From NCBI RefSeq assembly GCF_964355755.1, contig NC_092672.1, positions 13,202,501 to 13,266,500 on the forward strand: a DNA stretch of 64,000 nt, written 5' to 3'. The notes under the pieces were generated by a model. That model was not told the DNA's origin. It did no database searches and was given only the letters and a program-made list of their open reading frames with translations. This DNA is from Antedon mediterranea (lineage: Eukaryota; Echinodermata; Crinoidea; Comatulida; Antedonidae). Each line of letters begins with the position of its first letter. Within the stretch, counting starts at the first letter, position 1. Shown here in pieces: positions 1 to 64,000 of the stretch. The translations under genes and the position numbers were made by a program.

Positions 1-51
1 CAGGACCATGGAGTGAAATATGGACAATTAAAATTCCAGAAAATAAAACAG
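1..51 (+). CDS. Gene 0 exon: end of the last FN3 domain
   Basis: The exon encodes the G-strand end of an FN3 domain (GPWSEIWTIKIPENKT) and leaves in phase 1 at the GT at 52-53. It matches the end of gene 1 exon 17. Confidence 0.8.
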
Positions 52-952
52 GTCAGGTTTCGTTCTTTATAATTGACAATAACTCAGACTCTATAGACTC
101 AGCATTAGTGCGCTTACCGGTAAAAAATCAAAATGCCAGAAAATTTCAAACAATAGTAAACGATATTTTGAAATAGTTGTGTTTGTTACTCTTGTTTCGA
201 TACTTTTTTCCATCTTCTAACTCTCATCTACTAGGCCTAAGTAAACGAATTGCTTATACATTGATTTACACTCATCTACTAAAACGAATTATTTATACAT
301 TTGCTTTCATCTACTAAATTATTTAATTGTTTATACATTTTCTTATTTAGGATCAAAGATAGCTATATATGTGCTCTCATCAGTTGTCGCATTGTTAGTT
401 ATTTCTACCGTTGTGGTTCTTGACAAATTGAGGTATGTGTCGAATGACCCTGGTTAGACATATATTGCAATTAAGTGTATTCATTTGAATAATCAACTGA
501 AACTTACAACATTTCATCTCTCATCAGTAACGCCATAACATTATTTAAACCTTTATCATTGAGTAATAATTATGCTTACTAATTCCTATTTCAGACGAAT
601 GAAACGCCAGGTTAACGGATATAAAAAGGATTATGGGAACGTTCAGATTAACACAATATCAAAACCGTCACAAAATTACCAAGACGACAGTTACACTTCA
701 CTGCAAAAAGAAGCGCGTTGTTTGGCAGAATCCCCTAACAATACCTACGAACAAGAAACCCCAAAAGACGAGATATTTTATTTGAACGTTACCAATTTAT
801 CCCAAAATAAACAAACAGAAGACGCCATAGCCGATACTGATACAACGTATGATGAAATCTGTGTTGGCGGCTTAGAGAAGGAAAGAGGAACTGATGCTCG
901 AAAAAAACCTCCGGTGCCTAAGAAACCAACAATTACGAATGACAAAGAATAA
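1..952 (+). CDS. Gene 0: 3' end of a Tie-like receptor gene (partial)
   Basis: This is the last part of a receptor gene that begins outside the window. Exons are 1-51 (end of the membrane-proximal FN3 domain), 351-432 (membrane helix) and 595-952 (cytoplasmic tail and stop). GT..AG borders are clear (GT at 52 and 433; AG at 349-350 and 593-594), and the frames join cleanly. The sequence is nearly identical to the end of gene 1 (22008-23100). The product is inferred to be a type I membrane protein with a short tail and no kinase. The tail carries YGNV, YTSL, YLNV and YDEI tyrosine motifs and a PPVPKKP proline-rich end. The ectodomain is not visible here, so its domain content is inferred from gene 1. 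Confidence 0.85.
215..345 (+). repeat. Intronic short tandem repeat, about 40 bp period
   Basis: Degenerate repeats of a CATCTACTAAAT...GTTTATACATTT unit lie in the intron before the membrane exon. The same intron of gene 1 (22243-22495) has more copies, and gene 2 (38360-38600) has a decayed version. Confidence 0.6.
351..432 (+). CDS. Gene 0 exon: transmembrane segment
   Basis: This 82-nt exon starts in phase 1 and ends in phase 2. It encodes a single hydrophobic helix, IAIYVLSSVVALLVISTVVV, followed by a short basic stop-transfer sequence (DKLR). It is the same length as gene 1 exon 18. Confidence 0.88.
595..952 (+). CDS. Gene 0 terminal exon: cytoplasmic tail
   Basis: This 358-nt exon encodes about 118 residues and a TAA stop. 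It begins with basic residues (RMKRQ). Tyrosine motifs in order are YKKD, YGNV, YQDD, YTSL, YEQE, YLNV and YDEI, and the end reads RKKPPVPKKP. YGNV and YLNV fit the YxNx pattern known for Grb2-type SH2 binding, and IFYLNV also fits the loose ITIM consensus. PPVPKKP fits a class II SH3 ligand. These functions are inferred from motifs only. No kinase subdomain is present before the stop. Confidence 0.85.
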
Positions 953-1162
953 CACAATTTGTAGGCGTATAACACATGAAAAATCTTTAAATGCATTCTG
1001 CTTATGCAGTAAATATGTCATAAATATGGCTACATAGTTTTCTATAAAATATATAATTTCTTGAATCGCAGTGACCAAGTTACGATTAACGCGTTTTTAT
1101 TAAATATTAAAATGACTTGAGTGTTTTGTATCTGTTTTTTTTTAATTTATAATAATAGGTAA

Positions 1163-1168
1163 AATAAA
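1163..1168 (+). promoter_or_regulatory. Putative poly(A) signal of gene 0
   Basis: AATAAA lies 211 bases after the stop, inside a 3' block conserved in gene 1 (AATAAA at 23269). Gene 2 has a changed hexamer at the matching site near 39320. Confidence 0.5.
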
Positions 1169-1313
1169 ATATATGCTAATTCTGCCAAGTGAAATACTGT
1201 TTATGAATGATTTGTTTTCTCTTTTGTGGGGATTTTACATTACATTTTTATCATTATTATATTGAAAACAATTGTTAAAAATGAAAAACAATGCACATCT
1301 AAATTTAACTTAA

Positions 1314-1839
1314 ATATGTATTGTCCCTTGAAACACAAAAAAATGAAGGTCAAAATATTCAAAATTTAAATTGGCCATATCAAAGTAATATTAAAGTTAT
1401 TCACTTTAAGTCGAAAATTCGAGCCAAAAACAACAAGTTTACGTAATTAACAGGTAGATTAATTTGATTACATTTCGTCTGGAAAATCGTCGGGAGCGAA
1501 AGTAAACAAAGATTTCAAACCATGAGTATGCACGATGCTAATTAGGATTGTTTACCACTCGTCACGGTTGATGAGAAGGTGTTTCGATTGCGCGGAAATT
1601 CTATGATTATGCATAGAGAGTAGCCGTTGCATTATGAGATATATTTTGATCGAAAACTTTGACTGGAAGTCAAAGTTATTTTTTGGAAAAAAAACGTCTG
1701 TATTTCAGTTAAATTATTTTTTTTTCGACAAATTTTTTGGTGAAAATTAATAACTATTATGATACTTCAAAATGACCCACTTTTTTCGAAATCTTTTATT
1801 TTTTATTTTTTTGGAATTAGTCAAAGGGACAATGCATCT
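1314..1839. mobile_element. TTAA-flanked MITE, copy 1
   Basis: The 526-bp element has terminal inverted repeats of the form ATATGTATTGTCCC / GGGACAATGCATCT and TTAA on both sides (1310-1313 and 1840-1843). The matching place downstream of gene 2 (near 39480-39500) has a single TTAA and no element, so this is a clean insertion. TTAA targets are typical of the piggyBac superfamily, but the element has no ORF and the superfamily is not proven. Confidence 0.8.
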
Positions 1840-2159
1840 TTAATGGATGAGCTAAGTATTTGAAAACGCAAACTTTGTTTTAATGCATATTCAAATGCGG
1901 GATGCGTGCGGGATTAGGTTTCTATCTCAACTTTCCTACTTATATAAATATTATAATTATGTAGTATCGTACGGTATTACATCATTGTTTTCTTTTACAT
2001 ATTATAGTAATGTCTCTTCATCTCTTAATAGCCTTTTGAATAAATATGTTATATTACTGTAAAGGTTACTCTTTGGTTAGGTGTCATTTATAGAACGACG
2101 TAATATAGTACAATATAAATACGTAGCAATATTGTTAGGCTAACTGTATGTATTTGTAA

Positions 2160-2210
2160 CAGGCCACGGTTGAAATTAACTACTAACTAACTAACTAACT
2201 ACTAAAATCG
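2160..2210. repeat. Short ACTA-type simple repeat
   Basis: A run of CTAA/ACTA units lies in the intergenic region, with no coding content. Confidence 0.5.
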
Positions 2211-3289
2211 AGTCATCATTTCATTTCTTGTACATAATGTAGTTGCTTTTAGTATTGTTGATACATTGTTGTAGGCCTAAAATTCGAAAGGGGGACTTTA
2301 AAACAATCAAACGTTACTGCTGTGACGCAATTTATTACGTTACACGACTGTCCTTCTGCTTTGAGCCATTTTTTACTTTTATATTATAACACCTAAATCT
2401 ATCCCTGTCATTTGGGTCACATGGTGTGAATAGTACGCAAGATTTAACGATCGTTAAATATTGTGTTTTTTTCACGTACGAAAAAAATTCTCATACGGAA
2501 AAAGATTACTCTGATACTGAACATGAAATATAACAGCGCCGACAAATGTTAAATTTATAACAATATTAAACACTGACTGACTGCTGGCGGAATGTTTTGA
2601 TAGAATATACGTACTAATTTAGACTAAAAAGCATTTAAATTAGCTTTAGATCGTTTATATGATTTTGATTTTTGATTAATTAATGGAAACTCTTAAGACA
2701 TGGAATCGTTGGAAAAACAGAGTTAGCCTAGATCAGTTTTAGTTACCTGGCTAAGTTTCGTAATGGTATCGCCAGGGGCGCAGCCAGTGGGTAGTCACAG
2801 AGAGACCTCGATATAAAATTATAATAAATATTTTAGATGTATATTTGGGATATAAGCGGATACATACCCGTATCTAAATATTATCTAAAGCAGTATATTG
2901 TCAAATCAACAGTGCCTGTTTTTAAAACTTGTGCTACACTGTTCCTCTCTTTTGTTATTGCTCTGTATAGCCTAATAAAATGTATGCAATCAGTTATTAT
3001 TCAGTTTGTTTGTTATTATTCTTATGTTATCCTGTTTTGAATATGTTTGTATTGGTTTATTATCTTAAACCAGCTTCTAAGTTGTATATTTACTCGTTCT
3101 CATTCTTGAAAAGCATTTTGTAAAATCCGGCGGATAAACATAAACACTTTTTTTAGATTATATTCTACTACTATTTTGTTAAGATGAACTATTATTTGTT
3201 TTGCTATATCTTCCGTAAAATTTACCATTGGAGCGTAATTTTGTTGATACGAACTCCTTTTGTATTTTTCTATTGTCTGATTTACTCCA

Positions 3290-3416
3290 TGGAGTGAGGG
3301 TGACTATGTTAAAAAAGTTACAAAGCCACACGGAAATGAACGTATAATAATGAATTCAATTTCAAAGATAAACTAGTTACACTTAGTTAATCGTCACATA
3401 CTTACTGCTTACTACC
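3290..3416 (+). promoter_or_regulatory. Conserved 5' flank of gene 1
   Basis: About 125 bases directly before the gene 1 ATG resemble 24268-24399 before the gene 2 ATG. Shared words include ACAAAGCCACACGGAAATG and CTTACTG.TTACTACCATG. The block probably covers the 5' UTR and proximal promoter. No TATA box or start site can be assigned. Confidence 0.35.
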
Positions 3417-3483
3417 ATGTTGAACGCTAAAGAGTATCTAAGTCTGGCAATTCTGACATTTGGTGCGTCAATGACGTCTGCAG
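3417..3483 (+). CDS. Gene 1 exon 1: signal peptide
   Basis: The exon starts at the ATG at 3417 (context ACCATG) and encodes MLNAKEYLSLAILTFGASMT before SA|G. This is a hydrophobic secretion signal with a plausible cleavage site after Ala. It ends in phase 1 at GT 3484. Gene 2 has a matching exon at 24400. Confidence 0.85.
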
Positions 3484-6400
3484 GTTAGTAACCATCTTTT
3501 TGCAAAACGTTATATATTTTTTTATTTTGAAAAATATTTGTGTCCTATTTAAATTGCATATCGTTTATTTTAGTTTGCCACAAATCAATAAGTTTTACTT
3601 AGTCTCAAGAGTAGTAGGTTACACTATTATTATAATTATTGTTGGAGAGACACACCTTACCGGTGACAGCGTTTGTTTAATGCTTTTGTCTTTCCTCGGC
3701 CTCGTGTCTTGTTTTTCATATATATATATATATTTTTATGTTTTTTTTTGTAATTATTATTTATGTTTATTGCCGAAATGAATAAAATAAATAAATAATA
3801 AATAAATAAAATTGGCACTGTGATACATCTACATTGAAAATCAAATCATATTGGAAATTAATTAATTACCTTAAAGATGTATTGTGTCCCTGAAAAATAA
3901 ACATTTTTTAATCCACTCTGAAAAAAAAATGGATCGAAACAAATTGTATTTACATGAAAAAAATGTAATTGAATAATAATTTAAAGCAAAAAATGGTAAA
4001 ATTGGCTGCCAGCCAATGGGGTTTTGGTTGAGTTTAACCATTTATTTTGTAATTTTATAAGTTTTATATCGTTTTTAATCCCCATAAGCAATTAACTTTA
4101 TTAAAACTACAAAATAATGTATTCAAAGTCTGATTTAAATAATCTTCATCTTTCAAGTTTTGGAGGACAATACATCTTTAATCAATTTAAACAGAAGCTA
4201 GTATCCTACTCCGCCTTCTCATTAGATGTACGTACTAATATTTCGTACACCAATAAATTTGCTGTAATGTTTATAAACTTTAGTATTTTTTAACATTATT
4301 TGTATATTTCTTGCATAATTTTACCTGTAATTGTGTTCTTTAATTCCATGGAAGACTAAAAAAATATACAATTGTATGTATTAACAATGCCGTTTCACGG
4401 TTTATGTTTTTTTTTATATTTGTATTGACTTGGTTTAATTTGATCCAATTGCTTTTAAAATAAAATTGTACACAGTAATAGAGATCTGTTATTCCTGGAG
4501 TACGGTGATTACTTAAGCACAATGGCAGTATACAAATAAAAAAAGTGTTTTTGAATAGTTGACGTGATGTTATTGCTTTTTTTGTGATGGGAAGTTTTAC
4601 TAAAATTTGTACCATATTTTGTTTTTAGCCAATACCACAATGGTATCTATACGTAAATAAGATACAATATTATATTTTACAGATGTTTTGGATTTCACAA
4701 TAGTGGTTAATAGTGCCGTGGTTGATGCAAACGATGAGGTTAATTTTGGTGGATACCTACATAAATCAGAAGAATCAACATTAATATTTCTAGGTCAAAA
4801 TATCCTTACAGAAACTGATTCTAATGAAAATGAAGTGGAATGGACGGATGGTGATAACCCGCCGATAGTCTTAGATAATTCATTCTTTCCAACTGGAACA
4901 AGTTTAGGCACAGAAACGACTTCAGAATACCAGGCTTTGATAATGACAATGCCCAACAGTAGTGGTATTGCAGAAGTAGGATCGTTTTACGGAAAAGCAA
5001 TGGCTCAAAGCAAAGAAGAATTTATACCTTTTGTTATTCTAAATTCAAATGGTAGTTTTCTATTTTTGTTTTTGGTTTCATTTTCTATAGACTGATCGTC
5101 TGAAATGGTATGGGGAAAGGAAAAGTCATCGGCATCAATAACAATACAATTATAAACACGTCTATATGTCATAGGCCTTATAGTATAAGATCATTTTAAA
5201 GACCAAAATAATATTCAGTCTTGTGTAAAGTCTATACTTCCATGCTTAAACATTGACCCGACACGATTGACATGATCTTTTTTTTTCTTTACGCCTTCCG
5301 TCGGACAATATTAACGATGGCGACAGGTACATGAACTCATTTAGACATAAACTGCATACATCGCACGCATGTATTGTTTTTTGTTCTTAATCTCTATTTT
5401 CCATTCTTATTACTTGTAATGTCTTTCTTTTATTTATATTGTTGTTACATTATTGTTGTTATGGTATGCGTAATGTAACTGTAACAAAAATAAAACTAAA
5501 ACATTAACAACTTAATATAATTAATATAATAATGAAGTGAATTCAACACTGTTTTTCCGCATAGCAACTGTTGTTCCTAAGTATCGATCTTTAACTGCAA
5601 GCATCGGTGATGATTTGACAGGCTTAATAATGGTAACCAGCTATGGGACAGGTAGTTACAGGTGGCGACATAATGGCGGAAATGTTATAACCTCATACAA
5701 TGGTAAAAGTAGCCTTGAATTGACCAATGTTCGTATGGCAGATGCGGGTGTATATGAGTGTTACTTACATGAAACAGGAAGAGACGGAAGGCATGCCATT
5801 ATTCAAATAAATGTTAAAGGTATGCATGATCTGATTGTTTAGACTGTAGCATTTTAGTGTTCAACTATACTAACTTTTTGAAGGTTTGGTTTAATAAAAA
5901 GTTTAAATCTAAAAATGTAATGCAACTTATGAATAAGCGACTAATAATTATGGTGTTAATATGTTATGTACGAAAATTACGCAATATCTGGAATATACAA
6001 TATGAAAATAACTATAATTAAGTAAGGGCATGTGGCGCAGTGTGTTGGACGTTGGACTACCGATCGCCAGACCTAGGTTCGAATCCAACTCTCGCCGCAT
6101 TGCTTGTATCCGTAGGCAAGATACTTTACTTACGTTGCCTCTCTCCACCCAGGTGTACCCAGTTAGATCTAGACACAACTTTGCGCTGGTTACCGGCTGC
6201 ATTATGGGAGTATGTTTCCATACGTGTTTGATCCCAAAAACATACTGGTTTGATGATTTGATGATTACTCATGAAAAGGGCGCTATATAAATGTGGTATT
6301 ATTATATAATTAAAACGGAATATGACAATTTTTAAAATAGCTGAAAACACATTAGGCCTGATACTGATTTTTGTAAAAATCAACAATTAAGTATTCTGCA

Positions 6401-9400
6401 TGTCAAAAGCGACTTTAAAGAGAAGGGAATCAAAGGGAAACAAAGAAAATGATAAAATTGAATGTAGAAGAATATTTTTCCTGATTTGACCGTTTGACCA
6501 ATCGGAGAACTTTGAAGCCATGTGATAACTTGTGTAATCAATAAACGATAGACGTTTGATTATAATCTGATAAAGCCTGGATTGTGTAAAAGACAGACAG
6601 AACCATAGTTATTATAAGGATTATCTTATATCAAATTTTTCGAATAGGATGTTCGAAAAGGAAGTGGGGAACAGATTGTGATTTAAATTGTCCTGTATGT
6701 TACAACGGTGGAATATGTGATCACATTACCGGCTTATGTATCTGCGCGGCTGGGTTCGAAGGTGTAGATTGTTCAAAAGGTAGTGTTTACACACAGTTTG
6801 TTTTACATTTCATTTTTTTTTTAAATTTAAACATAAATCCTTCAATTTGATTTCGTGTAAATAACGTCACTGCTGTCTATCTATTGTACCGTTGACATGG
6901 TACAGTTTTGGACCCTAAATAGACAGTAGCTGCATTTGTAGTCTGGTTGGTGGTATGTGTAATTATAGCTGTACTAGCAGGGAAGATTGAGCAATACTTT
7001 AATCTTCCCTGCTACTGTATGGAAGTTAAATATTATGGTTATGTTTACTTTAATATTAGCCTAAAAAATGGGAACCGTTATTATTTGAAAATCGAATTGT
7101 TTGGCTTATATACCATCTATTTACTTTCTGTAAATCGGCTTAGAATATTTAGCAAAGAATAAATAACAATGAGAAAGACCGTATTTATAATTTTGGATGT
7201 ATTTCTGTACAAATTGCATGTTTTATTACTCAACTGAGGCTTTGTATTTCAGGTTGTGAATCGTCGAACTGGGGAAGAGAGTGTTCTATAAATTCTGTAA
7301 CAGGACACATTGGAAAGACGTTTTGCCCTCCACATCCACTCAGTTGCTCTTGTTATGCTGGGTACACTGGACATGTATGTGATCAAGGTAATGAGACGAA
7401 ATTGCTAGATATCGTTATGTTGATTTGTATCTCAAAAATGTATCATTCAAATTGCTATAGTCCTACTTTTTTTTTTATAGAAAACTGAGTCCTTTTTGCA
7501 TTGCAAATAATCGTGTCTCGCTACCAGATCTTGAATTAAAATGAGATAACAATATTATTATTCGTCTATCAAAGTGTATTAAAAACTTAGGTGTAATGTT
7601 TGATAGCTCTTTAAATCTTACTTGAATCTTACTTGAATCTTACTTGAATCTTCGGGCTCTTGATTAAGGCAAATGCCTTTTAAACGCCCTCCATTTCTTC
7701 TGTATTTATCTAGAATTGGTAGCAAAATTTATCTCCCATTGCTCTGTCTTTGTTTAGTTGATCCTTGAATGCATTTATGTTTTCTGCTTGTACTGTAGTG
7801 TGGTATAGATTGTTCCATGTGTTGACGATTCTACATGAAAAGGAGTGGCTTCTGATTTTCAGTCGGGCTCTTGGCTTTCTTAATTTGAATTGATGGCCCC
7901 TTGTTCTACTGTCCTCTCTAAAGTCAAAAAAGGTTTCGGCTTCAATATCATCCAAGCCCTTGATAATTTTAAACACTTGTATAATGTCCGCTCTCCTTCT
8001 TCTGTAATTTAGTGTAGGTAATCCAAGCTCTTTTAATCTCTGATCGTAAGATTTATCTCTTAACTTTTTGACAATTTTAGTGGCCCTACGCTGCACTCTT
8101 TCAAGCTTATCCAAATCACCTTTTAGGAGAGGGTACCATATACAGCTTGCGTATTCCAGATGAGGTCGAATTATACTTTTATAAAGGGGCAGGAACATAT
8201 CCTTATCCATGTAAGCAAAAGATCGCCTTACCAATCCAATGAGTCTATTTGCTTTATTTACAGCTTCATTCGTATGTAGTGAAAATTTTAAAGACTGATC
8301 AAAAGTAACTCCAAGGTCCTTTTCAGTATTGGCATTTGGCAGATCCTCGTCACCTTCCTCTGTTGGCATAGTGAATTGCATTTGTGGATTTGAATTTCCA
8401 TAATGTATTACTTTACATTTATTAATGTTGAATTTCAGCTGCCATTTTTTAGACCAATCGGATAATGCCTTGAGATCATTTTGAACAGTATCATTTCTGT
8501 TTTCATACACAACATTAAACATCTTAGTGTCATCTGCAAACATCCATACTTTAGATTTAACTGCATCAGGTAGGTCGTTTATGAAAATTATAAATAATAA
8601 AGGGCCTAACACGCTGCCTTGAGGGACTCCGCTTTTAACCGTAGACCATTCAGAAAATGCTGCGGCCACTCTAACTCTTTGTCTCCTCCCTGTCAAAAAT
8701 TGATGTATCCATCTCAGTAGGTTTCCTTTTATTCCGTACGCTTCCAATTTTGTTATTAATCTCTGGTGGGGGATAGAATCGAATGCCTTACTAAAATCCA
8801 AATATACAGCATCAAAGTTTTCCCCCGCATCCAGCAATTTCATCCATTCTTCCATCACCTCCAGCAATTGTGTGACGCAAGATCTACCTTTCCGAAACCC
8901 ATGCTGTGCTTTTATAATAAGGTTTCTATCATTTAGAAACTGTATAATTTTGTCTCTCACAATTGATTCCAAAAGTTTGCATACGACAGATGTCAAACTT
9001 ACTGGCCTGTAGTTTCCGACCTCCGTCTTGTCCCCTTTCTTAAAAATTGGTACTACATTTGCACATTTCCAGCACTCCGGTAACTGTCCAGTCGATAGTG
9101 ATTTGTTGTATATTGACGTCAATGGAGTTGCAACAATTTCTTTAAGTTCCTTCAGTACTCTTGGATGCACGTCATCTGGTCCAGCTGATTTATTTGAGTT
9201 CATCTGCTGAAGGCATGTAAGCACTTCCTCCTTTGTCACTTCAATTGACTCCAAATGGTCATCCACGTCAACTCTTGGTGTAACTTCTGGCAATGACTCG
9301 AGGTCTTCATTCGTGAATACACTTGTGAAAAATGCGTTGAAAATTTCCGCTTTATGCTGATTGTCATCAGCCATATTACCCTTTCCATTCTTCACCAATC

Positions 9401-12400
9401 CAATAGATTGAGTTGTTTTGGTTTTCTCTCTTACATATTTCCAGAAACTTTTAGGATTTGTTTTTACTTCATTGCATATTTTCCGCTCCAGTGCAATCTT
9501 TGCTGCCCTTTTTTCACCTGTTACTATATTTCTTGCCTTTTTGTAACTGTCATAATCCTTCTGTTGTCGAGACCTTGTAAACTTTTTCCATGCATTATGT
9601 TTCATTTTAATTTTCCTCTGAACGTCACCAGTCATCCAGATAGGTTTATTTTCTTTTTTTATGTTTGACTTGGGAATACAGATCTGAACAGCATTTCTTA
9701 TTGATTTATTTAAAGCTTCACAGGCCTCTTCAACATTTGTATTTTCAAATTGGTAGTCCACCTCAGTAATCAGTTCTTTCATTTTAATATAGTCACCCTT
9801 GTTGAAATTTAGCTTATATTCCATTTTCTCTTGTATTTTAGTTACACAGTCATATGAAAACAAGATTGTTACGTGGTCGCTTTTTCCTAATGGTGGACCT
9901 ATCTCAATTTCACTTATTTTGGTTTCATCCATGGTGATTACTAAGTCGAGTATGTTAGGTGTTTGACCATCTCGAAATCGTGTTGGTTGCTGTATACACT
10001 GGCATAGAAAATTATCTCTAAGGCATTCTATAAACCGATTACTTTTATGTGTTTCATTTTTATTTGTACTCCAAGAAATCCAATCAATTTCAGGAAAATT
10101 GAAATCTCCTAACATGATGAAATCAGAAATACCATTTAGTTCACTTGCTTTGTTGATAGCAGATAGTAACGCTTGATTATTTTCGTCAATACTGTTAGGA
10201 CTTCTGTAAATACATCCGCATAATAGTTGTTGCCTTTTATTTATTTCAATTTTGATCCATAGTGCTTCCACAAAATTTAAATTCAGTAATTCGTTACAGA
10301 TACTGGCATTCAGCTCTTCCTTCGCAAAAATAACCACACCTCTACCACTTCTGCCAGAATCAAATTTTGTGTATCCCTTGATGCTTAACTCAACTTCCAA
10401 TATGTCTGTACAAGTTTTGTTATTTACTTCAGTTATTGCAACCACATCAGGTTTCCTTTGATTTATAATATCACGTAACTCACCCATTTTATTTCTCAGG
10501 GCATCTGCGTTTGTGTAAAGAAATTTCAACGACTTCTCATGAAAATCAACAATATCATCGTTTCTTAATCTAGATTTCTTCTGCTTTAATCCTTCTATAA
10601 AAGTTTTAAATTTTTTCTTGTCCTCTGAACATTTTTTTTTTCTTATAAATTTTTGTTTCACTTTTCTTTCTAAGTTAAAATAATTTTCTTCAAAACAAAA
10701 AGATTCTATATTTGAAAATTCTTTATGATGATGAACTAGGGCCTCGAAAACGATCAAACGCCAGTTCGCTATCCCGCTTCATAATTTTACCTCTTCTTAT
10801 AACAAGATCAATCTCGCCGTTATCTTTCCTTGATCTTAGTTCCTGTCTTAACTCATAGTTCATTTGCCTCTCTTTTTTTGATCTATCAGGATTAATATAT
10901 ATGTTCTTTAGAAATGCGTGATCCGTGCTTCTAAGTTTTTTTGCATTTACCATCACTTCCCTTTTACTTTTCAGGCTATCCAAAGAAACTCTTGCCATTC
11001 TACACCCGTCTTCCGTGTATTTCCCAAGCCTGATCACTTCAGTTATTTCAACTCCCTCTATCTCTAGACACTCATTGAATAATTTCTCAATAGCAACCCT
11101 GTCTTCCTTCAGTCTCTGCTGAGAACTTTGGTTATCAGATTCAGGTAGATTTTCGATCACAATATTTAATTTACGAGATTCTCTATCTCTATATTCTTCA
11201 ATGCCTTCCTGAACACTCTTTAATTTTCCCATCCATTAGATCGTAGCTCTCTTTTAATTCTATCAAATTATTTCTTGTGTCGACCTGGATTTTTTCAATG
11301 ACTTCAATGTTTTTATTGGTTATTGATGCTCTAAGCGCCTGATCTTTTTGCGTTTTTTCCACAATATTTAATCTCGCATTCATATTTTCCTGCAATTCAT
11401 TTATCTCCGCAATTTTCTTCAACAAAGGTAACTGTACAAGGCATGTATCACATGACCATAAAAAATTCTTTATTTCGCCGTCGGAGAGGAGAGCATACAT
11501 TTTATTTGAGAGTTTTGAACATTTCAGGCAGAAACACCTCTTACAAATGTCACAATTTACGCCCTTATCCTTTTCGCCTATGATGGTTTTACAGATAGCA
11601 CAAGCTCCCTCAACTGACTGTGGAGTTGCTTCCTGTTCAGGTTGGCTAGGCCTAGGCCTAGCATCTGCAGGCCTAAATCTAGGTTCCAGTTCCATATCCT
11701 TTCTATCCCTTGCCTTCCCTCTAGTAGTAGGCCTACCTTCAGCCATGGTTGTTAAGTTCAAGGAACACTAGGCCTAGCCCCTACACCCTGCTTCCAGGAC
11801 TCTATGCTCCTCTGTATGGATACTGTAGGCTTCACATGGGTCCAGTTGACTTACCCCGACTTAGCAAAGACGCTTCCAGAATATCGAAAAATATATCCTT
11901 TTTGATACAAATTTCTTGGTACTAGTACTTATTATCAATTAATATATCATATCATCCACTTTGAAGAACAATTTAAATCCCGGTTTCAAAGATTTTAGCA
12001 GATTTAATTCATGAGGTTCAGAGCAAAATAAAACTACATGTTGCATTATCGAATAGCGCCACCAAAAATGTCCTCTAAAGTAAATGCTTTATGAAAGTCA
12101 TTGAATAACCAACTCCGTAAGTGGCACATACTTCAATATATTTCTAAGGATGCAAGCCCCAATGCCGTCAGGGGACTGATCCTGTCCCGCCTTGACTACG
12201 CTAACTCGCTCTTGCTTGGTGCCCTCGAAGTTGATCCTAAACGATTACAGCGATTGCAGAACAAGACTGGTCGTTGCGTGTGGACGGGTGTGTTATTAAA
12301 AGATCTCCATTGGCTTCATATAAAAAAAAAGAATTTTGTACAGAAATATTGTTTTTGTTTATAAATGTATTTACTCTGTTGTTCCTTTGTACCTTTTTGA

Positions 12401-15400
12401 TTTAATTACGTTTAACCGTGATCAGCTTTCATTTAATTACTAATGTCGACTTCACTCCTCCAATGATCCCACCCGACTTTTCGTTCCACGATCTAATCGG
12501 AAAGCTGGTGACGGTGTTTTTTCTGTCACCGCTCTACGGATCTGTAACACGCTACCTGTCGATTTGAGAGGAGCGATTTCGGCATTCTTGTCTTCAGTTA
12601 AAATAAATAATAAATATAAATAACTTTTTAATTATGTATAGAATGTATACTGGGAATGTATGGTCCGAACTGCGCATGTGTGTGTCATTGTCCGACAAAT
12701 GTGTGCGATAGACATAAAGGTTGTGCCGAGGATTCTGAGTGTTATCTGGGTTATGCAGGAAAGACATGTCTAGGTGAGTGTAACATCAGTCAACGATCGT
12801 TACTTTTCTATCTATTCAAATGTATTTATGATTGTTAATTTCAAAACAATTAAACTTGTTTAATATTTTACAAATCAGAACACCTCTCCTGTCCACCTGG
12901 TATGTTCGGTGAATTTTGTCAATATACTTGTCACTGTGAGAGTAAAAAAACAGACATAATAGCAGGCTGTGACAAACATACTGGAGAATGTTTAAATGAC
13001 GCCAGCTGTGCTAGTGGATGGGCTGCGTCTGATTGTCAAATAGGTGAATTAGTTTATATTCAATAAATCGTATAAGATTTTTTTATTTGTAGTTCGATCA
13101 TCAATTAAAACAAATAAGCAATGCTCATATGCATACATTTTAATATATTATTTACTCACTAAATATTAATAGTATAAATAAATTTGATCCGAATTTCATT
13201 TTTTTCTTACACGATTTTATCGTTGAACAGTCGTCGTTATGTAACACAATATGCTTTAAAACATTCAGACTTTATCATTATCAGCTTTGCCAATTCTCAA
13301 ACGTAACCCAACTACAAGTGTTACAGAAAACAGTATAACTATAAGCTGGGAACCATGGACGAGTAGTATTGACTACGGAACCGGACCCGTCACAAAATAC
13401 CAAGTAATCTATCGGACACCACCGAACTCTGGATTTCCTTTTATATTATGGCGGGAAGTAAATGTGGACGATTTAATGCGAGTGGACATTGATGATTTAG
13501 AACCAAGAACTAACTATGAAATAAGAATTATTTTACATAGGCAGATTGATGGAGAGAATTATACATCAATTGGCTCAAGTAAAATAGTTGTTACCTCAGG
13601 AGAAGGTAAGAAAGATATACTAACTCATTTGCAAGATATATTTTATTACCGTTTTTATACAAGTGATATTATAGTCAAGTCAAGTCAAGTATAATCTTTA
13701 TTCGTTCCCACAAGGAGAAAATTACATTGCTCGTCTTCAAATACATCATAATTACAATATATAAAATAACATGACAATACAACAATACCAATATTAAAAA
13801 CTCACAACAAGAACATACATATTATTTCATGGTGCTCATCTACCTGTTGGCAGAAAGGAGAAAAGTTATCGGTTTGTCTCAGCAGCCGCGGATCTTCCAC
13901 TGCGAACACTCCTGAGACTGCCTAAATCGGAATTAACTTTCATCCCTCAACACCATCCCAAAAAGCCTGTCCAGGTTCTCGCAATAAACTTAATCCACCG
14001 ACTGCTGACACAAACCATACATCCTCTCAACCCTTCTTACCACACGATCAATTCTACCCTTATCTCCCTCTGTAACATTTCCATCCCACCCTGCAATACA
14101 ATATTTCCAAACCCCAACAATAATAGACTGATAGAATGTAATCAAAATATTATTATTTACACTGAACTTGTTTTATTACTACGGAAAGTAACATATTTTG
14201 GTTATTTTCAGACAAAATCATGGATTTTACATTTTATTGTGCCACACCACGAATTGACGTTGATGATAATACGATGTCTACGTTTATTGGCGGATATAGT
14301 GGCAGTGATCATCAAACAAATGATATACAAATCGGAAAAATTGTAACTGAAATTGGAGAAGATTTTCTCGGTCGTGAAATAACATGGAACGATGGATCCA
14401 AAGTAGGAGTGATATTGGGCAATGAAACCATGTTTCCAGCTGGAACTCGTGTCCAAATAGTAACTCCGGAAAACTTCAATGCATTGCGTGTGTTTATTGA
14501 CTCTGCCAGTGGCGTTAATAAACTGGGAGCATTTTACGCAAAAGCTAATAAATTACGAATGTGTAGTTATATATCTAGCGAAATTGTGTCAATCATCTTA
14601 AGTAAACATGGTAAGTTTTTGAAAAATCTTTCCACGGTAAGAGAATTGAATGATTATGACGTTGGTGGGACACAAGGTGCACATTAGCGACCATACTATA
14701 ATTATTTACATATTGTATATAATGATAGGTCTATATGAAAGAATGCAAAAGACCAAATGTGTTTTAATGTTTATCTATTTATTACCATCAATATACCATT
14801 GGAAAAAAGTGTATCCAGTCAAAGCAGTCATCAATTCAATTTTGGTCTTCATCAAATACAGCATGTTGAATTTGTAATAATATAATTTAGAATTATAATA
14901 AATTATTATTAATAGTTTCTTGTATACGGAGTATTATAAAATATGGTTATTGTTTAGATTTTACTTTGTGATACTGTTCAGTCATTACTTAATGTTAATT
15001 ATAATGTTGTAGCATCAGTAACGTCTGTTAAAAGAACTTGGACAACCGGTACAGGAGAACGTGTAATGATGGACATGGTTGCTGACAACTCGACAGATAA
15101 ATGGTGGCGCCACAACGGCATTACTCTTAACGAATGGAACAACAGTATTTTCATCCAAATAGATGTAGTAAGAAAACAAGATGCTGGAATATACGAATGC
15201 TTACCTAGCGAAAATTGGAAGAATGGCAATAAAGGAATTACAAACCTAATTGTCAGAGGTAAAACGAATTCTTTACTTTAAACAATATGATGCTTAACGA
15301 CTTGTAAAAATTGATTTTAAAGTCGTGATACTTTATTTTCACACCAGACTGTCCACTTCGTAAATGGGGACCACCTGATTGTTTACGCAACTGTCCAATT

Positions 15401-18400
15401 TGTTATAATGGCGGAGTTTGTGATGACATAACAGGATCATGTGTGTGTACTGTCGGTTTTCGCGGTATCAATTGTGAAACAGGTCTGTGAAGTTTAATTA
15501 TTTTATCTTTAATTCATTATCTAGGCCTATAAACACATTTACGTAAGGGCAAAATTTGGTAAATCTCGTCTAACTTTTAGAATTTTTACTCAATTATATA
15601 GAAAGTTGATACCTTTCAGTACTGATTTTTAACACATAACAAAAACCGGTACACAAATTAACTTTAGTTAGATAATTAATTATTGCCTATTAAAACGAAT
15701 TTAGGTTAAACGATTTGCCTCGAATATGAGGATGCTTCACTTCAGGCTCCGTATCTCTCAATAATTGTTTTTAATTTCTGATTCTCGGCACACAACTCGA
15801 TTACAAAATCGTAATGGTAAACTATTAAAACAAGTGATAAGAAATACTATTTTACTTTTAAAACATAGGCCTTTTCAGAGATTTTAACAACGTAGTAATA
15901 AAGATATAGACGAACTGATTAAGATTTAAGATTTAAGAGGTAAACAATAGGTATTTTTTTAAAGGCTAGCGTATTCGATTACTAAATGTTTCATTGTGTT
16001 TTATGTGGTACTTATTAACTTATAATGTATATGTACACAAAATACAATCAACTTTAGTACTGCAGTTTACACCATCCAATTCTCGTAGCTAAATTTTAAA
16101 TTTGTTCTCAAGTCAAGATCAATTATTTCATTTGGTACTGTACAAAATTATTCTTTTAATTTTTTTTTTCCGCGGAACAAAATTCTATTAAGGGGAAAAA
16201 TTCGTTTTTTTTTCTCGCAAAACACCTATTAAAAAAGGAAACAATTTCGTTTTTTGGTTAGTGTCTGAATGCAGGGACACTCTTATAACAAGCCCATATA
16301 CATGGCTGCAGTCGCGTGCTCAAGTTAGTGTTTACCGACCGACCGTCACGCGACTAATAAGAACAAAGGTGTCCTTTTAATAGGGATTATACTGTTTCGA
16401 GAACCATCTGTGAACACGACCTAGACGGTACGCGACCAAAGTCTATTAGTAATTGTCTGTATAAATTCATAAGGATATGTATGTACATATATTATAAATA
16501 AAACAAAACAATAAAGCCATCAACATGTTTGTCTGTATCTATATTAAGCCGTTTTGCCAACTTCAGTAACAATTATTATTAGGCCTACTAGATGGTACGC
16601 TCGCTTCGCTCGCGTACCATCTAGGTCGTGCCCACAGATGGTTCTCGAATACACAGTAATTTCAGCGTAACAAAACTGGCGATTTCAAATGTACGTACCG
16701 TAGGACTATAATACATTGTCGTTTACAGAAACGAATAAATAGACAAGATGGAGAAACTTATCAAAATGAGTCCAAATTTTTGATTTGGACTCATTTAAAG
16801 AAACCCAATTTGTGTTTTGTATGTAACATTAGGATTGAGGGATGGGAAAACGGATAGGTACAAAGAGGAACACTTTTTAAATATATTCTTTATTCACTCA
16901 GTAACGAAATATTTTTTTCATGTTTTATAGGCCTATAAATAATATACCTCTAAATACAGTAAAACATTTGCGATTTAATACTTTGTTAAAACTGTCACTG
17001 TCATAATCGATTGAAATATTAAAGTACATGTCACGATACACCACTACGACGTTTATATTTTTGGTAATTATTAATTAATACAAACGTTGAGAAGGAACTG
17101 TCAGTATAAAGTTTATTTGTATATAATAATGTGTTTATATATCTAACAGTAGAGCCTATCCACAATCTCAGTAATAAAGTATATTTGTATATATTTTTAT
17201 GTTACATCTAACAGTACGAACATTCACAGTAAGAAATGTTCGATTCAAATGAGGACCAAAAATAGTTAATAGGTATTTACAGTATTTTCAAAGTATTGCA
17301 AATTTATTCTCAAAGGGCCCATAAATTTACATACCGTATATGTTAAACCAAGGGCTCATAAATTTACCTACTTGTGTTAAACCAAACTCTGGCAGACTGA
17401 GAGATTGGGATGTTCCATTCATCGCAAATCAATACATTTGTATAATCGTATATTAAATCTATCAAAATAGTATTTTTTTAAAGAAAATCGGCCTGTCTTC
17501 AACATTATGATGGTGTACTCTAGCTGTTCAACTGGTTTTCAGCTATTAAAAACAATTATCGTAGGAGGAGATAGGAAAATGCGAAGCCTCCTCGCATTTT
17601 TGTGGCGGGTATTTTTCAAGATGGACATCCATTAGACAGTGTATACCACGATTGGAAAACACCCCTATTTGGAGCAAATCGTTGAACCTAAATTCGTTTT
17701 ATCTAACTTAATTTAATTAGTAAACAGGGTTACATCAGGTGGTTAAAATCAGTACCGAAAGTACGAACCAACTCTATATACCATCGAGTACAAATTCTAA
17801 AAGTAAGGCGCGATTTACCGAATTTTGCCCTTACGTAAATTTATATATAGATTATTATAGGGTAGTAGGACTAGCTTATATTTAGGAAATGGTAACCTGT
17901 CTTATTTTTCATTACTCTTTATTCGCAATATAGCATGTGGTTCACAATTATTTGGAAGGAATTGTGATATATATTGTTCAAAACATAGGGTTAACTCGTG
18001 TATGGGCAACATGATGTGTCCACCATCACCACAGGGATGTTCTTGCACTGATGGATATACTGGTCCGGACTGTATTCAAGGTATGATACGTCAAGAAGAT
18101 ATCTAACCATTTAAAATATCATTATGAAACTGCCTTATTTCTCAACATAATATTATATAGCGAAAATAAAATGACAGTTTAATTATGTTAAAGAAAATTC
18201 AATGTTAATGCTGTGTTATACATTAGTACACTTTTAATAAGTAGGCCTACATTTATAATGCTATACATTTAATTTTAATATGATTGATTTACATGTACTT
18301 TAAGGAAGTTATTTTGATGAGTATTTATCAGTTGTCTTTTTAAGGAAGGTGATTATCGATGTCATGTTATTTTGTAGTTTTAATAAAGTTGAAAAAAAAA

Positions 18401-21400
18401 ACAAAAAAAAAAACAAGATTTCACTTATAAAATAACCTAATAATTTGTTAAATTTAATTAGAAGTTCATTGGCTGACAGCTAATTTCAACATTAAAAAAA
18501 AAAATTTACAGTTTTTTCAGGTAAATAAATTTTGTTTCCTTCCAATTTTTTTATCAAAGTTGATAACTTCTATGTGGCATTAAAATTGCATATTCAACAA
18601 CAACAATATGTAATTTTTTTTTCAGGGAGACAATACATCTTTAATGTATTGCAATTAATCTATCTCTTATTTATACTTATAGATCCAACATTACCGATTA
18701 TGTAATAGATTGTACTGTTTTCATATAGCTTTTATTTGGTTATGTTAAATTATTCTGTTCTTTAAATTATTGTTATCTTGTTTATGTAAGTATTTTGAAA
18801 TGGAATAAATAAAAAGTAAATTATTAGTTATATATAAATGCAATTTACAGAATGTTCTCCTGGGATGTATGGGTCTGATTGTCAGCAGAGGTGCCAGTGT
18901 GACGTCAGTCATTGTGATCGAAAGTCAGGTTGTAATGGAACATGTTACGAAGGATATGCTGGACCTCAATGCCAAGGTAATAAACTTATCGAAGAAGGGA
19001 ACATTCCATAATTATCTGTCGAGTACGATCCTATTTTCTGGATAATCTTTATTTATCAAAATATATGATTCAAGTTGTTTAGTTGGTTTAGACTAGAACA
19101 AATGTCTCTATTTTAAAAGCGATTTTAGTGGACGTTCTGCGTATACCAATTGCCCTTCTTTCCAAGACATAGTTTTTTAAATTTCATACGCATCCAACAG
19201 CGATCGGTGACTCGCCAATTACAGGATGGATAAACTATTTAATACTTGATTGTGCTAATAAACTAAGTTTTATTTGAGGCTTAGGGAGAGTGAAGTTGAA
19301 AGAGTCGTCAGTTACATCCTTGGAACTAGGTCAGCATTGAACTCCGGACCTTGACATTGGAAGGCAAACACGTTAACCACCAAGCCAGAGCTCCACTACA
19401 AATAAAAATTTACCACAATTAAACATTCTACCATTTAAAATGTAAATTTGACATTTTTTTTTCAGTATTAGTGCATGATCGTACTTGTTCCAATGGTCAC
19501 TTTGGTGCCTTATGTAACTATCCTTGTCACTGCCAAGACTCATCAAATTGTCATCGTAATGGAAGCTGTGATAATGGATGTGCTGCCGAATGGACAGGGG
19601 CCGACTGCAGTATCGGTATGTTTTTGTTTTAAAATTAATTTTAGGCAGAAGAATAATGTGCCATCGAGACAAATAAACAATATTAAGGTTAGGTTTGCGA
19701 TATATCATGTCCTAAAGAAAATAATGTATTGAGAATGCCTACTTTACCATTTTAAATAGTATATTTGTAGTATTTAATGCAGTAATACCTGAATTGGTTG
19801 AAGATGTAATTACCAATTTTACTTAATCATAATACAACTTTTAAGTCATCAGATAGAGACAGATGAACAGAGTAGGTTTACCTACTGCTATACGATGTTA
19901 ATAAATTACTTTTCCGTAAAGGGAATAGTCTTATACATATTAAAATAATCAAGTACATTAATTGTGTGTACATTAATATAGCTCTGCCGTATATGAGGAA
20001 ATTAAACGTGACAAATATACAAGCAACCAGTATAGATGTGTCTCATTTATGGGTATTTGGCGAAGACTTTGGAACTGGACCCGCTACTGCTTATACATTA
20101 TGTTACCGCAGCACCAACGATTGGCTTTGTCAGAAAACAATACAAAGTCTGTCAACAATCAATGGCTTAATACCAAACACAACACTTGAAATAAAGGTTC
20201 AAGTTTTCAAAAAGATTGGTTATGATGACATTGGAGGTCCTATGAAAACAGTTACAAGAATCAGAACTATTTGTCTCGGTAAGTTCTAAACTTGATCAAT
20301 TAGTTTAATTTGTCTATTTTTACTCTATAGTTCACTATGTCGGTCGGTCTGTCGGTCGGTCTGTCTGTCGGTCTGTCGGTCTGTCTGTCTGTCTGTCGGT
20401 CCGGTATCACTATGCGTTTTATCGCTTTCTGACCTTATCTTGATATCAGTTTAATCTAGCTAAGTCAATTTTTCACAGTATATTCCTTATGACCAGGAAT
20501 CGTTGTGGTTATGTTTTCACGGTGCCCAATAAAAAATTACGCGGTCTACGCACGATCTAACGAAATCACGTTTGTAATCATATCTTCACAACCATGAATC
20601 ACAATTAAATAAAATTTGGTACTCATAAATTTCAGGGCATAAATCATCATATGGCAATACAATTACGTGCGTAGCGCATGTAACGCATGCGTACGCGCGC
20701 TTAAAATTTTCAAAATTTATTTTCGATGAAATAAGAGTACGTTTCAGGCAAATTTAAGCGTTTACAAAATTGCCATGAGTGCGCAGATTTTTGTGCGCAC
20801 TGCGCGTTAAATGTTATTGCGCACTCTTTTTGCCCGATTTCTGTTTTCTTGACTTACTTTTCAACTCGAAATTACGTTATACGAGCACGTCAAAAGTGAC
20901 AGGCTACGCACGTGTAAATTTAAAAAATATAAATGTTTTTAAACATTTCAACATTTTTAAACAGGTTCAGTAATTTCGGTCAGTTGGTAGGTTGGTCGGT
21001 CGGTCTGTCTGTCGGTCTGTCTGTCGGTCTGTCGGTCGGTCTGTCGGTCCGGTATCACTATGCATTGTAGCACGCGACTTAATGGCTGTTGGCCTTGTTT
21101 ATTATAGTTTAAAAATAAAAATAAACTCTATCCAACTCTAATCTAAGCAATATAATCTCATTTCCTTTATAAATATCTTTTTACAAAATCAGTTCTGACC
21201 CTTTTGGTGACGACAATATTGTCATTGAAACTGAATGTGGTAGAATAATAATTGAAAATTTTATATACAATACTGATTTATTCATAATTTTATCTTTTTT
21301 TATTCATTTTGATTTTTCATTTTCATTGTAAAAACCTGTACAACCAATAGTGGAATTAGAATTACATGTACAATATATAATATATATATTATATTGGTTG

Positions 21401-23100
21401 AACAAAACATTTACGCAAAATATGACAGGGAGTATATCATAACTGTAATTTTAGTACAATTTAATACAAAATGAAAATATAGAATATAATAGAGCACTGG
21501 AAGGTAAGATTTACTAAGATGAATTATCAATTACAGAACCTCTTGATTCGCCAAAGGTAGAAACATTGTCAACCAACAAGGACACTATTGTAGTAAAATG
21601 GAAGGTGGGCATTTTCAATGTATTTTTTAATTACCTTATTGTTGTTGTACCTTAATAAAACATCCATTTTTTGAGCTAATGTATTGTTTTATCTGTCTTA
21701 AAATTTGCCAGTCACAAGTATATAGACAGTATCGAATTTTGATCGATAAACTTTTATGTGTTAATAATAATGTAAACGACATTTTACTGTAGTTATGTTT
21801 ACTTTTCTCCAAGGCTGTAGATTTCAATCCTACGCGGTTGCAGTGTGACAGTTTATTACATTACGACGTTGGTTACCAAACTGGGATTAAAGACGCTTGG
21901 GAAACATTTCAAGTTAATTATGATCAGACCGAAGCAACTATTAACTTTTTAGATTATGACATGGTATATCAAGTTAGAGTTAGGGCAGTGAATACAGCAG
22001 GAATTACAGGACCATGGAGTGAAATATGGACAATTAAAATTCCAGAAAATAAAACAGGTCAGGTTTCGTTCTTTGTAATTGACAATTACCCAGACTCTAT
22101 AGACTCAGCATCAGTGCGCTTAGCAGTAAAAAATAAATAAATAAATAAATAAAAATAAAATACCAGGAAATTTCAAACAATAGTAAACAAAATTATAAAA
22201 TAGCTGTGTTTGTTACTCTTGTCTTTTTTCGATACTTTTTTCCATCTACTAACACTCATCTACTAGGCCTAAGTAAACTAATTGTTTATACATTTACTCT
22301 CATCTACTAGGGTAAACTATTTATTTATATATTTACTTTCATCTATTAAATACACGATTTGTTTATACATTATTTTACTCTCATCTACTAAATAAACTAA
22401 TTGTTTATACATATTCTCTCATCTACTTAATACAGTATAAGAATACATTGACTTTCATCTATTAAATAATCGAATTGTTAATAAATTTTCTTATTTAGGA
22501 TCAAAGATAGCTATATATGTGCTCTCATCAGTGGTCGCATTGTTAGTTATTTCTACCGTTGTGGTTCTTGACAAATTGAGGTATGTGTCGAATGACCCTG
22601 GTTAGACCTATATTGCAATTAAGTGTATTCATTTGAATAATCAACTGAAACTTACAACATTTCATCTCTCATCAGTGACGCCATAACAGTATTTAAACCT
22701 TTATCATTGAGTAATAACTATGCTTACTAATTCCTATTTCAGACGAATTAAACGCCAGGTTAACGGATATAAAAAGGATTCTGGAAACTTTCAGATTAAC
22801 ACAATATCAAAGCCGTCACAAAATTACCAAGACGACAGTTACACTTCACTGCAAAAAGAAGCGTGTTGTTTGGTAGAATCTCCGAACAATACCTACGAAC
22901 AAGAAACCCCAAAAGACGAGATATTTTATTTGAACGTTACCAATTTATCCCAAAATAAACAAACAGAAGACGCCATAGCCGATACTGATACAACGTATGA
23001 TGAAATCTTTGTTGGCGGTTTAGAGAAGGAAAGAGGAACTGATGCACGAAAAAAACCTCCGGTGCCTAAGAAACCAACACTAACGAATGACAAAGAATAA
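3417..23100 (+). CDS. Gene 1: kinase-less Tie-like receptor with a doubled ectodomain (19 exons)
   Basis: Exons: 3417-3483, 4683-5051, 5565-5819, 6648-6779, 7253-7387, 12642-12773, 12879-13043, 13285-13605, 14212-14610, 15013-15258, 15348-15482, 17934-18080, 18851-18976, 19466-19615, 19982-20278, 21537-21604, 21814-22057, 22499-22580, 22743-23100. They sum to 3,828 nt, 1,275 residues plus stop, with no internal stop. Order: signal peptide 1-22; Ig1-like 23-145; Ig 146-230; four EGF 231-418; FN3 419-525; second Ig1-like 526-658; Ig 659-740; four EGF 741-926; FN3 927-1025; FN3 1026-1129; membrane helix in 1130-1156; tail 1157-1275. Ig-Ig-EGF-FN3 order and WG..C EGF starts match Tie/TEK receptors, but the stop follows a short tail with no kinase. 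Presumably a cell-surface receptor or decoy; ligand unknown. Splice sites were placed by eye. Confidence 0.88.
4683..5051 (+). CDS. Gene 1 exon 2: Ig1-like N-terminal domain, module 1
   Basis: This 369-nt exon is phase 1 at both ends. It encodes a domain of about 123 residues with no cysteine pair. It resembles the N-terminal Ig domain of Tie receptors in pattern: VEWTDGDNPP in the middle and VGSFYGKAMAQ near the end, where Tie2 has a GAYF-type strand. It is homologous to exon 9 (14212-14610). The fold assignment is an inference. Confidence 0.75.
5052..5564. other. Gene 1 intron 2
   Basis: The intron is AT-rich, with a T-rich run near 5278. I see no gene or clear repeat. Confidence 0.5.
5565..5819 (+). 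CDS. Gene 1 exon 3: Ig domain, module 1
   Basis: This 255-nt exon is phase 1 at both ends. It encodes an Ig-like domain with YRWRHNGG (C-strand Trp) and the DAGVYECYL F-strand signature. The B-strand cysteine is missing, as in exon 10, so the usual disulphide may not form. Confidence 0.85.
6026..6308 (+). mobile_element. tRNA-derived SINE
   Basis: The head is tRNA-like, with an A-box-like TGGCGCAGTGTG and an exact B box GGTTCGAATCC (6077-6087). An unrelated body follows, and the tail reads GGGCGCTATATAAATG followed by TATTATTAT. The tail resembles the 3' end of the L2-like LINE fragment near 57200, a typical SINE-LINE pairing. It lies in intron 3 of gene 1. Confidence 0.75.
6648..6779 (+). 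CDS. Gene 1 exon 4: EGF-like domain 1, module 1
   Basis: This 132-nt exon is phase 1 at both ends. It encodes KRKWGTDC...CYNGGICD...CICAAGFEGVDC, an EGF domain with the WG..C start seen in Tie receptors. Its counterpart in module 2 is 15348-15482. Confidence 0.88.
6780..7252. other. Gene 1 intron 4
   Basis: The intron contains a short inverted repeat (GCAGGGAAGATTGA near 6978 and TCTTCCCTGC near 7004) and no gene. A 71-residue open frame at 6947-7162 has no recognisable feature. Confidence 0.45.
7253..7387 (+). CDS. Gene 1 exon 5: EGF-like domain 2, module 1
   Basis: This 135-nt exon is phase 1 at both ends. It encodes CESSNWGREC... ending CSCYAGYTGHVCDQ. The cysteine spacing matches 17934-18080 in module 2. 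Confidence 0.87.
7480..7619 (+). mobile_element. L2-like LINE relic, left piece (split by CR1 insertion)
   Basis: A plus-strand frame reads SKCIKNLGVMFDSSLNL, the conserved NLGV..D..L block just after the palm of L2/CR1-type reverse transcriptases. It breaks off at 7619 and resumes at about 12063. Confidence 0.7.
7710..10757 (-). CDS. CR1-like LINE ORF2: AP endonuclease and reverse transcriptase
   Basis: The uninterrupted 1,015-residue frame carries out target-site nicking and reverse transcription of the element. The N-terminal third is an APE-type endonuclease: YTNADALRNKMGEL, VVAITEVNN, GDFNFPEIDW and GKSDHVTILF. The middle is the RT: RPVSLTSVVCK, YLDFSKAFDSIPH (motif A), GVPQGSVLGPLLF (motif B) and MFADDTKMF (motif C with the catalytic DD). 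The C-terminal part has the ANRLIGLVRRSFAYMDKD and HLEYASCIWYPLL blocks typical of CR1/Jockey-type elements. Its start overlaps the end of the preceding frame by 35 bases. No stop or frameshift is seen. Confidence 0.93.
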   Translation of the reverse strand: MIVFEALVHHHKEFSNIESFCFEENYFNLERKVKQKFIRKKKCSEDKKKFKTFIEGLKQKKSRLRNDDIVDFHEKSLKFLYTNADALRNKMGELRDIINQRKPDVVAITEVNNKTCTDILEVELSIKGYTKFDSGRSGRGVVIFAKEELNASICNELLNLNFVEALWIKIEINKRQQLLCGCIYRSPNSIDENNQALLSAINKASELNGISDFIMLGDFNFPEIDWISWSTNKNETHKSNRFIECLRDNFLCQCIQQPTRFRDGQTPNILDLVITMDETKISEIEIGPPLGKSDHVTILFSYDCVTKIQEKMEYKLNFNKGDYIKMKELITEVDYQFENTNVEEACEALNKSIRNAVQICIPKSNIKKENKPIWMTGDVQRKIKMKHNAWKKFTRSRQQKDYDSYKKARNIVTGEKRAAKIALERKICNEVKTNPKSFWKYVREKTKTTQSIGLVKNGKGNMADDNQHKAEIFNAFFTSVFTNEDLESLPEVTPRVDVDDHLESIEVTKEEVLTCLQQMNSNKSAGPDDVHPRVLKELKEIVATPLTSIYNKSLSTGQLPECWKCANVVPIFKKGDKTEVGNYRPVSLTSVVCKLLESIVRDKIIQFLNDRNLIIKAQHGFRKGRSCVTQLLEVMEEWMKLLDAGENFDAVYLDFSKAFDSIPHQRLITKLEAYGIKGNLLRWIHQFLTGRRQRVRVAAAFSEWSTVKSGVPQGSVLGPLLFIIFINDLPDAVKSKVWMFADDTKMFNVVYENRNDTVQNDLKALSDWSKKWQLKFNINKCKVIHYGNSNPQMQFTMPTEEGDEDLPNANTEKDLGVTFDQSLKFSLHTNEAVNKANRLIGLVRRSFAYMDKDMFLPLYKSIIRPHLEYASCIWYPLLKGDLDKLERVQRRATKIVKKLRDKSYDQRLKELGLPTLNYRRRRADIIQVFKIIKGLDDIEAETFFDFREDSRTRGHQFKLRKPRARLKIRSHSFSCRIVNTWNNLYHTTVQAENINAFKDQLNKDRAMGDKFCYQF
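10723..11232 (-). CDS. CR1-like LINE ORF1, second part (L1-ORF1p-like)
   Basis: The 169-residue frame has RESRKLNIVIENLPES, EVIRLGKY and RMARVSLDSLKSKREVMVNA, then a basic C-terminus with QELRSRKDNGEIDLVIRRGK. This is the RRM-plus-C-terminal-domain pattern of LINE ORF1 RNA-binding proteins. It lies in the +1 frame relative to the PHD frame and overlaps it by 35 bases. It could be a separate ORF, a frameshift product, or one ORF1 broken by a mutation near 11215. Confidence 0.8.
   Translation of the reverse strand: MGKLKSVQEGIEEYRDRESRKLNIVIENLPESDNQSSQQRLKEDRVAIEKLFNECLEIEGVEITEVIRLGKYTEDGCRMARVSLDSLKSKREVMVNAKKLRSTDHAFLKNIYINPDRSKKERQMNYELRQELRSRKDNGEIDLVIRRGKIMKRDSELAFDRFRGPSSSS
11198..11761 (-). 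CDS. CR1-like LINE ORF1, PHD-finger part
   Basis: The 187-residue frame has a PHD zinc finger at residues 50-110: CAICKTIIGEKDKGVNCDIC, then CFCLKCSKL, and WSCDTC at the end. A coiled-coil-like segment follows. PHD fingers in ORF1 are known from CR1-type elements. The frame ends at 11198, and the next piece continues in the +1 frame. Confidence 0.85.
   Translation of the reverse strand: MNLTTMAEGRPTTRGKARDRKDMELEPRFRPADARPRPSQPEQEATPQSVEGACAICKTIIGEKDKGVNCDICKRCFCLKCSKLSNKMYALLSDGEIKNFLWSCDTCLVQLPLLKKIAEINELQENMNARLNIVEKTQKDQALRASITNKNIEVIEKIQVDTRNNLIELKESYDLMDGKIKECSGRH
12063..12622 (+). mobile_element. L2-like LINE relic, right piece
   Basis: The decayed plus-strand 3' part of an L2-like LINE reads SKVNAL*KSLNNQLRKWHI, GLILSRLDYANSLLLGA, KRLQRLQNKTGRCV and LKDLHWLH. 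After frame breaks, RKAGDGVFSVTALRICNTLP (near 12500-12565) is the usual C-terminal block. It continues the piece ending at 7619. It ends about 20 bases before exon 6. Confidence 0.75.
12642..12773 (+). CDS. Gene 1 exon 6: EGF-like domain 3, module 1
   Basis: This 132-nt exon is phase 1 at both ends. It encodes ECILGMYGPNCACVCHC...CDRHKGC...CYLGYAGKTCL, the counterpart of 18851-18976. It resembles the CHPGFYGPDC EGF of Tie receptors. Confidence 0.87.
   Translation, partial: NVYWECMVRTAHVCVIVRQMCAIDIKVVPRILSVIWVMQERHV
12879..13043 (+). CDS. Gene 1 exon 7: EGF-like domain 4, module 1
   Basis: This 165-nt exon is phase 1 at both ends. It encodes CPPGMFGEFCQYTCHCES...CDKHTGECLN.ASCASGWAASDCQI with eight cysteines. 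Gene 2 keeps only the second half of this exon (28251-28340). Confidence 0.87.
13285..13605 (+). CDS. Gene 1 exon 8: FN3 domain, module 1
   Basis: This 321-nt exon is phase 1 at both ends. It encodes an FN3 domain: SITISWEPW, then GPVTKYQVIYRTPP, then LEPRTNYEIRI. It is nearly identical to gene 2 exon 28999-29319. Confidence 0.9.
13672..14178 (-). mobile_element. 5'-truncated LINE 3' end
   Basis: Read on the minus strand, this piece encodes a decayed RT C-terminal block (LITFYQSIIVGVWKYCIAGW) and ends in AATAAAG followed by a short (ACTTG)n tail at 13672-13690. The same intron in gene 2 (29320-29418) lacks it, and TATTA flanks both ends, so it is an insertion into gene 1 only. The clade is uncertain. 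Confidence 0.72.
14212..14610 (+). CDS. Gene 1 exon 9: Ig1-like domain, module 2
   Basis: This 399-nt exon is phase 1 at both ends. It encodes a second N-terminal-type domain: MDFTFYCATPRIDVDDNT, REITWNDGSK and VNKLGAFYAKANK. It follows an FN3 exon, which shows that the whole ectodomain module starts again. Gene 2 has a near copy at 29419-29817. Confidence 0.82.
15013..15258 (+). CDS. Gene 1 exon 10: Ig domain, module 2
   Basis: This 246-nt exon is phase 1 at both ends. It encodes STDKWWRHNGITLNEW and the F-strand signature KQDAGIYECLPSENW. The first Ig cysteine is absent. Confidence 0.87.
15348..15482 (+). CDS. Gene 1 exon 11: EGF-like domain 1, module 2
   Basis: This 135-nt exon is phase 1 at both ends. 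It encodes CPLRKWGPPDCLRNCP, then CYNGGVCDDITGSCVCTVG. This is the clearest Tie-like EGF, with the same order and cysteine spacing as the first EGF of Tie2. Confidence 0.9.
15537..17852. mobile_element. 2.3 kb element with long terminal inverted repeats (family A)
   Basis: The left end reads TTTACGTAAGGGCAAAAT and the right end is its inverse (ATTTTGCCCTTACGTAAAT near 17821), with similarity extending inward about 300 bases. The centre holds GCTCGCTTCGCTCGC (16599) and a perfect hairpin of GAGTCCAAAT near 16768. Gene 2 lacks it (short intron 33458-33975). It is related to 48022-54655. No transposase is seen, so it is non-autonomous. Confidence 0.78.
17934..18080 (+). CDS. Gene 1 exon 12: EGF-like domain 2, module 2
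   Basis: This 147-nt exon is phase 1 at both ends. It encodes CGSQLFGRNCDIYC, then CPPSPQGCSCTDGYTGPDC. It matches the second EGF of Tie receptors in its FGR.C start and P.GC.C end. Confidence 0.9.
18390..18640. mobile_element. TTAA MITE, partial copy
   Basis: The right terminal repeat is clear (GGGAGACAATACATCT then TTAA at 18641). The inner sequence resembles the right ends of the copies at 3875-4177 and 30313-32785. No matching left end is found. Confidence 0.55.
18851..18976 (+). CDS. Gene 1 exon 13: EGF-like domain 3, module 2
   Basis: This 126-nt exon is phase 1 at both ends. It encodes ECSPGMYGSDCQQRCQCDVS, then CDRKSGC...CYEGYAGPQCQ. Confidence 0.9.
19262..19400 (-). mobile_element. 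tRNA-derived SINE, minus strand
   Basis: On the minus strand, a tRNA-like head has A box TGGCTTGGTGG and a B-box-like GGAGTTCAATGC. A short body runs to about 19262. It lies in gene 1 intron 13. Confidence 0.6.
19466..19615 (+). CDS. Gene 1 exon 14: EGF-like domain 4, module 2
   Basis: This 150-nt exon is phase 1 at both ends. It encodes LVHDRTCSNGHFGALCNYPC, then CHRNGSCDNGCAAEWTGADC. It replaces the gap between EGF 3 and FN3 in the vertebrate Tie order. Confidence 0.9.
19982..20278 (+). CDS. Gene 1 exon 15: FN3 domain, module 2
   Basis: This 297-nt exon is phase 1 at both ends. It encodes NIQATSIDVSHLWVFGEDFG, then TGPATAYTLCYRS, then LIPNTTLEIKV, an FN3 fold pattern. It is homologous to exon 8. 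Confidence 0.88.
20321..21090. mobile_element. Element with two (GTCTGTCGGT)n tracts (family B)
   Basis: Two simple-sequence tracts (20340-20402 and 20993-21050) bracket about 590 bases of unique sequence; each is followed by CCGGTATCACTATGC. A reverse-complement copy is at 51915-52757, where both ends carry AGTCGCGTG-type inverted repeats. Here the left end appears clipped. Confidence 0.7.
21537..21604 (+). CDS. Gene 1 exon 16: membrane-proximal FN3, first half
   Basis: This 68-nt exon runs from phase 1 to phase 0. It encodes PLDSPKVETLSTNKDTIVVK then W, the A and B strands of an FN3 domain. It is the only ectodomain intron that is not phase 1. Confidence 0.85.
21814..22057 (+). CDS. Gene 1 exon 17: membrane-proximal FN3, second half
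   Basis: This 244-nt exon runs from phase 0 to phase 1. It encodes CDSLLHYDVGYQTG, then YDMVYQVRVRAVNTAGITGP, the classical C-terminal part of FN3. Confidence 0.9.
22243..22495 (+). repeat. Intronic tandem repeat before the membrane exon
   Basis: About six degenerate copies of a CATCTACTAAATAAACTAAT / GTTTATACAT unit (about 40-50 bp). Gene 0 has fewer copies at 215-345. Confidence 0.65.
22499..22580 (+). CDS. Gene 1 exon 18: transmembrane segment
   Basis: This 82-nt exon runs from phase 1 to phase 2. Its helix is the same as in gene 0 (IAIYVLSSVVALLVISTVVV), followed by DKLR. Confidence 0.9.
22743..23100 (+). CDS. Gene 1 exon 19: cytoplasmic tail
   Basis: This 358-nt exon encodes a 119-residue tail and stop. 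Tyrosine sites include YQDD, YTSL, YEQE, YLNV (in IFYLNV) and YDEI. The end is KKPPVPKKPT. The YGNV site of gene 0 reads SGNF here. No kinase motifs (no GxGxxG loop, HRD or DFG) are present. Confidence 0.9.
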
Positions 23101-23268
23101 CACGATTTGTAGGCCTATAACACATGAAAAAACGTTATGCATTCTGCTTTATGCAGTAAATATGTCATAAATATGGCGACATAGTTGTTTTTTAAATATA
23201 ATTACTTGTGTACAAGTATTTAGTAAATTGATTGATTGAGTGTGTTTTAGTTTAATAATAATAGGTAA

Positions 23269-23274
23269 AATAAA
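23269..23274 (+). promoter_or_regulatory. Putative poly(A) signal of gene 1
   Basis: AATAAA lies 169 bases after the stop, in the 3' block conserved with gene 0. Confidence 0.5.
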
Positions 23275-24185
23275 ATATATGCTAATTCTGAAATACTATA
23301 TTATAAATGATTTGTTTTCTCTTTTGTTGCAATCACAACAAACATCATGAAAATAATGCACATTCAAATTTAAATGGATGAGCTAATTATGTAATATTGT
23401 ATTACTTGTTATAAGTGTTTGTGAATACAGTTATATAAACCATTATTTTAGATGCATATCAAACTACAGTATTAGGTTTCTATCTCAACTTTTCTACATA
23501 TCATATTAATGTAAGTATAAGTATTAGTAAGGTATTATATCATTTTTTCTTTTACACATTATATTAATGTCTCTTCATAGCTTTTTAAATAAATATGTTA
23601 AATAAGTGGTTACTCTTCGTTAGGTTGTCATTAATTTATGTAATAATGTAATGCATTACAGTATAAGTACGTAAGAATTGTGTGTGTACCAAACTATAAC
23701 TCCTTAACATTATCTGCAGTCACGCTAATTTTGATTTTGAATTAATTTCGTATAATGTGTTACATGCATGCATACAATATACAGTAGGCAACACGGCAGA
23801 TTTATGTGAACTGATACTGTATGAATGAGGAAAAGAATCATTTTACTCTTGCCTGCTTTAACTAAGCATATTTTTTAATTCTTAAAATGTTCTTTTTTTA
23901 TGAATTAAAGATAACAAAATCTTCCTCTCATATCTGTTAATATAATTCAAAAAACTGTATAAAAATAATTTGTTGTACAACTGATCGAAATACATATACA
24001 CATATTTAAATTTAAGGTTGCTAAACTCTCGAGCTTTGACCTTGTTGGTTATCATTAAAATGTGTACGTTTGATATGTTTTGTTCTTTTAATTGTTTATC
24101 ATAATATGGAAAATAAAACTGAAACTGACATTTTTAGCAGATGTCTGCTGTGATTGTATGTTTCTGTTGTCTGGATACTTCCTGG

Positions 24186-24280
24186 TATCAATCAATCAAT
24201 CAATCGTTCGATTTATATAGCGCCATTCCAACATTCATTGCTCATGGCGCTGTAGAAAAAATCAGTATGGTATGGTGCAG
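24186..24280 (-). mobile_element. SINE/LINE 3' tail fragment
   Basis: On the minus strand it reads GGCGCTATATAAATCG followed by a (GATT)n tail (ATCAATCAATC on +). This is the same tail type as the SINE at 6026-6308. Confidence 0.6.
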
Positions 24281-24399
24281 GGGCGGTAAAGAATTTACAA
24301 AGTTACAAAGCCACACGGAAATGCAAGTTAATAATGAATTTCATATAAAAGATAAACCAGTAAACTTAGTGAATCGTCAAGAGCTTACTGTTTACTACC
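24268..24399 (+). promoter_or_regulatory. Conserved 5' flank of gene 2
   Basis: The block resembles 3290-3416 before gene 1 and includes ACAAAGCCACACGGAAATG. It is a probable 5' UTR or proximal promoter. Confidence 0.35.
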
Positions 24400-24469
24400 A
24401 TGTTAAACGCTATTGAGTATCTGAGTCTGATTTTTCTGTTATGTTTCTGTGCGTCGATGACGTCTGCAG
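24400..24469 (+). CDS. Gene 2 exon 1: signal peptide
   Basis: The ATG at 24400 is in the ACCATG context. The exon encodes MLNAIEYLSLIFLLCFCASM then TSA and ends in phase 1 at GT 24470. It is one codon longer than gene 1 exon 1. Confidence 0.82.
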
Positions 24470-27400
24470 GTTAGTAACCATCTTTTTGTATGTAATTTCT
24501 TATATCTTGAATTCTATTTTTAAAATATTCCACAAGCATGCATACATTTGTTTAAAGAAGTAAATTATATACAGTATACACCTTTGTACACTACTTGTAG
24601 CAAATGTTATCTCCTTTGAATTTTAACACGACTATGGGCACTGCGATACCTTAACATATGATCTAATCTTAATTCATGACGTATCGGACCATTTTCCAAA
24701 TAATAGATATAAACAATAATTTTCACACCACTGATGACATTAAGTAGTATATTAAAGATATTCTGCATTAAACTGTGATATAGTGGAGGAGGATTGGTCA
24801 ACCATATATCAGTGCAATCATTCATCTACTTTTGATACTTTCCTTACTAAATGTTACAATATCATAACAAAGATAAACATACTCGGATATATAACTTAAC
24901 TAAACATAACATTTTTAGACATTTGAAAAAAAAAATCATTTCTTTCTAAGGCGTTTGACGGTCTAGACCACGAAATACTACTTTTTAGTTATGTTTTCAG
25001 GAGAATTACTCTAAATTCGTTCAAAAGTTATTTGCAAAATAGTACACAAGTTGCACTAGGATCATATAAATCTGAAATGAGTGATATTACTTGGTTCAAG
25101 TTTCTGTATTAAGACCTCAATTTATAATTATCTTTAAACGACCTCTACAGAGCTTCACATAATTTCTTTTGCCGATGACATTACTCCATACAAAAATAAT
25201 TCTATACTATAAAAAATCATTCCTTAAACCATTTTTCTCCATGCTTAAACTTACATATTGAAATTAATGGTAAAGAAATCGAAGGTAAAACTGAAACTCT
25301 ATTTCTTGGAGTCTACGAATTGGACATTCCACCAACAATATATAGCTAAAATGATATTTAAAGTTATTGGATTTACTAACAAACATTTTATCCAACCAAC
25401 AATCTTCTTTCTACGGTGGCTGATTTCCGCCAAAGAAAACAATTATTTTATAAAAATACGGCATTATAACGTCGTATTAGGACGTTATAACGCCATAATA
25501 CGGCGTTATAACGCCCTAATACGGCGTTATAACGCCTTAATTATACAATCCGTTTACACGTACATGCGCATGCGTAGTACATCAACAAACCCAGATCCAT
25601 AAAGAGTTGCGACTTTGAATGGATTTAATTAAAGCCATTTTTGTGTAAAACTATTCCTATGTAAAGTATGGAGTTGAGTCCTTTGTTTTAAAAATGTATA
25701 ACATTCAAAAGGCTTTAACTCGAATTTAATATCAAAACAATCAATTTGTTAAAATTTTTTTTTTAAATAATATGAACATTATTTTGATGATTTTAAACAA
25801 CAGAAATAGCTTTAATCCATTTAATTTAACGGCTCTGGCTGTGCGCTCCATGCACGCTCTACGCGTGCGCGTTTATTTTGTACAGCGATTCTCTATAGAT
25901 GCATTGTTTTTACATTTTGTTGTTTAAAGGCCAGTGGCCGTATTCACCAATCACACTTAAGTGAGATATTTCCATTAAATCCTAAGGATTTCCCTTAAAT
26001 CAAGAAAATATTAAGGGTTTCACTTAAGTGGTATTCACAAAGGGGTTAAGGTTAAGGGAAACCCTTAACTTGGTCTATTTTCCCCTTAACTTTTAAGGGA
26101 CCTCAGAGGTCCCTTAAAAGTTCCCTTAACTATTCAGTACCTTGGTTGTGCTGACGATTCTGTATGTGCGAGTACTATGCCTACTTATGGATGGCCCCAG
26201 TCTAGGCTAGGTAGAGATGCTAGGCCCCTGTTGGTCTGCCCACTAACCAGCCTAGGATTCATGTTTGGTTTGAGTAGCATCTAGACATTTTTTTGCTGAT
26301 CCCCACCCATACAAATTAGTCTATGCCTATATATTGATTTATTTGTTTTGTTTTGACTGCCATTATTTTTGTGGAAGTTTCCCATTTCGTTGTAATAGAA
26401 ATTAGCCCCATTCTAGTAGGCTAGGTAGAGATGATAGGCCCCCTGTTGGTCTGCCCAGTAACCAGCCTAGGATGCATATGCCTCAATACAGACAGGTTTA
26501 GGCCTACACAGAATGTAGGTTTGTTAGTAGCATCTAGGCTAGACCTATTTTTCTTGATCCTCATACAAATTAGTCTAGGTTTAATATTCATTTACTTGTT
26601 TTTGTTTTGATTGCCATCGTCTATACATTTTTCTCTTCATCCTCCCCGTCCCCCCAACCCCTTACTCTTTTTAAAAATATGCAAATTAGTTTTAGAGAAG
26701 AAAGTGATTGGACCATAGGGGAATTAAATCCTCTGTGATTGGACAACGGGACAACTCATGAATATTTATGATTAATTTTACCCTTAAGTCTTACCCTTAA
26801 ATTAAGTGTTTTCCTTAGGTAAGTGAATACCTTAACTCATTTGTGAATACCCCTTAAGTGTTTCCCTTTGTTAAGGGAATTCTTAAATTTTAAGGGTAAG
26901 TATTTCCCTTAGCCTAAGTGAGATTGGTGAATACGGCCACAGGTGCGGGAAAAAAATTCTATTGATCATACATTCCAATAATTATCGATCTATAGTTTCC
27001 CCTATGTTTCATAATTTTTGGGATTTTATTTGTGTTACTTGAGCTTGTTAAAAATAAGCACTTTCTTATCAGTGGGGGGATAGTTCAAATTACACAGTAA
27101 AATCTCTATTCTTTTGTACACACATTTTGTAAAAAAAGAGGCATTTTAAAAAGCTATGAAAAATTAACGGTGTGGTAAAAAATGTTATCAGATGACTACA
27201 TATAGGTAGTATAACTTAAATTTTACATTTCTGGTATTTTTATTCAACTTCAGATTTTTATTTTCATGCTATAGCAGAAATTATCCACCGTCATCTTTTT
27301 TCACCTTCTAGAGAGTCACTAGACATGTTATTACATTAGGTTAAACTACCTAACTACTGAAAAAAAGTCTTCCTGGTTTTTATAGCAGAATTTTGCCAAA

Positions 27401-30400
27401 TTTTGTATTTGACCATATTAAGGAAAATTCCTGTTTTTTCGTTTTGATTTCTGTTACAAATATTTGATTTATGTACAATTAACCAGATATTATATTCAAA
27501 ATTCATTCCTGTATCTGAGCTTTAAAATCATCTTCGCAGTAACTTTATGATTTCGTTATTATCTTAACAAAAACCTTTAAACAAATTGATTGTTTTGATA
27601 TTTTAATTAGATATTTAAAACCTTGTGACTTAAGCAAATGACTCGACTCCATACTCTACATGGGCATAGTTGGCCCTAATTTAGGGCGTTATAACGCCGT
27701 ATTAGGGCGCTATAACGCCATAATTACGGCGTTATAACACCGTATTATTTATATTATTAAATAATTGTTTTCTTTGGCGGAAATCAGCCACCGTATAAAG
27801 AAGACTTTCTTTAAATAAATATAAATGTCACATTGAATATAATTAATTTAATACCTGTATATAGTTTGCAATTATATAATACCGCATGGAAAACATTACT
27901 GTTGCAGTGAAACCCGCGGATTGCTTATCTTTTGACATTTTCTTCTTCTTCTACGTTGAATTTTTCAAAAATAGTTTTGAAAATAAGTTGGAAACATCAT
28001 CAACGATATCTTAAAGAGAAATATTCATGTTTTTCTTATTTTTTATTATTTTTATTATTCTTAAGTTATTTGCTGTATTTTTTTTTTTTTTTTTTTGTTA
28101 TTAGTGAAGCTATTTTTTCTACATCTGTGTGTGGGTTTCTCGCAAGGTTTGTTTTTTGTTTGTTTTTGTTTTTAAGCCGTACATTATTTGAGGCGCTTTA
28201 CTTATTTAGTAGGCATACAACTGAAACAGCCGTTATACTTTTTTAAACAGACATAATAGCAGGATGTGACAAACATACTGGAGAATGTTTAAATGTCGCT
28301 AGTTGTGCTAGTGGATGGGGTGGGTCTGATTGTCAAATAGGTAAGTTAATTTTATAATCAAGAAATTGTATTGGCTGTAATTTGATTTTATTTATTTTTT
28401 ATTTTTTATCATCAATTAAATATACTTATAGGCTAATGAATGTTTATGTTATTTATTTATGTTTATGTTTAAGATTGACTGCTATATTTAGCGAGGTGAG
28501 ACGGCAGCCGTGTTTAAGATAGCAGTATATCTTTTAACAACACCATCTAACGAATACAAGCTTTCATTATTTTTTTTGGTCTTCCTTTCATTATTTGTTA
28601 TAAATTACGCCTACTGTCAAATAATGTGAACAAACGAAACAATTATTCATAGGTGTAGTGTAGAAAGCCAACTGAAACTGATCTAGGCTAATAGTCTGGT
28701 TTTATTTCAACGCTTCCATGTCTTTTATAATTGTTCCCATTAATTAATCAAATGAAGCTCTTAATTAATTAATCTCTCTTCAAAAATTCCGATCAAGTGC
28801 CGTTTGAATTTTTGCTGCCAAAGTTTAAAACAACAGGTGGCGCTATTGCTTTTCACGAGGGATGTTTACAGTTTCACCTTAAGATATTTTTTGTACGCGA
28901 AAACATTTTGTTTTCGTACTAACAAGCTGAAAATAGTATCACACAATCGTTTAATAATCATCGTTAATACAAAACATTCAGACTTTTATCATTATCAGCT
29001 TTGCCAATTCTCAAACGTAACCCAACTACAAGTGTTACAGAAAACAGTATAACTATAAGCTGGGAACCATGGACGAGTAGTATTGACTACGGAACAGGAC
29101 CCGTCACAAAATACCAAGTAATCTATAGGACACCACCGAACTCTGGATTTCCTTTTATATTATTGCGGAAAGTAAATGTGGACGATTTAATGCGAGTGGA
29201 CATTGATGATTTAGAACCAAGGACTAACTATGAAATAAGAATTATTTTACATAGGCAGATTGATGGAGAGAATTATACATCAATTGGTTCAAGTAAAATA
29301 GTTGTTACCTCAGGAGAAGGTAAGAAAGATATTCTAACTCATTTGCAAGATATATTTTATTACCGTTTTTATACAAGTGATATTACTACGGAGAGTAACA
29401 TATATTGGTTATTTTCAGACAAAATCATGGATTTTACATTTTATTGTGCCACACCACGAGTTGACGTTGATGATAATACGATGTCTACGTTCATTGGCGG
29501 ATATAGTGGCAGTTATCATCAAACAAGTGATATACAAATCGGAAAAATTGTTACTGAAAATGAAGATTTTCTCGGTCGTGCAATAACATGGAATTATGGA
29601 TCCAAAGCAGGAACTATTTTAGGCAATGAAACAACGTTTCCAGCTGGAACTTGTGTCGAAGTCTCAACTAATAGAAAATTTAATGCCTTACGTGTGTTTA
29701 TTGACTCTGCCAGTGGCGTTAATAAACTGGGAGTATTTTACGCAAAAGCTAATAAATATTTAGGCATGTATAGGCATATATCTAGCGAAATTGTATCAAT
29801 CGTCTTAAGTAAACATGGTAAGTTTACAAAAAACAATTCTTTGATCAGAATAAGTCTGATTGTGATGTAATGCGTATAATATACACATTATTATTTAACC
29901 TTGAATACGATTTTTGTGTTTCTTGCTATTGTGGAAAAATAATATTCGGTATTTATTACAATACCATTATTTTATTGTATAATTATGTAAGTACATGCAC
30001 CATAGTGGATTATACTGGAAGAATAAACTGAAATACTCCACAATCAAATACAATCAATAATTATTTCACCAAGAAAAAAATGATTTTGTTTTTTTATAGA
30101 AAGAAGGAACACTATCTTAAGATGTTAATTTAAACCGATCCACTTATTGTATATCTTAATAACCAATCGTTGCATTGTCCAACTTTTAAGTAGTTGGTAG
30201 CACTGTTAACAAGGCACATAACATCAGTGACTATATATGTATTTTGCTGGAGTATAATATCCTGGCTTAGATACCAGAGTCTGTTGTATATAGACTGATA
30301 TAGCTTTCTTAAAGATGTATTGTCCCCCAAAAAATGAAAAATAAAGATGAAAAAAATCAAATTTTGAATAGACCGTTTTGTAGTTAACATAAAGTTATTC

Positions 30401-33400
30401 ACTTCCACCGAAAAAAAATCCGAAAAAAATATTGATTTCGCTTATAAAAAAATCAAAATAAGTTTACCATTTTTTCGAACTCATCGGCTCAGAAATTAGG
30501 CCGGGAGAGCTAACTCATACATATGCATGATATGTTAATGAGCATCCACACAGCAGAGATCTGATCTAACAATGGACGATGCACGTTGTATGTACAACAA
30601 CACCACCAGAGATCGACGCGATTCGACTGTGGGTTTCCCTGGCCTGATCGTATAAATATGTAAAGCTGAGCTGTTAATTTGTCGGTAAGTAGGCCTAGAC
30701 GGTTATTTTAAATACAATAATATATATAACGCAATAATAACAGGAAGGTAAATTAATTAACTTAACCTGGGATTTTTTCAGTTCAGGGCTAGGCCTAGAA
30801 TAATTAATAGTAATACATGCTGCTGCATATTACTAGGCTAGTAGCAAGCAGACTGTGACAATCGGGTCCCTGCAGAAGATGCCCAGCTAGGCCCTATCTA
30901 TACATTGTACTCTTCATAGACTGGCCTAGGCTATATGCCATCACTCTTAGCTACATTCCGAAAATACAGCCAGCTTGCTGTACCATATATATTTACAGTT
31001 GAAGGTTGTTTAACTAATTTTTATGATAAAAATAAAACAAACATTTTTCAGGGAAAATGGTTGCAATACAAGCCTGAAATTGAGAACCTTCCAGCAGCAC
31101 TGTACAAGTAGACAGAGGGGAAAAGCCAGCTTAGCCATTTTACAACACAAACAAATGTTCTCTGTACTGTAGTAAGTCAAATATTTATTTTCTCTTTTTA
31201 TAAGTTATAACATTATAAGTAATGTGTTTTAATTACCATAGAAAGGTAGTATACTTATTTGACTATGTCAAAGTAAGCAATTTCACTAGCCCAATTTTGC
31301 ACTAAATATGCATGATCTATTTTTTCCAGATTTTCATACTTTGCTTTTACTTTTTTTAAAGACGTTGAGCTGATGAAGACTGGAACAGAGGTCACCCAAA
31401 GACAACAATGATAGACTCGGTATTGGAATATGATTGGATGTTGCAGGAAAAATATTTCTGACTCTCCTGCTGCATTTGGCCAATATGTTCTTGTCCAGCT
31501 TGTAAAATATTGTATAATTTTTTTTGTATTATATGTACAGTATATTATTTTGTAAACATAACATTCAATAAATAAAAAAAAACTACTACAACAGTACACA
31601 GGATAAATTCTTCAAATTTACTTACACTTCATAATTTTACTGTAAATATTACAGTGCAAAAGGAGTTAATAAAATATATATATACAGTATATCTGATTGA
31701 ATTCCTGTATTGTTTTTTGTGTCAATTTGTCTACTAATTATCAATGTGTTGATTGTGGCAGTAATTACGACAGCTATAGTCTTCTAAGATCGCTCACATC
31801 CATTACAAAGTGTTATTTTAATAGTAAGAAACGTTTCAATAAATTGTGAATGTTGCCACTGTACGATACATTTTATGTTTCTCACTACTTGCTCTTATTG
31901 TTCAATCAATCAACCTAAAAAAAAAAAGAAATTTGTGTCAAAATATCTGCATAAAATGTTTATTTGCGGAATGTTAATTTGAACCTATTGCATTTGATAC
32001 AGAAAATATTAAAAAAATATTGCATCAGTAAAACATCCAAAACAATATTTAGATCATTTTTTTTTTTTTAATTTTCACTGCCGCATAGATAGTTGAAATC
32101 TTTAAAAATTAAACCAATTCATCATGATTAAAACAAAAATACATCCCTTCTGGTGGTGTTCTACTGTAGCCCTAGCTAGCAGTGTACTGCCTAGGCCTAC
32201 TACACTCTACTTCTAGAGACAGAAGTAGGCAGCAGTTAGGCTACTCGAGACTGTCAGTGCTAGTAGTAGTAGTACTAGTAGTAGTACAGTAGCAGCAAAT
32301 TCGGGCCTAGGCCTAGCTAGGCCTCTCCTGTTAGCGAAACAAAAACTCACCTAAATGAATAAGATTCAACATCAAAGTTGCCAACTGTAATTCTAACTTA
32401 GCATTCTGCTAGCTATAGTTTTCGTGTTTTCTTCAAGATTCGTCTCGCATCACTCCTCGACTCTCTCGCACGCATGCATCGCGCATTGCTATAGTTGTTG
32501 GCTGTTGATTTGGAAAGCATCATCATCCACACGATGTATCCATACAATATGAATATTTATGAGCTAACTCAGGTCAAGGGTTAAATTAAACCGGAACACA
32601 TTTGTCTTCCAGACAAATAGCTTCCGGTTGGTTAATTTTTGCATTAAATTGCGATTTTCCCGTGTAAAAAATTATTTTTTTCAATCCAAATTGAGGTCAA
32701 AGTGAATAACTTTTATGTGTAATTAAAATGGCCTATTCAACAAAAATATTGAAAAAAAAAATTCTTTCAGGGGGACAATACATCTTTAAATTACAAATTC
32801 GTATTACGTGATTCAATATAATAGGTTTTCTGCAAACGTTGGTGTTCCTTGCAATACGGTACTACGGTAGATACTTATGCAATATTGTTTTTAATTATTT
32901 AGATGTAGGCCTAGGATGTAGTGTTCAGAGTACACTACATAAAATAGATTAATTATAACAATTATATACTGTTAATTTTAGCATCAATAACGTCTATTAG
33001 AAGAACTTGGACAACCGGTATAGGAGAACGTGTAATGATGAACATGGTTGGTGACAACTCGACAGATAAATGGTGGCGCCACAATGGCATTACTCTTAAC
33101 GAATGGAACAGTCTTTTCATCCGAATAGATGTGGTAAGAAAACAAGATGCTGGAATATACGAATGCTTACCTAGCGAAAATTGGGAGAATGGGAATAAAG
33201 GAATTACAAACTTAATTGTCAGAGGTAAACAAATGATTTACTTTAAACGATCTAATGCTAACAAATGTGTAATAGTCAAATGATTATTAGGCCTATTTCA
33301 GTCGTGGTACTTACATTTTCAGAGTGTCCACTTCGTAAATGGGGACCACCTGATTGTTTACGCAACTGTCCAACTTGCTACAATGGTGGAGTTTGTGATG

Positions 33401-36400
33401 ACGTAACAGGATCATGTGTCTGTACAGTCGGCTTTCGTGGTATCAACTGTGAAATAGGTCCGAAAGTATAATTATTATCTGTATCCATTATTAGTAATTA
33501 TCTGTATAACTTTATAAGTTTATGTACAGTATGTACAGCTACTAGTCCCTATATAGATTTAATTTTAAAGGTTTGTGTAAAGGTGTCGTATCTTCAGATG
33601 TAACCCTCTTCATATCTAAACAACAATATCAAAAATACACATCGTACAAACATTTAACTCGTATGCATTATTTCACAGCGCTAACATGCACAATATTTTT
33701 AATGAAAAAAACTAACATATCAAAGGCATTTTAAATTTAAATAAAACAATATTCACGCATGACTTCAGCCTATAATTATAGTTTTTATATTGTTACGCGC
33801 GTCAATATTACTCGTAGTATAGAACCTAGACTATACTAAACAGTAACAATAAGCACATTTAAGCACTTATGACATTACAGAACTACTCAAAACCTGTACC
33901 AATTAGTATTATGGTAGTAAGGGTAGTTGATTTAGTATTTATTTTGCATTATTCTTTAATTTATTCGGAAAATAGCATGTGGTTCACAATTATTTGGAAG
34001 GAAATGTACTATATATTGTGCAAAATCTAATGAAGAATCTTGTATGGGGAAAATGATTTGTCCACCATCACCACAAGGATGTTCTTGCACTGATGGATAT
34101 ACTGGTCCGGACTGTATTCAAGGTATGATACCTTTACAGTAGAAAGTTGAATAAAGTATAAACCGCTTTAGTGAAGTCTTTATATATATTGTTATAAAGT
34201 CACAACATGCGCAATAGGGCTAGCTAATAAAAGTAAATGACTATATATCATAAATAAACTAATTTAGTTTAAAATTAGTAATCACTCGTATATCTGAAAA
34301 CATTATAACAATAATTTAATAAGCAGAACCAAAAATTATCCATATAAGCTATGCTTTTATATTTATTCTTTTATCTTAGAAATATTGTTATATTATCTTT
34401 ATGTAAACATTTTTAAGTTAAATATATTTTTTTTTTAATTATGTAGAATGTTCTCTTGGAATGTATGGCTCTGATTGTCAGCAGAAGTGCCAGTGTGACA
34501 TCAGTCATTGTGATCGAAAGGTTGGATGTAGTGGAACATGTTACGAAGGATATACTGGACCTCAATGCCAAGGTAACGAAAACGAAGTAATAATAATTAA
34601 TCGCCTATCTGGACGAGTACGATCCTATTATCTGAAGTGTTTGAAGAACAATAGGTAGATGCTTATTTATCAATATGTTTTCCCAATCTGTATGATAACC
34701 TATCTAAAAATCTGTCTTTATTAAAGGAAATAATCTTGGTATTGCTTTTTGCATTTCCTAGATGTAAATTTAAGTTTAATTTAGGCCTATATCAATTTCA
34801 GAATTGGTGCATGACCGTACTTGTTCCAATGGTCACTTTGGTGCACTATGTAACTATCCTTGTCATTGCCAACACTCATCTAATTGTCATCGTAATGGAA
34901 GCTGTGATAATGGATGTGCTGCCGAATGGACAGGGACCGACTGCAGTATTGGTATGTTTTACATAAGCAATAATTGTGTAAAGATTAGCATGGCGAATAA
35001 ACACTAGTCATTTTAGGTTTGTATTTCAAAACCGTCTTCTGGAGAATGCCAGGCAAGTAAAGATCAGTCGGATATTAAGTATTAAATACAGTAGTCTAAG
35101 GTGAGTTCATCACAAGATAATAGCAAACTAGGCTTATTATTTCACACTAGGACAAAGCATTGATGATATTGTTAATTTTAGTTTAAAATAATGTTAGATG
35201 AGTAATTTTATAGAGTATAGTTGTGATTATTTAATATAGTAGCAGCCATTTTCTATGATTCAGAAAAAAATGGAACTAGTTTTTAAACTCAGGAGACATA
35301 GCATTACGTATATTAGGTTCACTTACAAGTTACTTTTACCTTATCTATAAGTGACCTTTTAATCAATATTGTTTATAAATAATACAGCCCTGCCGTATAT
35401 ATGGAGAAGATTGAACGTGACAAATATACAAGCAACTAGTATAGATGTGTCTCATTTATGGGTATTTGGTAAAGACTTTGGAACTGGACCCGCTACTGCT
35501 TATATATTATGTTACCGCAGCACCACCGATTGGTTTTGTCAGAAAACATTGAACATATTTTCAACAATCGCTGGCCTAATACCAAATACAACAATTGAAG
35601 TAAAGGTTCAAGTTTTCAAAAAGATCGATAATGATCACATCGGAGGTCCTGTGAAAACAGTTACAACAATCAGAACTATTTGTCTTGGTAAATTCAAAAC
35701 TAATAATTTTTCATTATTGAATGTAGGCCTACTTAAATTTTGTTTTCACCGTTATCAAATAAATAAGTTTTTTAGCCATTATGTCTAATGTGTTTCGAAC
35801 CGTCGACACATTTTTTATTTGATTCCCTTTTCTAGACCATTAACCATTTACAAATCTCACACTTAATTAATCCCATCTGATTTTATCTGGTTTTTTTTTT
35901 CTTTTTCTTTTAATCTAAGTTTCTCCCAATTCCTCAGCCAAATACTTTTAGGCCACCACAGCAACAAGTATGCGTGTTAGTGACTTACCTTTAATTAACT
36001 ATTACTCATTTAAACATGGCAGCTTATTCAATGCAGATTGTTTGCGATGGAAAAAACATTTAACACAACTATACTTGAAGAAAAAATCTTTCTACAAAAT
36101 TCAGTTCTAACCATTAGAACTGAATCTGGTAGAATAATCACCAACATTTTGAGATAAATATATATATATATAGGTAACTTTATTCCAAAAAATGTAACAA
36201 AACCACGCACTGTGGATTTACAAAATCTGATACGTTCTTATATGCATGCATCCTACAACAACAAAAAATATAAAATAACGTAAAAATAAAGATTCAAAAT
36301 AACAAAAAGCCACTTATTTCTGTTGCTGACAATCTCACGCAAATTAATTAGGTTGTTTAAATTATTTATCTTAAAATTTCTGATAAATAAATCATTTCTA

Positions 36401-39036
36401 AGTGTACTTAACAGATTGGTTTGATGTTTTCCAATTCGCCCTTTTATTGGATTAGAGTGTACTATACCAAACACCAATGCTAAAAAAGCAGGAGTATCTT
36501 CACTCATTCTAAGTATATGGCCAAGCATAGACCACCTAAGTTTATTTACATTCTCAGATAAAGGTTTAGTATTTGTTACCAAATATAACTTATTATTGCT
36601 AATCTTTTTCGGATATTTCACATTAATAATAGTTCTTAAGTGGGACCTATGACAGGTATCAATTTTTGGGAGCAGACCAGCTATTGCAATTATACAATAA
36701 AATAGATACAACTAATACATTATATAACTTGAGTTTCAAATCAGTTGCAATATTTTTCTTAAGCCACACATTATTAAAGTTGTTAAATGCTACATTTGCT
36801 AATATAATTCTATGCTTAATATCCTTAGTAGTATCTAAAAATGAACCTAAGACCCTATGAGACCTCCATACTTCAGATTTTGGGTCCTTACTATCAATAA
36901 ACACATGGTTAAACTCAGTCTTGCTTTCATTAATAAATAAATTCCAATCTTTAAAAACTTTAACAGCAATTGGCAAGACATTATCAAGTTCGCTCTTGAG
37001 TTCAGAAAGAAAGTCAATATCGTCAGCATAGGAGAATTCAAGCGGGAAACATTTAATGTCAATTGGTGGATTAGGTCTGAAAGTAGTCATAGCTCTTAAC
37101 TGGTACAAAGCTCCAGCAAATGTGATAGTAAAAAAAAGTCCTGATAAACAATCGCCTTGAAACGAACCTAATACAGATTCAAACGAACTGGAAAGTTTAC
37201 CACCAACTTTTACTTGTAGTTTGGTATTTGACAACATAAACCTAACTAGGCGTATGTCATCGTCAGAACAACCAGCATCGCTTAGTAAACGTAACACAGT
37301 ATCACGTTTAATAGTATCAAACGCAGAAGACATGTCTAAACCCATTTTGTAGAATTCCCTTTTTTTTTTAGATAAATACTAATTTATTTATAATTTTATT
37401 TATTTGTTTATTAAAATCAATAAAGAAATTTGAAATTGTACGATATATAGTATTTATAATAATATATTATATTGTTTAAACGTAATTTATACGGTACGCA
37501 TATGACATTAATGTAGTTTATCGTATAATCTTAGTAAAATACAAAATAAAAAATGCAGATCGAGGTAGATTACTGTAATGTAATTTTTACTGACTAATTC
37601 ATTACAGAACCTCTTGATTCGCCAAAGATAGAAACATTGTCAACCATCAAGGACACTATTGTAGTAAAATGGAAGGTGGGAATAACAATGGTATTATCCA
37701 TTTTAGTCTATTTCAGTTTTGAAACTCAATCGAATTTTGATAATAGATCAACTTTTAACCCAATTTATTAAATTTGGATTGTTATATGTAAGTATGCCTA
37801 TTAATACAATGATATTATTCATATATCACATATTTTTCCTTTTATCACTATGCAAAATTTAAATGTTCTGTATTCACGACTGGGGTGCACAGAGGGGTGG
37901 ACACGTTAATATAGGGCCTAATGTATGTAGTAGGTTTTACTGATTTATCTTTTTCTCAAAGGCTGTAGATTTCAATCCTACACGGCTGCAGTGTGACAGT
38001 TTATTACATTATGCCGTTGGTTACCAGACTGAGGTTAACGACGCTTGGGAAACATTTCAAGTTCATTATGATCAGACCGAAGCAACTATTCGTAGTTTAG
38101 CTTATAATATGGTATATCAAGTTAGAGTTAGGGCAGTGAATACAGCAGGAATTACAGGACCATGGAGTGAAATGTGGAAAATTAAAATTCCAGAAAATAA
38201 AACTGGTAAGATTTCGTTCTTTGTAGGCCTAATGGACAATGAATACTAAAATCTTCAATGCGCTTTGCGGTAAAAAATATAATGCTAGAAAATTACGATT
38301 TCAAACCGTAGTAGAACGATATTTTAAAATAGCTTGTATTGTTTCAATATTTTTTTCCATTTTGCTAAATCTACTATGCCTAAATAAACTAATGTTTATA
38401 TATTTATTCTTAATTTGAAACGATAAAGATGAGGAAATCCGTGAGAATGAGAAAAAGTCACTCCAACCGAGACTCGATCTCGGACCGTCTGCTTGATATG
38501 CAGTTGTCCTAACCATTATATTTATTCTTATATACAAATATAAATAAACGAATTGTTTATACATTTTTTTCGACTAAATAAACTAATTGCTTGTACATTT
38601 TCTTATTAGGAGCAAAGATAGCTATATATATGCGCTCATTAGTTGTCGCATTGTTACTTACCGTTGTGGTTCTTGTAAAATTGAGGTATGTGTTAAGTGA
38701 CCCCAGTTTGTAATTGTAATTAATTGCATTCATTTGAATAATCAACAACTGAAATTTAAACAAAATCAGTGCATCTATTAGTTTTTCAAACATACAACAT
38801 TTTCATCTCAATTATCATCGCCAAGAAGAATATTTTACCATTTAATAAAAACTACGCTTACTAATTCCTATTTCAGACAAATGAAGCGCGAGATTAATGG
38901 ATTTAAAAAGGATTCTGAGAAATTTCAGATTAACACAATATCAAAGCCGTCACAAAATGACCAAGATGACAGTTACACTTCATTGCAAAAAGAAGAGCGT
39001 TGTTTGACAGAATCGCTGATACAACGTACTGTATAA
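24400..39036 (+). CDS. Gene 2: shortened Tie-like receptor, kinase-less (14 exons)
   Basis: Exons: 24400-24469, 28251-28340, 28999-29319, 29419-29817, 32982-33224, 33323-33457, 33976-34122, 34447-34572, 34802-34951, 35388-35687, 37608-37675, 37962-38205, 38610-38685, 38877-39036. They sum to 2,529 nt, 842 residues plus stop, with no internal stop. Order: signal peptide; half EGF (24-53); FN3 (54-160); Ig1-like (161-293); Ig (294-374); four EGF (375-560); FN3; FN3; a membrane helix two residues shorter than in gene 1; and a 53-residue tail. Relative to gene 1 it lacks the first Ig1-like, Ig and three and a half EGF domains. The tail ends early after a deletion that shifts the frame, losing YLNV, YDEI and the proline-rich end. 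It may be a working short form or a gene starting to decay. Confidence 0.8.
24945..25345 (+). mobile_element. Decayed LINE reverse-transcriptase fragment
   Basis: In broken plus-strand frames it reads KAFDGLDHEILLF (RT motif A), SYLQNSTQVALGSYKSEMS, ISFADDIT (motif C) and INGKEIEGKTETLFLGV. It is an old L2/Jockey-type fragment with many breaks. Confidence 0.6.
25404..27803. mobile_element. 2.4 kb inverted-repeat element (family C), nested host
   Basis: The left end (CTTCTTTCTACGGTGGCTGA) and right end (inverse at 27784-27803) are terminal inverted repeats. Inside them are clusters of the palindromic word GGCGTTATAACGCC (25463-25540 and 27684-27750). A second element (25934-26940) sits in the middle. 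No transposase frame is found. It lies in the long first intron of gene 2. Confidence 0.8.
25934..26940. mobile_element. 1.0 kb inverted-repeat element nested in family C
   Basis: The terminal repeat GTGGCCGTATTCACCAATC recurs inverted at 26922-26940. The subterminal regions are rich in CCCTTAA/TTAAGGG words in both orientations, so each end can fold on itself. No coding region is seen. Confidence 0.8.
27804..28250. other. Gene 2 intron 1, right part
   Basis: AT-rich sequence with a T-run at 28077-28097. No gene is seen. The last bases (ACTTTTTTAAACAG, 28237-28250) form a good 3' splice site for the half-EGF exon. Confidence 0.5.
28251..28340 (+). CDS. Gene 2 exon 2: half EGF-like domain
   Basis: This 90-nt exon is phase 1 at both ends. 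It encodes DIIAGCDKHTGECLNVASCA then SGWGGSDCQI. It is the 3' half of gene 1 exon 7 and keeps four of eight cysteines. The acceptor AAACAG corresponds to exon-internal sequence in gene 1, yet the frame is kept. Confidence 0.65.
28341..28998. other. Gene 2 intron 2
   Basis: AT-rich intron. I see no gene or clear mobile element. Confidence 0.5.
28999..29319 (+). CDS. Gene 2 exon 3: FN3 domain
   Basis: This 321-nt exon is phase 1 at both ends and nearly identical to gene 1 exon 8 (SITISWEPW, GPVTKYQVIYRTPP). Confidence 0.9.
29419..29817 (+). CDS. Gene 2 exon 4: Ig1-like domain
   Basis: This 399-nt exon is phase 1 at both ends and closest to gene 1 exon 9. It contains MDFTFYCATPRVDVDDNT, RAITWNYGSK and VNKLGVFYAKANK. 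Confidence 0.85.
30313..32785. mobile_element. 2.47 kb TTAA-flanked element (MITE family, long copy)
   Basis: TTAA flanks both sides (30309-30312 and 32786-32789). Ends are AGATGTATTGTCCCCC and GGGGGACAATACATCT. Inverted similarity runs about 150 bases inward (GTTATTCACTTTC near 30392 against AAGTGAATAAC near 32701). The gene 1 intron at this place (14611-15012) lacks it. The centre may contain further insertions, and no transposase is seen. Confidence 0.78.
32982..33224 (+). CDS. Gene 2 exon 5: Ig domain
   Basis: This 243-nt exon is phase 1 at both ends. It encodes STDKWWRHNGITLNEW and KQDAGIYECLPSENW, and is one codon shorter than gene 1 exon 10. Confidence 0.87.
33323..33457 (+). CDS. Gene 2 exon 6: EGF-like domain 1
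   Basis: This 135-nt exon is phase 1 at both ends. It encodes CPLRKWGPPDCLRNCPTCYN, then GSCVCTVGFRGINC. Confidence 0.9.
33458..33975. other. Gene 2 intron 6
   Basis: A short AT-rich intron. It is the empty-site counterpart of gene 1 intron 11, which carries the 2.3 kb family A element. Confidence 0.55.
33976..34122 (+). CDS. Gene 2 exon 7: EGF-like domain 2
   Basis: This 147-nt exon is phase 1 at both ends. It encodes CGSQLFGRKCTIYC, then CPPSPQGCSCTDGYTGPDC. Confidence 0.9.
34447..34572 (+). CDS. Gene 2 exon 8: EGF-like domain 3
   Basis: This 126-nt exon is phase 1 at both ends. It encodes ECSLGMYGSDCQQKCQCDIS, then CYEGYTGPQCQ. Confidence 0.9.
34802..34951 (+). CDS. Gene 2 exon 9: EGF-like domain 4
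   Basis: This 150-nt exon is phase 1 at both ends. It encodes ELVHDRTCSNGHFGALC, then CHRNGSCDNGCAAEWTGTDC. Confidence 0.9.
35388..35687 (+). CDS. Gene 2 exon 10: FN3 domain
   Basis: This 300-nt exon is phase 1 at both ends. It encodes NIQATSIDVSHLWVFGKDFG, then GPATAYILCYRS, and has one extra codon near its start compared with gene 1. Confidence 0.87.
36253..36711 (-). pseudogene. RT C-terminal region, frame-shifted continuation
   Basis: The frame contains CHRSHLRTIINVKYPKKISN and LRWSMLGHILRMSEDTPA. This is the C-terminal block common in some non-LTR RT proteins. It continues 36659-37345 in a different frame. Confidence 0.6.
36659..37345 (-). CDS. Reverse transcriptase palm fragment
   Basis: The 228-residue open frame shows GLDMSSAFDTIKRD (motif A), SVLGSFQGDCLSGLFFTI (motif B) and LEFSYADDIDFL (motif C with the YADD catalytic pair). 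The upstream part of the enzyme is missing, so it is inactive as it stands. Confidence 0.78.
   Translation of the reverse strand: MGLDMSSAFDTIKRDTVLRLLSDAGCSDDDIRLVRFMLSNTKLQVKVGGKLSSSFESVLGSFQGDCLSGLFFTITFAGALYQLRAMTTFRPNPPIDIKCFPLEFSYADDIDFLSELKSELDNVLPIAVKVFKDWNLFINESKTEFNHVFIDSKDPKSEVWRSHRVLGSFLDTTKDIKHRIILANVAFNNFNNVWLKKNIATDLKLKLYNVLVVSILLYNCNSWSAPKN
37608..37675 (+). CDS. Gene 2 exon 11: membrane-proximal FN3, first half
   Basis: This 68-nt exon runs from phase 1 to phase 0 and encodes PLDSPKIETLSTIKDTIVVK then W. Confidence 0.85.
37962..38205 (+). CDS. Gene 2 exon 12: membrane-proximal FN3, second half
   Basis: This 244-nt exon encodes CDSLLHYAVGYQTEV, then YNMVYQVRVRAVNTAGITGP. Confidence 0.9.
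38410..38525 (-). mobile_element. tRNA-derived SINE fragment
   Basis: The minus strand reads ATGGTTAGGACAACTGCATA, then GAGATCGAGTCTCGGT. This is a tRNA-like anticodon arm and B-box region. It lies in the intron before the gene 2 membrane exon and is absent from genes 0 and 1. Confidence 0.6.
38610..38685 (+). CDS. Gene 2 exon 13: shortened transmembrane segment
   Basis: This 76-nt exon is six bases shorter than in genes 0 and 1 but in frame. It encodes IAIYMRSLVVALLLTVVVLV then KLR. An Arg now lies near the start of the helix. Confidence 0.82.
38877..39036 (+). CDS. Gene 2 exon 14: truncated cytoplasmic tail
   Basis: The exon matches the start of the gene 1 tail (KRE.NG.KKD..., ISKPSQNDQDDSYTSLQKEE). 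After LTES a deletion joins sequence from about 120 bases further on, in a different frame, and the frame stops at 39034-39036. The lost part, including KKPPVL in a shifted frame, is still visible downstream to 39133. Confidence 0.82.
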
Positions 39037-40795
39037 TGAAATCTGTGAAGGCTTAGAGAAGGAAAGAGGACCTGATGCACGAAAAAAACCTCCGGTGCTT
39101 AAGAAACCAACAATTACGAATGACAAAGAATAACACGATTTGTGGGCATATAACACATGAAAAATCTTTGTATGCATTCTGCTATGCAGTAAATATGTCA
39201 TAAATATGGCTACATAGTTTTCTATAATATATAATATCTTAAAAGTTACGATTAACACGTTTTTATTAAATATTAAAATGTATTGAGTGTTTTTTATCTG
39301 TTTTTTTTAGTTTATAATGATAGGTAAACTAAAATATATGCTAATTCTGCCAAGTAAAATACTGTTTATGGATTAGATGATTTGTTTTCTCTTTTGTGGG
39401 GATTTTACATTTCCTTTTTTATCATTATTATATTGAAAACAATTGTTATAATGGAAAACATGAAAAACAATGCACATCCAAATTTAAATTAAAGGAGGAG
39501 CTAATGTAATATTTTATTACTTATTACAAGTATTTGTAGACACAGTTATAAACACGAACATTGTTTTAAATGTATTAACGGCAGTATTAGGTTTCTATCT
39601 CAACTTTCCTACTTATATTAATATAATAAGTAGTATCGTACGGTATTACATCATTGTTTTCTTTTACATATATTATTATTGTCTCTTCATCTCTTCATAG
39701 CCTTTTGAAAAAAATATGTTATTTGACTGTGATGGTTACTCTTTGGTTAGGTGTCATTAATTTATAGAACGACGTAATGTATTACAGTAAGTACGTAGCA
39801 AGACTGTTCATTTTAGGTATTTGTAACAGGCCATCGTTGAAACTATTACTGCAACAACAGACAAAATATGTTATCATTTCCTTTTTTGTAGATAATGTAG
39901 TTGCTTTTTGCATTGTTGATTACCTTGTTGTAGGCCTAAGCGCACGTACAAAAAATTCGCATACGGAAAAAGATTATTCTGATTCTGAACATGAAATCTA
40001 ACAGCGCTGAATATTGTTAAATCTATAACAGTATTAAACACTGACTAACTGCTGACGGAATTTTTGGATAGAATATACGTACTAATTTAGACTAAAAAGC
40101 ATTTAAATTAGCTTTAGATCGTTTATATGATTTTGATTAATTAAAGGAAACAACTCTTAAGACATGGACGCGTTGGAAAAACCGAATTAGCCTAAATCAG
40201 TTTTAGTTACCTGGCTAAATTTCGTAATGGTATCGCCAGGGGTGCAGCCAGTGGGTGAGTGACGGAGGGTCCACCGTTAATCGTCACCGTCACAGCGAAT
40301 CGTCAAATCAAAATTTTATTAACTTAAAAATTTAAACTAACAACGGATCGATATATAGATATAATAAATATTTTTGAGGTATATTTGTAATATAAGCGGA
40401 TACATACCCGTATCTAAATATGGTTTATGGTTTTAAATTTATATATTTATACCTAAAACAGTATATTGTCAAATCTACAGTGCCTGTTTGTAAAACTTGT
40501 GCTACACTGTTCCTCTCTTTTGTTATTGCTCTGTATAGCCTAATAAAATGTATGCAATCAGTTATTTAGTTTGTTTGTTATTATTAAAATTCAACACAGT
40601 ATACTGGGAGAAGTCTCATGTTATTCCCCCTTATTTACATTTATAACTATTTTCTTATAAAGATGTATCTTTTAGGCTTAAATAAATAATAATAGGCCTA
40701 ATAATAACACTAATAACACCAATAATAACAATAATAACAATAACAATAACACTAAAAATAACAATAAATAATCTGCAAGACAATTTCAATATAGG
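39037..40795. other. 3' flank of gene 2
   Basis: The region contains the relic of the lost tail (39037-39133), a 3' UTR block shared with genes 0 and 1, and 39820-40570, which matches 2160-3050 downstream of gene 0. An AATAACA-type simple repeat is at 40680-40770. No gene is seen. Confidence 0.6.
40680..40770. repeat. (AATAACA)n-type simple repeat
   Basis: A degenerate run of AATAACA and ACAATAATA units lies just before the Helitron fragment. Confidence 0.7.
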
Positions 40796-41170
40796 TTAGA
40801 TTTGCTATTTCGTGATATCATCATGTCCTCTGCAAAACCACTTGGTGACGTTGTAGACTATGTATCAAGAATAGAGTTTCAGGCACGTGGTTCGCCTCAT
40901 GCACACATGATACTATGGGTAAAAAATGCCCCCAAACTAGATGTGAACTCAGATGCCGAAATTTGTGCATTTTTAGATGAACGAATTTCTTGCACTCTTC
41001 CGGACAATGACCCTGATTTGCTTGAGCTTGTAGAGAACTTACAGGTACACAACCATTCGGCATATTGTCGCTAGAAAGGCTCTTGTAGATTTCACTATCC
41101 TCGACCTCCTAGTTCCAGAACACTTTTAGCCCGAGAACCTAATGACGAGCTTGCCCCTGCCAAAAAAAAA
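40796..41170 (+). mobile_element. Helitron Rep-domain fragment
   Basis: The frame reads GDVVDYVSRIEFQARGSPHA, then HMILWVKNAPKL, a stop at 41072, and then KGSCRFHYPRPPSSRTLLA in the same frame. EFQ.RGSPHAH.L.W is the rolling-circle replication initiator motif of Helitrons (two-His motif). Only about 125 residues remain; the catalytic tyrosine region and helicase are missing. Confidence 0.85.
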
Positions 41171-42780
41171 CCTGTACATTAAATCAAATTATGTTGTTAA
41201 AATTACAAATCACAATTTATAACTCTTGCCTCTTGTGCAAAAATGAGGTTTTTTAGACAAGTAGTTCTCGAGAAAATGCAATTTCAGTACACTTGCTCGC
41301 CGGCTTTTGAAAATTGTCTCCTATCTTTTAACACTAGCCGGTCTGAAAATAATATCATTTTTGTTATTTGTGAAGTTATTAATAAACCAATTGTCATGAT
41401 TTTCAATAGGCATGGCCTGAGAGTATATACCTATCTACACCAAAAAATTCAGAATGATAACTTGAAAACTGTAGGCGCTATCGTGCTAACAAACACGATT
41501 TTCGCCAAAAGTGTGTGTCTTATGCTGTGTGATTAAGGCTAATTTCACTACAATCATGTGTATACGAGTTTGGTGTAAAGGTTATGTAACCAGCCTTTCA
41601 ACTAACAATAGCTTCAGTCGACTAGCAATAGAACAACACGACAAACACACGGGTGAATTTGAAAAGAATTAGGTTTTTTAAACTATTTGCATCAAAAAAC
41701 CTGCATATTAAATCAATTTATGTTTTTAAATTACAAGTCACAAATTATAACTCTTGCCTCTTGTACAAAAATGACATTTTTTGGACAAGTAGTTCTCGAG
41801 AAAATGCAATTTTAGTTTACTTGTTAATTTAGGACTGCTCACCGGCTTTTGATGATTCTGTCTTATCTTTTAACACTAGCAGGTCTGAAAATACTTTTTA
41901 AAAGTGGTCCAGAATTGGAACCGTGGTCCGGATTTTAACCAAATTTGGGCGGTTTTGTCCTTGCACCAGGTGACATGTCTGGTAGTAATTTGGAGTCATT
42001 CGAAGCAAAACTGTGAGCGCTAGAGTGATGACAAACAAACAAACAAACTAGCCTTCGCGCATAGCGCGATACTTGGCCAAATCAAAATTGGCCTCCTGAC
42101 ATTGACCCAAGTTGCACCAAAAATGTGTGTCTTATGCTGTGTGATTTAGGCTAATTTCACTACAATCATGTGTATACGAGTTTGGTGTACAGGTTATGTA
42201 ACCAGCCTTTCAACGAACAATAGCTCCAGTCGGCTAACAATAGAACAGCAACGCGAAAAACACACGGGTGAATTTGAAAAGAAATAGGTTTTGTAAGCTA
42301 CTCGCATCAAAAAACCTGTATATTAAATCAATTTATGTTTTAAAATTACAAATCACAAATTATAACTCTTGCCTCTTGTACAAAAATGAAGTTTTTTGGA
42401 CAAGTAGTTCCCGAGAAAATGCAATTTAAGTTTACTTGTTAATGTAAGACTGCTCACCGGCTTTTGATAATTCTGTCCTATCTTTTAACACTAGCAGGTC
42501 TGAAAATAATTTTTAAAAGTGGTCCCGAATTGGGACCGTGGTCCGGATTTTAACCAAAATTGGGCAGTGTTGTCCTTGCACCTGGTGACATGTATGGTAG
42601 TAATTTGGAGTCATTCGAATCAAAATTGTGAGCGCTAGAGTGATGACAAATAAACAAACACACCCACACACACAAACCGCACCGATCAACATACTTGGCC
42701 AATTTTCAATTTGGCCAAGTAACAAACAGACAAACAAACACACGCTACCGTTTACATATATCTCCTTGGCGGAGGTAAAT
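41171..42780 (+). repeat. Three tandem units of about 0.5-0.6 kb
   Basis: An anchor reading TAACTCTTGCCTCTTGT.CA (units at about 41220, 41750 and 42362) repeats three times. It is followed each time by GTAGTTC.CGAGAAAATGCA, CACCGGCTTTTGA and CAAACAAACAAAC-type runs. TTGGCGGAGGTAAATAAAG near 42768 looks like a retroelement 3' end. There is no convincing coding frame. Confidence 0.65.
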
Positions 42781-42837
42781 AAAGAGAATGAAAAGAGAGA
42801 TGACCAATCTAAAGCAAGAAGGAACGTCTGCATCACA

Positions 42838-43362
42838 TATGTTGAAGGCCTATCTGAATTATTTAATGCCTACTACACAAGCCTTTCCGCAAAATTCGGG
42901 AGATGCTGGTCCATCCGAAGGATAAAATAAGGAAAGAGGAGACAAGCGGAGTAGTGTACCAGGTCGGATGTATTAATTGCAGTGCTATATATGTAGGAGA
43001 AACAGGCAGGCCATTTCAAACAAGACTATCAGAACACAAAACAGACATCATTACAAACACAGCGGGAGATGTCCATACCAGATCAGCCCGTGCTTCAACA
43101 TCTGCAACGATCCATAAGTCTGCTATTACGGATCACATGGTAATCAACAACCATGAATAGAGACGAAGCATACGAGCTGTCACATATATATGATGACCTT
43201 CAACACCAACAAAAAGACAACCCCCCGCCGCCCACTCCCGGGGAAGACCTCTTAACACCACAGAAGGCGCACGTCATCGGAGAATACCAACCGATGATAC
43301 GAACTAGCTTCGGCTGGCTCATTCACCTGATGATGACCGACGATGAAAAGTTGAAACTGTAG
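42838..43362 (+). mobile_element. Penelope-like element 3' fragment with GIY-YIG endonuclease
   Basis: The frame 42903-43160 reads PKDKIRKEETSGVVYQVGC, then AIYVGETGRPFQTRLSEHK, then HKSAITDHMVINNHE. This is the GIY-YIG endonuclease region of Penelope-like elements (here VVYQV and IYVGETGR). The overlapping frame 43153-43362 begins MNRDEAYELSHIYDDL, the usual C-terminal end. A small deletion separates the two frames. The RT is missing. Confidence 0.85.
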
Positions 43363-44337
43363 TGGTATGTTTATACTTTTTGGCTTAGATAAAAGGAAAC
43401 TTCATAAAAAAAAATTATGACCATTACATTTTGAAATGCTAAAATGATTACGTGAATTTGTGCTGTCAGTATATCTAAACAACTTGATAAAGATACAGTT
43501 ACTATGCTGTTTTCGAACATGCTCGTCTATTTGGTTTCTTTCAATGTTATTATAATACGAGACAAGTTTTTAACTTCTAGAAGGGATCCATGATAATAAT
43601 GACTACCAATTACTGCTTTATCTATGTTCACTTTAATATCTTTTCTCTATTTTGTATATATTCATTCATTATTATCTAAATAAATATTATCTGAATCTGA
43701 ATCTGAATACAGTCGTTCAGTTACTAAGTTTTAATTTAATTTAAAGTTTTTCAGAAGTTGTGAATTATTCATAAATATAGATTACTAATAACTGAAGTGA
43801 AATGACAATAGATTATACCTGATGTATATTTATTAATTATTTCAGTATTGTCAAGAACGTAGTTCGTAATCTTGTTTTTAAGTACAAAAGGAATATTTTA
43901 AAGCGAAAACTGTCATAGCTATAACACCCTTTATGTTGTTTCAGAAAAGAAGAAAATTTACCTACTTACCTACACTGTATATTTTAATCTGTTATAGCAC
44001 CTAAGATTGTAAGTTTGCCCTCACATTTATAACTTATTATATATATTCTGTTTATTTTAATTCATGTATAATATTGCCTTTTGGATATCTTTATTCAATT
44101 ATCATTGCCTGCTGAATTATACTCAAAAATTGTTAAATAGAGTGCCCTCTATTATTTTGCCATGTATTTTAACATTTAAACACTGATTCATTGGAGGGAA
44201 TTTATTCTGTTGGATGCGAGTGATTGTTCTGTTATGGTAACGTTATTTAAGAGTAGCAATACATTTCAATAATAAACAGTACAAATTGTTGAAACGGTAA
44301 TTTTCAATTGCAGAACAGATCAGTCCGGAATACAAAA
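43363..44337. other. Region upstream of the GPCR pseudogene
   Basis: Parts (43490-43870) resemble 46440-46640, which lies after the GPCR relic, supporting tandem duplication of a GPCR unit. A possible acceptor, TTTTCAATTGCAG, ends at 44313. Confidence 0.5.
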
Positions 44338-45402
44338 ATGTCACTTTCAGGTGACAATGCATCCTATGATGTATCGGAATACGCGTATTCAACATTTAAC
44401 AGGAGTCAATATGATGATTACATAGATATGTTCCTTCCTAGTGACTGGGAGACGATTTTACGTTACAGTATCATTCCTGTTGTGATCGCTTTTGGAATTG
44501 TCGGAAACATGATGACATTTATTGTTATAGTGAGTAAATTACATAAATCAATTTATATGTATCTAGCCAATTTGGCAATAGCTGATACAATTTCTTTAAT
44601 AGTGGGACCCTTTTTTGACCTTAAGTTAATTTCGGTACCGTAAACGATTGACGAAATAGATGAGAATAACTCAAATTGTGAACTGGTGAGTTACTTTACT
44701 ACTGTTGCATGGCATGTAGGAATGTGTACGATTTTCTGGCTTTCCATTGAACGTTATATGGCAGTTTGCAAACCTTATTGGTTTCAAAGAAGTGGATTTG
44801 GTACTTTTTCAAGATCTGTAAAAATATGTGCAGTTATATGGATATTTTTTCTGTCGGTGAATTGTGTACAATTTGTCATTCTCTACGAACGTGTCTACAT
44901 CATCCTGCCTTGGCCTGATATGTATAGAGGCATCCCAAATCGCGCAACTATGTGTCATTTTAAGAAAACCTACATTGAAGATTGTACAGCGTTGTGGATT
45001 TGTCAATTTGTTGTTAATATACTCTCTAATGTGATTATTGTAACTTTATGTTTTCTTATGATTTATTCTTTAAGACAATCCAGAAATGCTGTAAAGAATT
45101 TTTGCAAGACGGACCCACTTTCAAAATCTGAGAGGAAAATATTCTGGACAGTTTTTGTGACAGTCGCAGTTTATGTTCTCTGCTTGACACCATTGAATGT
45201 CATTATTACGTTAATTTTTTTAGATTCTATTGGAAAGGATTTAAATTGGCTAGTGACTGTTTGTCGCTTTGGAAGTTATTTAAATTCTTCTGTAAATCCT
45301 TTGATATATAATGTAGTAAATGAAACTTTTAGACAAGCATTTGTTGACGTCTTCTATAGCACAATCCGGAGAAAAATAACTGCACGTAGTGGTAGTTTGT
45401 AA
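44338..45402 (+). pseudogene. Class A (rhodopsin-family) GPCR with one in-frame stop
   Basis: A single frame from ATG 44338 to the stop at 45400-45402 covers about 354 codons and is broken only by TAA at 44641-44643, after TM2. N-glycosylation sites (NAS, NRS) precede TM1. TM1 has GIVGNMMTFIVIVSKLH and TM2 has YLANLAIADTISLIVG. TM3 ends WLSIERYMAVCKP (ERY for DRY), TM6 has VYVLCLTPLNVI and TM7 has NSSVNPLIYN. It would sense an extracellular ligand, probably a peptide or amine. The stop may be a fixed mutation, an allele or an assembly error. The rest is intact, so any loss is recent. Confidence 0.85.
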
Positions 45403-46270
45403 AGTTGATAGGTGTTTAATTTACAACCAATACATTTTGAAATTTGAAATAACATGTTGTCATTATCTCGTTTACGTAAGGGTCAGCTTATAAGTTTGAA
45501 CAAGGCAATCTAGCAACAGGATGCTGAGCTTCAAAGATCAAAAGTTGTACCTGTGGCTGCGGGCCATAGTACAGTACTGTTGGTATTTGTCGCAGTTAGA
45601 TAATAAGATCAAAATACTGTCACGAGTTCTTATCTTCGCAAGGCGAGATAAATTCTTATTTATATCTTTCATTTAGGGTTAGCTAGCCACAAGGTCATTT
45701 GATTAATAGAATTTCTGTTTTTTATCTGGCGTTACTTTTTGAGCATTGCCCTCTTCCTTCATATTACAATTTGTCAATGTCTTTGCCTTATATATTATGC
45801 CTTATCATCACTGAAATCGCTTTTATTACTCATTATTTTTAATCATGATGATATCTTATTTTATGTTGGAAGAAATAAATGTTGATTTGATTTGATTTAG
45901 TGTCCTGTTGTTAGATTGCTTTGATTTTAAAGATGGTAAAGGCAATTTCGAAAAAAAAAATCTTTAAGAAAAAGTTGAAGAATGATTCCTGTATCTGAAT
46001 ATCCATATTCAAGTCAAACAGCATATATTCTTTCGATGAAAAGTCAAAATGACAAGGACCTAAATATTCATCGCTCCAGTTATGTTTGTCGAACAAGTCT
46101 TCTCGGATAAGGACTATGAACCGTAGGTCCAGTATATACACTTTCAAAAAACGTATTTCATCATTCGAGACGAGTAGACGGATACCCCGGTGAACTTGTC
46201 CCTTTTTCAGGAAGATTACCACCTATCTAACAAGACAGTTATTCATGTATTAATACTTAAAGACATAACT
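45403..46270. other. Intergenic region
   Basis: No supportable gene is seen. A 103-residue minus-strand open frame (45911-46222) has no recognised motif. Confidence 0.45.
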
Positions 46271-46274
46271 TCCT

Positions 46275-46425
46275 GGTAACCGGAGACTAGAAAAATACTG
46301 TGGACAGTTTTTGTGACATTATTTATATTTTCGGAATGAAGCCCACAATGATGATTATTTTTCGATTTGAAACATATTTAAATTCATCTGTAAATCCTTT
46401 GATATATAATGTAGGATAGACGTTT
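46275..46425 (+). pseudogene. Relic of a second GPCR copy (TM6-TM7)
   Basis: Fragments match the 3' part of the GPCR at 44338-45402: a TM6 start (GGACAGTTTTTGTGACA near 46302) and a TM7 piece (TCTGTAAATCCTTTGATATA near 46389, encoding SVNPLIYNV). The sequence between is deleted or scrambled. Confidence 0.72.
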
Positions 46426-46735
46426 AATTAAAGAATTTTTGTTTGTTATAATCCAGTGGTTACAGTTACTAAATTGTGCTGTTTTCCAAACAAGCTGGTT
46501 TATTCTTTCAACATAAGTTTTAATTAAAGTGTGTCAAAATTTTGAATTATTCATAAATGTTCCTATTAATAGAAGAAGAAGATTATTTGATGTATATTTA
46601 GTAAATTATTGCACTAATCAGTAGTGTCAAGGACGCATGTTGCAATGTGTTTAGTTATTTTAGGCCTATTAGAATATTTACAAGAGAAAATGTCAGTTCA
46701 ACGTTTCCATATGTGCCATAATTCCGTACTAATAC

Positions 46736-47091
46736 CTCTTTTACACCGCCTAGCTTAGAACAAACACGTGTCGTATCCGGATAAATTTCCATTTCACAAC
46801 TGATTCATTAACCCGGGAATGACACGGGTTTCGTGTGTTTACACTGCAAAATACCAACCCGTGTAAATGTTCTAGATTAATCGAAATATCGCCCTGTCAC
46901 GCAAGTACACAGGTTTTTTCCGGGTTCACTTGACGCTGAGTACATTCCGCATCACTCACTCTGGTGGTTACGCGACCCTGGTAACTTTTTACGTCGTTTA
47001 CACCGTTCTACATTTCCGCATTTCTGCGTCATGGGTACGACTCTGGTTACACAATTCCGGATCCGCATTTTTGCTGGCGGTGTAAAAAGAG
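46736..47091. mobile_element. 356-bp MITE with CTCTTTTACACCGCC ends
   Basis: CTCTTTTACACCGCC at the left recurs inverted at 47077-47091. The element is more GC-rich than its surroundings, with no coding frame. The superfamily is uncertain. Confidence 0.72.
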
Positions 47092-47736
47092 TATAAGACT
47101 TCTTTGAATCATCTTCTTTTTGGAATAACGTTTTTCCAAATTTTCAACTGACATCCCGATTCTTTTAAAATCAATTATAGCACAACAAATGAGAGTACAA
47201 TGTGGTGATTTGTTGCATTGTTTATTGATTGATCATCCATTATATTAAACCTTTTCAACATTTAATCGTATAATTAGAGTATTATTTCTGATAAAATGAA
47301 ATAAGTATGGAAAATTAAAAACGGTAATAAATATTCTATTCAACATAACGGTAGACCTAATGAAGAATAATATGCCTACGATTAAGCCTATTTATTGTTG
47401 AACGAGTAATTTAGTTGATGCAATTTTTTTCTACGTGCACAATTGTTTAAAATAATGATTTGTTAGAAAATATAAAAGTAATGACGAAGCTGAGTTAACT
47501 AGATGAAGTTGTTATATACGTTTTAAACACACCATTTTACTCAGTATTTTGATAAATGAACTAAATTCAGAATGAATGTGTTTCATGAATGGAGTAAAGT
47601 TACTCCATGATTTTATCGCACCATCTAGTACTTTGTAAGCACTCATCTAATCAATTTATCAACTTCTCTGTATAATTTTTTTCTTTCGAAACGATCATTT
47701 TAATTGTGAAATAGAAGATTCGAGAACCAGTTTCAA
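47092..47736. other. Region upstream of GPCR fragment
   Basis: AT-rich sequence without recognisable coding or repeat content. Confidence 0.45.
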
Positions 47737-48033
47737 ATGTTTCTTTTAGTCGACAATGCATCATATTATGATAAATCTGAATACGGAAATTCAACATCTA
47801 ACACGAGTCACTATGATGCCTTCAGAGACATATTCCTTCTTAGTGACTGGGAGAGGATTTTGCGTTACAAGATTATTCCAGTTGTTGTCACTTTAGGCAT
47901 TGTCGGAAACATAATTACCTTTTTTGTTATAGTGAGTAAATTACACACATCAATTTACGTGTATCTAGCCAATTTGGCAATAGCTGATACAATGTCTTTA
48001 ATTGTGGCACCCTTTTGGGACATCTATATATAA
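47737..48033 (+). pseudogene. Third GPCR: N-terminus to TM2, cut off by an inverted-repeat element
   Basis: ATG at 47737. The frame closely matches the 44338 GPCR: FLLSDWERILRYKIIPVVV, GIVGNIITFFVIVSKLH, YLANLAIADTMSLIVAPF. Similarity ends at about 48021, exactly where the element starting ATCTATATATAAATTTACGT begins. No downstream receptor part is found to the right of the array. Confidence 0.8.
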
Positions 48034-50028
48034 ATTTACGTAAGGGCAAAATTCGGTAAATCGCGCCTTACTTCTAGAATTTTTACTCAATGGTATATAA
48101 AGTTGGTTCATACTTTCGGTACTGATTTTAACCACCTGATGTAACCCTGTTTACTAATTAAATTGAGTTAGATAATTAGTTATTGACGATTAAAACGAAT
48201 TCAGGTTCAACGATTTTCCCCAAATAGGGGTGTTTTCCGATCGTGGTATACACTGTCTAATGGATGTCCAACTTGAAAAATACCCGCACACAATAATACG
48301 AGGACGCTTCGCATTTTCCTATCTCCTCCTATGATAATTGTTTTTAATAGCTGAAAACCGGTTGAACTGCTCGAGTACAGCATCATAATGTTGAAGACAG
48401 GCCGATTTTCTTTTAAAAATACTATTTTGATAGATTTAATTTACGTTTTTACAAATGTATTGATTTGCGATGAATGGAACATTCCAATCTCTCAGTCTGC
48501 CAGTTTGGTTTAACACAAGTAGGTAAATTTATGAGCCCTTGGATTGGAGAATAAACTTGCAATACTTTGACAATACAGTACTGCAAATACCTATTAACCA
48601 TTTTTGGTCGTCATTTGAATCGAACATTTCTTACTGTGAATACTGTTAGATGTAAAAAAATATATACAAACATTTCTTACTGTGAATACTGTTAGATGTA
48701 AAAAAATATATACAAATAAACTTTATTACTGTGATTATGGGTAAGCTCTACTGGTAGATATATAAACACGTAATATAAAAATAAACTTTATTACTGACAG
48801 TTGCTTCTCAACGTTTGCATTAATTGATAATTACAAAAAATATAAACGTCGTAGTGGTGTATCGTTACATGTACTTTACTATTTCAATCGACTATGACAG
48901 TGACAGTTTTAACAAAGTATTATTAAGTTTAATGCTGAAAACCCCCTAACTCCTAAAAAATCAGTAAACAAACAAAAGGAGCTGTGTCCCTTTTATTAGC
49001 AAGTTAAGGGTTATTTTCAACCGACTGGACCAAAGAATATATATCTTTGACTGGACTAGATAGACTAATCACAATAATGTTTTTCTTCATCATTACGAGG
49101 CCTGCTTTATTATCGTAACACAAGAGCCTGGGGAAAATGTTTTTTACTACAAACAAAATAAAAACAATAGAAACAGAAATTTGGCTTTACTATATTTTTC
49201 TTAAATAAATACTTAGGTATGTTTTATTTACGGCAAATTTTGTCATAATTGTAGGGCTGAGATCTAGGCCTATATACAGTGAGTGGAAATAATGATGAAA
49301 ACACGTGGGTAAGAGAACATGAATATGCAACTAGAAACAACCTGGATGACGTACTTCCGTTGTAACGATAATCGTACGCTATGGGTCTGAACACCTCGTT
49401 TTTTTCTCTGCGGTTTGTAACGTGACCTTGATAGTAACGTTGTACGCTAAAACGGTCTAACGCCATGGGTCTGAACAGGGCCTATATATAGGTTTTAGGT
49501 TAATTCCCCAAGGGCCAATAAATTTACTTACAGCTGGTGGTACTTGTGTTAAAGCAAAGAGTTATTATTGGAATGTTCCATTCATCGGAAATCAATACAT
49601 TTGTATAAATGTATATTAAATCTATCAAAATAGTATGTTTTTAAGAAAATAGGTCTGTCTTCAACATTATGATGCTGTACTCGAGCCGTTCAACCGGTTT
49701 TCATCCATTAAAAACAATTATCGTAGGAGGAGATAGGAAAATGCAAAGCATCCTCGTATTATTGTATGCGGGTATTTTTCAAGACATGCATTGGACAGTG
49801 TATACCACGATCGGAAAACACCCCTATTTGGGGCAAATCGTTGAACCTAAATTCATTTTAATCGTCAATAACTAATTATCGAACTCCATTTAATTAGTAA
49901 ACAGGGTTACATCAGGTGGTTAAAATCAGTATCGAAAGTACGAACCAACTTTATATACCATCGAGTAAACATTCTAGAAGTAAGGCGCGATTTACCGAAT
50001 TTTGCCCTTACGTAAATTTATATATAGA
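48022..50028. mobile_element. 2.0 kb family A element with perfect-looking terminal repeats
   Basis: Both ends carry ATCTATATATAAATTTACGT, then AAGGGCAAAATTCGGTAAAT, in opposite orientation (right end near 49980-50028). Similarity extends several hundred bases inward. It truncates the GPCR at 47737. No transposase is seen. Confidence 0.8.
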
Positions 50029-51007
50029 TAGCTGAAAACCGATTGAACAGCTAGAGTACAGCATCATAATGTTGAAGACAGGCCGATTTTCTATTACTAT
50101 ACTATTTTGATAGATTTAATATACGATTATACAAATGTATTGATTTGCGATGAATGGAACATCCCAATCTCTCAGTCTGCCAGAGTTTGGTTTAACAAAA
50201 GTAGGTAGATTTATCAGCCCTTGGTTTAACACATACGGTAGGTAAATATATGGGCCATTTGAGAATAAACTTGATCAATACTGTAAATACCTATTAACTA
50301 TTTTTGGTCCTCATTTGAATCGAACATTTCTTACTGTGAATGTTCGTACTGTTGGATGTAATATAAAAATATATACAAATAAACGTTATTACTGAGATTG
50401 TGGATAGGCTCTACTGTTAGATATATAAACACATTATTATATACACATAAACTTTATACTGACAGTTCCTTCTCAACGTTTGTATTAATTAATAATTACC
50501 AACAATATAAACGTCGTAGTGGTGTATCGTGACATGTAATTTAATATTTCAATCGATTATGACAGTGACAGTTTTAACAAAGTATTAAATCGCAAATGTT
50601 TTACTGTATTTAGAGGTATATTATTTATAGGCGTATAAAACATGAAAAAAATATTTCGTTACTGAGTGGATAAAGAATATATTTAAAAATTGTTCCTCTG
50701 TGTACCTATCCGCTTTCCCATCCCTCAACCCTAATGTTAAATAAAAAACACAAATTGGGTTTCTTTAAATGAGTCCAAATCAAAAATTTGGACTCATTTT
50801 GTGATAAGTTTCTCCTTCGGAAGTAATTCCCAGGGTGCTAATTTTAGTTGACTACATAAATCATCGTGTCTATTTATTCGTTTCTGTAAACGACAATTAT
50901 AGTATTATAGTCCTGCGGAACGTACATTTGAAATCGCCAGTTTTGTTACGCTGAAATTACTGTGTATTCGAGAACCATCTGTGGGCACGACCTAGATGGT
51001 ACGCGAG
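50029..51007. repeat. Array unit 1 (partial) of family A
   Basis: It begins inside the unit (AGCTGAAAACCGATTGAACA) and ends with GAGAACCATCTGTGGGCACG, then TAGATGGTACGCGAGAG. Confidence 0.75.
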
Positions 51008-52675
51008 AGCAAAATTCGGTAAATCGCGCCTTACTTCTAGATTAAAACGAATTTAGGTTCAACGATTTGCCCCAAATAGGAGTGTTTTCCGATCGTGGTA
51101 TACACTGTCTAATGGATGTCCATCTTGAAAAATACCCGCCACAAAAATTCGAAAAGGCTTCGCATTTTCCTATCTCCTCCTACGATAATTGTTTTTAATA
51201 GTTGAAAACTGGTTGAACAGCTAGAGTACAGCATCATAATGTTGAATACAGGCCGATTTTCTTAAAAAAAGACTATTTTGATAGATTTAATATACGATTA
51301 TACAAATGTATTGATTTGCGATGAATGGAACATCCCAATCTCTCAGTCTGCTAGAGTTTGGTTTAACACAAGTAGGTAGATTTATCAGCCCTTGGTTTAA
51401 CACATACGGTAGGTAAATATATGGGCCATTTGAGAATAAACTTGATCAATACTGTAAATACCTATTAACTATTTTTGGTCCTCATTTGAATCAAACATTT
51501 CTTACTGTGAATGTTCGTACTGTTGGATGTAATAAAAAAATATATACAAATAAACGTTATTACTGAGATTGTGGATAGGCTCTACTGTTAGATATATAAA
51601 CACATTATTATATACACATACACTTTATACTGACAGTTCCTTCTCAACGTTTGTATTAATTAATAATTACCAACAATATACACGTCGTAGTGGTGTATCG
51701 TGACGTGTAATTTAATATTTCAATCGATTATGACAGTGACAGTTTTAACAAAGTATTAAATCGCCAATGTTTTACTGTATTTAGAGGTATATTATTTATA
51801 GGCGTATAAAACATGAAAAAAATATTTCGTTACTCAGTGGATAAAGAATATATTTAAAAATTGTTCCTCTTTGTACCTATCCGCTTTCCCATCCCTCAAC
51901 CCTAATGTTACATAAACAAGGCCAACAGCCATTAAGTCGCGTGCTACAATGCATAGTGATACCGGACCGACAGACAGACCGACAGACAGACCGACAGACA
52001 AACAGACAGACAGACAGAGAGACCGACCAACCGACATAGTGAACTATACTGACCAAAATTACTGAACATGTTTAAAAAATAATGTTGAAATGTTTAAAAA
52101 CATTTTTTTTTTTTTATTTACACGTGCGTAGCCTGTCACTTTCGACGTGCTCGTATAACGTAATTTCAAGTTGAAAAGTAAGTCAAGAAAACAGAAATCG
52201 GGCAAAAAGAGTGCGCAATAACATTTAACGCGCAGTGCGCGCGCAAAAATATGCGCACTCATGGCAATTTTGTAAACGCTTAAAATTGCCTGAAATGTAC
52301 TCTTATTTCATCGAAAATAAATTTTGAAAATGTTAAGCGCGCGTACGCATGCGTTACATGCGCTACGCACGTAATTGTATTGCCATATGATGATTTATGC
52401 CCTGAAATTTATGAGTACCAAATTTTATTTAATTGTGATTCATGGTTGTGAAGATATGATTACAAACGTGATTTCGTTAAATCGTGCGTAGACCGCGTAA
52501 TTTTTTATTGCGCACCGTGAAAACATAACCACATTGATTCCTGGCCATAAAGAATATACTGTGAAAAATTGACCTAGCTAGATTAAACTGATATCACGAT
52601 AAGGTCAGAAAGCGATAAAACGCATAGTGATACCGGACCGACAGACAGACAGACAGACCGACAGACAGACAGACC

Positions 52676-52710
<35 letters not shown>

Positions 52711-53017
52711 TGACCGACCGACATAGTGAACTATAGAGTCGCTTCCACGCGACTAAAAACACAAATTGGGTTTCTTTAAATGAGTCCAAATCAAAAATTT
52801 GGACTCATTTTGTGATAAGTTTCTCCTTCGGAAGTAATTCCCAGGGTGCTAATTTTAGTTGACTATATAAATCATCTTGTCTATTTATTCGTTTCTGTAA
52901 ACGACAATTATAGTATTATAGTCCTGCGGAACGTACATTTGAAATCGCCAGTTTTGTTACGCTGAAATTACTGTGTATTCGAGAACCATCTGTGGGCACG
53001 ACCTAGATGGTACGTGA
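51008..53017. repeat. Array unit 2, with an inserted family B element
   Basis: It starts at GCAAAATTCGGTAAATCGCG. It lacks about 115 bases near 51040 that the other units have. It carries the family B element at 51915-52757 between ACATA and AAACACAAATTGGG, which are contiguous in the other units. Confidence 0.78.
51915..52757. mobile_element. Family B element with (CAGACCGA)n tracts and AGTCGCGTG ends
   Basis: The left end has AAGTCGCGTGCTACAATGCA and the right end TTCCACGCGACT, forming inverted repeats. Two simple tracts (51965-52030 and 52635-52720) each start after ATAGTGATACCGGACCGACA. It is a reverse complement of 20321-21090. Its insertion site is uninterrupted in neighbouring array units. 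Confidence 0.8.
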
Positions 53018-54300
53018 GGGCAAAATTCGGTAAATCGCGCCTTACTTCTAGAATTTTTACTCGATGGTATATAAAGTTGGTTCGTACTTTCGGTACTGAT
53101 TTTAACCACCTGATGTAACCCTGTTTACTAATTAAATTAAGTTAGATAATTAGTTATTGACGATTAAAACGAATTTAGGTTCAATGATTTGCCCCAAATA
53201 GGAGTGTTTTCCGATCGTGGTATACACTGTCTAATGGATGTCCATCTTGAAAAATACCCGCCACAAAAATTCGAGGAGGCTTCGCATTTTCCTACCTCCT
53301 CCTACGATAATTGTTTTTAATAGTTGAAAACTGGTTGAACAGCTAGAGTACAGCATCATAATGTTGAAGACAGGCCGATTTTCTTAAAAAAAAGACTATT
53401 TTGATAGATTTAATATACGATTATACAAATGTATTGATTTGCGATGAATGGAACATCCCAATCTCTCAGTCTGCCAGAGTTTGGTTTAACACAAGTAGGT
53501 AGATTTATCAGCCCTTGGTTTAACACATACGGTAGGTAAATATATGGGCCATTTGAGAATAAACTTGATCAATACTGTAAATACCTATTAACTATTTTTG
53601 GTCCTCATTTGAATCGAACATTTCTTATTGTGAATGTTCGTACTGTTGGATGTAATAAAAAAATATATACAAATAAACGTTATTACTGAGATTGTGGATA
53701 GGCTCTACTGTTAGATATATAAACACATTATTATATACACATACACTTTATACTGACAGTTCCTTCTCAACGTTTGTATTAATTAGTAATTACCAACAAT
53801 ATACACGTCGTAGTGGTGTATCGTGACGTGTAATTTAATATTTTAATCGATTATGACAGTGACAGTTTTAACAAAGTATTAAATCGCAAATGTTTTACTG
53901 TATTTAGAGGTATATTATTTATAGGCGTATAAAACATGAAAAAAATATTTCGTTACTGAGTGGATAAAGAATATATTTAAAAATTGTTCCTCTTTGTACC
54001 TATCCGCTTTCCCATCCCTCAACCCTAATGTTACATACAAAACACAAATTGGGTTTCTTTAAATGAGTCCAAATCAAAAATTTGGACTCATTTTGTGATA
54101 AGTTTCTCCTTCGGAAGTAATTCCCAGGGTGCTAATTTTAGTTGACTACATAAATCATCGTGTCTATTTATTCGTTTCTGTAAACGACAATTATAGTATT
54201 ATAGTCCTGCGGAACGTACATTTGAAATCGCCAGTTTTGTTACGCTGAAATTACTGTGTATTCGAGAACCATCTGTGGGCACGACCTAGATGGTACGCGA
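53018..54300. repeat. Array unit 3 (complete, 1,283 bp)
   Basis: It starts GGGCAAAATTCGGTAAATCG and ends at the next identical start. It includes the perfect hairpin ATGAGTCCAAAT / ATTTGGACTCAT near 54062. Confidence 0.82.
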
Positions 54301-54655
54301 GGGCAAAATTCGGTAAATCGCGTCTTACTTCTAGAAATTTTACTCGATGGTATATAAAGTTGGTTCGTACTTTCGGTACTGATTTTAACCACCAGATGTA
54401 ACCCTGTTTACTAATTAAATTAAGTTAGATAATTAGTTATTGACGATTAAAACGAATTTAGGTTCAACGATTTGCCCAAAATAGGAGTGTTTTCCGATCG
54501 TGGTATACACTGTCTAATGGATGTCCATCTTGAAAAATTCCCGCCACAAAAATTCGAGGAGGCTTCGCATTTTCCTATCTCCTCCTACGATAATTGTTTT
54601 TAATAGCTGAAAACTGGTTGAACAGCTAGAGTACAGCATCATAATGTTGAAGACA
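54301..54655. repeat. Array unit 4 (partial)
   Basis: It matches the first 355 bases of unit 3, and similarity stops at GTTGAAGACAGG. Confidence 0.75.
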
Positions 54656-54834
54656 GGACAATTTACACAGTGCAACGCAACATCATTGATTTACATATAC
54701 ACAATATTATTTAAAAAACCGTTGCGAATTAAATTTGGAATTTATTCTGACTTGTTAAGCCTCCACTGATTGTGAGGGCGTTTGTTGTATGAGAAAATGT
54801 ATCTGGTGGGTGAAAATCTGTGATAATACCACAT

Positions 54835-54906
54835 GGCTCTGTTGTCTAGTGGTATGATACTTGCCCTGTAAGCGAGAGGTTGCAGGTTCGAATCCCGCCA
54901 GAGACA
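54835..54906 (+). tRNA. tRNA-like gene, anticodon TGT (Thr) by loop position
   Basis: The acceptor strands GGCTCTG / CAGAGAC pair with one mismatch. The anticodon stem is CTTGC / GCGAG around loop CCTGTAA, which gives TGT. The T arm GCAGG / CCCGC has one mismatch. The B box GGTTCGAATCC is exact, and a run of six T follows at once (54907-54912), a typical Pol III stop. C instead of T before the anticodon and the two mismatches suggest a tRNA pseudogene or a divergent tRNA. Confidence 0.55.
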
Positions 54907-55017
54907 TTTTTTCATACAACTAAAAAATACGGAACTTTCGCCTATGAGCTATGCTCGACGCGATTATGAGATCATGTTCCGAATATGAGCACTGTTTCTA
55001 TAATTTACAGTATGATT

Positions 55018-55044
55018 TATATATATATATATATATATATATAA
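55018..55044. repeat. (TA)n microsatellite
   Basis: An uninterrupted alternating T/A run. Confidence 0.9.
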
Positions 55045-55430
55045 ATATGAATACAGGATTAAGATTATAATATACAGCATTTAAAATTACCCACTATTAA
55101 TTAATCAAATCACTTTAGATTAAGTTACTACAATCCTGAATTTGATTAAGGTGATTAATAAGCTTTCTCTTAAAGTAGGTCCAAGAGTTACAGACGAATG
55201 TATATTTGACATACAAAGGCTAGGAATGCTAAATTTACCCAAATCCGTACTTGTTATATATATTTGGCTTATATAAGTTTTAAATGAAACTCTTTAACTA
55301 TTTTTCCCTTTAGAATGGTAATGGTCATTTTATCGTCATTGATGTGATATATTTTCAATTGTTTTGTGTTAGTTCGATTAAAGTTAAACTTTATTCAATT
55401 AAACATGTTGTTTTGGGTGGTTTTTTTTTT

Positions 55431-56220
55431 TGCTGCTGGTGGTATCTACAATATCTAAAGACTATAGACTATACTTGGGGTAAATGGGGTCTCTAGTCTA
55501 ACTTTAGAGGGGTCTGCAAGGGCCAAGGCAGTGTACAGATAGTCTGTAGGTCATTTGGTATTGTTTACAATGTGCTAAATCATATAACATTGGTTGCTGG
55601 TGGTATCTACAATATCTAAGCTATGCCAGTTTGGAAAATGGAGTCTCTAGTCTAAGCTGGGATAGTTGGGGAAAGGGGGGTCTCTAGTCTAACTTTAGAG
55701 GGGTCTGCCAGGACCAAGGCAGTGTACAGATAGTCTGTAATAAGGTAATTTGGTATTTCATACAATGTGCTAAATCATATAACATCGGTTGCTGGTGGTA
55801 TCTACAATATCTAAGCTATGCCAGTTGGGAAAATGGAGTCTCTAGTCACCTTTAGAGGGGTCTGCCAGGGCCAAGGCAGTGTACAGATAGTTTGTAATAG
55901 GTAATTTGGTATTGTTTACAATGTGCTAAATCATATAACATTGGTTGCTAGTGGTATCTACAATATCTAAGCTGGGCTAGTTGAGAAATAAGGGGTCTCT
56001 AGTCGAACTTTAGAGGGGTCTGCCAGGGCCAGAGCAGTGTACAGATAGTCTGTAATAGGTCATTTGGTATTGCTTACAATGTGCTAAATCATATAGCATT
56101 GGTTGCTGGTTGTATCTACAATATCTAAGCTGGGCTAGTTGGGGGAAAGGGGGTCTCTAGTCTAACTATAGGGTGTCTGGCACTTGCGGTGCAGCAGACA
56201 ATTAGTCTGTTGTTATCCAT
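55431..56220 (+). repeat. Tandem repeat, period about 156-195 bp, five copies
   Basis: Each unit holds GGTATCTACAATATCTAA (55441, 55602, 55797, 55953, 56111), then TCTCTAGTC, CTTTAGAGGGGTCTGC, AAGGCAGTGTACAGATAGT and CATATAACAT. No coding frame persists through the units. More divergent copies of part of the unit may follow to 56560. Confidence 0.8.
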
Positions 56221-56958
56221 TTAGTATTGTATGAACACAACTTGTTCATTTGGCATTCATTTTGAGTGGTACCTCACTCATCTATGCTAACCCCTTTTTA
56301 GGCCCTCCCTCGGGGGGTCTGGCGGGCCTTTTGTAGCAGAGAACAAGTCTATCGTTTGTGATACTGGTATAAGGATGCCAATGGGCATCCCATGGTGGTA
56401 AAATTAAGTGGTATCTCTCTCATCTAACCTGGGTCGATTTTTTAGCACGTTTCGGGGTCCCCCCGGTCTAGACGCAGCAGGGGGTACCCGGCAGACTCCC
56501 ATTTTCATTGACTTCAAGTGACCCCCAAATCACTTAAATAGTCAGATATTGGTACCTAGCTCATCTAACCAAATGTCTCTGGGCTGCCTGTCTAATAGCT
56601 AAACGTACCGTTAGTACATAAAAAAATTTAAACAATTATTAGTAAAATAAAACGCTATTATCATTACATTAAAACAACATGAATTATGTCACAACAGCAT
56701 AAGCTTGTCACAAACATTTAAAATATCATACAAAATAGTGAATGTTTGAATATTGAGTTTGAATTGTTATAACTATCAAAACGTTGAATATTTCACGAGA
56801 CGGAGGCAGTTAGACATAAATATAATAATCAATATTTCAATGAAATTTAGGTTTTATATATAAAATGTACTTGGTTGTCATTTTAATGTTTGTAATACGA
56901 TAATGTAGTTTGCATATGTGACATCATTATTCCGTCAACAAACTCTACGCTTCATTCA
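56221..56958. other. Region after the tandem repeat
   Basis: To 56580 it has G/C-rich runs and recurring ATCTAACC words that may be decayed repeat units. The rest is AT-rich, with nothing recognised. Confidence 0.4.
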
Positions 56959-57240
56959 TCCAGCAGACTTCTTCTAAAACCTGGACCCCGTTCCAGAACT
57001 CGGTTTTACGGTGATCGTGCTTTCGCTGTCGCAGCCCCAAAACTCTGGAACACTCTACCCCTCGAAATACGCTCATCAAAATCTGTAATCACTTTTAAAA
57101 CTAAACTCAAAACTCATCTCTTCAGAGAAGCATAATCACACGCTACTACTTGCACAGATCTTGGAAAACACTGCGCTTGGAAACCTTTGTCTCTTGCGCT
57201 TTATAAATGTTATTTATTATTTATCTTTTCTACATTAAAT
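56959..57240 (+). mobile_element. L2-like LINE 3' end
   Basis: The frame reads LLLKPGPRSRTRFYGDRAFA, then PKLWNTLPLEIRSS, then KTKLKTHLFREA and a stop at 57133-57135. This is the conserved C-terminus of L2/CR1-type ORF2. The 3' part ends GCGCTTTATAAATGTTATTT, a tail like that of the SINE at 6026. Confidence 0.82.
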
Positions 57241-58130
57241 GTTTGGGGGTTTTTTTTGCAGTGAATAAAAACTAAAAGTCGAAATGTATCATTTTCTATA
57301 GCGGAATCTACAGAAAATATATAAGAATATATTATATGAATTGTATTATTATGCCTCTGTTAATAATAATATAAAAATAAAAAAATAAGGTAATTTGTTG
57401 AAGTAATTTATATCAGCTGCTTTTATGGTTTTTTCGAGAGCTTTTCCAACTTTCGTAAATCCCTGATTGACACCTAAATAAGTGTTTAAGGTGATGTCGT
57501 GAATAATGTTGCCGCATAGTACCATAAGCATAATAAATGAATTGCACAGATGATGTTGTTCGGTGTAACAACGAAACATGTTTGCAAGACAATTTCATTA
57601 AACTCAAGTTTATCTTAATTGTATTATGCTGTCGGAAGTTCGGCAACATTCACGTCTTCACCTTAAACACTTATTAAAGAAGCTGATAAGTTGTTGATAT
57701 AATGTAGGCCACTATGTAATTTCGTGTCATTTTTTTGTTAAAAGCAAAATCCCAGCTGATTTAGTGTCTTTGGGATGTAAAGTAATGAAAAAAATATGTT
57801 GCCATTTTTTTTAAAAGCTTAAGGGTGTCAAATCCAAGATGGCCGCCAATACGTAAAATATCCAATAAATGTACCATATTGGACAAAGTAACACCCATTA
57901 TGAATAATATTTTAAGTTCATATGGGTTCTCTGCTGCTATATAAGAATTATTATAAACCTATATTCATTAGTATTCTGACATTTTGAATTTCAAAATGGC
58001 CGCCATTTTTTAAAAATGGGTTAAATTTCTTATTAAAACGTGTGTAAGTTAAATAAAATTAGATTGAAATGCACAAAACGATATGCTTATGACAACAACA
58101 TGGTGATTAACACAAAATGTTGACCATCAG
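57241..58130. other. Region without recognised gene
   Basis: AT-rich. Minus-strand open frames at 57349-57649 are short and overlapping. AAGATGGCCGCCA-type words occur at 57837 and 57996. Nothing is supportable. Confidence 0.4.
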
Positions 58131-59860
58131 GAGGTCTATAGTAGGCCTACTGACAGTACACTTCTTCATATTAAAACATCTCATAAACTTCCTCAGTTAA
58201 ATGACAACTAACTCTGCCAAAGGCCTTCAATGAAATATTTCTAATCTTGAATGCGATACAGTAAGTTGACCTTCCTTCGTTTTCTACTACTACTGTATCC
58301 ATCAAACTTCCACAGACTGATCTGCGATCCCAACAAGCTTGTTCAGAAACAAATTGGCAAAAGTACTGCAATACCTCATTTCACCGTCAAATAATCTCTA
58401 TAGGAGTCCTGTTTTACTTTGATAAGTTTGTCACCTGTATTCACCATCATATATATTTTTTGCCATATTCGTCTTTTTCTTAGGATCCCATATAGACAGT
58501 TTGCCTTACAAGACTTTTATCAATGCCTCAAACATTTTCTGTCCAATTTCATCATGCCATGGCTAACAAACACCTTTGTGCGAATTGCAGCATTCTTTAT
58601 TAATCGGGATATTATCTCTCTTTAAATGTTGGCTTTTAAACTCATCAACTAGATTTAATTTGCCAGCTCTGATGAAATCATAAATTTGTGTTGTTCCAAT
58701 GATACCACACTCAATGACCCTGATCAATTGATGTAAATCCAGCAAGTCCCACACATACATGTCCTCTCATAAACTCCAATATCTGAAATTTGTTTCAGTA
58801 ATCTGTTGAAATTGATACAGCGAAAGTAACCGGTCGTAGTTCAGGTGGTCATGAGTGAAGAAATATTTGATAAAAGCATGTGTGCTTTCCATATGGTCAG
58901 ATATCGTTTCTTGTGTCTCGGACATATATAGGGATATAGTTTAACCACATCCTAGATTTCGTTGACTCTCTGTATTCAAGTTAATATCTTTATGATCAGC
59001 CTCTTTTAAACACAATGATACTTCACTTAGAATCTCTTTCTCTGTCTGCATTTGTAGAAGCAAGTTGTAGAGAGAAAGCAGAATTAGTGTGCTTCTGTCT
59101 TTTAGAGATGTTTTCAATTTAAGATATTTGTGTCACTGGTTGTATAGGTAATACAAGTTCAGTTTCAACAAAAGCACTGGCCTGAACACTATTTTCACAA
59201 TGTTACATGTCCAAAAGCCATATAGTTCACCGGGTCGACATAATAATTGCTTCTTGATGTCACTCTGTCCACCTTTACTCATCTCGGGCAAGAGTCATCA
59301 CCAGGCATTCTTGTCTTTCCCTAGTACATGAGTTTTTATACAACAACCATGTGCACTCTTCAAACCAGTGTATAATGGTGGTCTATCTGTAGGGGTTACA
59401 TATCTAATGAAATCGGTTGAGATGAGAAGTAGGAGTTAATGCTGCCTATGAATAATTTTGCGAATGAGCTGTATCTGTATTTCCCTGAAGCTTCTGCCAA
59501 ATGTTGACAGGTTGAAAACTTACCAACCATACTAGTGACTAGAGGCCCTGAAGGTTCAGACATTGAATTACATAGCAATAACGCATTTATTATTTAACAT
59601 CATATTTATACAGGATTTCACAATAAGGTATAAATGCACTTGTTTTATATTGTGGTCCTGTCTCCTGTCACGTTTCAGTTTCATGAAAAGAAATGAGATC
59701 TGTAATTTAGAATCTATATATAAATTATGGTTAATTCTGACATAGGCGAGCACAATAGAAAAACTTTGGAACAAATCTCTGCCTTGGATACCTACCTGAA
59801 CTATCTCCGATGTGCCGCAAAATGTAAAACAGTTTTCACTATTACAATATTGTTCCATAT
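58131..59860 (-). pseudogene. Possible decayed protein-coding sequence, unidentified
   Basis: Several minus-strand stretches look coding but are broken by stops: HAFIKYFFTHDHLNYDRLLS near 58860, VWDLLDLHQLIRVIECGII near 58750 and VTSMVGKFSTCQHLAEASGK near 59510. I cannot name the family. It could be a decayed transposon-linked gene or chance. Confidence 0.3.
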
Positions 59861-60836
59861 TTCTATCTTAGGAATATATTATAAAGAGTTTTAAAACAAA
59901 ATTTCTGATTTTATCGGTAGATTTTCAACTCAATTTCAATTGTACGCGGTCAAAGTAATTTCCGGGTTTATGATGAGTTCACAGGTTCACCTTGCAACTA
60001 CCTGGTTTCAGTTAAGTTGGTCGTTAGTGGCTATAGCCATTTTAGTTTTTTGTTTATTTTCGGATCGGACCGCGCGTGTGAAGGTACAGTAGTTAAAAAA
60101 TAAAATCCCGATAGCCAAGTTTTATTGAGTAAGCTGGCAGGAATATCTGTAGGCTATCTGTGTCCCATTAGGGCCCATATTGCAAGCCATCTAAAACATC
60201 TTCCTTCTTGGGCCGAAACGGCCTACACTGTCGCGGAAGTTAGTTTCAAAAGATGTTTAAATTAAATAATGTATTATGATGGTATTTATTTGAATAAACG
60301 CCTACCCAATAAAATATCACTTTGAAAAAAATCGCCTTCACCCACCTACCCAACTATCTAATAAACGCCCATCCACATTTATACCCACGATATTGTATAT
60401 ACTATTTGTAATTGAATTCATCACACTGTTAACTACAATTTACCAAGCATTTGTTATTACTTTTTACCACTTTTCATATCTATTAGAGGATTTTATTTGA
60501 TTATAAATGTTACGATATTATTAAAACTAAAAAAATCCCTCGAATAAGCATCTCCCTCAAATGAACTCTGCCTCCCCCACCTCCGCCCTATAAGGGCCCT
60601 ACCAAACAATAAACACTATACTTTAAAATGTTATTAATCATTTAAGACACTGTGAAACAGAGTAGGTTTAGTTTTTCGAATGTCAAGCATTTCCAATAAT
60701 GATAACCGACAGAAAACGTACAAGGAGAACGTCCTTCTAAAACCTTTTTACCCGAGTCATTATCATTCCGAGAACCATCGTTTACACTTCCTAGAGGGGA
60801 GCGAGCGAAGCGAGCTCACCCTCTAGTTAGACGTAA
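59861..60836. other. Region without recognised gene
   Basis: AT-rich, with a GC-rich palindrome (GAGCGAGCGAAGCGAGCTC near 60798) next to GAGAACCATC. A related word lies in the family A elements (16599). No coding frame is seen. Confidence 0.4.
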
Positions 60837-60839
60837 TTG

Positions 60840-62801
60840 TTAGACGCACTTGTTGGCATTGAAAGGTAGTTGCCATCTGGTCGACCAATTAAACATATTA
60901 TCAAGTGAGATCTGCAATTTTTCTTTGGATTCCCCATAATCATAAACTTTAGTATCATCAGCGAACATCTTAACTTCTGATACTGCAACTTCAGGCAAGT
61001 CATTGATAAAGAGTAAGAATAAAATCGGACCAAGCACACTTCCTTGCGGAATACCACTTATCACATACCATTTCGACAAAGTCCCATTTAACATTACTCG
61101 TTGTCTTCTACCTTTTAAGAAGTCTTGAATCCAATTATAGACGTTACCGGAGATACCATAAGCTTTAACCTTCCTTAACAGTCTCATATGAGGTACAGAA
61201 TCGAAGGCCTTTTGGAAGTCCAAATATGCCACATCAATATCACGCCCATCATCTAAAGGCTTAGACCAATGTTCTACTATCTCTAATAGTTGAGTTGTTG
61301 TGGATCTACCGGACCTAAAGCCATGTTGATGTTTCGATAATAAGTTATTGTTGACAAAATGCTTAATTAAAGAATCTCTAATAATGCTTTCCATAACTTT
61401 ACAACAAACAGCAGTCAAGCTAACAGGTCGATAATTATTTACTTCCACCCTGCTTCCTTTTTTAAAAATAGGTACAATATGAGCTTCTTTCCAATTCCGA
61501 GGAACAATACCTTCTTTCAATGAATTAGAAAAAATTTTACTTAGCGGCTCAGAAATATAAGCTCTGCACTCTCTTAAAATCATAGGGTGAATACCATCAG
61601 GTCCTGGACTCTTAGTCACATTTAACTTCTTTAAATATTTTTCAACGATTTGGGGTGATATTTCAACTTCAGAACAAACTGTATCAAAAACTCTTCTTTG
61701 AAACTCTGGTACGTTATCAATATCTTCCCTTACAAAAACTGTAGAAAAAAAAGTATTAAGTATCTCAGTCTTGGACTGATCATCACTGTGTGCCACATTG
61801 TTCTCATCTTTCAGGGATGGTAGTCTCGCTTTAACCTTGGTTTTGGAGTTTACATATCGCCAGAATGATTTGGGTTTCTGTTTTATTTCGGAAGCAATCA
61901 TTTTTTCAAAGTTCCAAATGGCCTTCCTTTTCATGGATGTTACTTTATTTCTAGCATCTTTAAATTTTGCTTTATTAGATCTGCTCGGACAATGGTTATA
62001 CCTAAACCATGCTTTTCTTTTAAGCTTTATCATTTTCTTCATATCCTTGTTTATCCAAAGAGGCTCTTTGACCTTACTGTTGTCCCCCTTTTTTGCCTTG
62101 GGAATGTGCCGTCCACTAGTTTCTGCAATAATTTCACTAAACAAATTCCAACACTCTTCTGTTCCACCATTTTCAAATTTCCCCTTCCAATCAATCTTTT
62201 TTAGTTCTTCATTTATTTGAACATAATCACCGTAATGATAATTTGGTTTTAACAATTGCGACTCAATGTAACAATCAAATTTAAATGTTAATACTGCGTG
62301 ATCGCTTTTACCGAGTGGTGCACTGTAACAAATGTCATCGATCATGTCCTCTTCATTTGTAAAAACCAAGTCTAAAAGACTAAGATTCTGTCCATCTCTA
62401 AATCTAGTTGCTTGTGTTACATGTTGAAAGTAAAAATGATCCTGAACCCAGTTCATAAAATTTGTTCCATCATGACTATCAGAGTATCCTGATGCTTGAT
62501 TAATCCAATCAATGCTACCAAAATTAAAATCACCAGTTATTAATAAATGTGAAAAGTTAGTGCAGCATATATTACTCAACTTATCCAAAAATAAAACGTT
62601 CTGCTCCTGACTATTACTAGGGCTCCTATACGCACAAACTAAAAGTAAGGAATCATTGTTTTTCAATGAAAGTTTCACATCAATAATATCTCCAATATCT
62701 CCACTGGATGATTCTGTCACATATCCACATAAATCTTCTTTTAAATAAATGGCAACACCTCTAACCGTCAAAATTTGTGGAAAAAAATACTTGATATCCA
62801 T
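60840..62801 (-). CDS. CR1-like LINE 2 ORF2, main part (APE-RT, truncated)
   Basis: The 653-residue open frame holds most of the endonuclease (RGVAIYLKEDL, LLVCAYRSPSNS, ITGDFNFGSIDW, GKSDHAVLTF) and the RT to motif C (NNYRPVSLTAVCCK, YLDFQKAFDSVPH, GIPQGSVLGPILF, MFADDTKVY). The usual CR1 ORF2 runs about 250 residues further, so it is truncated. Confidence 0.88.
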   Translation of the reverse strand: MDIKYFFPQILTVRGVAIYLKEDLCGYVTESSSGDIGDIIDVKLSLKNNDSLLLVCAYRSPSNSQEQNVLFLDKLSNICCTNFSHLLITGDFNFGSIDWINQASGYSDSHDGTNFMNWVQDHFYFQHVTQATRFRDGQNLSLLDLVFTNEEDMIDDICYSAPLGKSDHAVLTFKFDCYIESQLLKPNYHYGDYVQINEELKKIDWKGKFENGGTEECWNLFSEIIAETSGRHIPKAKKGDNSKVKEPLWINKDMKKMIKLKRKAWFRYNHCPSRSNKAKFKDARNKVTSMKRKAIWNFEKMIASEIKQKPKSFWRYVNSKTKVKARLPSLKDENNVAHSDDQSKTEILNTFFSTVFVREDIDNVPEFQRRVFDTVCSEVEISPQIVEKYLKKLNVTKSPGPDGIHPMILRECRAYISEPLSKIFSNSLKEGIVPRNWKEAHIVPIFKKGSRVEVNNYRPVSLTAVCCKVMESIIRDSLIKHFVNNNLLSKHQHGFRSGRSTTTQLLEIVEHWSKPLDDGRDIDVAYLDFQKAFDSVPHMRLLRKVKAYGISGNVYNWIQDFLKGRRQRVMLNGTLSKWYVISGIPQGSVLGPILFLLFINDLPEVAVSEVKMFADDTKVYDYGESKEKLQISLDNMFNWSTRWQLPFNANKCV

Positions 62802-63132
62802 CCAATTTTAAATCAATCTCCTGCATTAAATTCTTCTTACTTGGATTCTTTGGGAATATCTCAGTCAACATAATTATACTTGGTTTATTAATTGAAATCA
62901 AAATCTCCATCTCATTCTTTTTACTTAAAAACGAGTCAACATTAGAATATACGACCTTAATAGAATTTTTTTCAAAACAGTTAGGGTCTCTTGCACCATC
63001 AAACAAATTACTTCTAAAATTAATGTTTTCTTCTTCCATTGTATAATTTGCATTTACAGGATCAGCGAAAATTTTCTTGGGGTCTTTGTATAATTTTACC
63101 CCTGGAGATAAATAGATTAGGTTCACCTGCAC
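62761..63132 (-). pseudogene. CR1-like LINE 2 ORF2, N-terminal part before a frameshift
   Basis: The frame reads IKVVYSNVDSFLSKKNEMEI, then PSIIMLTEIFPKN, then LDGYQVFFSTNFDG, the start of the APE endonuclease. The domain continues in the +1 frame from about 62770 (RGVAIYLKE), so a frameshift has broken it. Confidence 0.8.
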
Positions 63133-63604
63133 TAATTCGCTCCTGCAACTCTACTCTCAGCTTTCTATTGGTTTCTCTTTGTTGGAATGTTAAATCCGGT
63201 GAAATATATACATTGTTTTCCCATCCTTCTAGTTTCTTAAGATTTTTAGCTCTTGACAGAATTTCTCTTTTAGTTGCTATTTCCTTACACCACACTCTTA
63301 TCATTCTTGACCTTCTGATATTTTTATTCTGACCAGACACGTCCTTGTGTGTTATTCTTGAAATATGCATTTCGCTTGGTTGAAGTCTTAATTTATCAAG
63401 AATAGAATTTATTTTATCCTGGTCATGACTAGATTTTTCCTCTTGGGAAACACCAACTGGAGCCTCAGGGACTTCTTTAAAGATCAAATTATTAACTCTC
63501 TTATCCCTTTCTCGATGGTCTCGCACCACAATCTGGACCTTCTCCTCAATTAATTTTTCTATTTTAACTTTTCTAAATTCTTCTTTTTTTATTAATAATA
63601 TCAA
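63062..63604 (-). CDS. CR1-like LINE 2 ORF1, second part (L1-ORF1p-like)
   Basis: The frame reads RDKRVNNLIFKEVPEA, then RRSRMIRVWCKEIATKREIL, then NVYISPDLTFQQRETNRKLR. This is the RRM and C-terminal domain pattern of LINE ORF1 proteins. It is in the +1 frame relative to the PHD part, with a 32-base overlap. Confidence 0.78.
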   Translation of the reverse strand: MILLIKKEEFRKVKIEKLIEEKVQIVVRDHRERDKRVNNLIFKEVPEAPVGVSQEEKSSHDQDKINSILDKLRLQPSEMHISRITHKDVSGQNKNIRRSRMIRVWCKEIATKREILSRAKNLKKLEGWENNVYISPDLTFQQRETNRKLRVELQERISAGEPNLFISRGKIIQRPQENFR

Positions 63605-63980
63605 CTGCAGAAGCCAAGCTATCCAATTTGAGCATTATTGTTGATAGTGCTTTCCTAACACCAGACAATCCAGTTCCCAAAGATTCTCTGCTAGGGCTAG
63701 GCCTACCCAGGCCCATCTGTGCTTCCACACATCCATCACACATCCAGATTAGATATTTATTTCCCTTTTGTAAAACATTGTATTCTTTAGCGGAAATCGA
63801 CTTTGTACAGCTTAAATGGACCCAAACATTACAGCTTTCACACATTAACGCTCTGTCCCCTTCATTTACCGAGTCTTCACACGTTCTACATTTTACCTTA
63901 CCACTTTCGTTACTGCTGGCATCGGCCGAAACACCTGCATCAGGCAGAAGAGAAGCCTCGTTGGACCTTTTTTTATTCAT
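63573..63980 (-). CDS. CR1-like LINE 2 ORF1, PHD-finger part
   Basis: The 135-residue frame has the PHD finger CRTCEDSVNEGDRALMCESC, then VWVHLSCTKS, then IWMCDGC. It ends beside an A-rich run (AATAAAAAAAGAAG on the minus strand), where a frameshift could occur. Confidence 0.83.
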   Translation of the reverse strand: MNKKRSNEASLLPDAGVSADASSNESGKVKCRTCEDSVNEGDRALMCESCNVWVHLSCTKSISAKEYNVLQKGNKYLIWMCDGCVEAQMGLGRPSPSRESLGTGLSGVRKALSTIMLKLDSLASAVDIINKKRRI

Positions 63981-64000
63981 ATTTAGATAGGCCTAGGCCT

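Follow-up and report, generated by a model that had tools for sequence, protein, structure and literature searches.

A receptor gene with a doubled ectodomain

The stretch of DNA analysed here, referred to as the window, comprises 64,000 nucleotides (C3:13,202,501-13,266,500) of a 354 Mb genome in 18 contigs, and its positions 3417-23100 hold what is very likely one receptor gene, denoted G4. When G4 was rebuilt by hand from the raw sequence, its 19 exons joined in a single frame, as an earlier note on this DNA had reported, and every intron was found to start with GT and end with AG. The encoded protein has 1,259 residues followed by a stop, 16 fewer than the 1,275 given in that note, and the cytoplasmic tail has 118 residues rather than 119. 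The domain order proposed there reappears in the rebuilt model: Ig1-like, Ig, four EGF and FN3 domains, the same module a second time, and then another FN3, one transmembrane (TM) helix and the tail. Introns separating whole domains are in phase 1; one FN3 is divided between exons 16 and 17, and the intron after exon 18 is in phase 2. The features, numbered as in the window, are as follows.

1-952, +, 3' end of the neighbouring copy G3: end of exon 17 (to about 51), TM exon (351-432), tail exon (595-952)
3417-3483, +, exon 1, N-terminal, signal-peptide-like by eye, with ATG and GT donor; also in G1-G3
4683-5051, +, exon 2, Ig1-like, module 1; 31% identity to exon 9, among 13 aligned copies
5565-5819, +, exon 3, Ig, module 1; Pfam Ig_3 at E 3e-6 and 28.1 bits, narrowly missing the cut-off of 30
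6648-6779 and 7253-7387, +, exons 4-5, EGF 1-2, module 1
7710-11767, -, non-LTR retroelement in intron 5, outside the receptor; reverse transcriptase ORF at 7710-10778 (1,022 codons) and upstream ORFs, named by eye
12642-12773 and 12879-13043, +, exons 6-7, EGF 3-4, module 1
13285-13605, +, exon 8, inter-module FN3; Pfam fn3, and grouped with a doubled RPTP in the FN3 tree (UFBoot 100)
14212-14562, +, exon 9, Ig1-like, module 2; one of the aligned Ig1-like copies
15013-15258, +, exon 10, Ig, module 2; the TEK match (E 5e-36) starts in its last part
15348-15482, 17934-18080, 18851-18976 and 19466-19615, +, exons 11-14, EGF 1-4, module 2; the TEK match spans EGF1-3
19982-20278, +, exon 15, FN3 of module 2; from the Pfam search and the FN3 tree
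21537-21604 and 21814-22057, +, exons 16-17, last FN3; Pfam fn3 at E 1.4e-13 (half-protein), the best stretch lying here
22499-22580, +, exon 18, TM helix; hydropathy 2.68
22743-23100, +, exon 19, cytoplasmic tail with ITIM IFYLNV, ITSM TTYDEI, PPVPKKP and stop; from the tail motif scan and the genome search
24400-39136, +, degraded copy G5: exon-1-like piece, half of exon 7, exons 8-18 (18 diverged) and a broken tail

A single segment of the G4 model, residues about 1113-1140, exceeds the hydropathy threshold of 1.8 and corresponds to the TM helix; exon 1 (MLNAKEYLSLAILTFGASMTSA) has the look of a signal peptide by eye only and stays under that threshold. For the Ig1-like family, a profile search of the PDB returned one match (E 1.5), taken as chance, and AlphaFold2, run for the Ig1-like exon with three sequences, gave a pLDDT of 35.5, too low to be of use. 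The stretches 15527-17852, in an intron of the gene, and 48022-54664, downstream of the array described below, are made of a common mosaic of dispersed repeats.

Four tandem copies and a remnant

A genome search with the tail gave six places, all in one tandem array, and a search with the Ig1-like domain of exon 9 gave 19 places. Mapped with the window and 64.5 kb of upstream sequence, the array comprises four copies, from G1 (C3:13,142,379-13,163,125) to G4, each holding all 19 exons in order, and the degraded G5, for which exons 2-6 were not found in window 24,400-39,136. The reading frames of G1, G3 and G4 are uninterrupted (1,260, 1,260 and 1,259 residues). Splice sites are kept across the four copies save for two altered donors in G2, at exons 9 and 18. 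With a nearby GT used as the exon-9 donor, the G2 ectodomain model is open; its exon 18 is shortened and runs into a stop immediately after the TM segment, the tail exon being otherwise open (C3:13,184,769-13,185,366). In each of the four 19-exon copies the tail exon reads open, with 92-94% identity to the G4 tail, and the copies as a whole are 90.1-95.3% identical in pairwise comparison.

Summed over the six copy pairs, module 1 has a dS of 0.05 and a dN/dS of 0.40, and module 2 a dS of 0.16 and a dN/dS of 0.39. The corresponding dN/dS of the tail, 0.35, is consistent with constraint, yet the changes behind it are few and non-independent. Taken singly, exons 2, 16 and 18 have dN/dS values close to 1 or higher, from a small number of changes. 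Exon 2 hardly differs among the copies (dS 0.006, dN/dS 1.1), which suggests that gene conversion has likely acted in the array, and divergence is greatest in exon 12, the second EGF of module 2 (dS 0.31, dN 0.18). The single-gene reading of window 3417-23100 draws on the 19-exon plan shared by four tandem copies, one of which runs into a stop right behind the TM segment, beside a remnant; an exon-1 match occurs once per array copy and a TM segment once per model. Judged from four copies, three of them open throughout, and from summed dN/dS values of about 0.4 per module and 0.35 for the tail, the open structure of G4 is not due to chance.

Likeness to Tie receptors

The earlier note had read the ectodomain as having the domain order of Tie receptor kinases. 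This holds for one cassette, since the module is homologous to TEK (PDB) within Ig2 through EGF3 (E 5e-36), and it fails beyond: G4 has a fourth EGF, and its FN3 exon directly follows the EGF4 exon with no third Ig between them. The Tie order includes a third Ig between EGF and FN3. In addition, Pfam Ig_Tie2_1 (PF10430) matches none of the 13 Ig1-like copies. The array receptors thus share with Tie1 and TEK the Ig2-EGF1-3 cassette, an FN3 near the membrane and a single membrane pass; they differ in their fourth EGF and doubled module, and in having no detected kinase, Ig_Tie2_1 match or third Ig.

An apparent Tie kinase gene, separate from the array, which the earlier note had advised looking for, was found at C6:15,071,889-15,107,586. 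Read outside the stretch 15,080,001-15,098,000, it contains Ig_Tie2_1, Ig, a Tie-type EGF1, FN3, a TM segment and tyrosine-kinase exons. Its Ig_Tie2_1 match (E 7e-5, 23.5 bits) is slightly below the curated cut-off of 25, the best PDB matches of its catalytic-loop exon are TEK, and the remaining kinase pieces were assigned by eye. Seven kinase pieces of this gene found no match at E<=0.01 in the 128.5 kb of array and window, which bears out the earlier statement that the receptor has no kinase. Eight phosphatase (PTP) pieces from the animal's own receptor phosphatases (RPTPs) likewise gave no match there at E<=0.01; the same pieces gave 54 matches in a gene cluster on C6.

Across Ig2 and EGF1, identity between G4 and the animal's Tie is 34.9% in module 1 and 38.1% in module 2, compared with 41.5-55.4% and 40.0-47.5%, respectively, for RPTP copies. 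Among the relatives compared in this genome, G4 is by this measure nearer to RPTPs than to Tie, with a clear margin in module 1 and a small one in module 2. Because a Tie gene exists elsewhere and identity to the RPTPs is higher, the array is not simply the animal's Tie gene minus its kinase. The description of a Tie ectodomain uncoupled from its kinase is not supported, given the different order, the lack of Ig_Tie2_1 in all 13 copies and the closer RPTPs. Elsewhere, a weak Ig_Tie2_1-like exon (C6:7,243,843-7,244,031, minus strand; E 0.5) adjoins a Tie-type EGF cassette upstream of PTP matches and is perhaps part of an RPTP with a Tie-like first domain.

Receptor phosphatases with the same module

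Seven of the Ig1-like places lie on C6 and represent six genes (C6:30.40-30.52 Mb). The last module of all six consists of Ig1-like, Ig, four EGFs and FN3, with PTP matches downstream on the same strand; in the gene at 30,475,810 the last FN3 gave no match in the module search. Five of these genes have a single module and one, at 30,439,020-30,461,667, is doubled. On ORF reading, the doubled RPTP runs through module 1, FN3, module 2, FN3s (about five by eye), a TM segment and two PTP domains, D1, with the loop VHC/AGVGRTG, and D2, with HRDGRSRCG, which is without the catalytic cysteine. A further single-module gene is found upstream of PTP matches on C5. The D2 loop DGRSRCG occurs in three of the C6 RPTP genes and looks inactive, and in three C6 genes other than the doubled one (30,414,350; 30,429,600; 30,475,810) VY stands where the VHC of D1 is expected, so that D1 looks degenerate.

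The ectodomain is common to the array and to RPTP genes of this genome, and the relationship was followed in midpoint-rooted trees, several nodes of which were weak (40-63) in the whole-module and Ig1 trees. In the FN3 tree, the exon-8 FN3 of the array and the FN3 lying between the modules of the doubled RPTP form one group (UFBoot 100), and the module-2 FN3 of the array is placed with the other FN3s from C6 and C5 (92). When whole modules are compared, array module 1 joins the C6 RPTP copies (100) and array module 2 joins the C5 gene (99). The two modules of the doubled RPTP both cluster with the other C6 copies (whole-module tree 100, Ig1 tree 89), a pattern for which conversion or independent doubling of those domains is possible.

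These comparisons make descent of the array receptors from the RPTP lineage well supported, with RPTPs among their nearest relatives found in this genome, and we hold lineage and architecture together with high confidence. An RPTP-type ancestor that was already doubled is the probable source of the doubled ectodomain; against a simple shared doubling, independent doubling or later conversion is possible. The array receptors and RPTPs have the same module in the same order, and one RPTP has the same doubling with the same type of inter-module FN3. They differ in that the array has no detected PTP domain and a tail that the genome search found nowhere else.

The array belongs to a large superfamily of Ig/EGF/FN3 genes, many members of which are RPTPs. 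A search with an EGF1-2 peptide, in which 150 of 408 candidates were scored, found cassettes clustered on many contigs. At least 59 of 150 cassette matches are followed downstream, on their own strand and no more than 40 kb away, by a PTP match, a lower bound taken from 150 of 161 cassette, 128 of 153 PTP and 125 of 156 kinase matches. Random placements (n=200) gave a mean of 1.0 and a maximum of 5, with exact sizes for C3, C5 and C6 and estimated sizes for other contigs. Kinase matches downstream were found for 0 of the 150, a weak result, as the kinase search scored 133 of 772 candidates and its matches included no real Tie gene exon. Large clusters of Tie-type EGF cassettes with PTP exons at C5:7.65-8.08 Mb, C5:25.20-25.33 Mb and C6:26.05-26.39 Mb suggest a large RPTP expansion. 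Repeated Ig1-like/Ig/EGF/FN3 modules also occur in another gene family, at C3:27,624,405-27,659,061; the 40 kb searched there gave neither a PTP nor a kinase match, and its cytoplasmic part was not found.

A cytoplasmic tail with ITIM and ITSM motifs

The tail has no Pfam match. Among its six tyrosines are one ITIM (IFYLNV) and one ITSM (TTYDEI), 23 residues apart, a feature absent from the earlier note; near its end lies the SH3-type proline run PPVPKKP, and the tail contains no ITAM match. Motifs of this kind serve vertebrate immune checkpoint receptors in recruiting phosphatases, and PECAM-1 also has a spacing of 23. In 20,000 shuffles of the tail, an ITIM arose in 15.0%, an ITSM in 5.4%, both in 0.7% and both at a distance of 15-35 in 0.24%, figures that are descriptive, as the motifs were picked after the tail had been read. 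Since the four copies do not differ in their ITIM and ITSM codons, conservation of the motifs carries little information.

The patterns used, [SIVL]xYxx[IVL] for ITIM and TxYxx[VI] for ITSM, follow the consensus given in passages of PMC8631942, where the two motifs of PD-1 and BTLA are separated by 25 residues. With these inhibitory receptors the array shares a short cytoplasmic tail in which an ITIM precedes an ITSM at similar spacing (23 here versus 25); in contrast, the array ectodomain is unrelated.

A possible partner is encoded on the same contig. SH2 matches at C3:14,097,618, 14,098,416 and 14,100,440 are followed by PTP matches at 14,103,067 and 14,104,357, the order of a SHP-like SH2-SH2-PTP gene; this candidate (C3:14.0976-14.1045 Mb) is drawn from match order. 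At C11:18.07 Mb an SH2 match lies 5 kb from a kinase match.

Proposed mechanism and alternatives

We propose that a receptor of the RPTP lineage lost its phosphatase and recruits one instead, a reading to which, with its SHP-type recruitment and inhibition, we give slightly less than an even chance. An RPTP-type ancestor would have lost both cytoplasmic PTP domains, the unique 118-residue tail taking their place. Ligand or cell contact would cluster the receptors, a Src-type kinase would phosphorylate the ITIM and ITSM tyrosines, and the phosphorylated pair would dock the two SH2 domains of a SHP-type phosphatase. The receptor would then act in trans to dampen tyrosine signalling, much as RPTP relatives would do in cis. 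The proposal builds on the gene structure, the lineage evidence, the lack of a detected enzyme domain, the motifs and the matches in SHP order, from which we infer phosphorylation, SHP binding, inhibition, a ligand and a cell type. Against it, short tyrosine motifs arise easily, an ITIM alone appearing in 15% of shuffles, and G2 has its stop right after the TM segment.

The tail could instead make the protein an activating or scaffold receptor, for example in engulfment or adhesion, that recruits Grb2/Drk through pYLNV, Src-family SH2 domains through pYDEI and SH3 proteins through PPVPKKP. YLNV is compatible with a Grb2-type pYxN site and YDEI with a Src-SH2 site, so that the motifs fit these classes too; the proline run and a weak resemblance of the EGFs to PEAR1 and scavenger-receptor types point the same way. 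The paired ITIM and ITSM at near-canonical spacing are, however, the more specific match, and we consider this alternative rather unlikely. A decoy role, already entertained in the earlier note, is possible, as is that of a co-receptor whose doubled ectodomain binds RPTP ligands or pairs with RPTPs, the tail being minor. Such roles would suit an ectodomain common to RPTPs and the stop in G2, behind an open ectodomain model; set against a tail exon open in all four copies, at 92-94% identity to that of G4 and with a dN/dS of 0.35, they seem unlikely.

The strict earlier view, a Tie receptor gene minus its kinase with the ectodomain doubled, can point to the TEK homology of Ig2-EGF1-3 (E 5e-36) and is nonetheless very improbable, given the Tie kinase gene elsewhere, an Ig2+EGF1 identity of 35-38% to the animal's own Tie versus 40-55% to RPTP copies, and the existence of a doubled RPTP. 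Equally hard to credit is an artefact, either two adjoining genes merged (the two separate transcripts considered in the earlier note) or an incomplete model whose enzyme exon lies elsewhere (its downstream kinase exon): the model does rest on genomic sequence, but all 19 exons stand in order in four copies, an RPTP gene repeats the doubled order, each copy model has one exon 1 and one TM segment, and neither kinase nor PTP matches occur in the 128.5 kb.

Returning to the proposed loss and recruitment of a phosphatase, a wider reading would be that checkpoint-type receptors were made from receptor phosphatases in an invertebrate lineage, a cis-acting phosphatase giving way to an ITIM-ITSM tail with trans recruitment in a diversifying tandem array, as an independent origin of the PD-1-type tail. 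We regard this as possible but on the whole doubtful. An immune setting for the array is suggested only indirectly, by the tandem diversifying array, the ITIM/ITSM-type tail and oyster haemocyte markers; the tail lends some support to the immune-type receptor among the roles raised in the earlier note. In passages of PMC12064177, three consecutively numbered oyster 'Angiopoietin-1 receptor' genes are listed as markers of cluster 1, assigned by the authors to macrophage-like haemocytes, and may serve as a lead to an immune role. In the titles and abstract openings from a literature search, and in passages of PMC8631942, PMC12064177 and PMC11999971, we recognised neither RPTPs with a Tie cassette nor a PTP-less ITIM relative.

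The finding connects the Tie ectodomain with receptor phosphatases and with ITIM/ITSM receptors, three subjects that are usually kept separate. Ig-EGF cassettes of the Tie type often lie upstream of phosphatase exons in this genome (at least 59 of 150 matches), in which one Tie kinase gene was found. Should the predicted function of the tail hold, the array would exemplify a route from an enzyme-bearing to a docking receptor with similar output, and would offer a concrete candidate, in an invertebrate, for inhibitory receptors of immunity or allorecognition.
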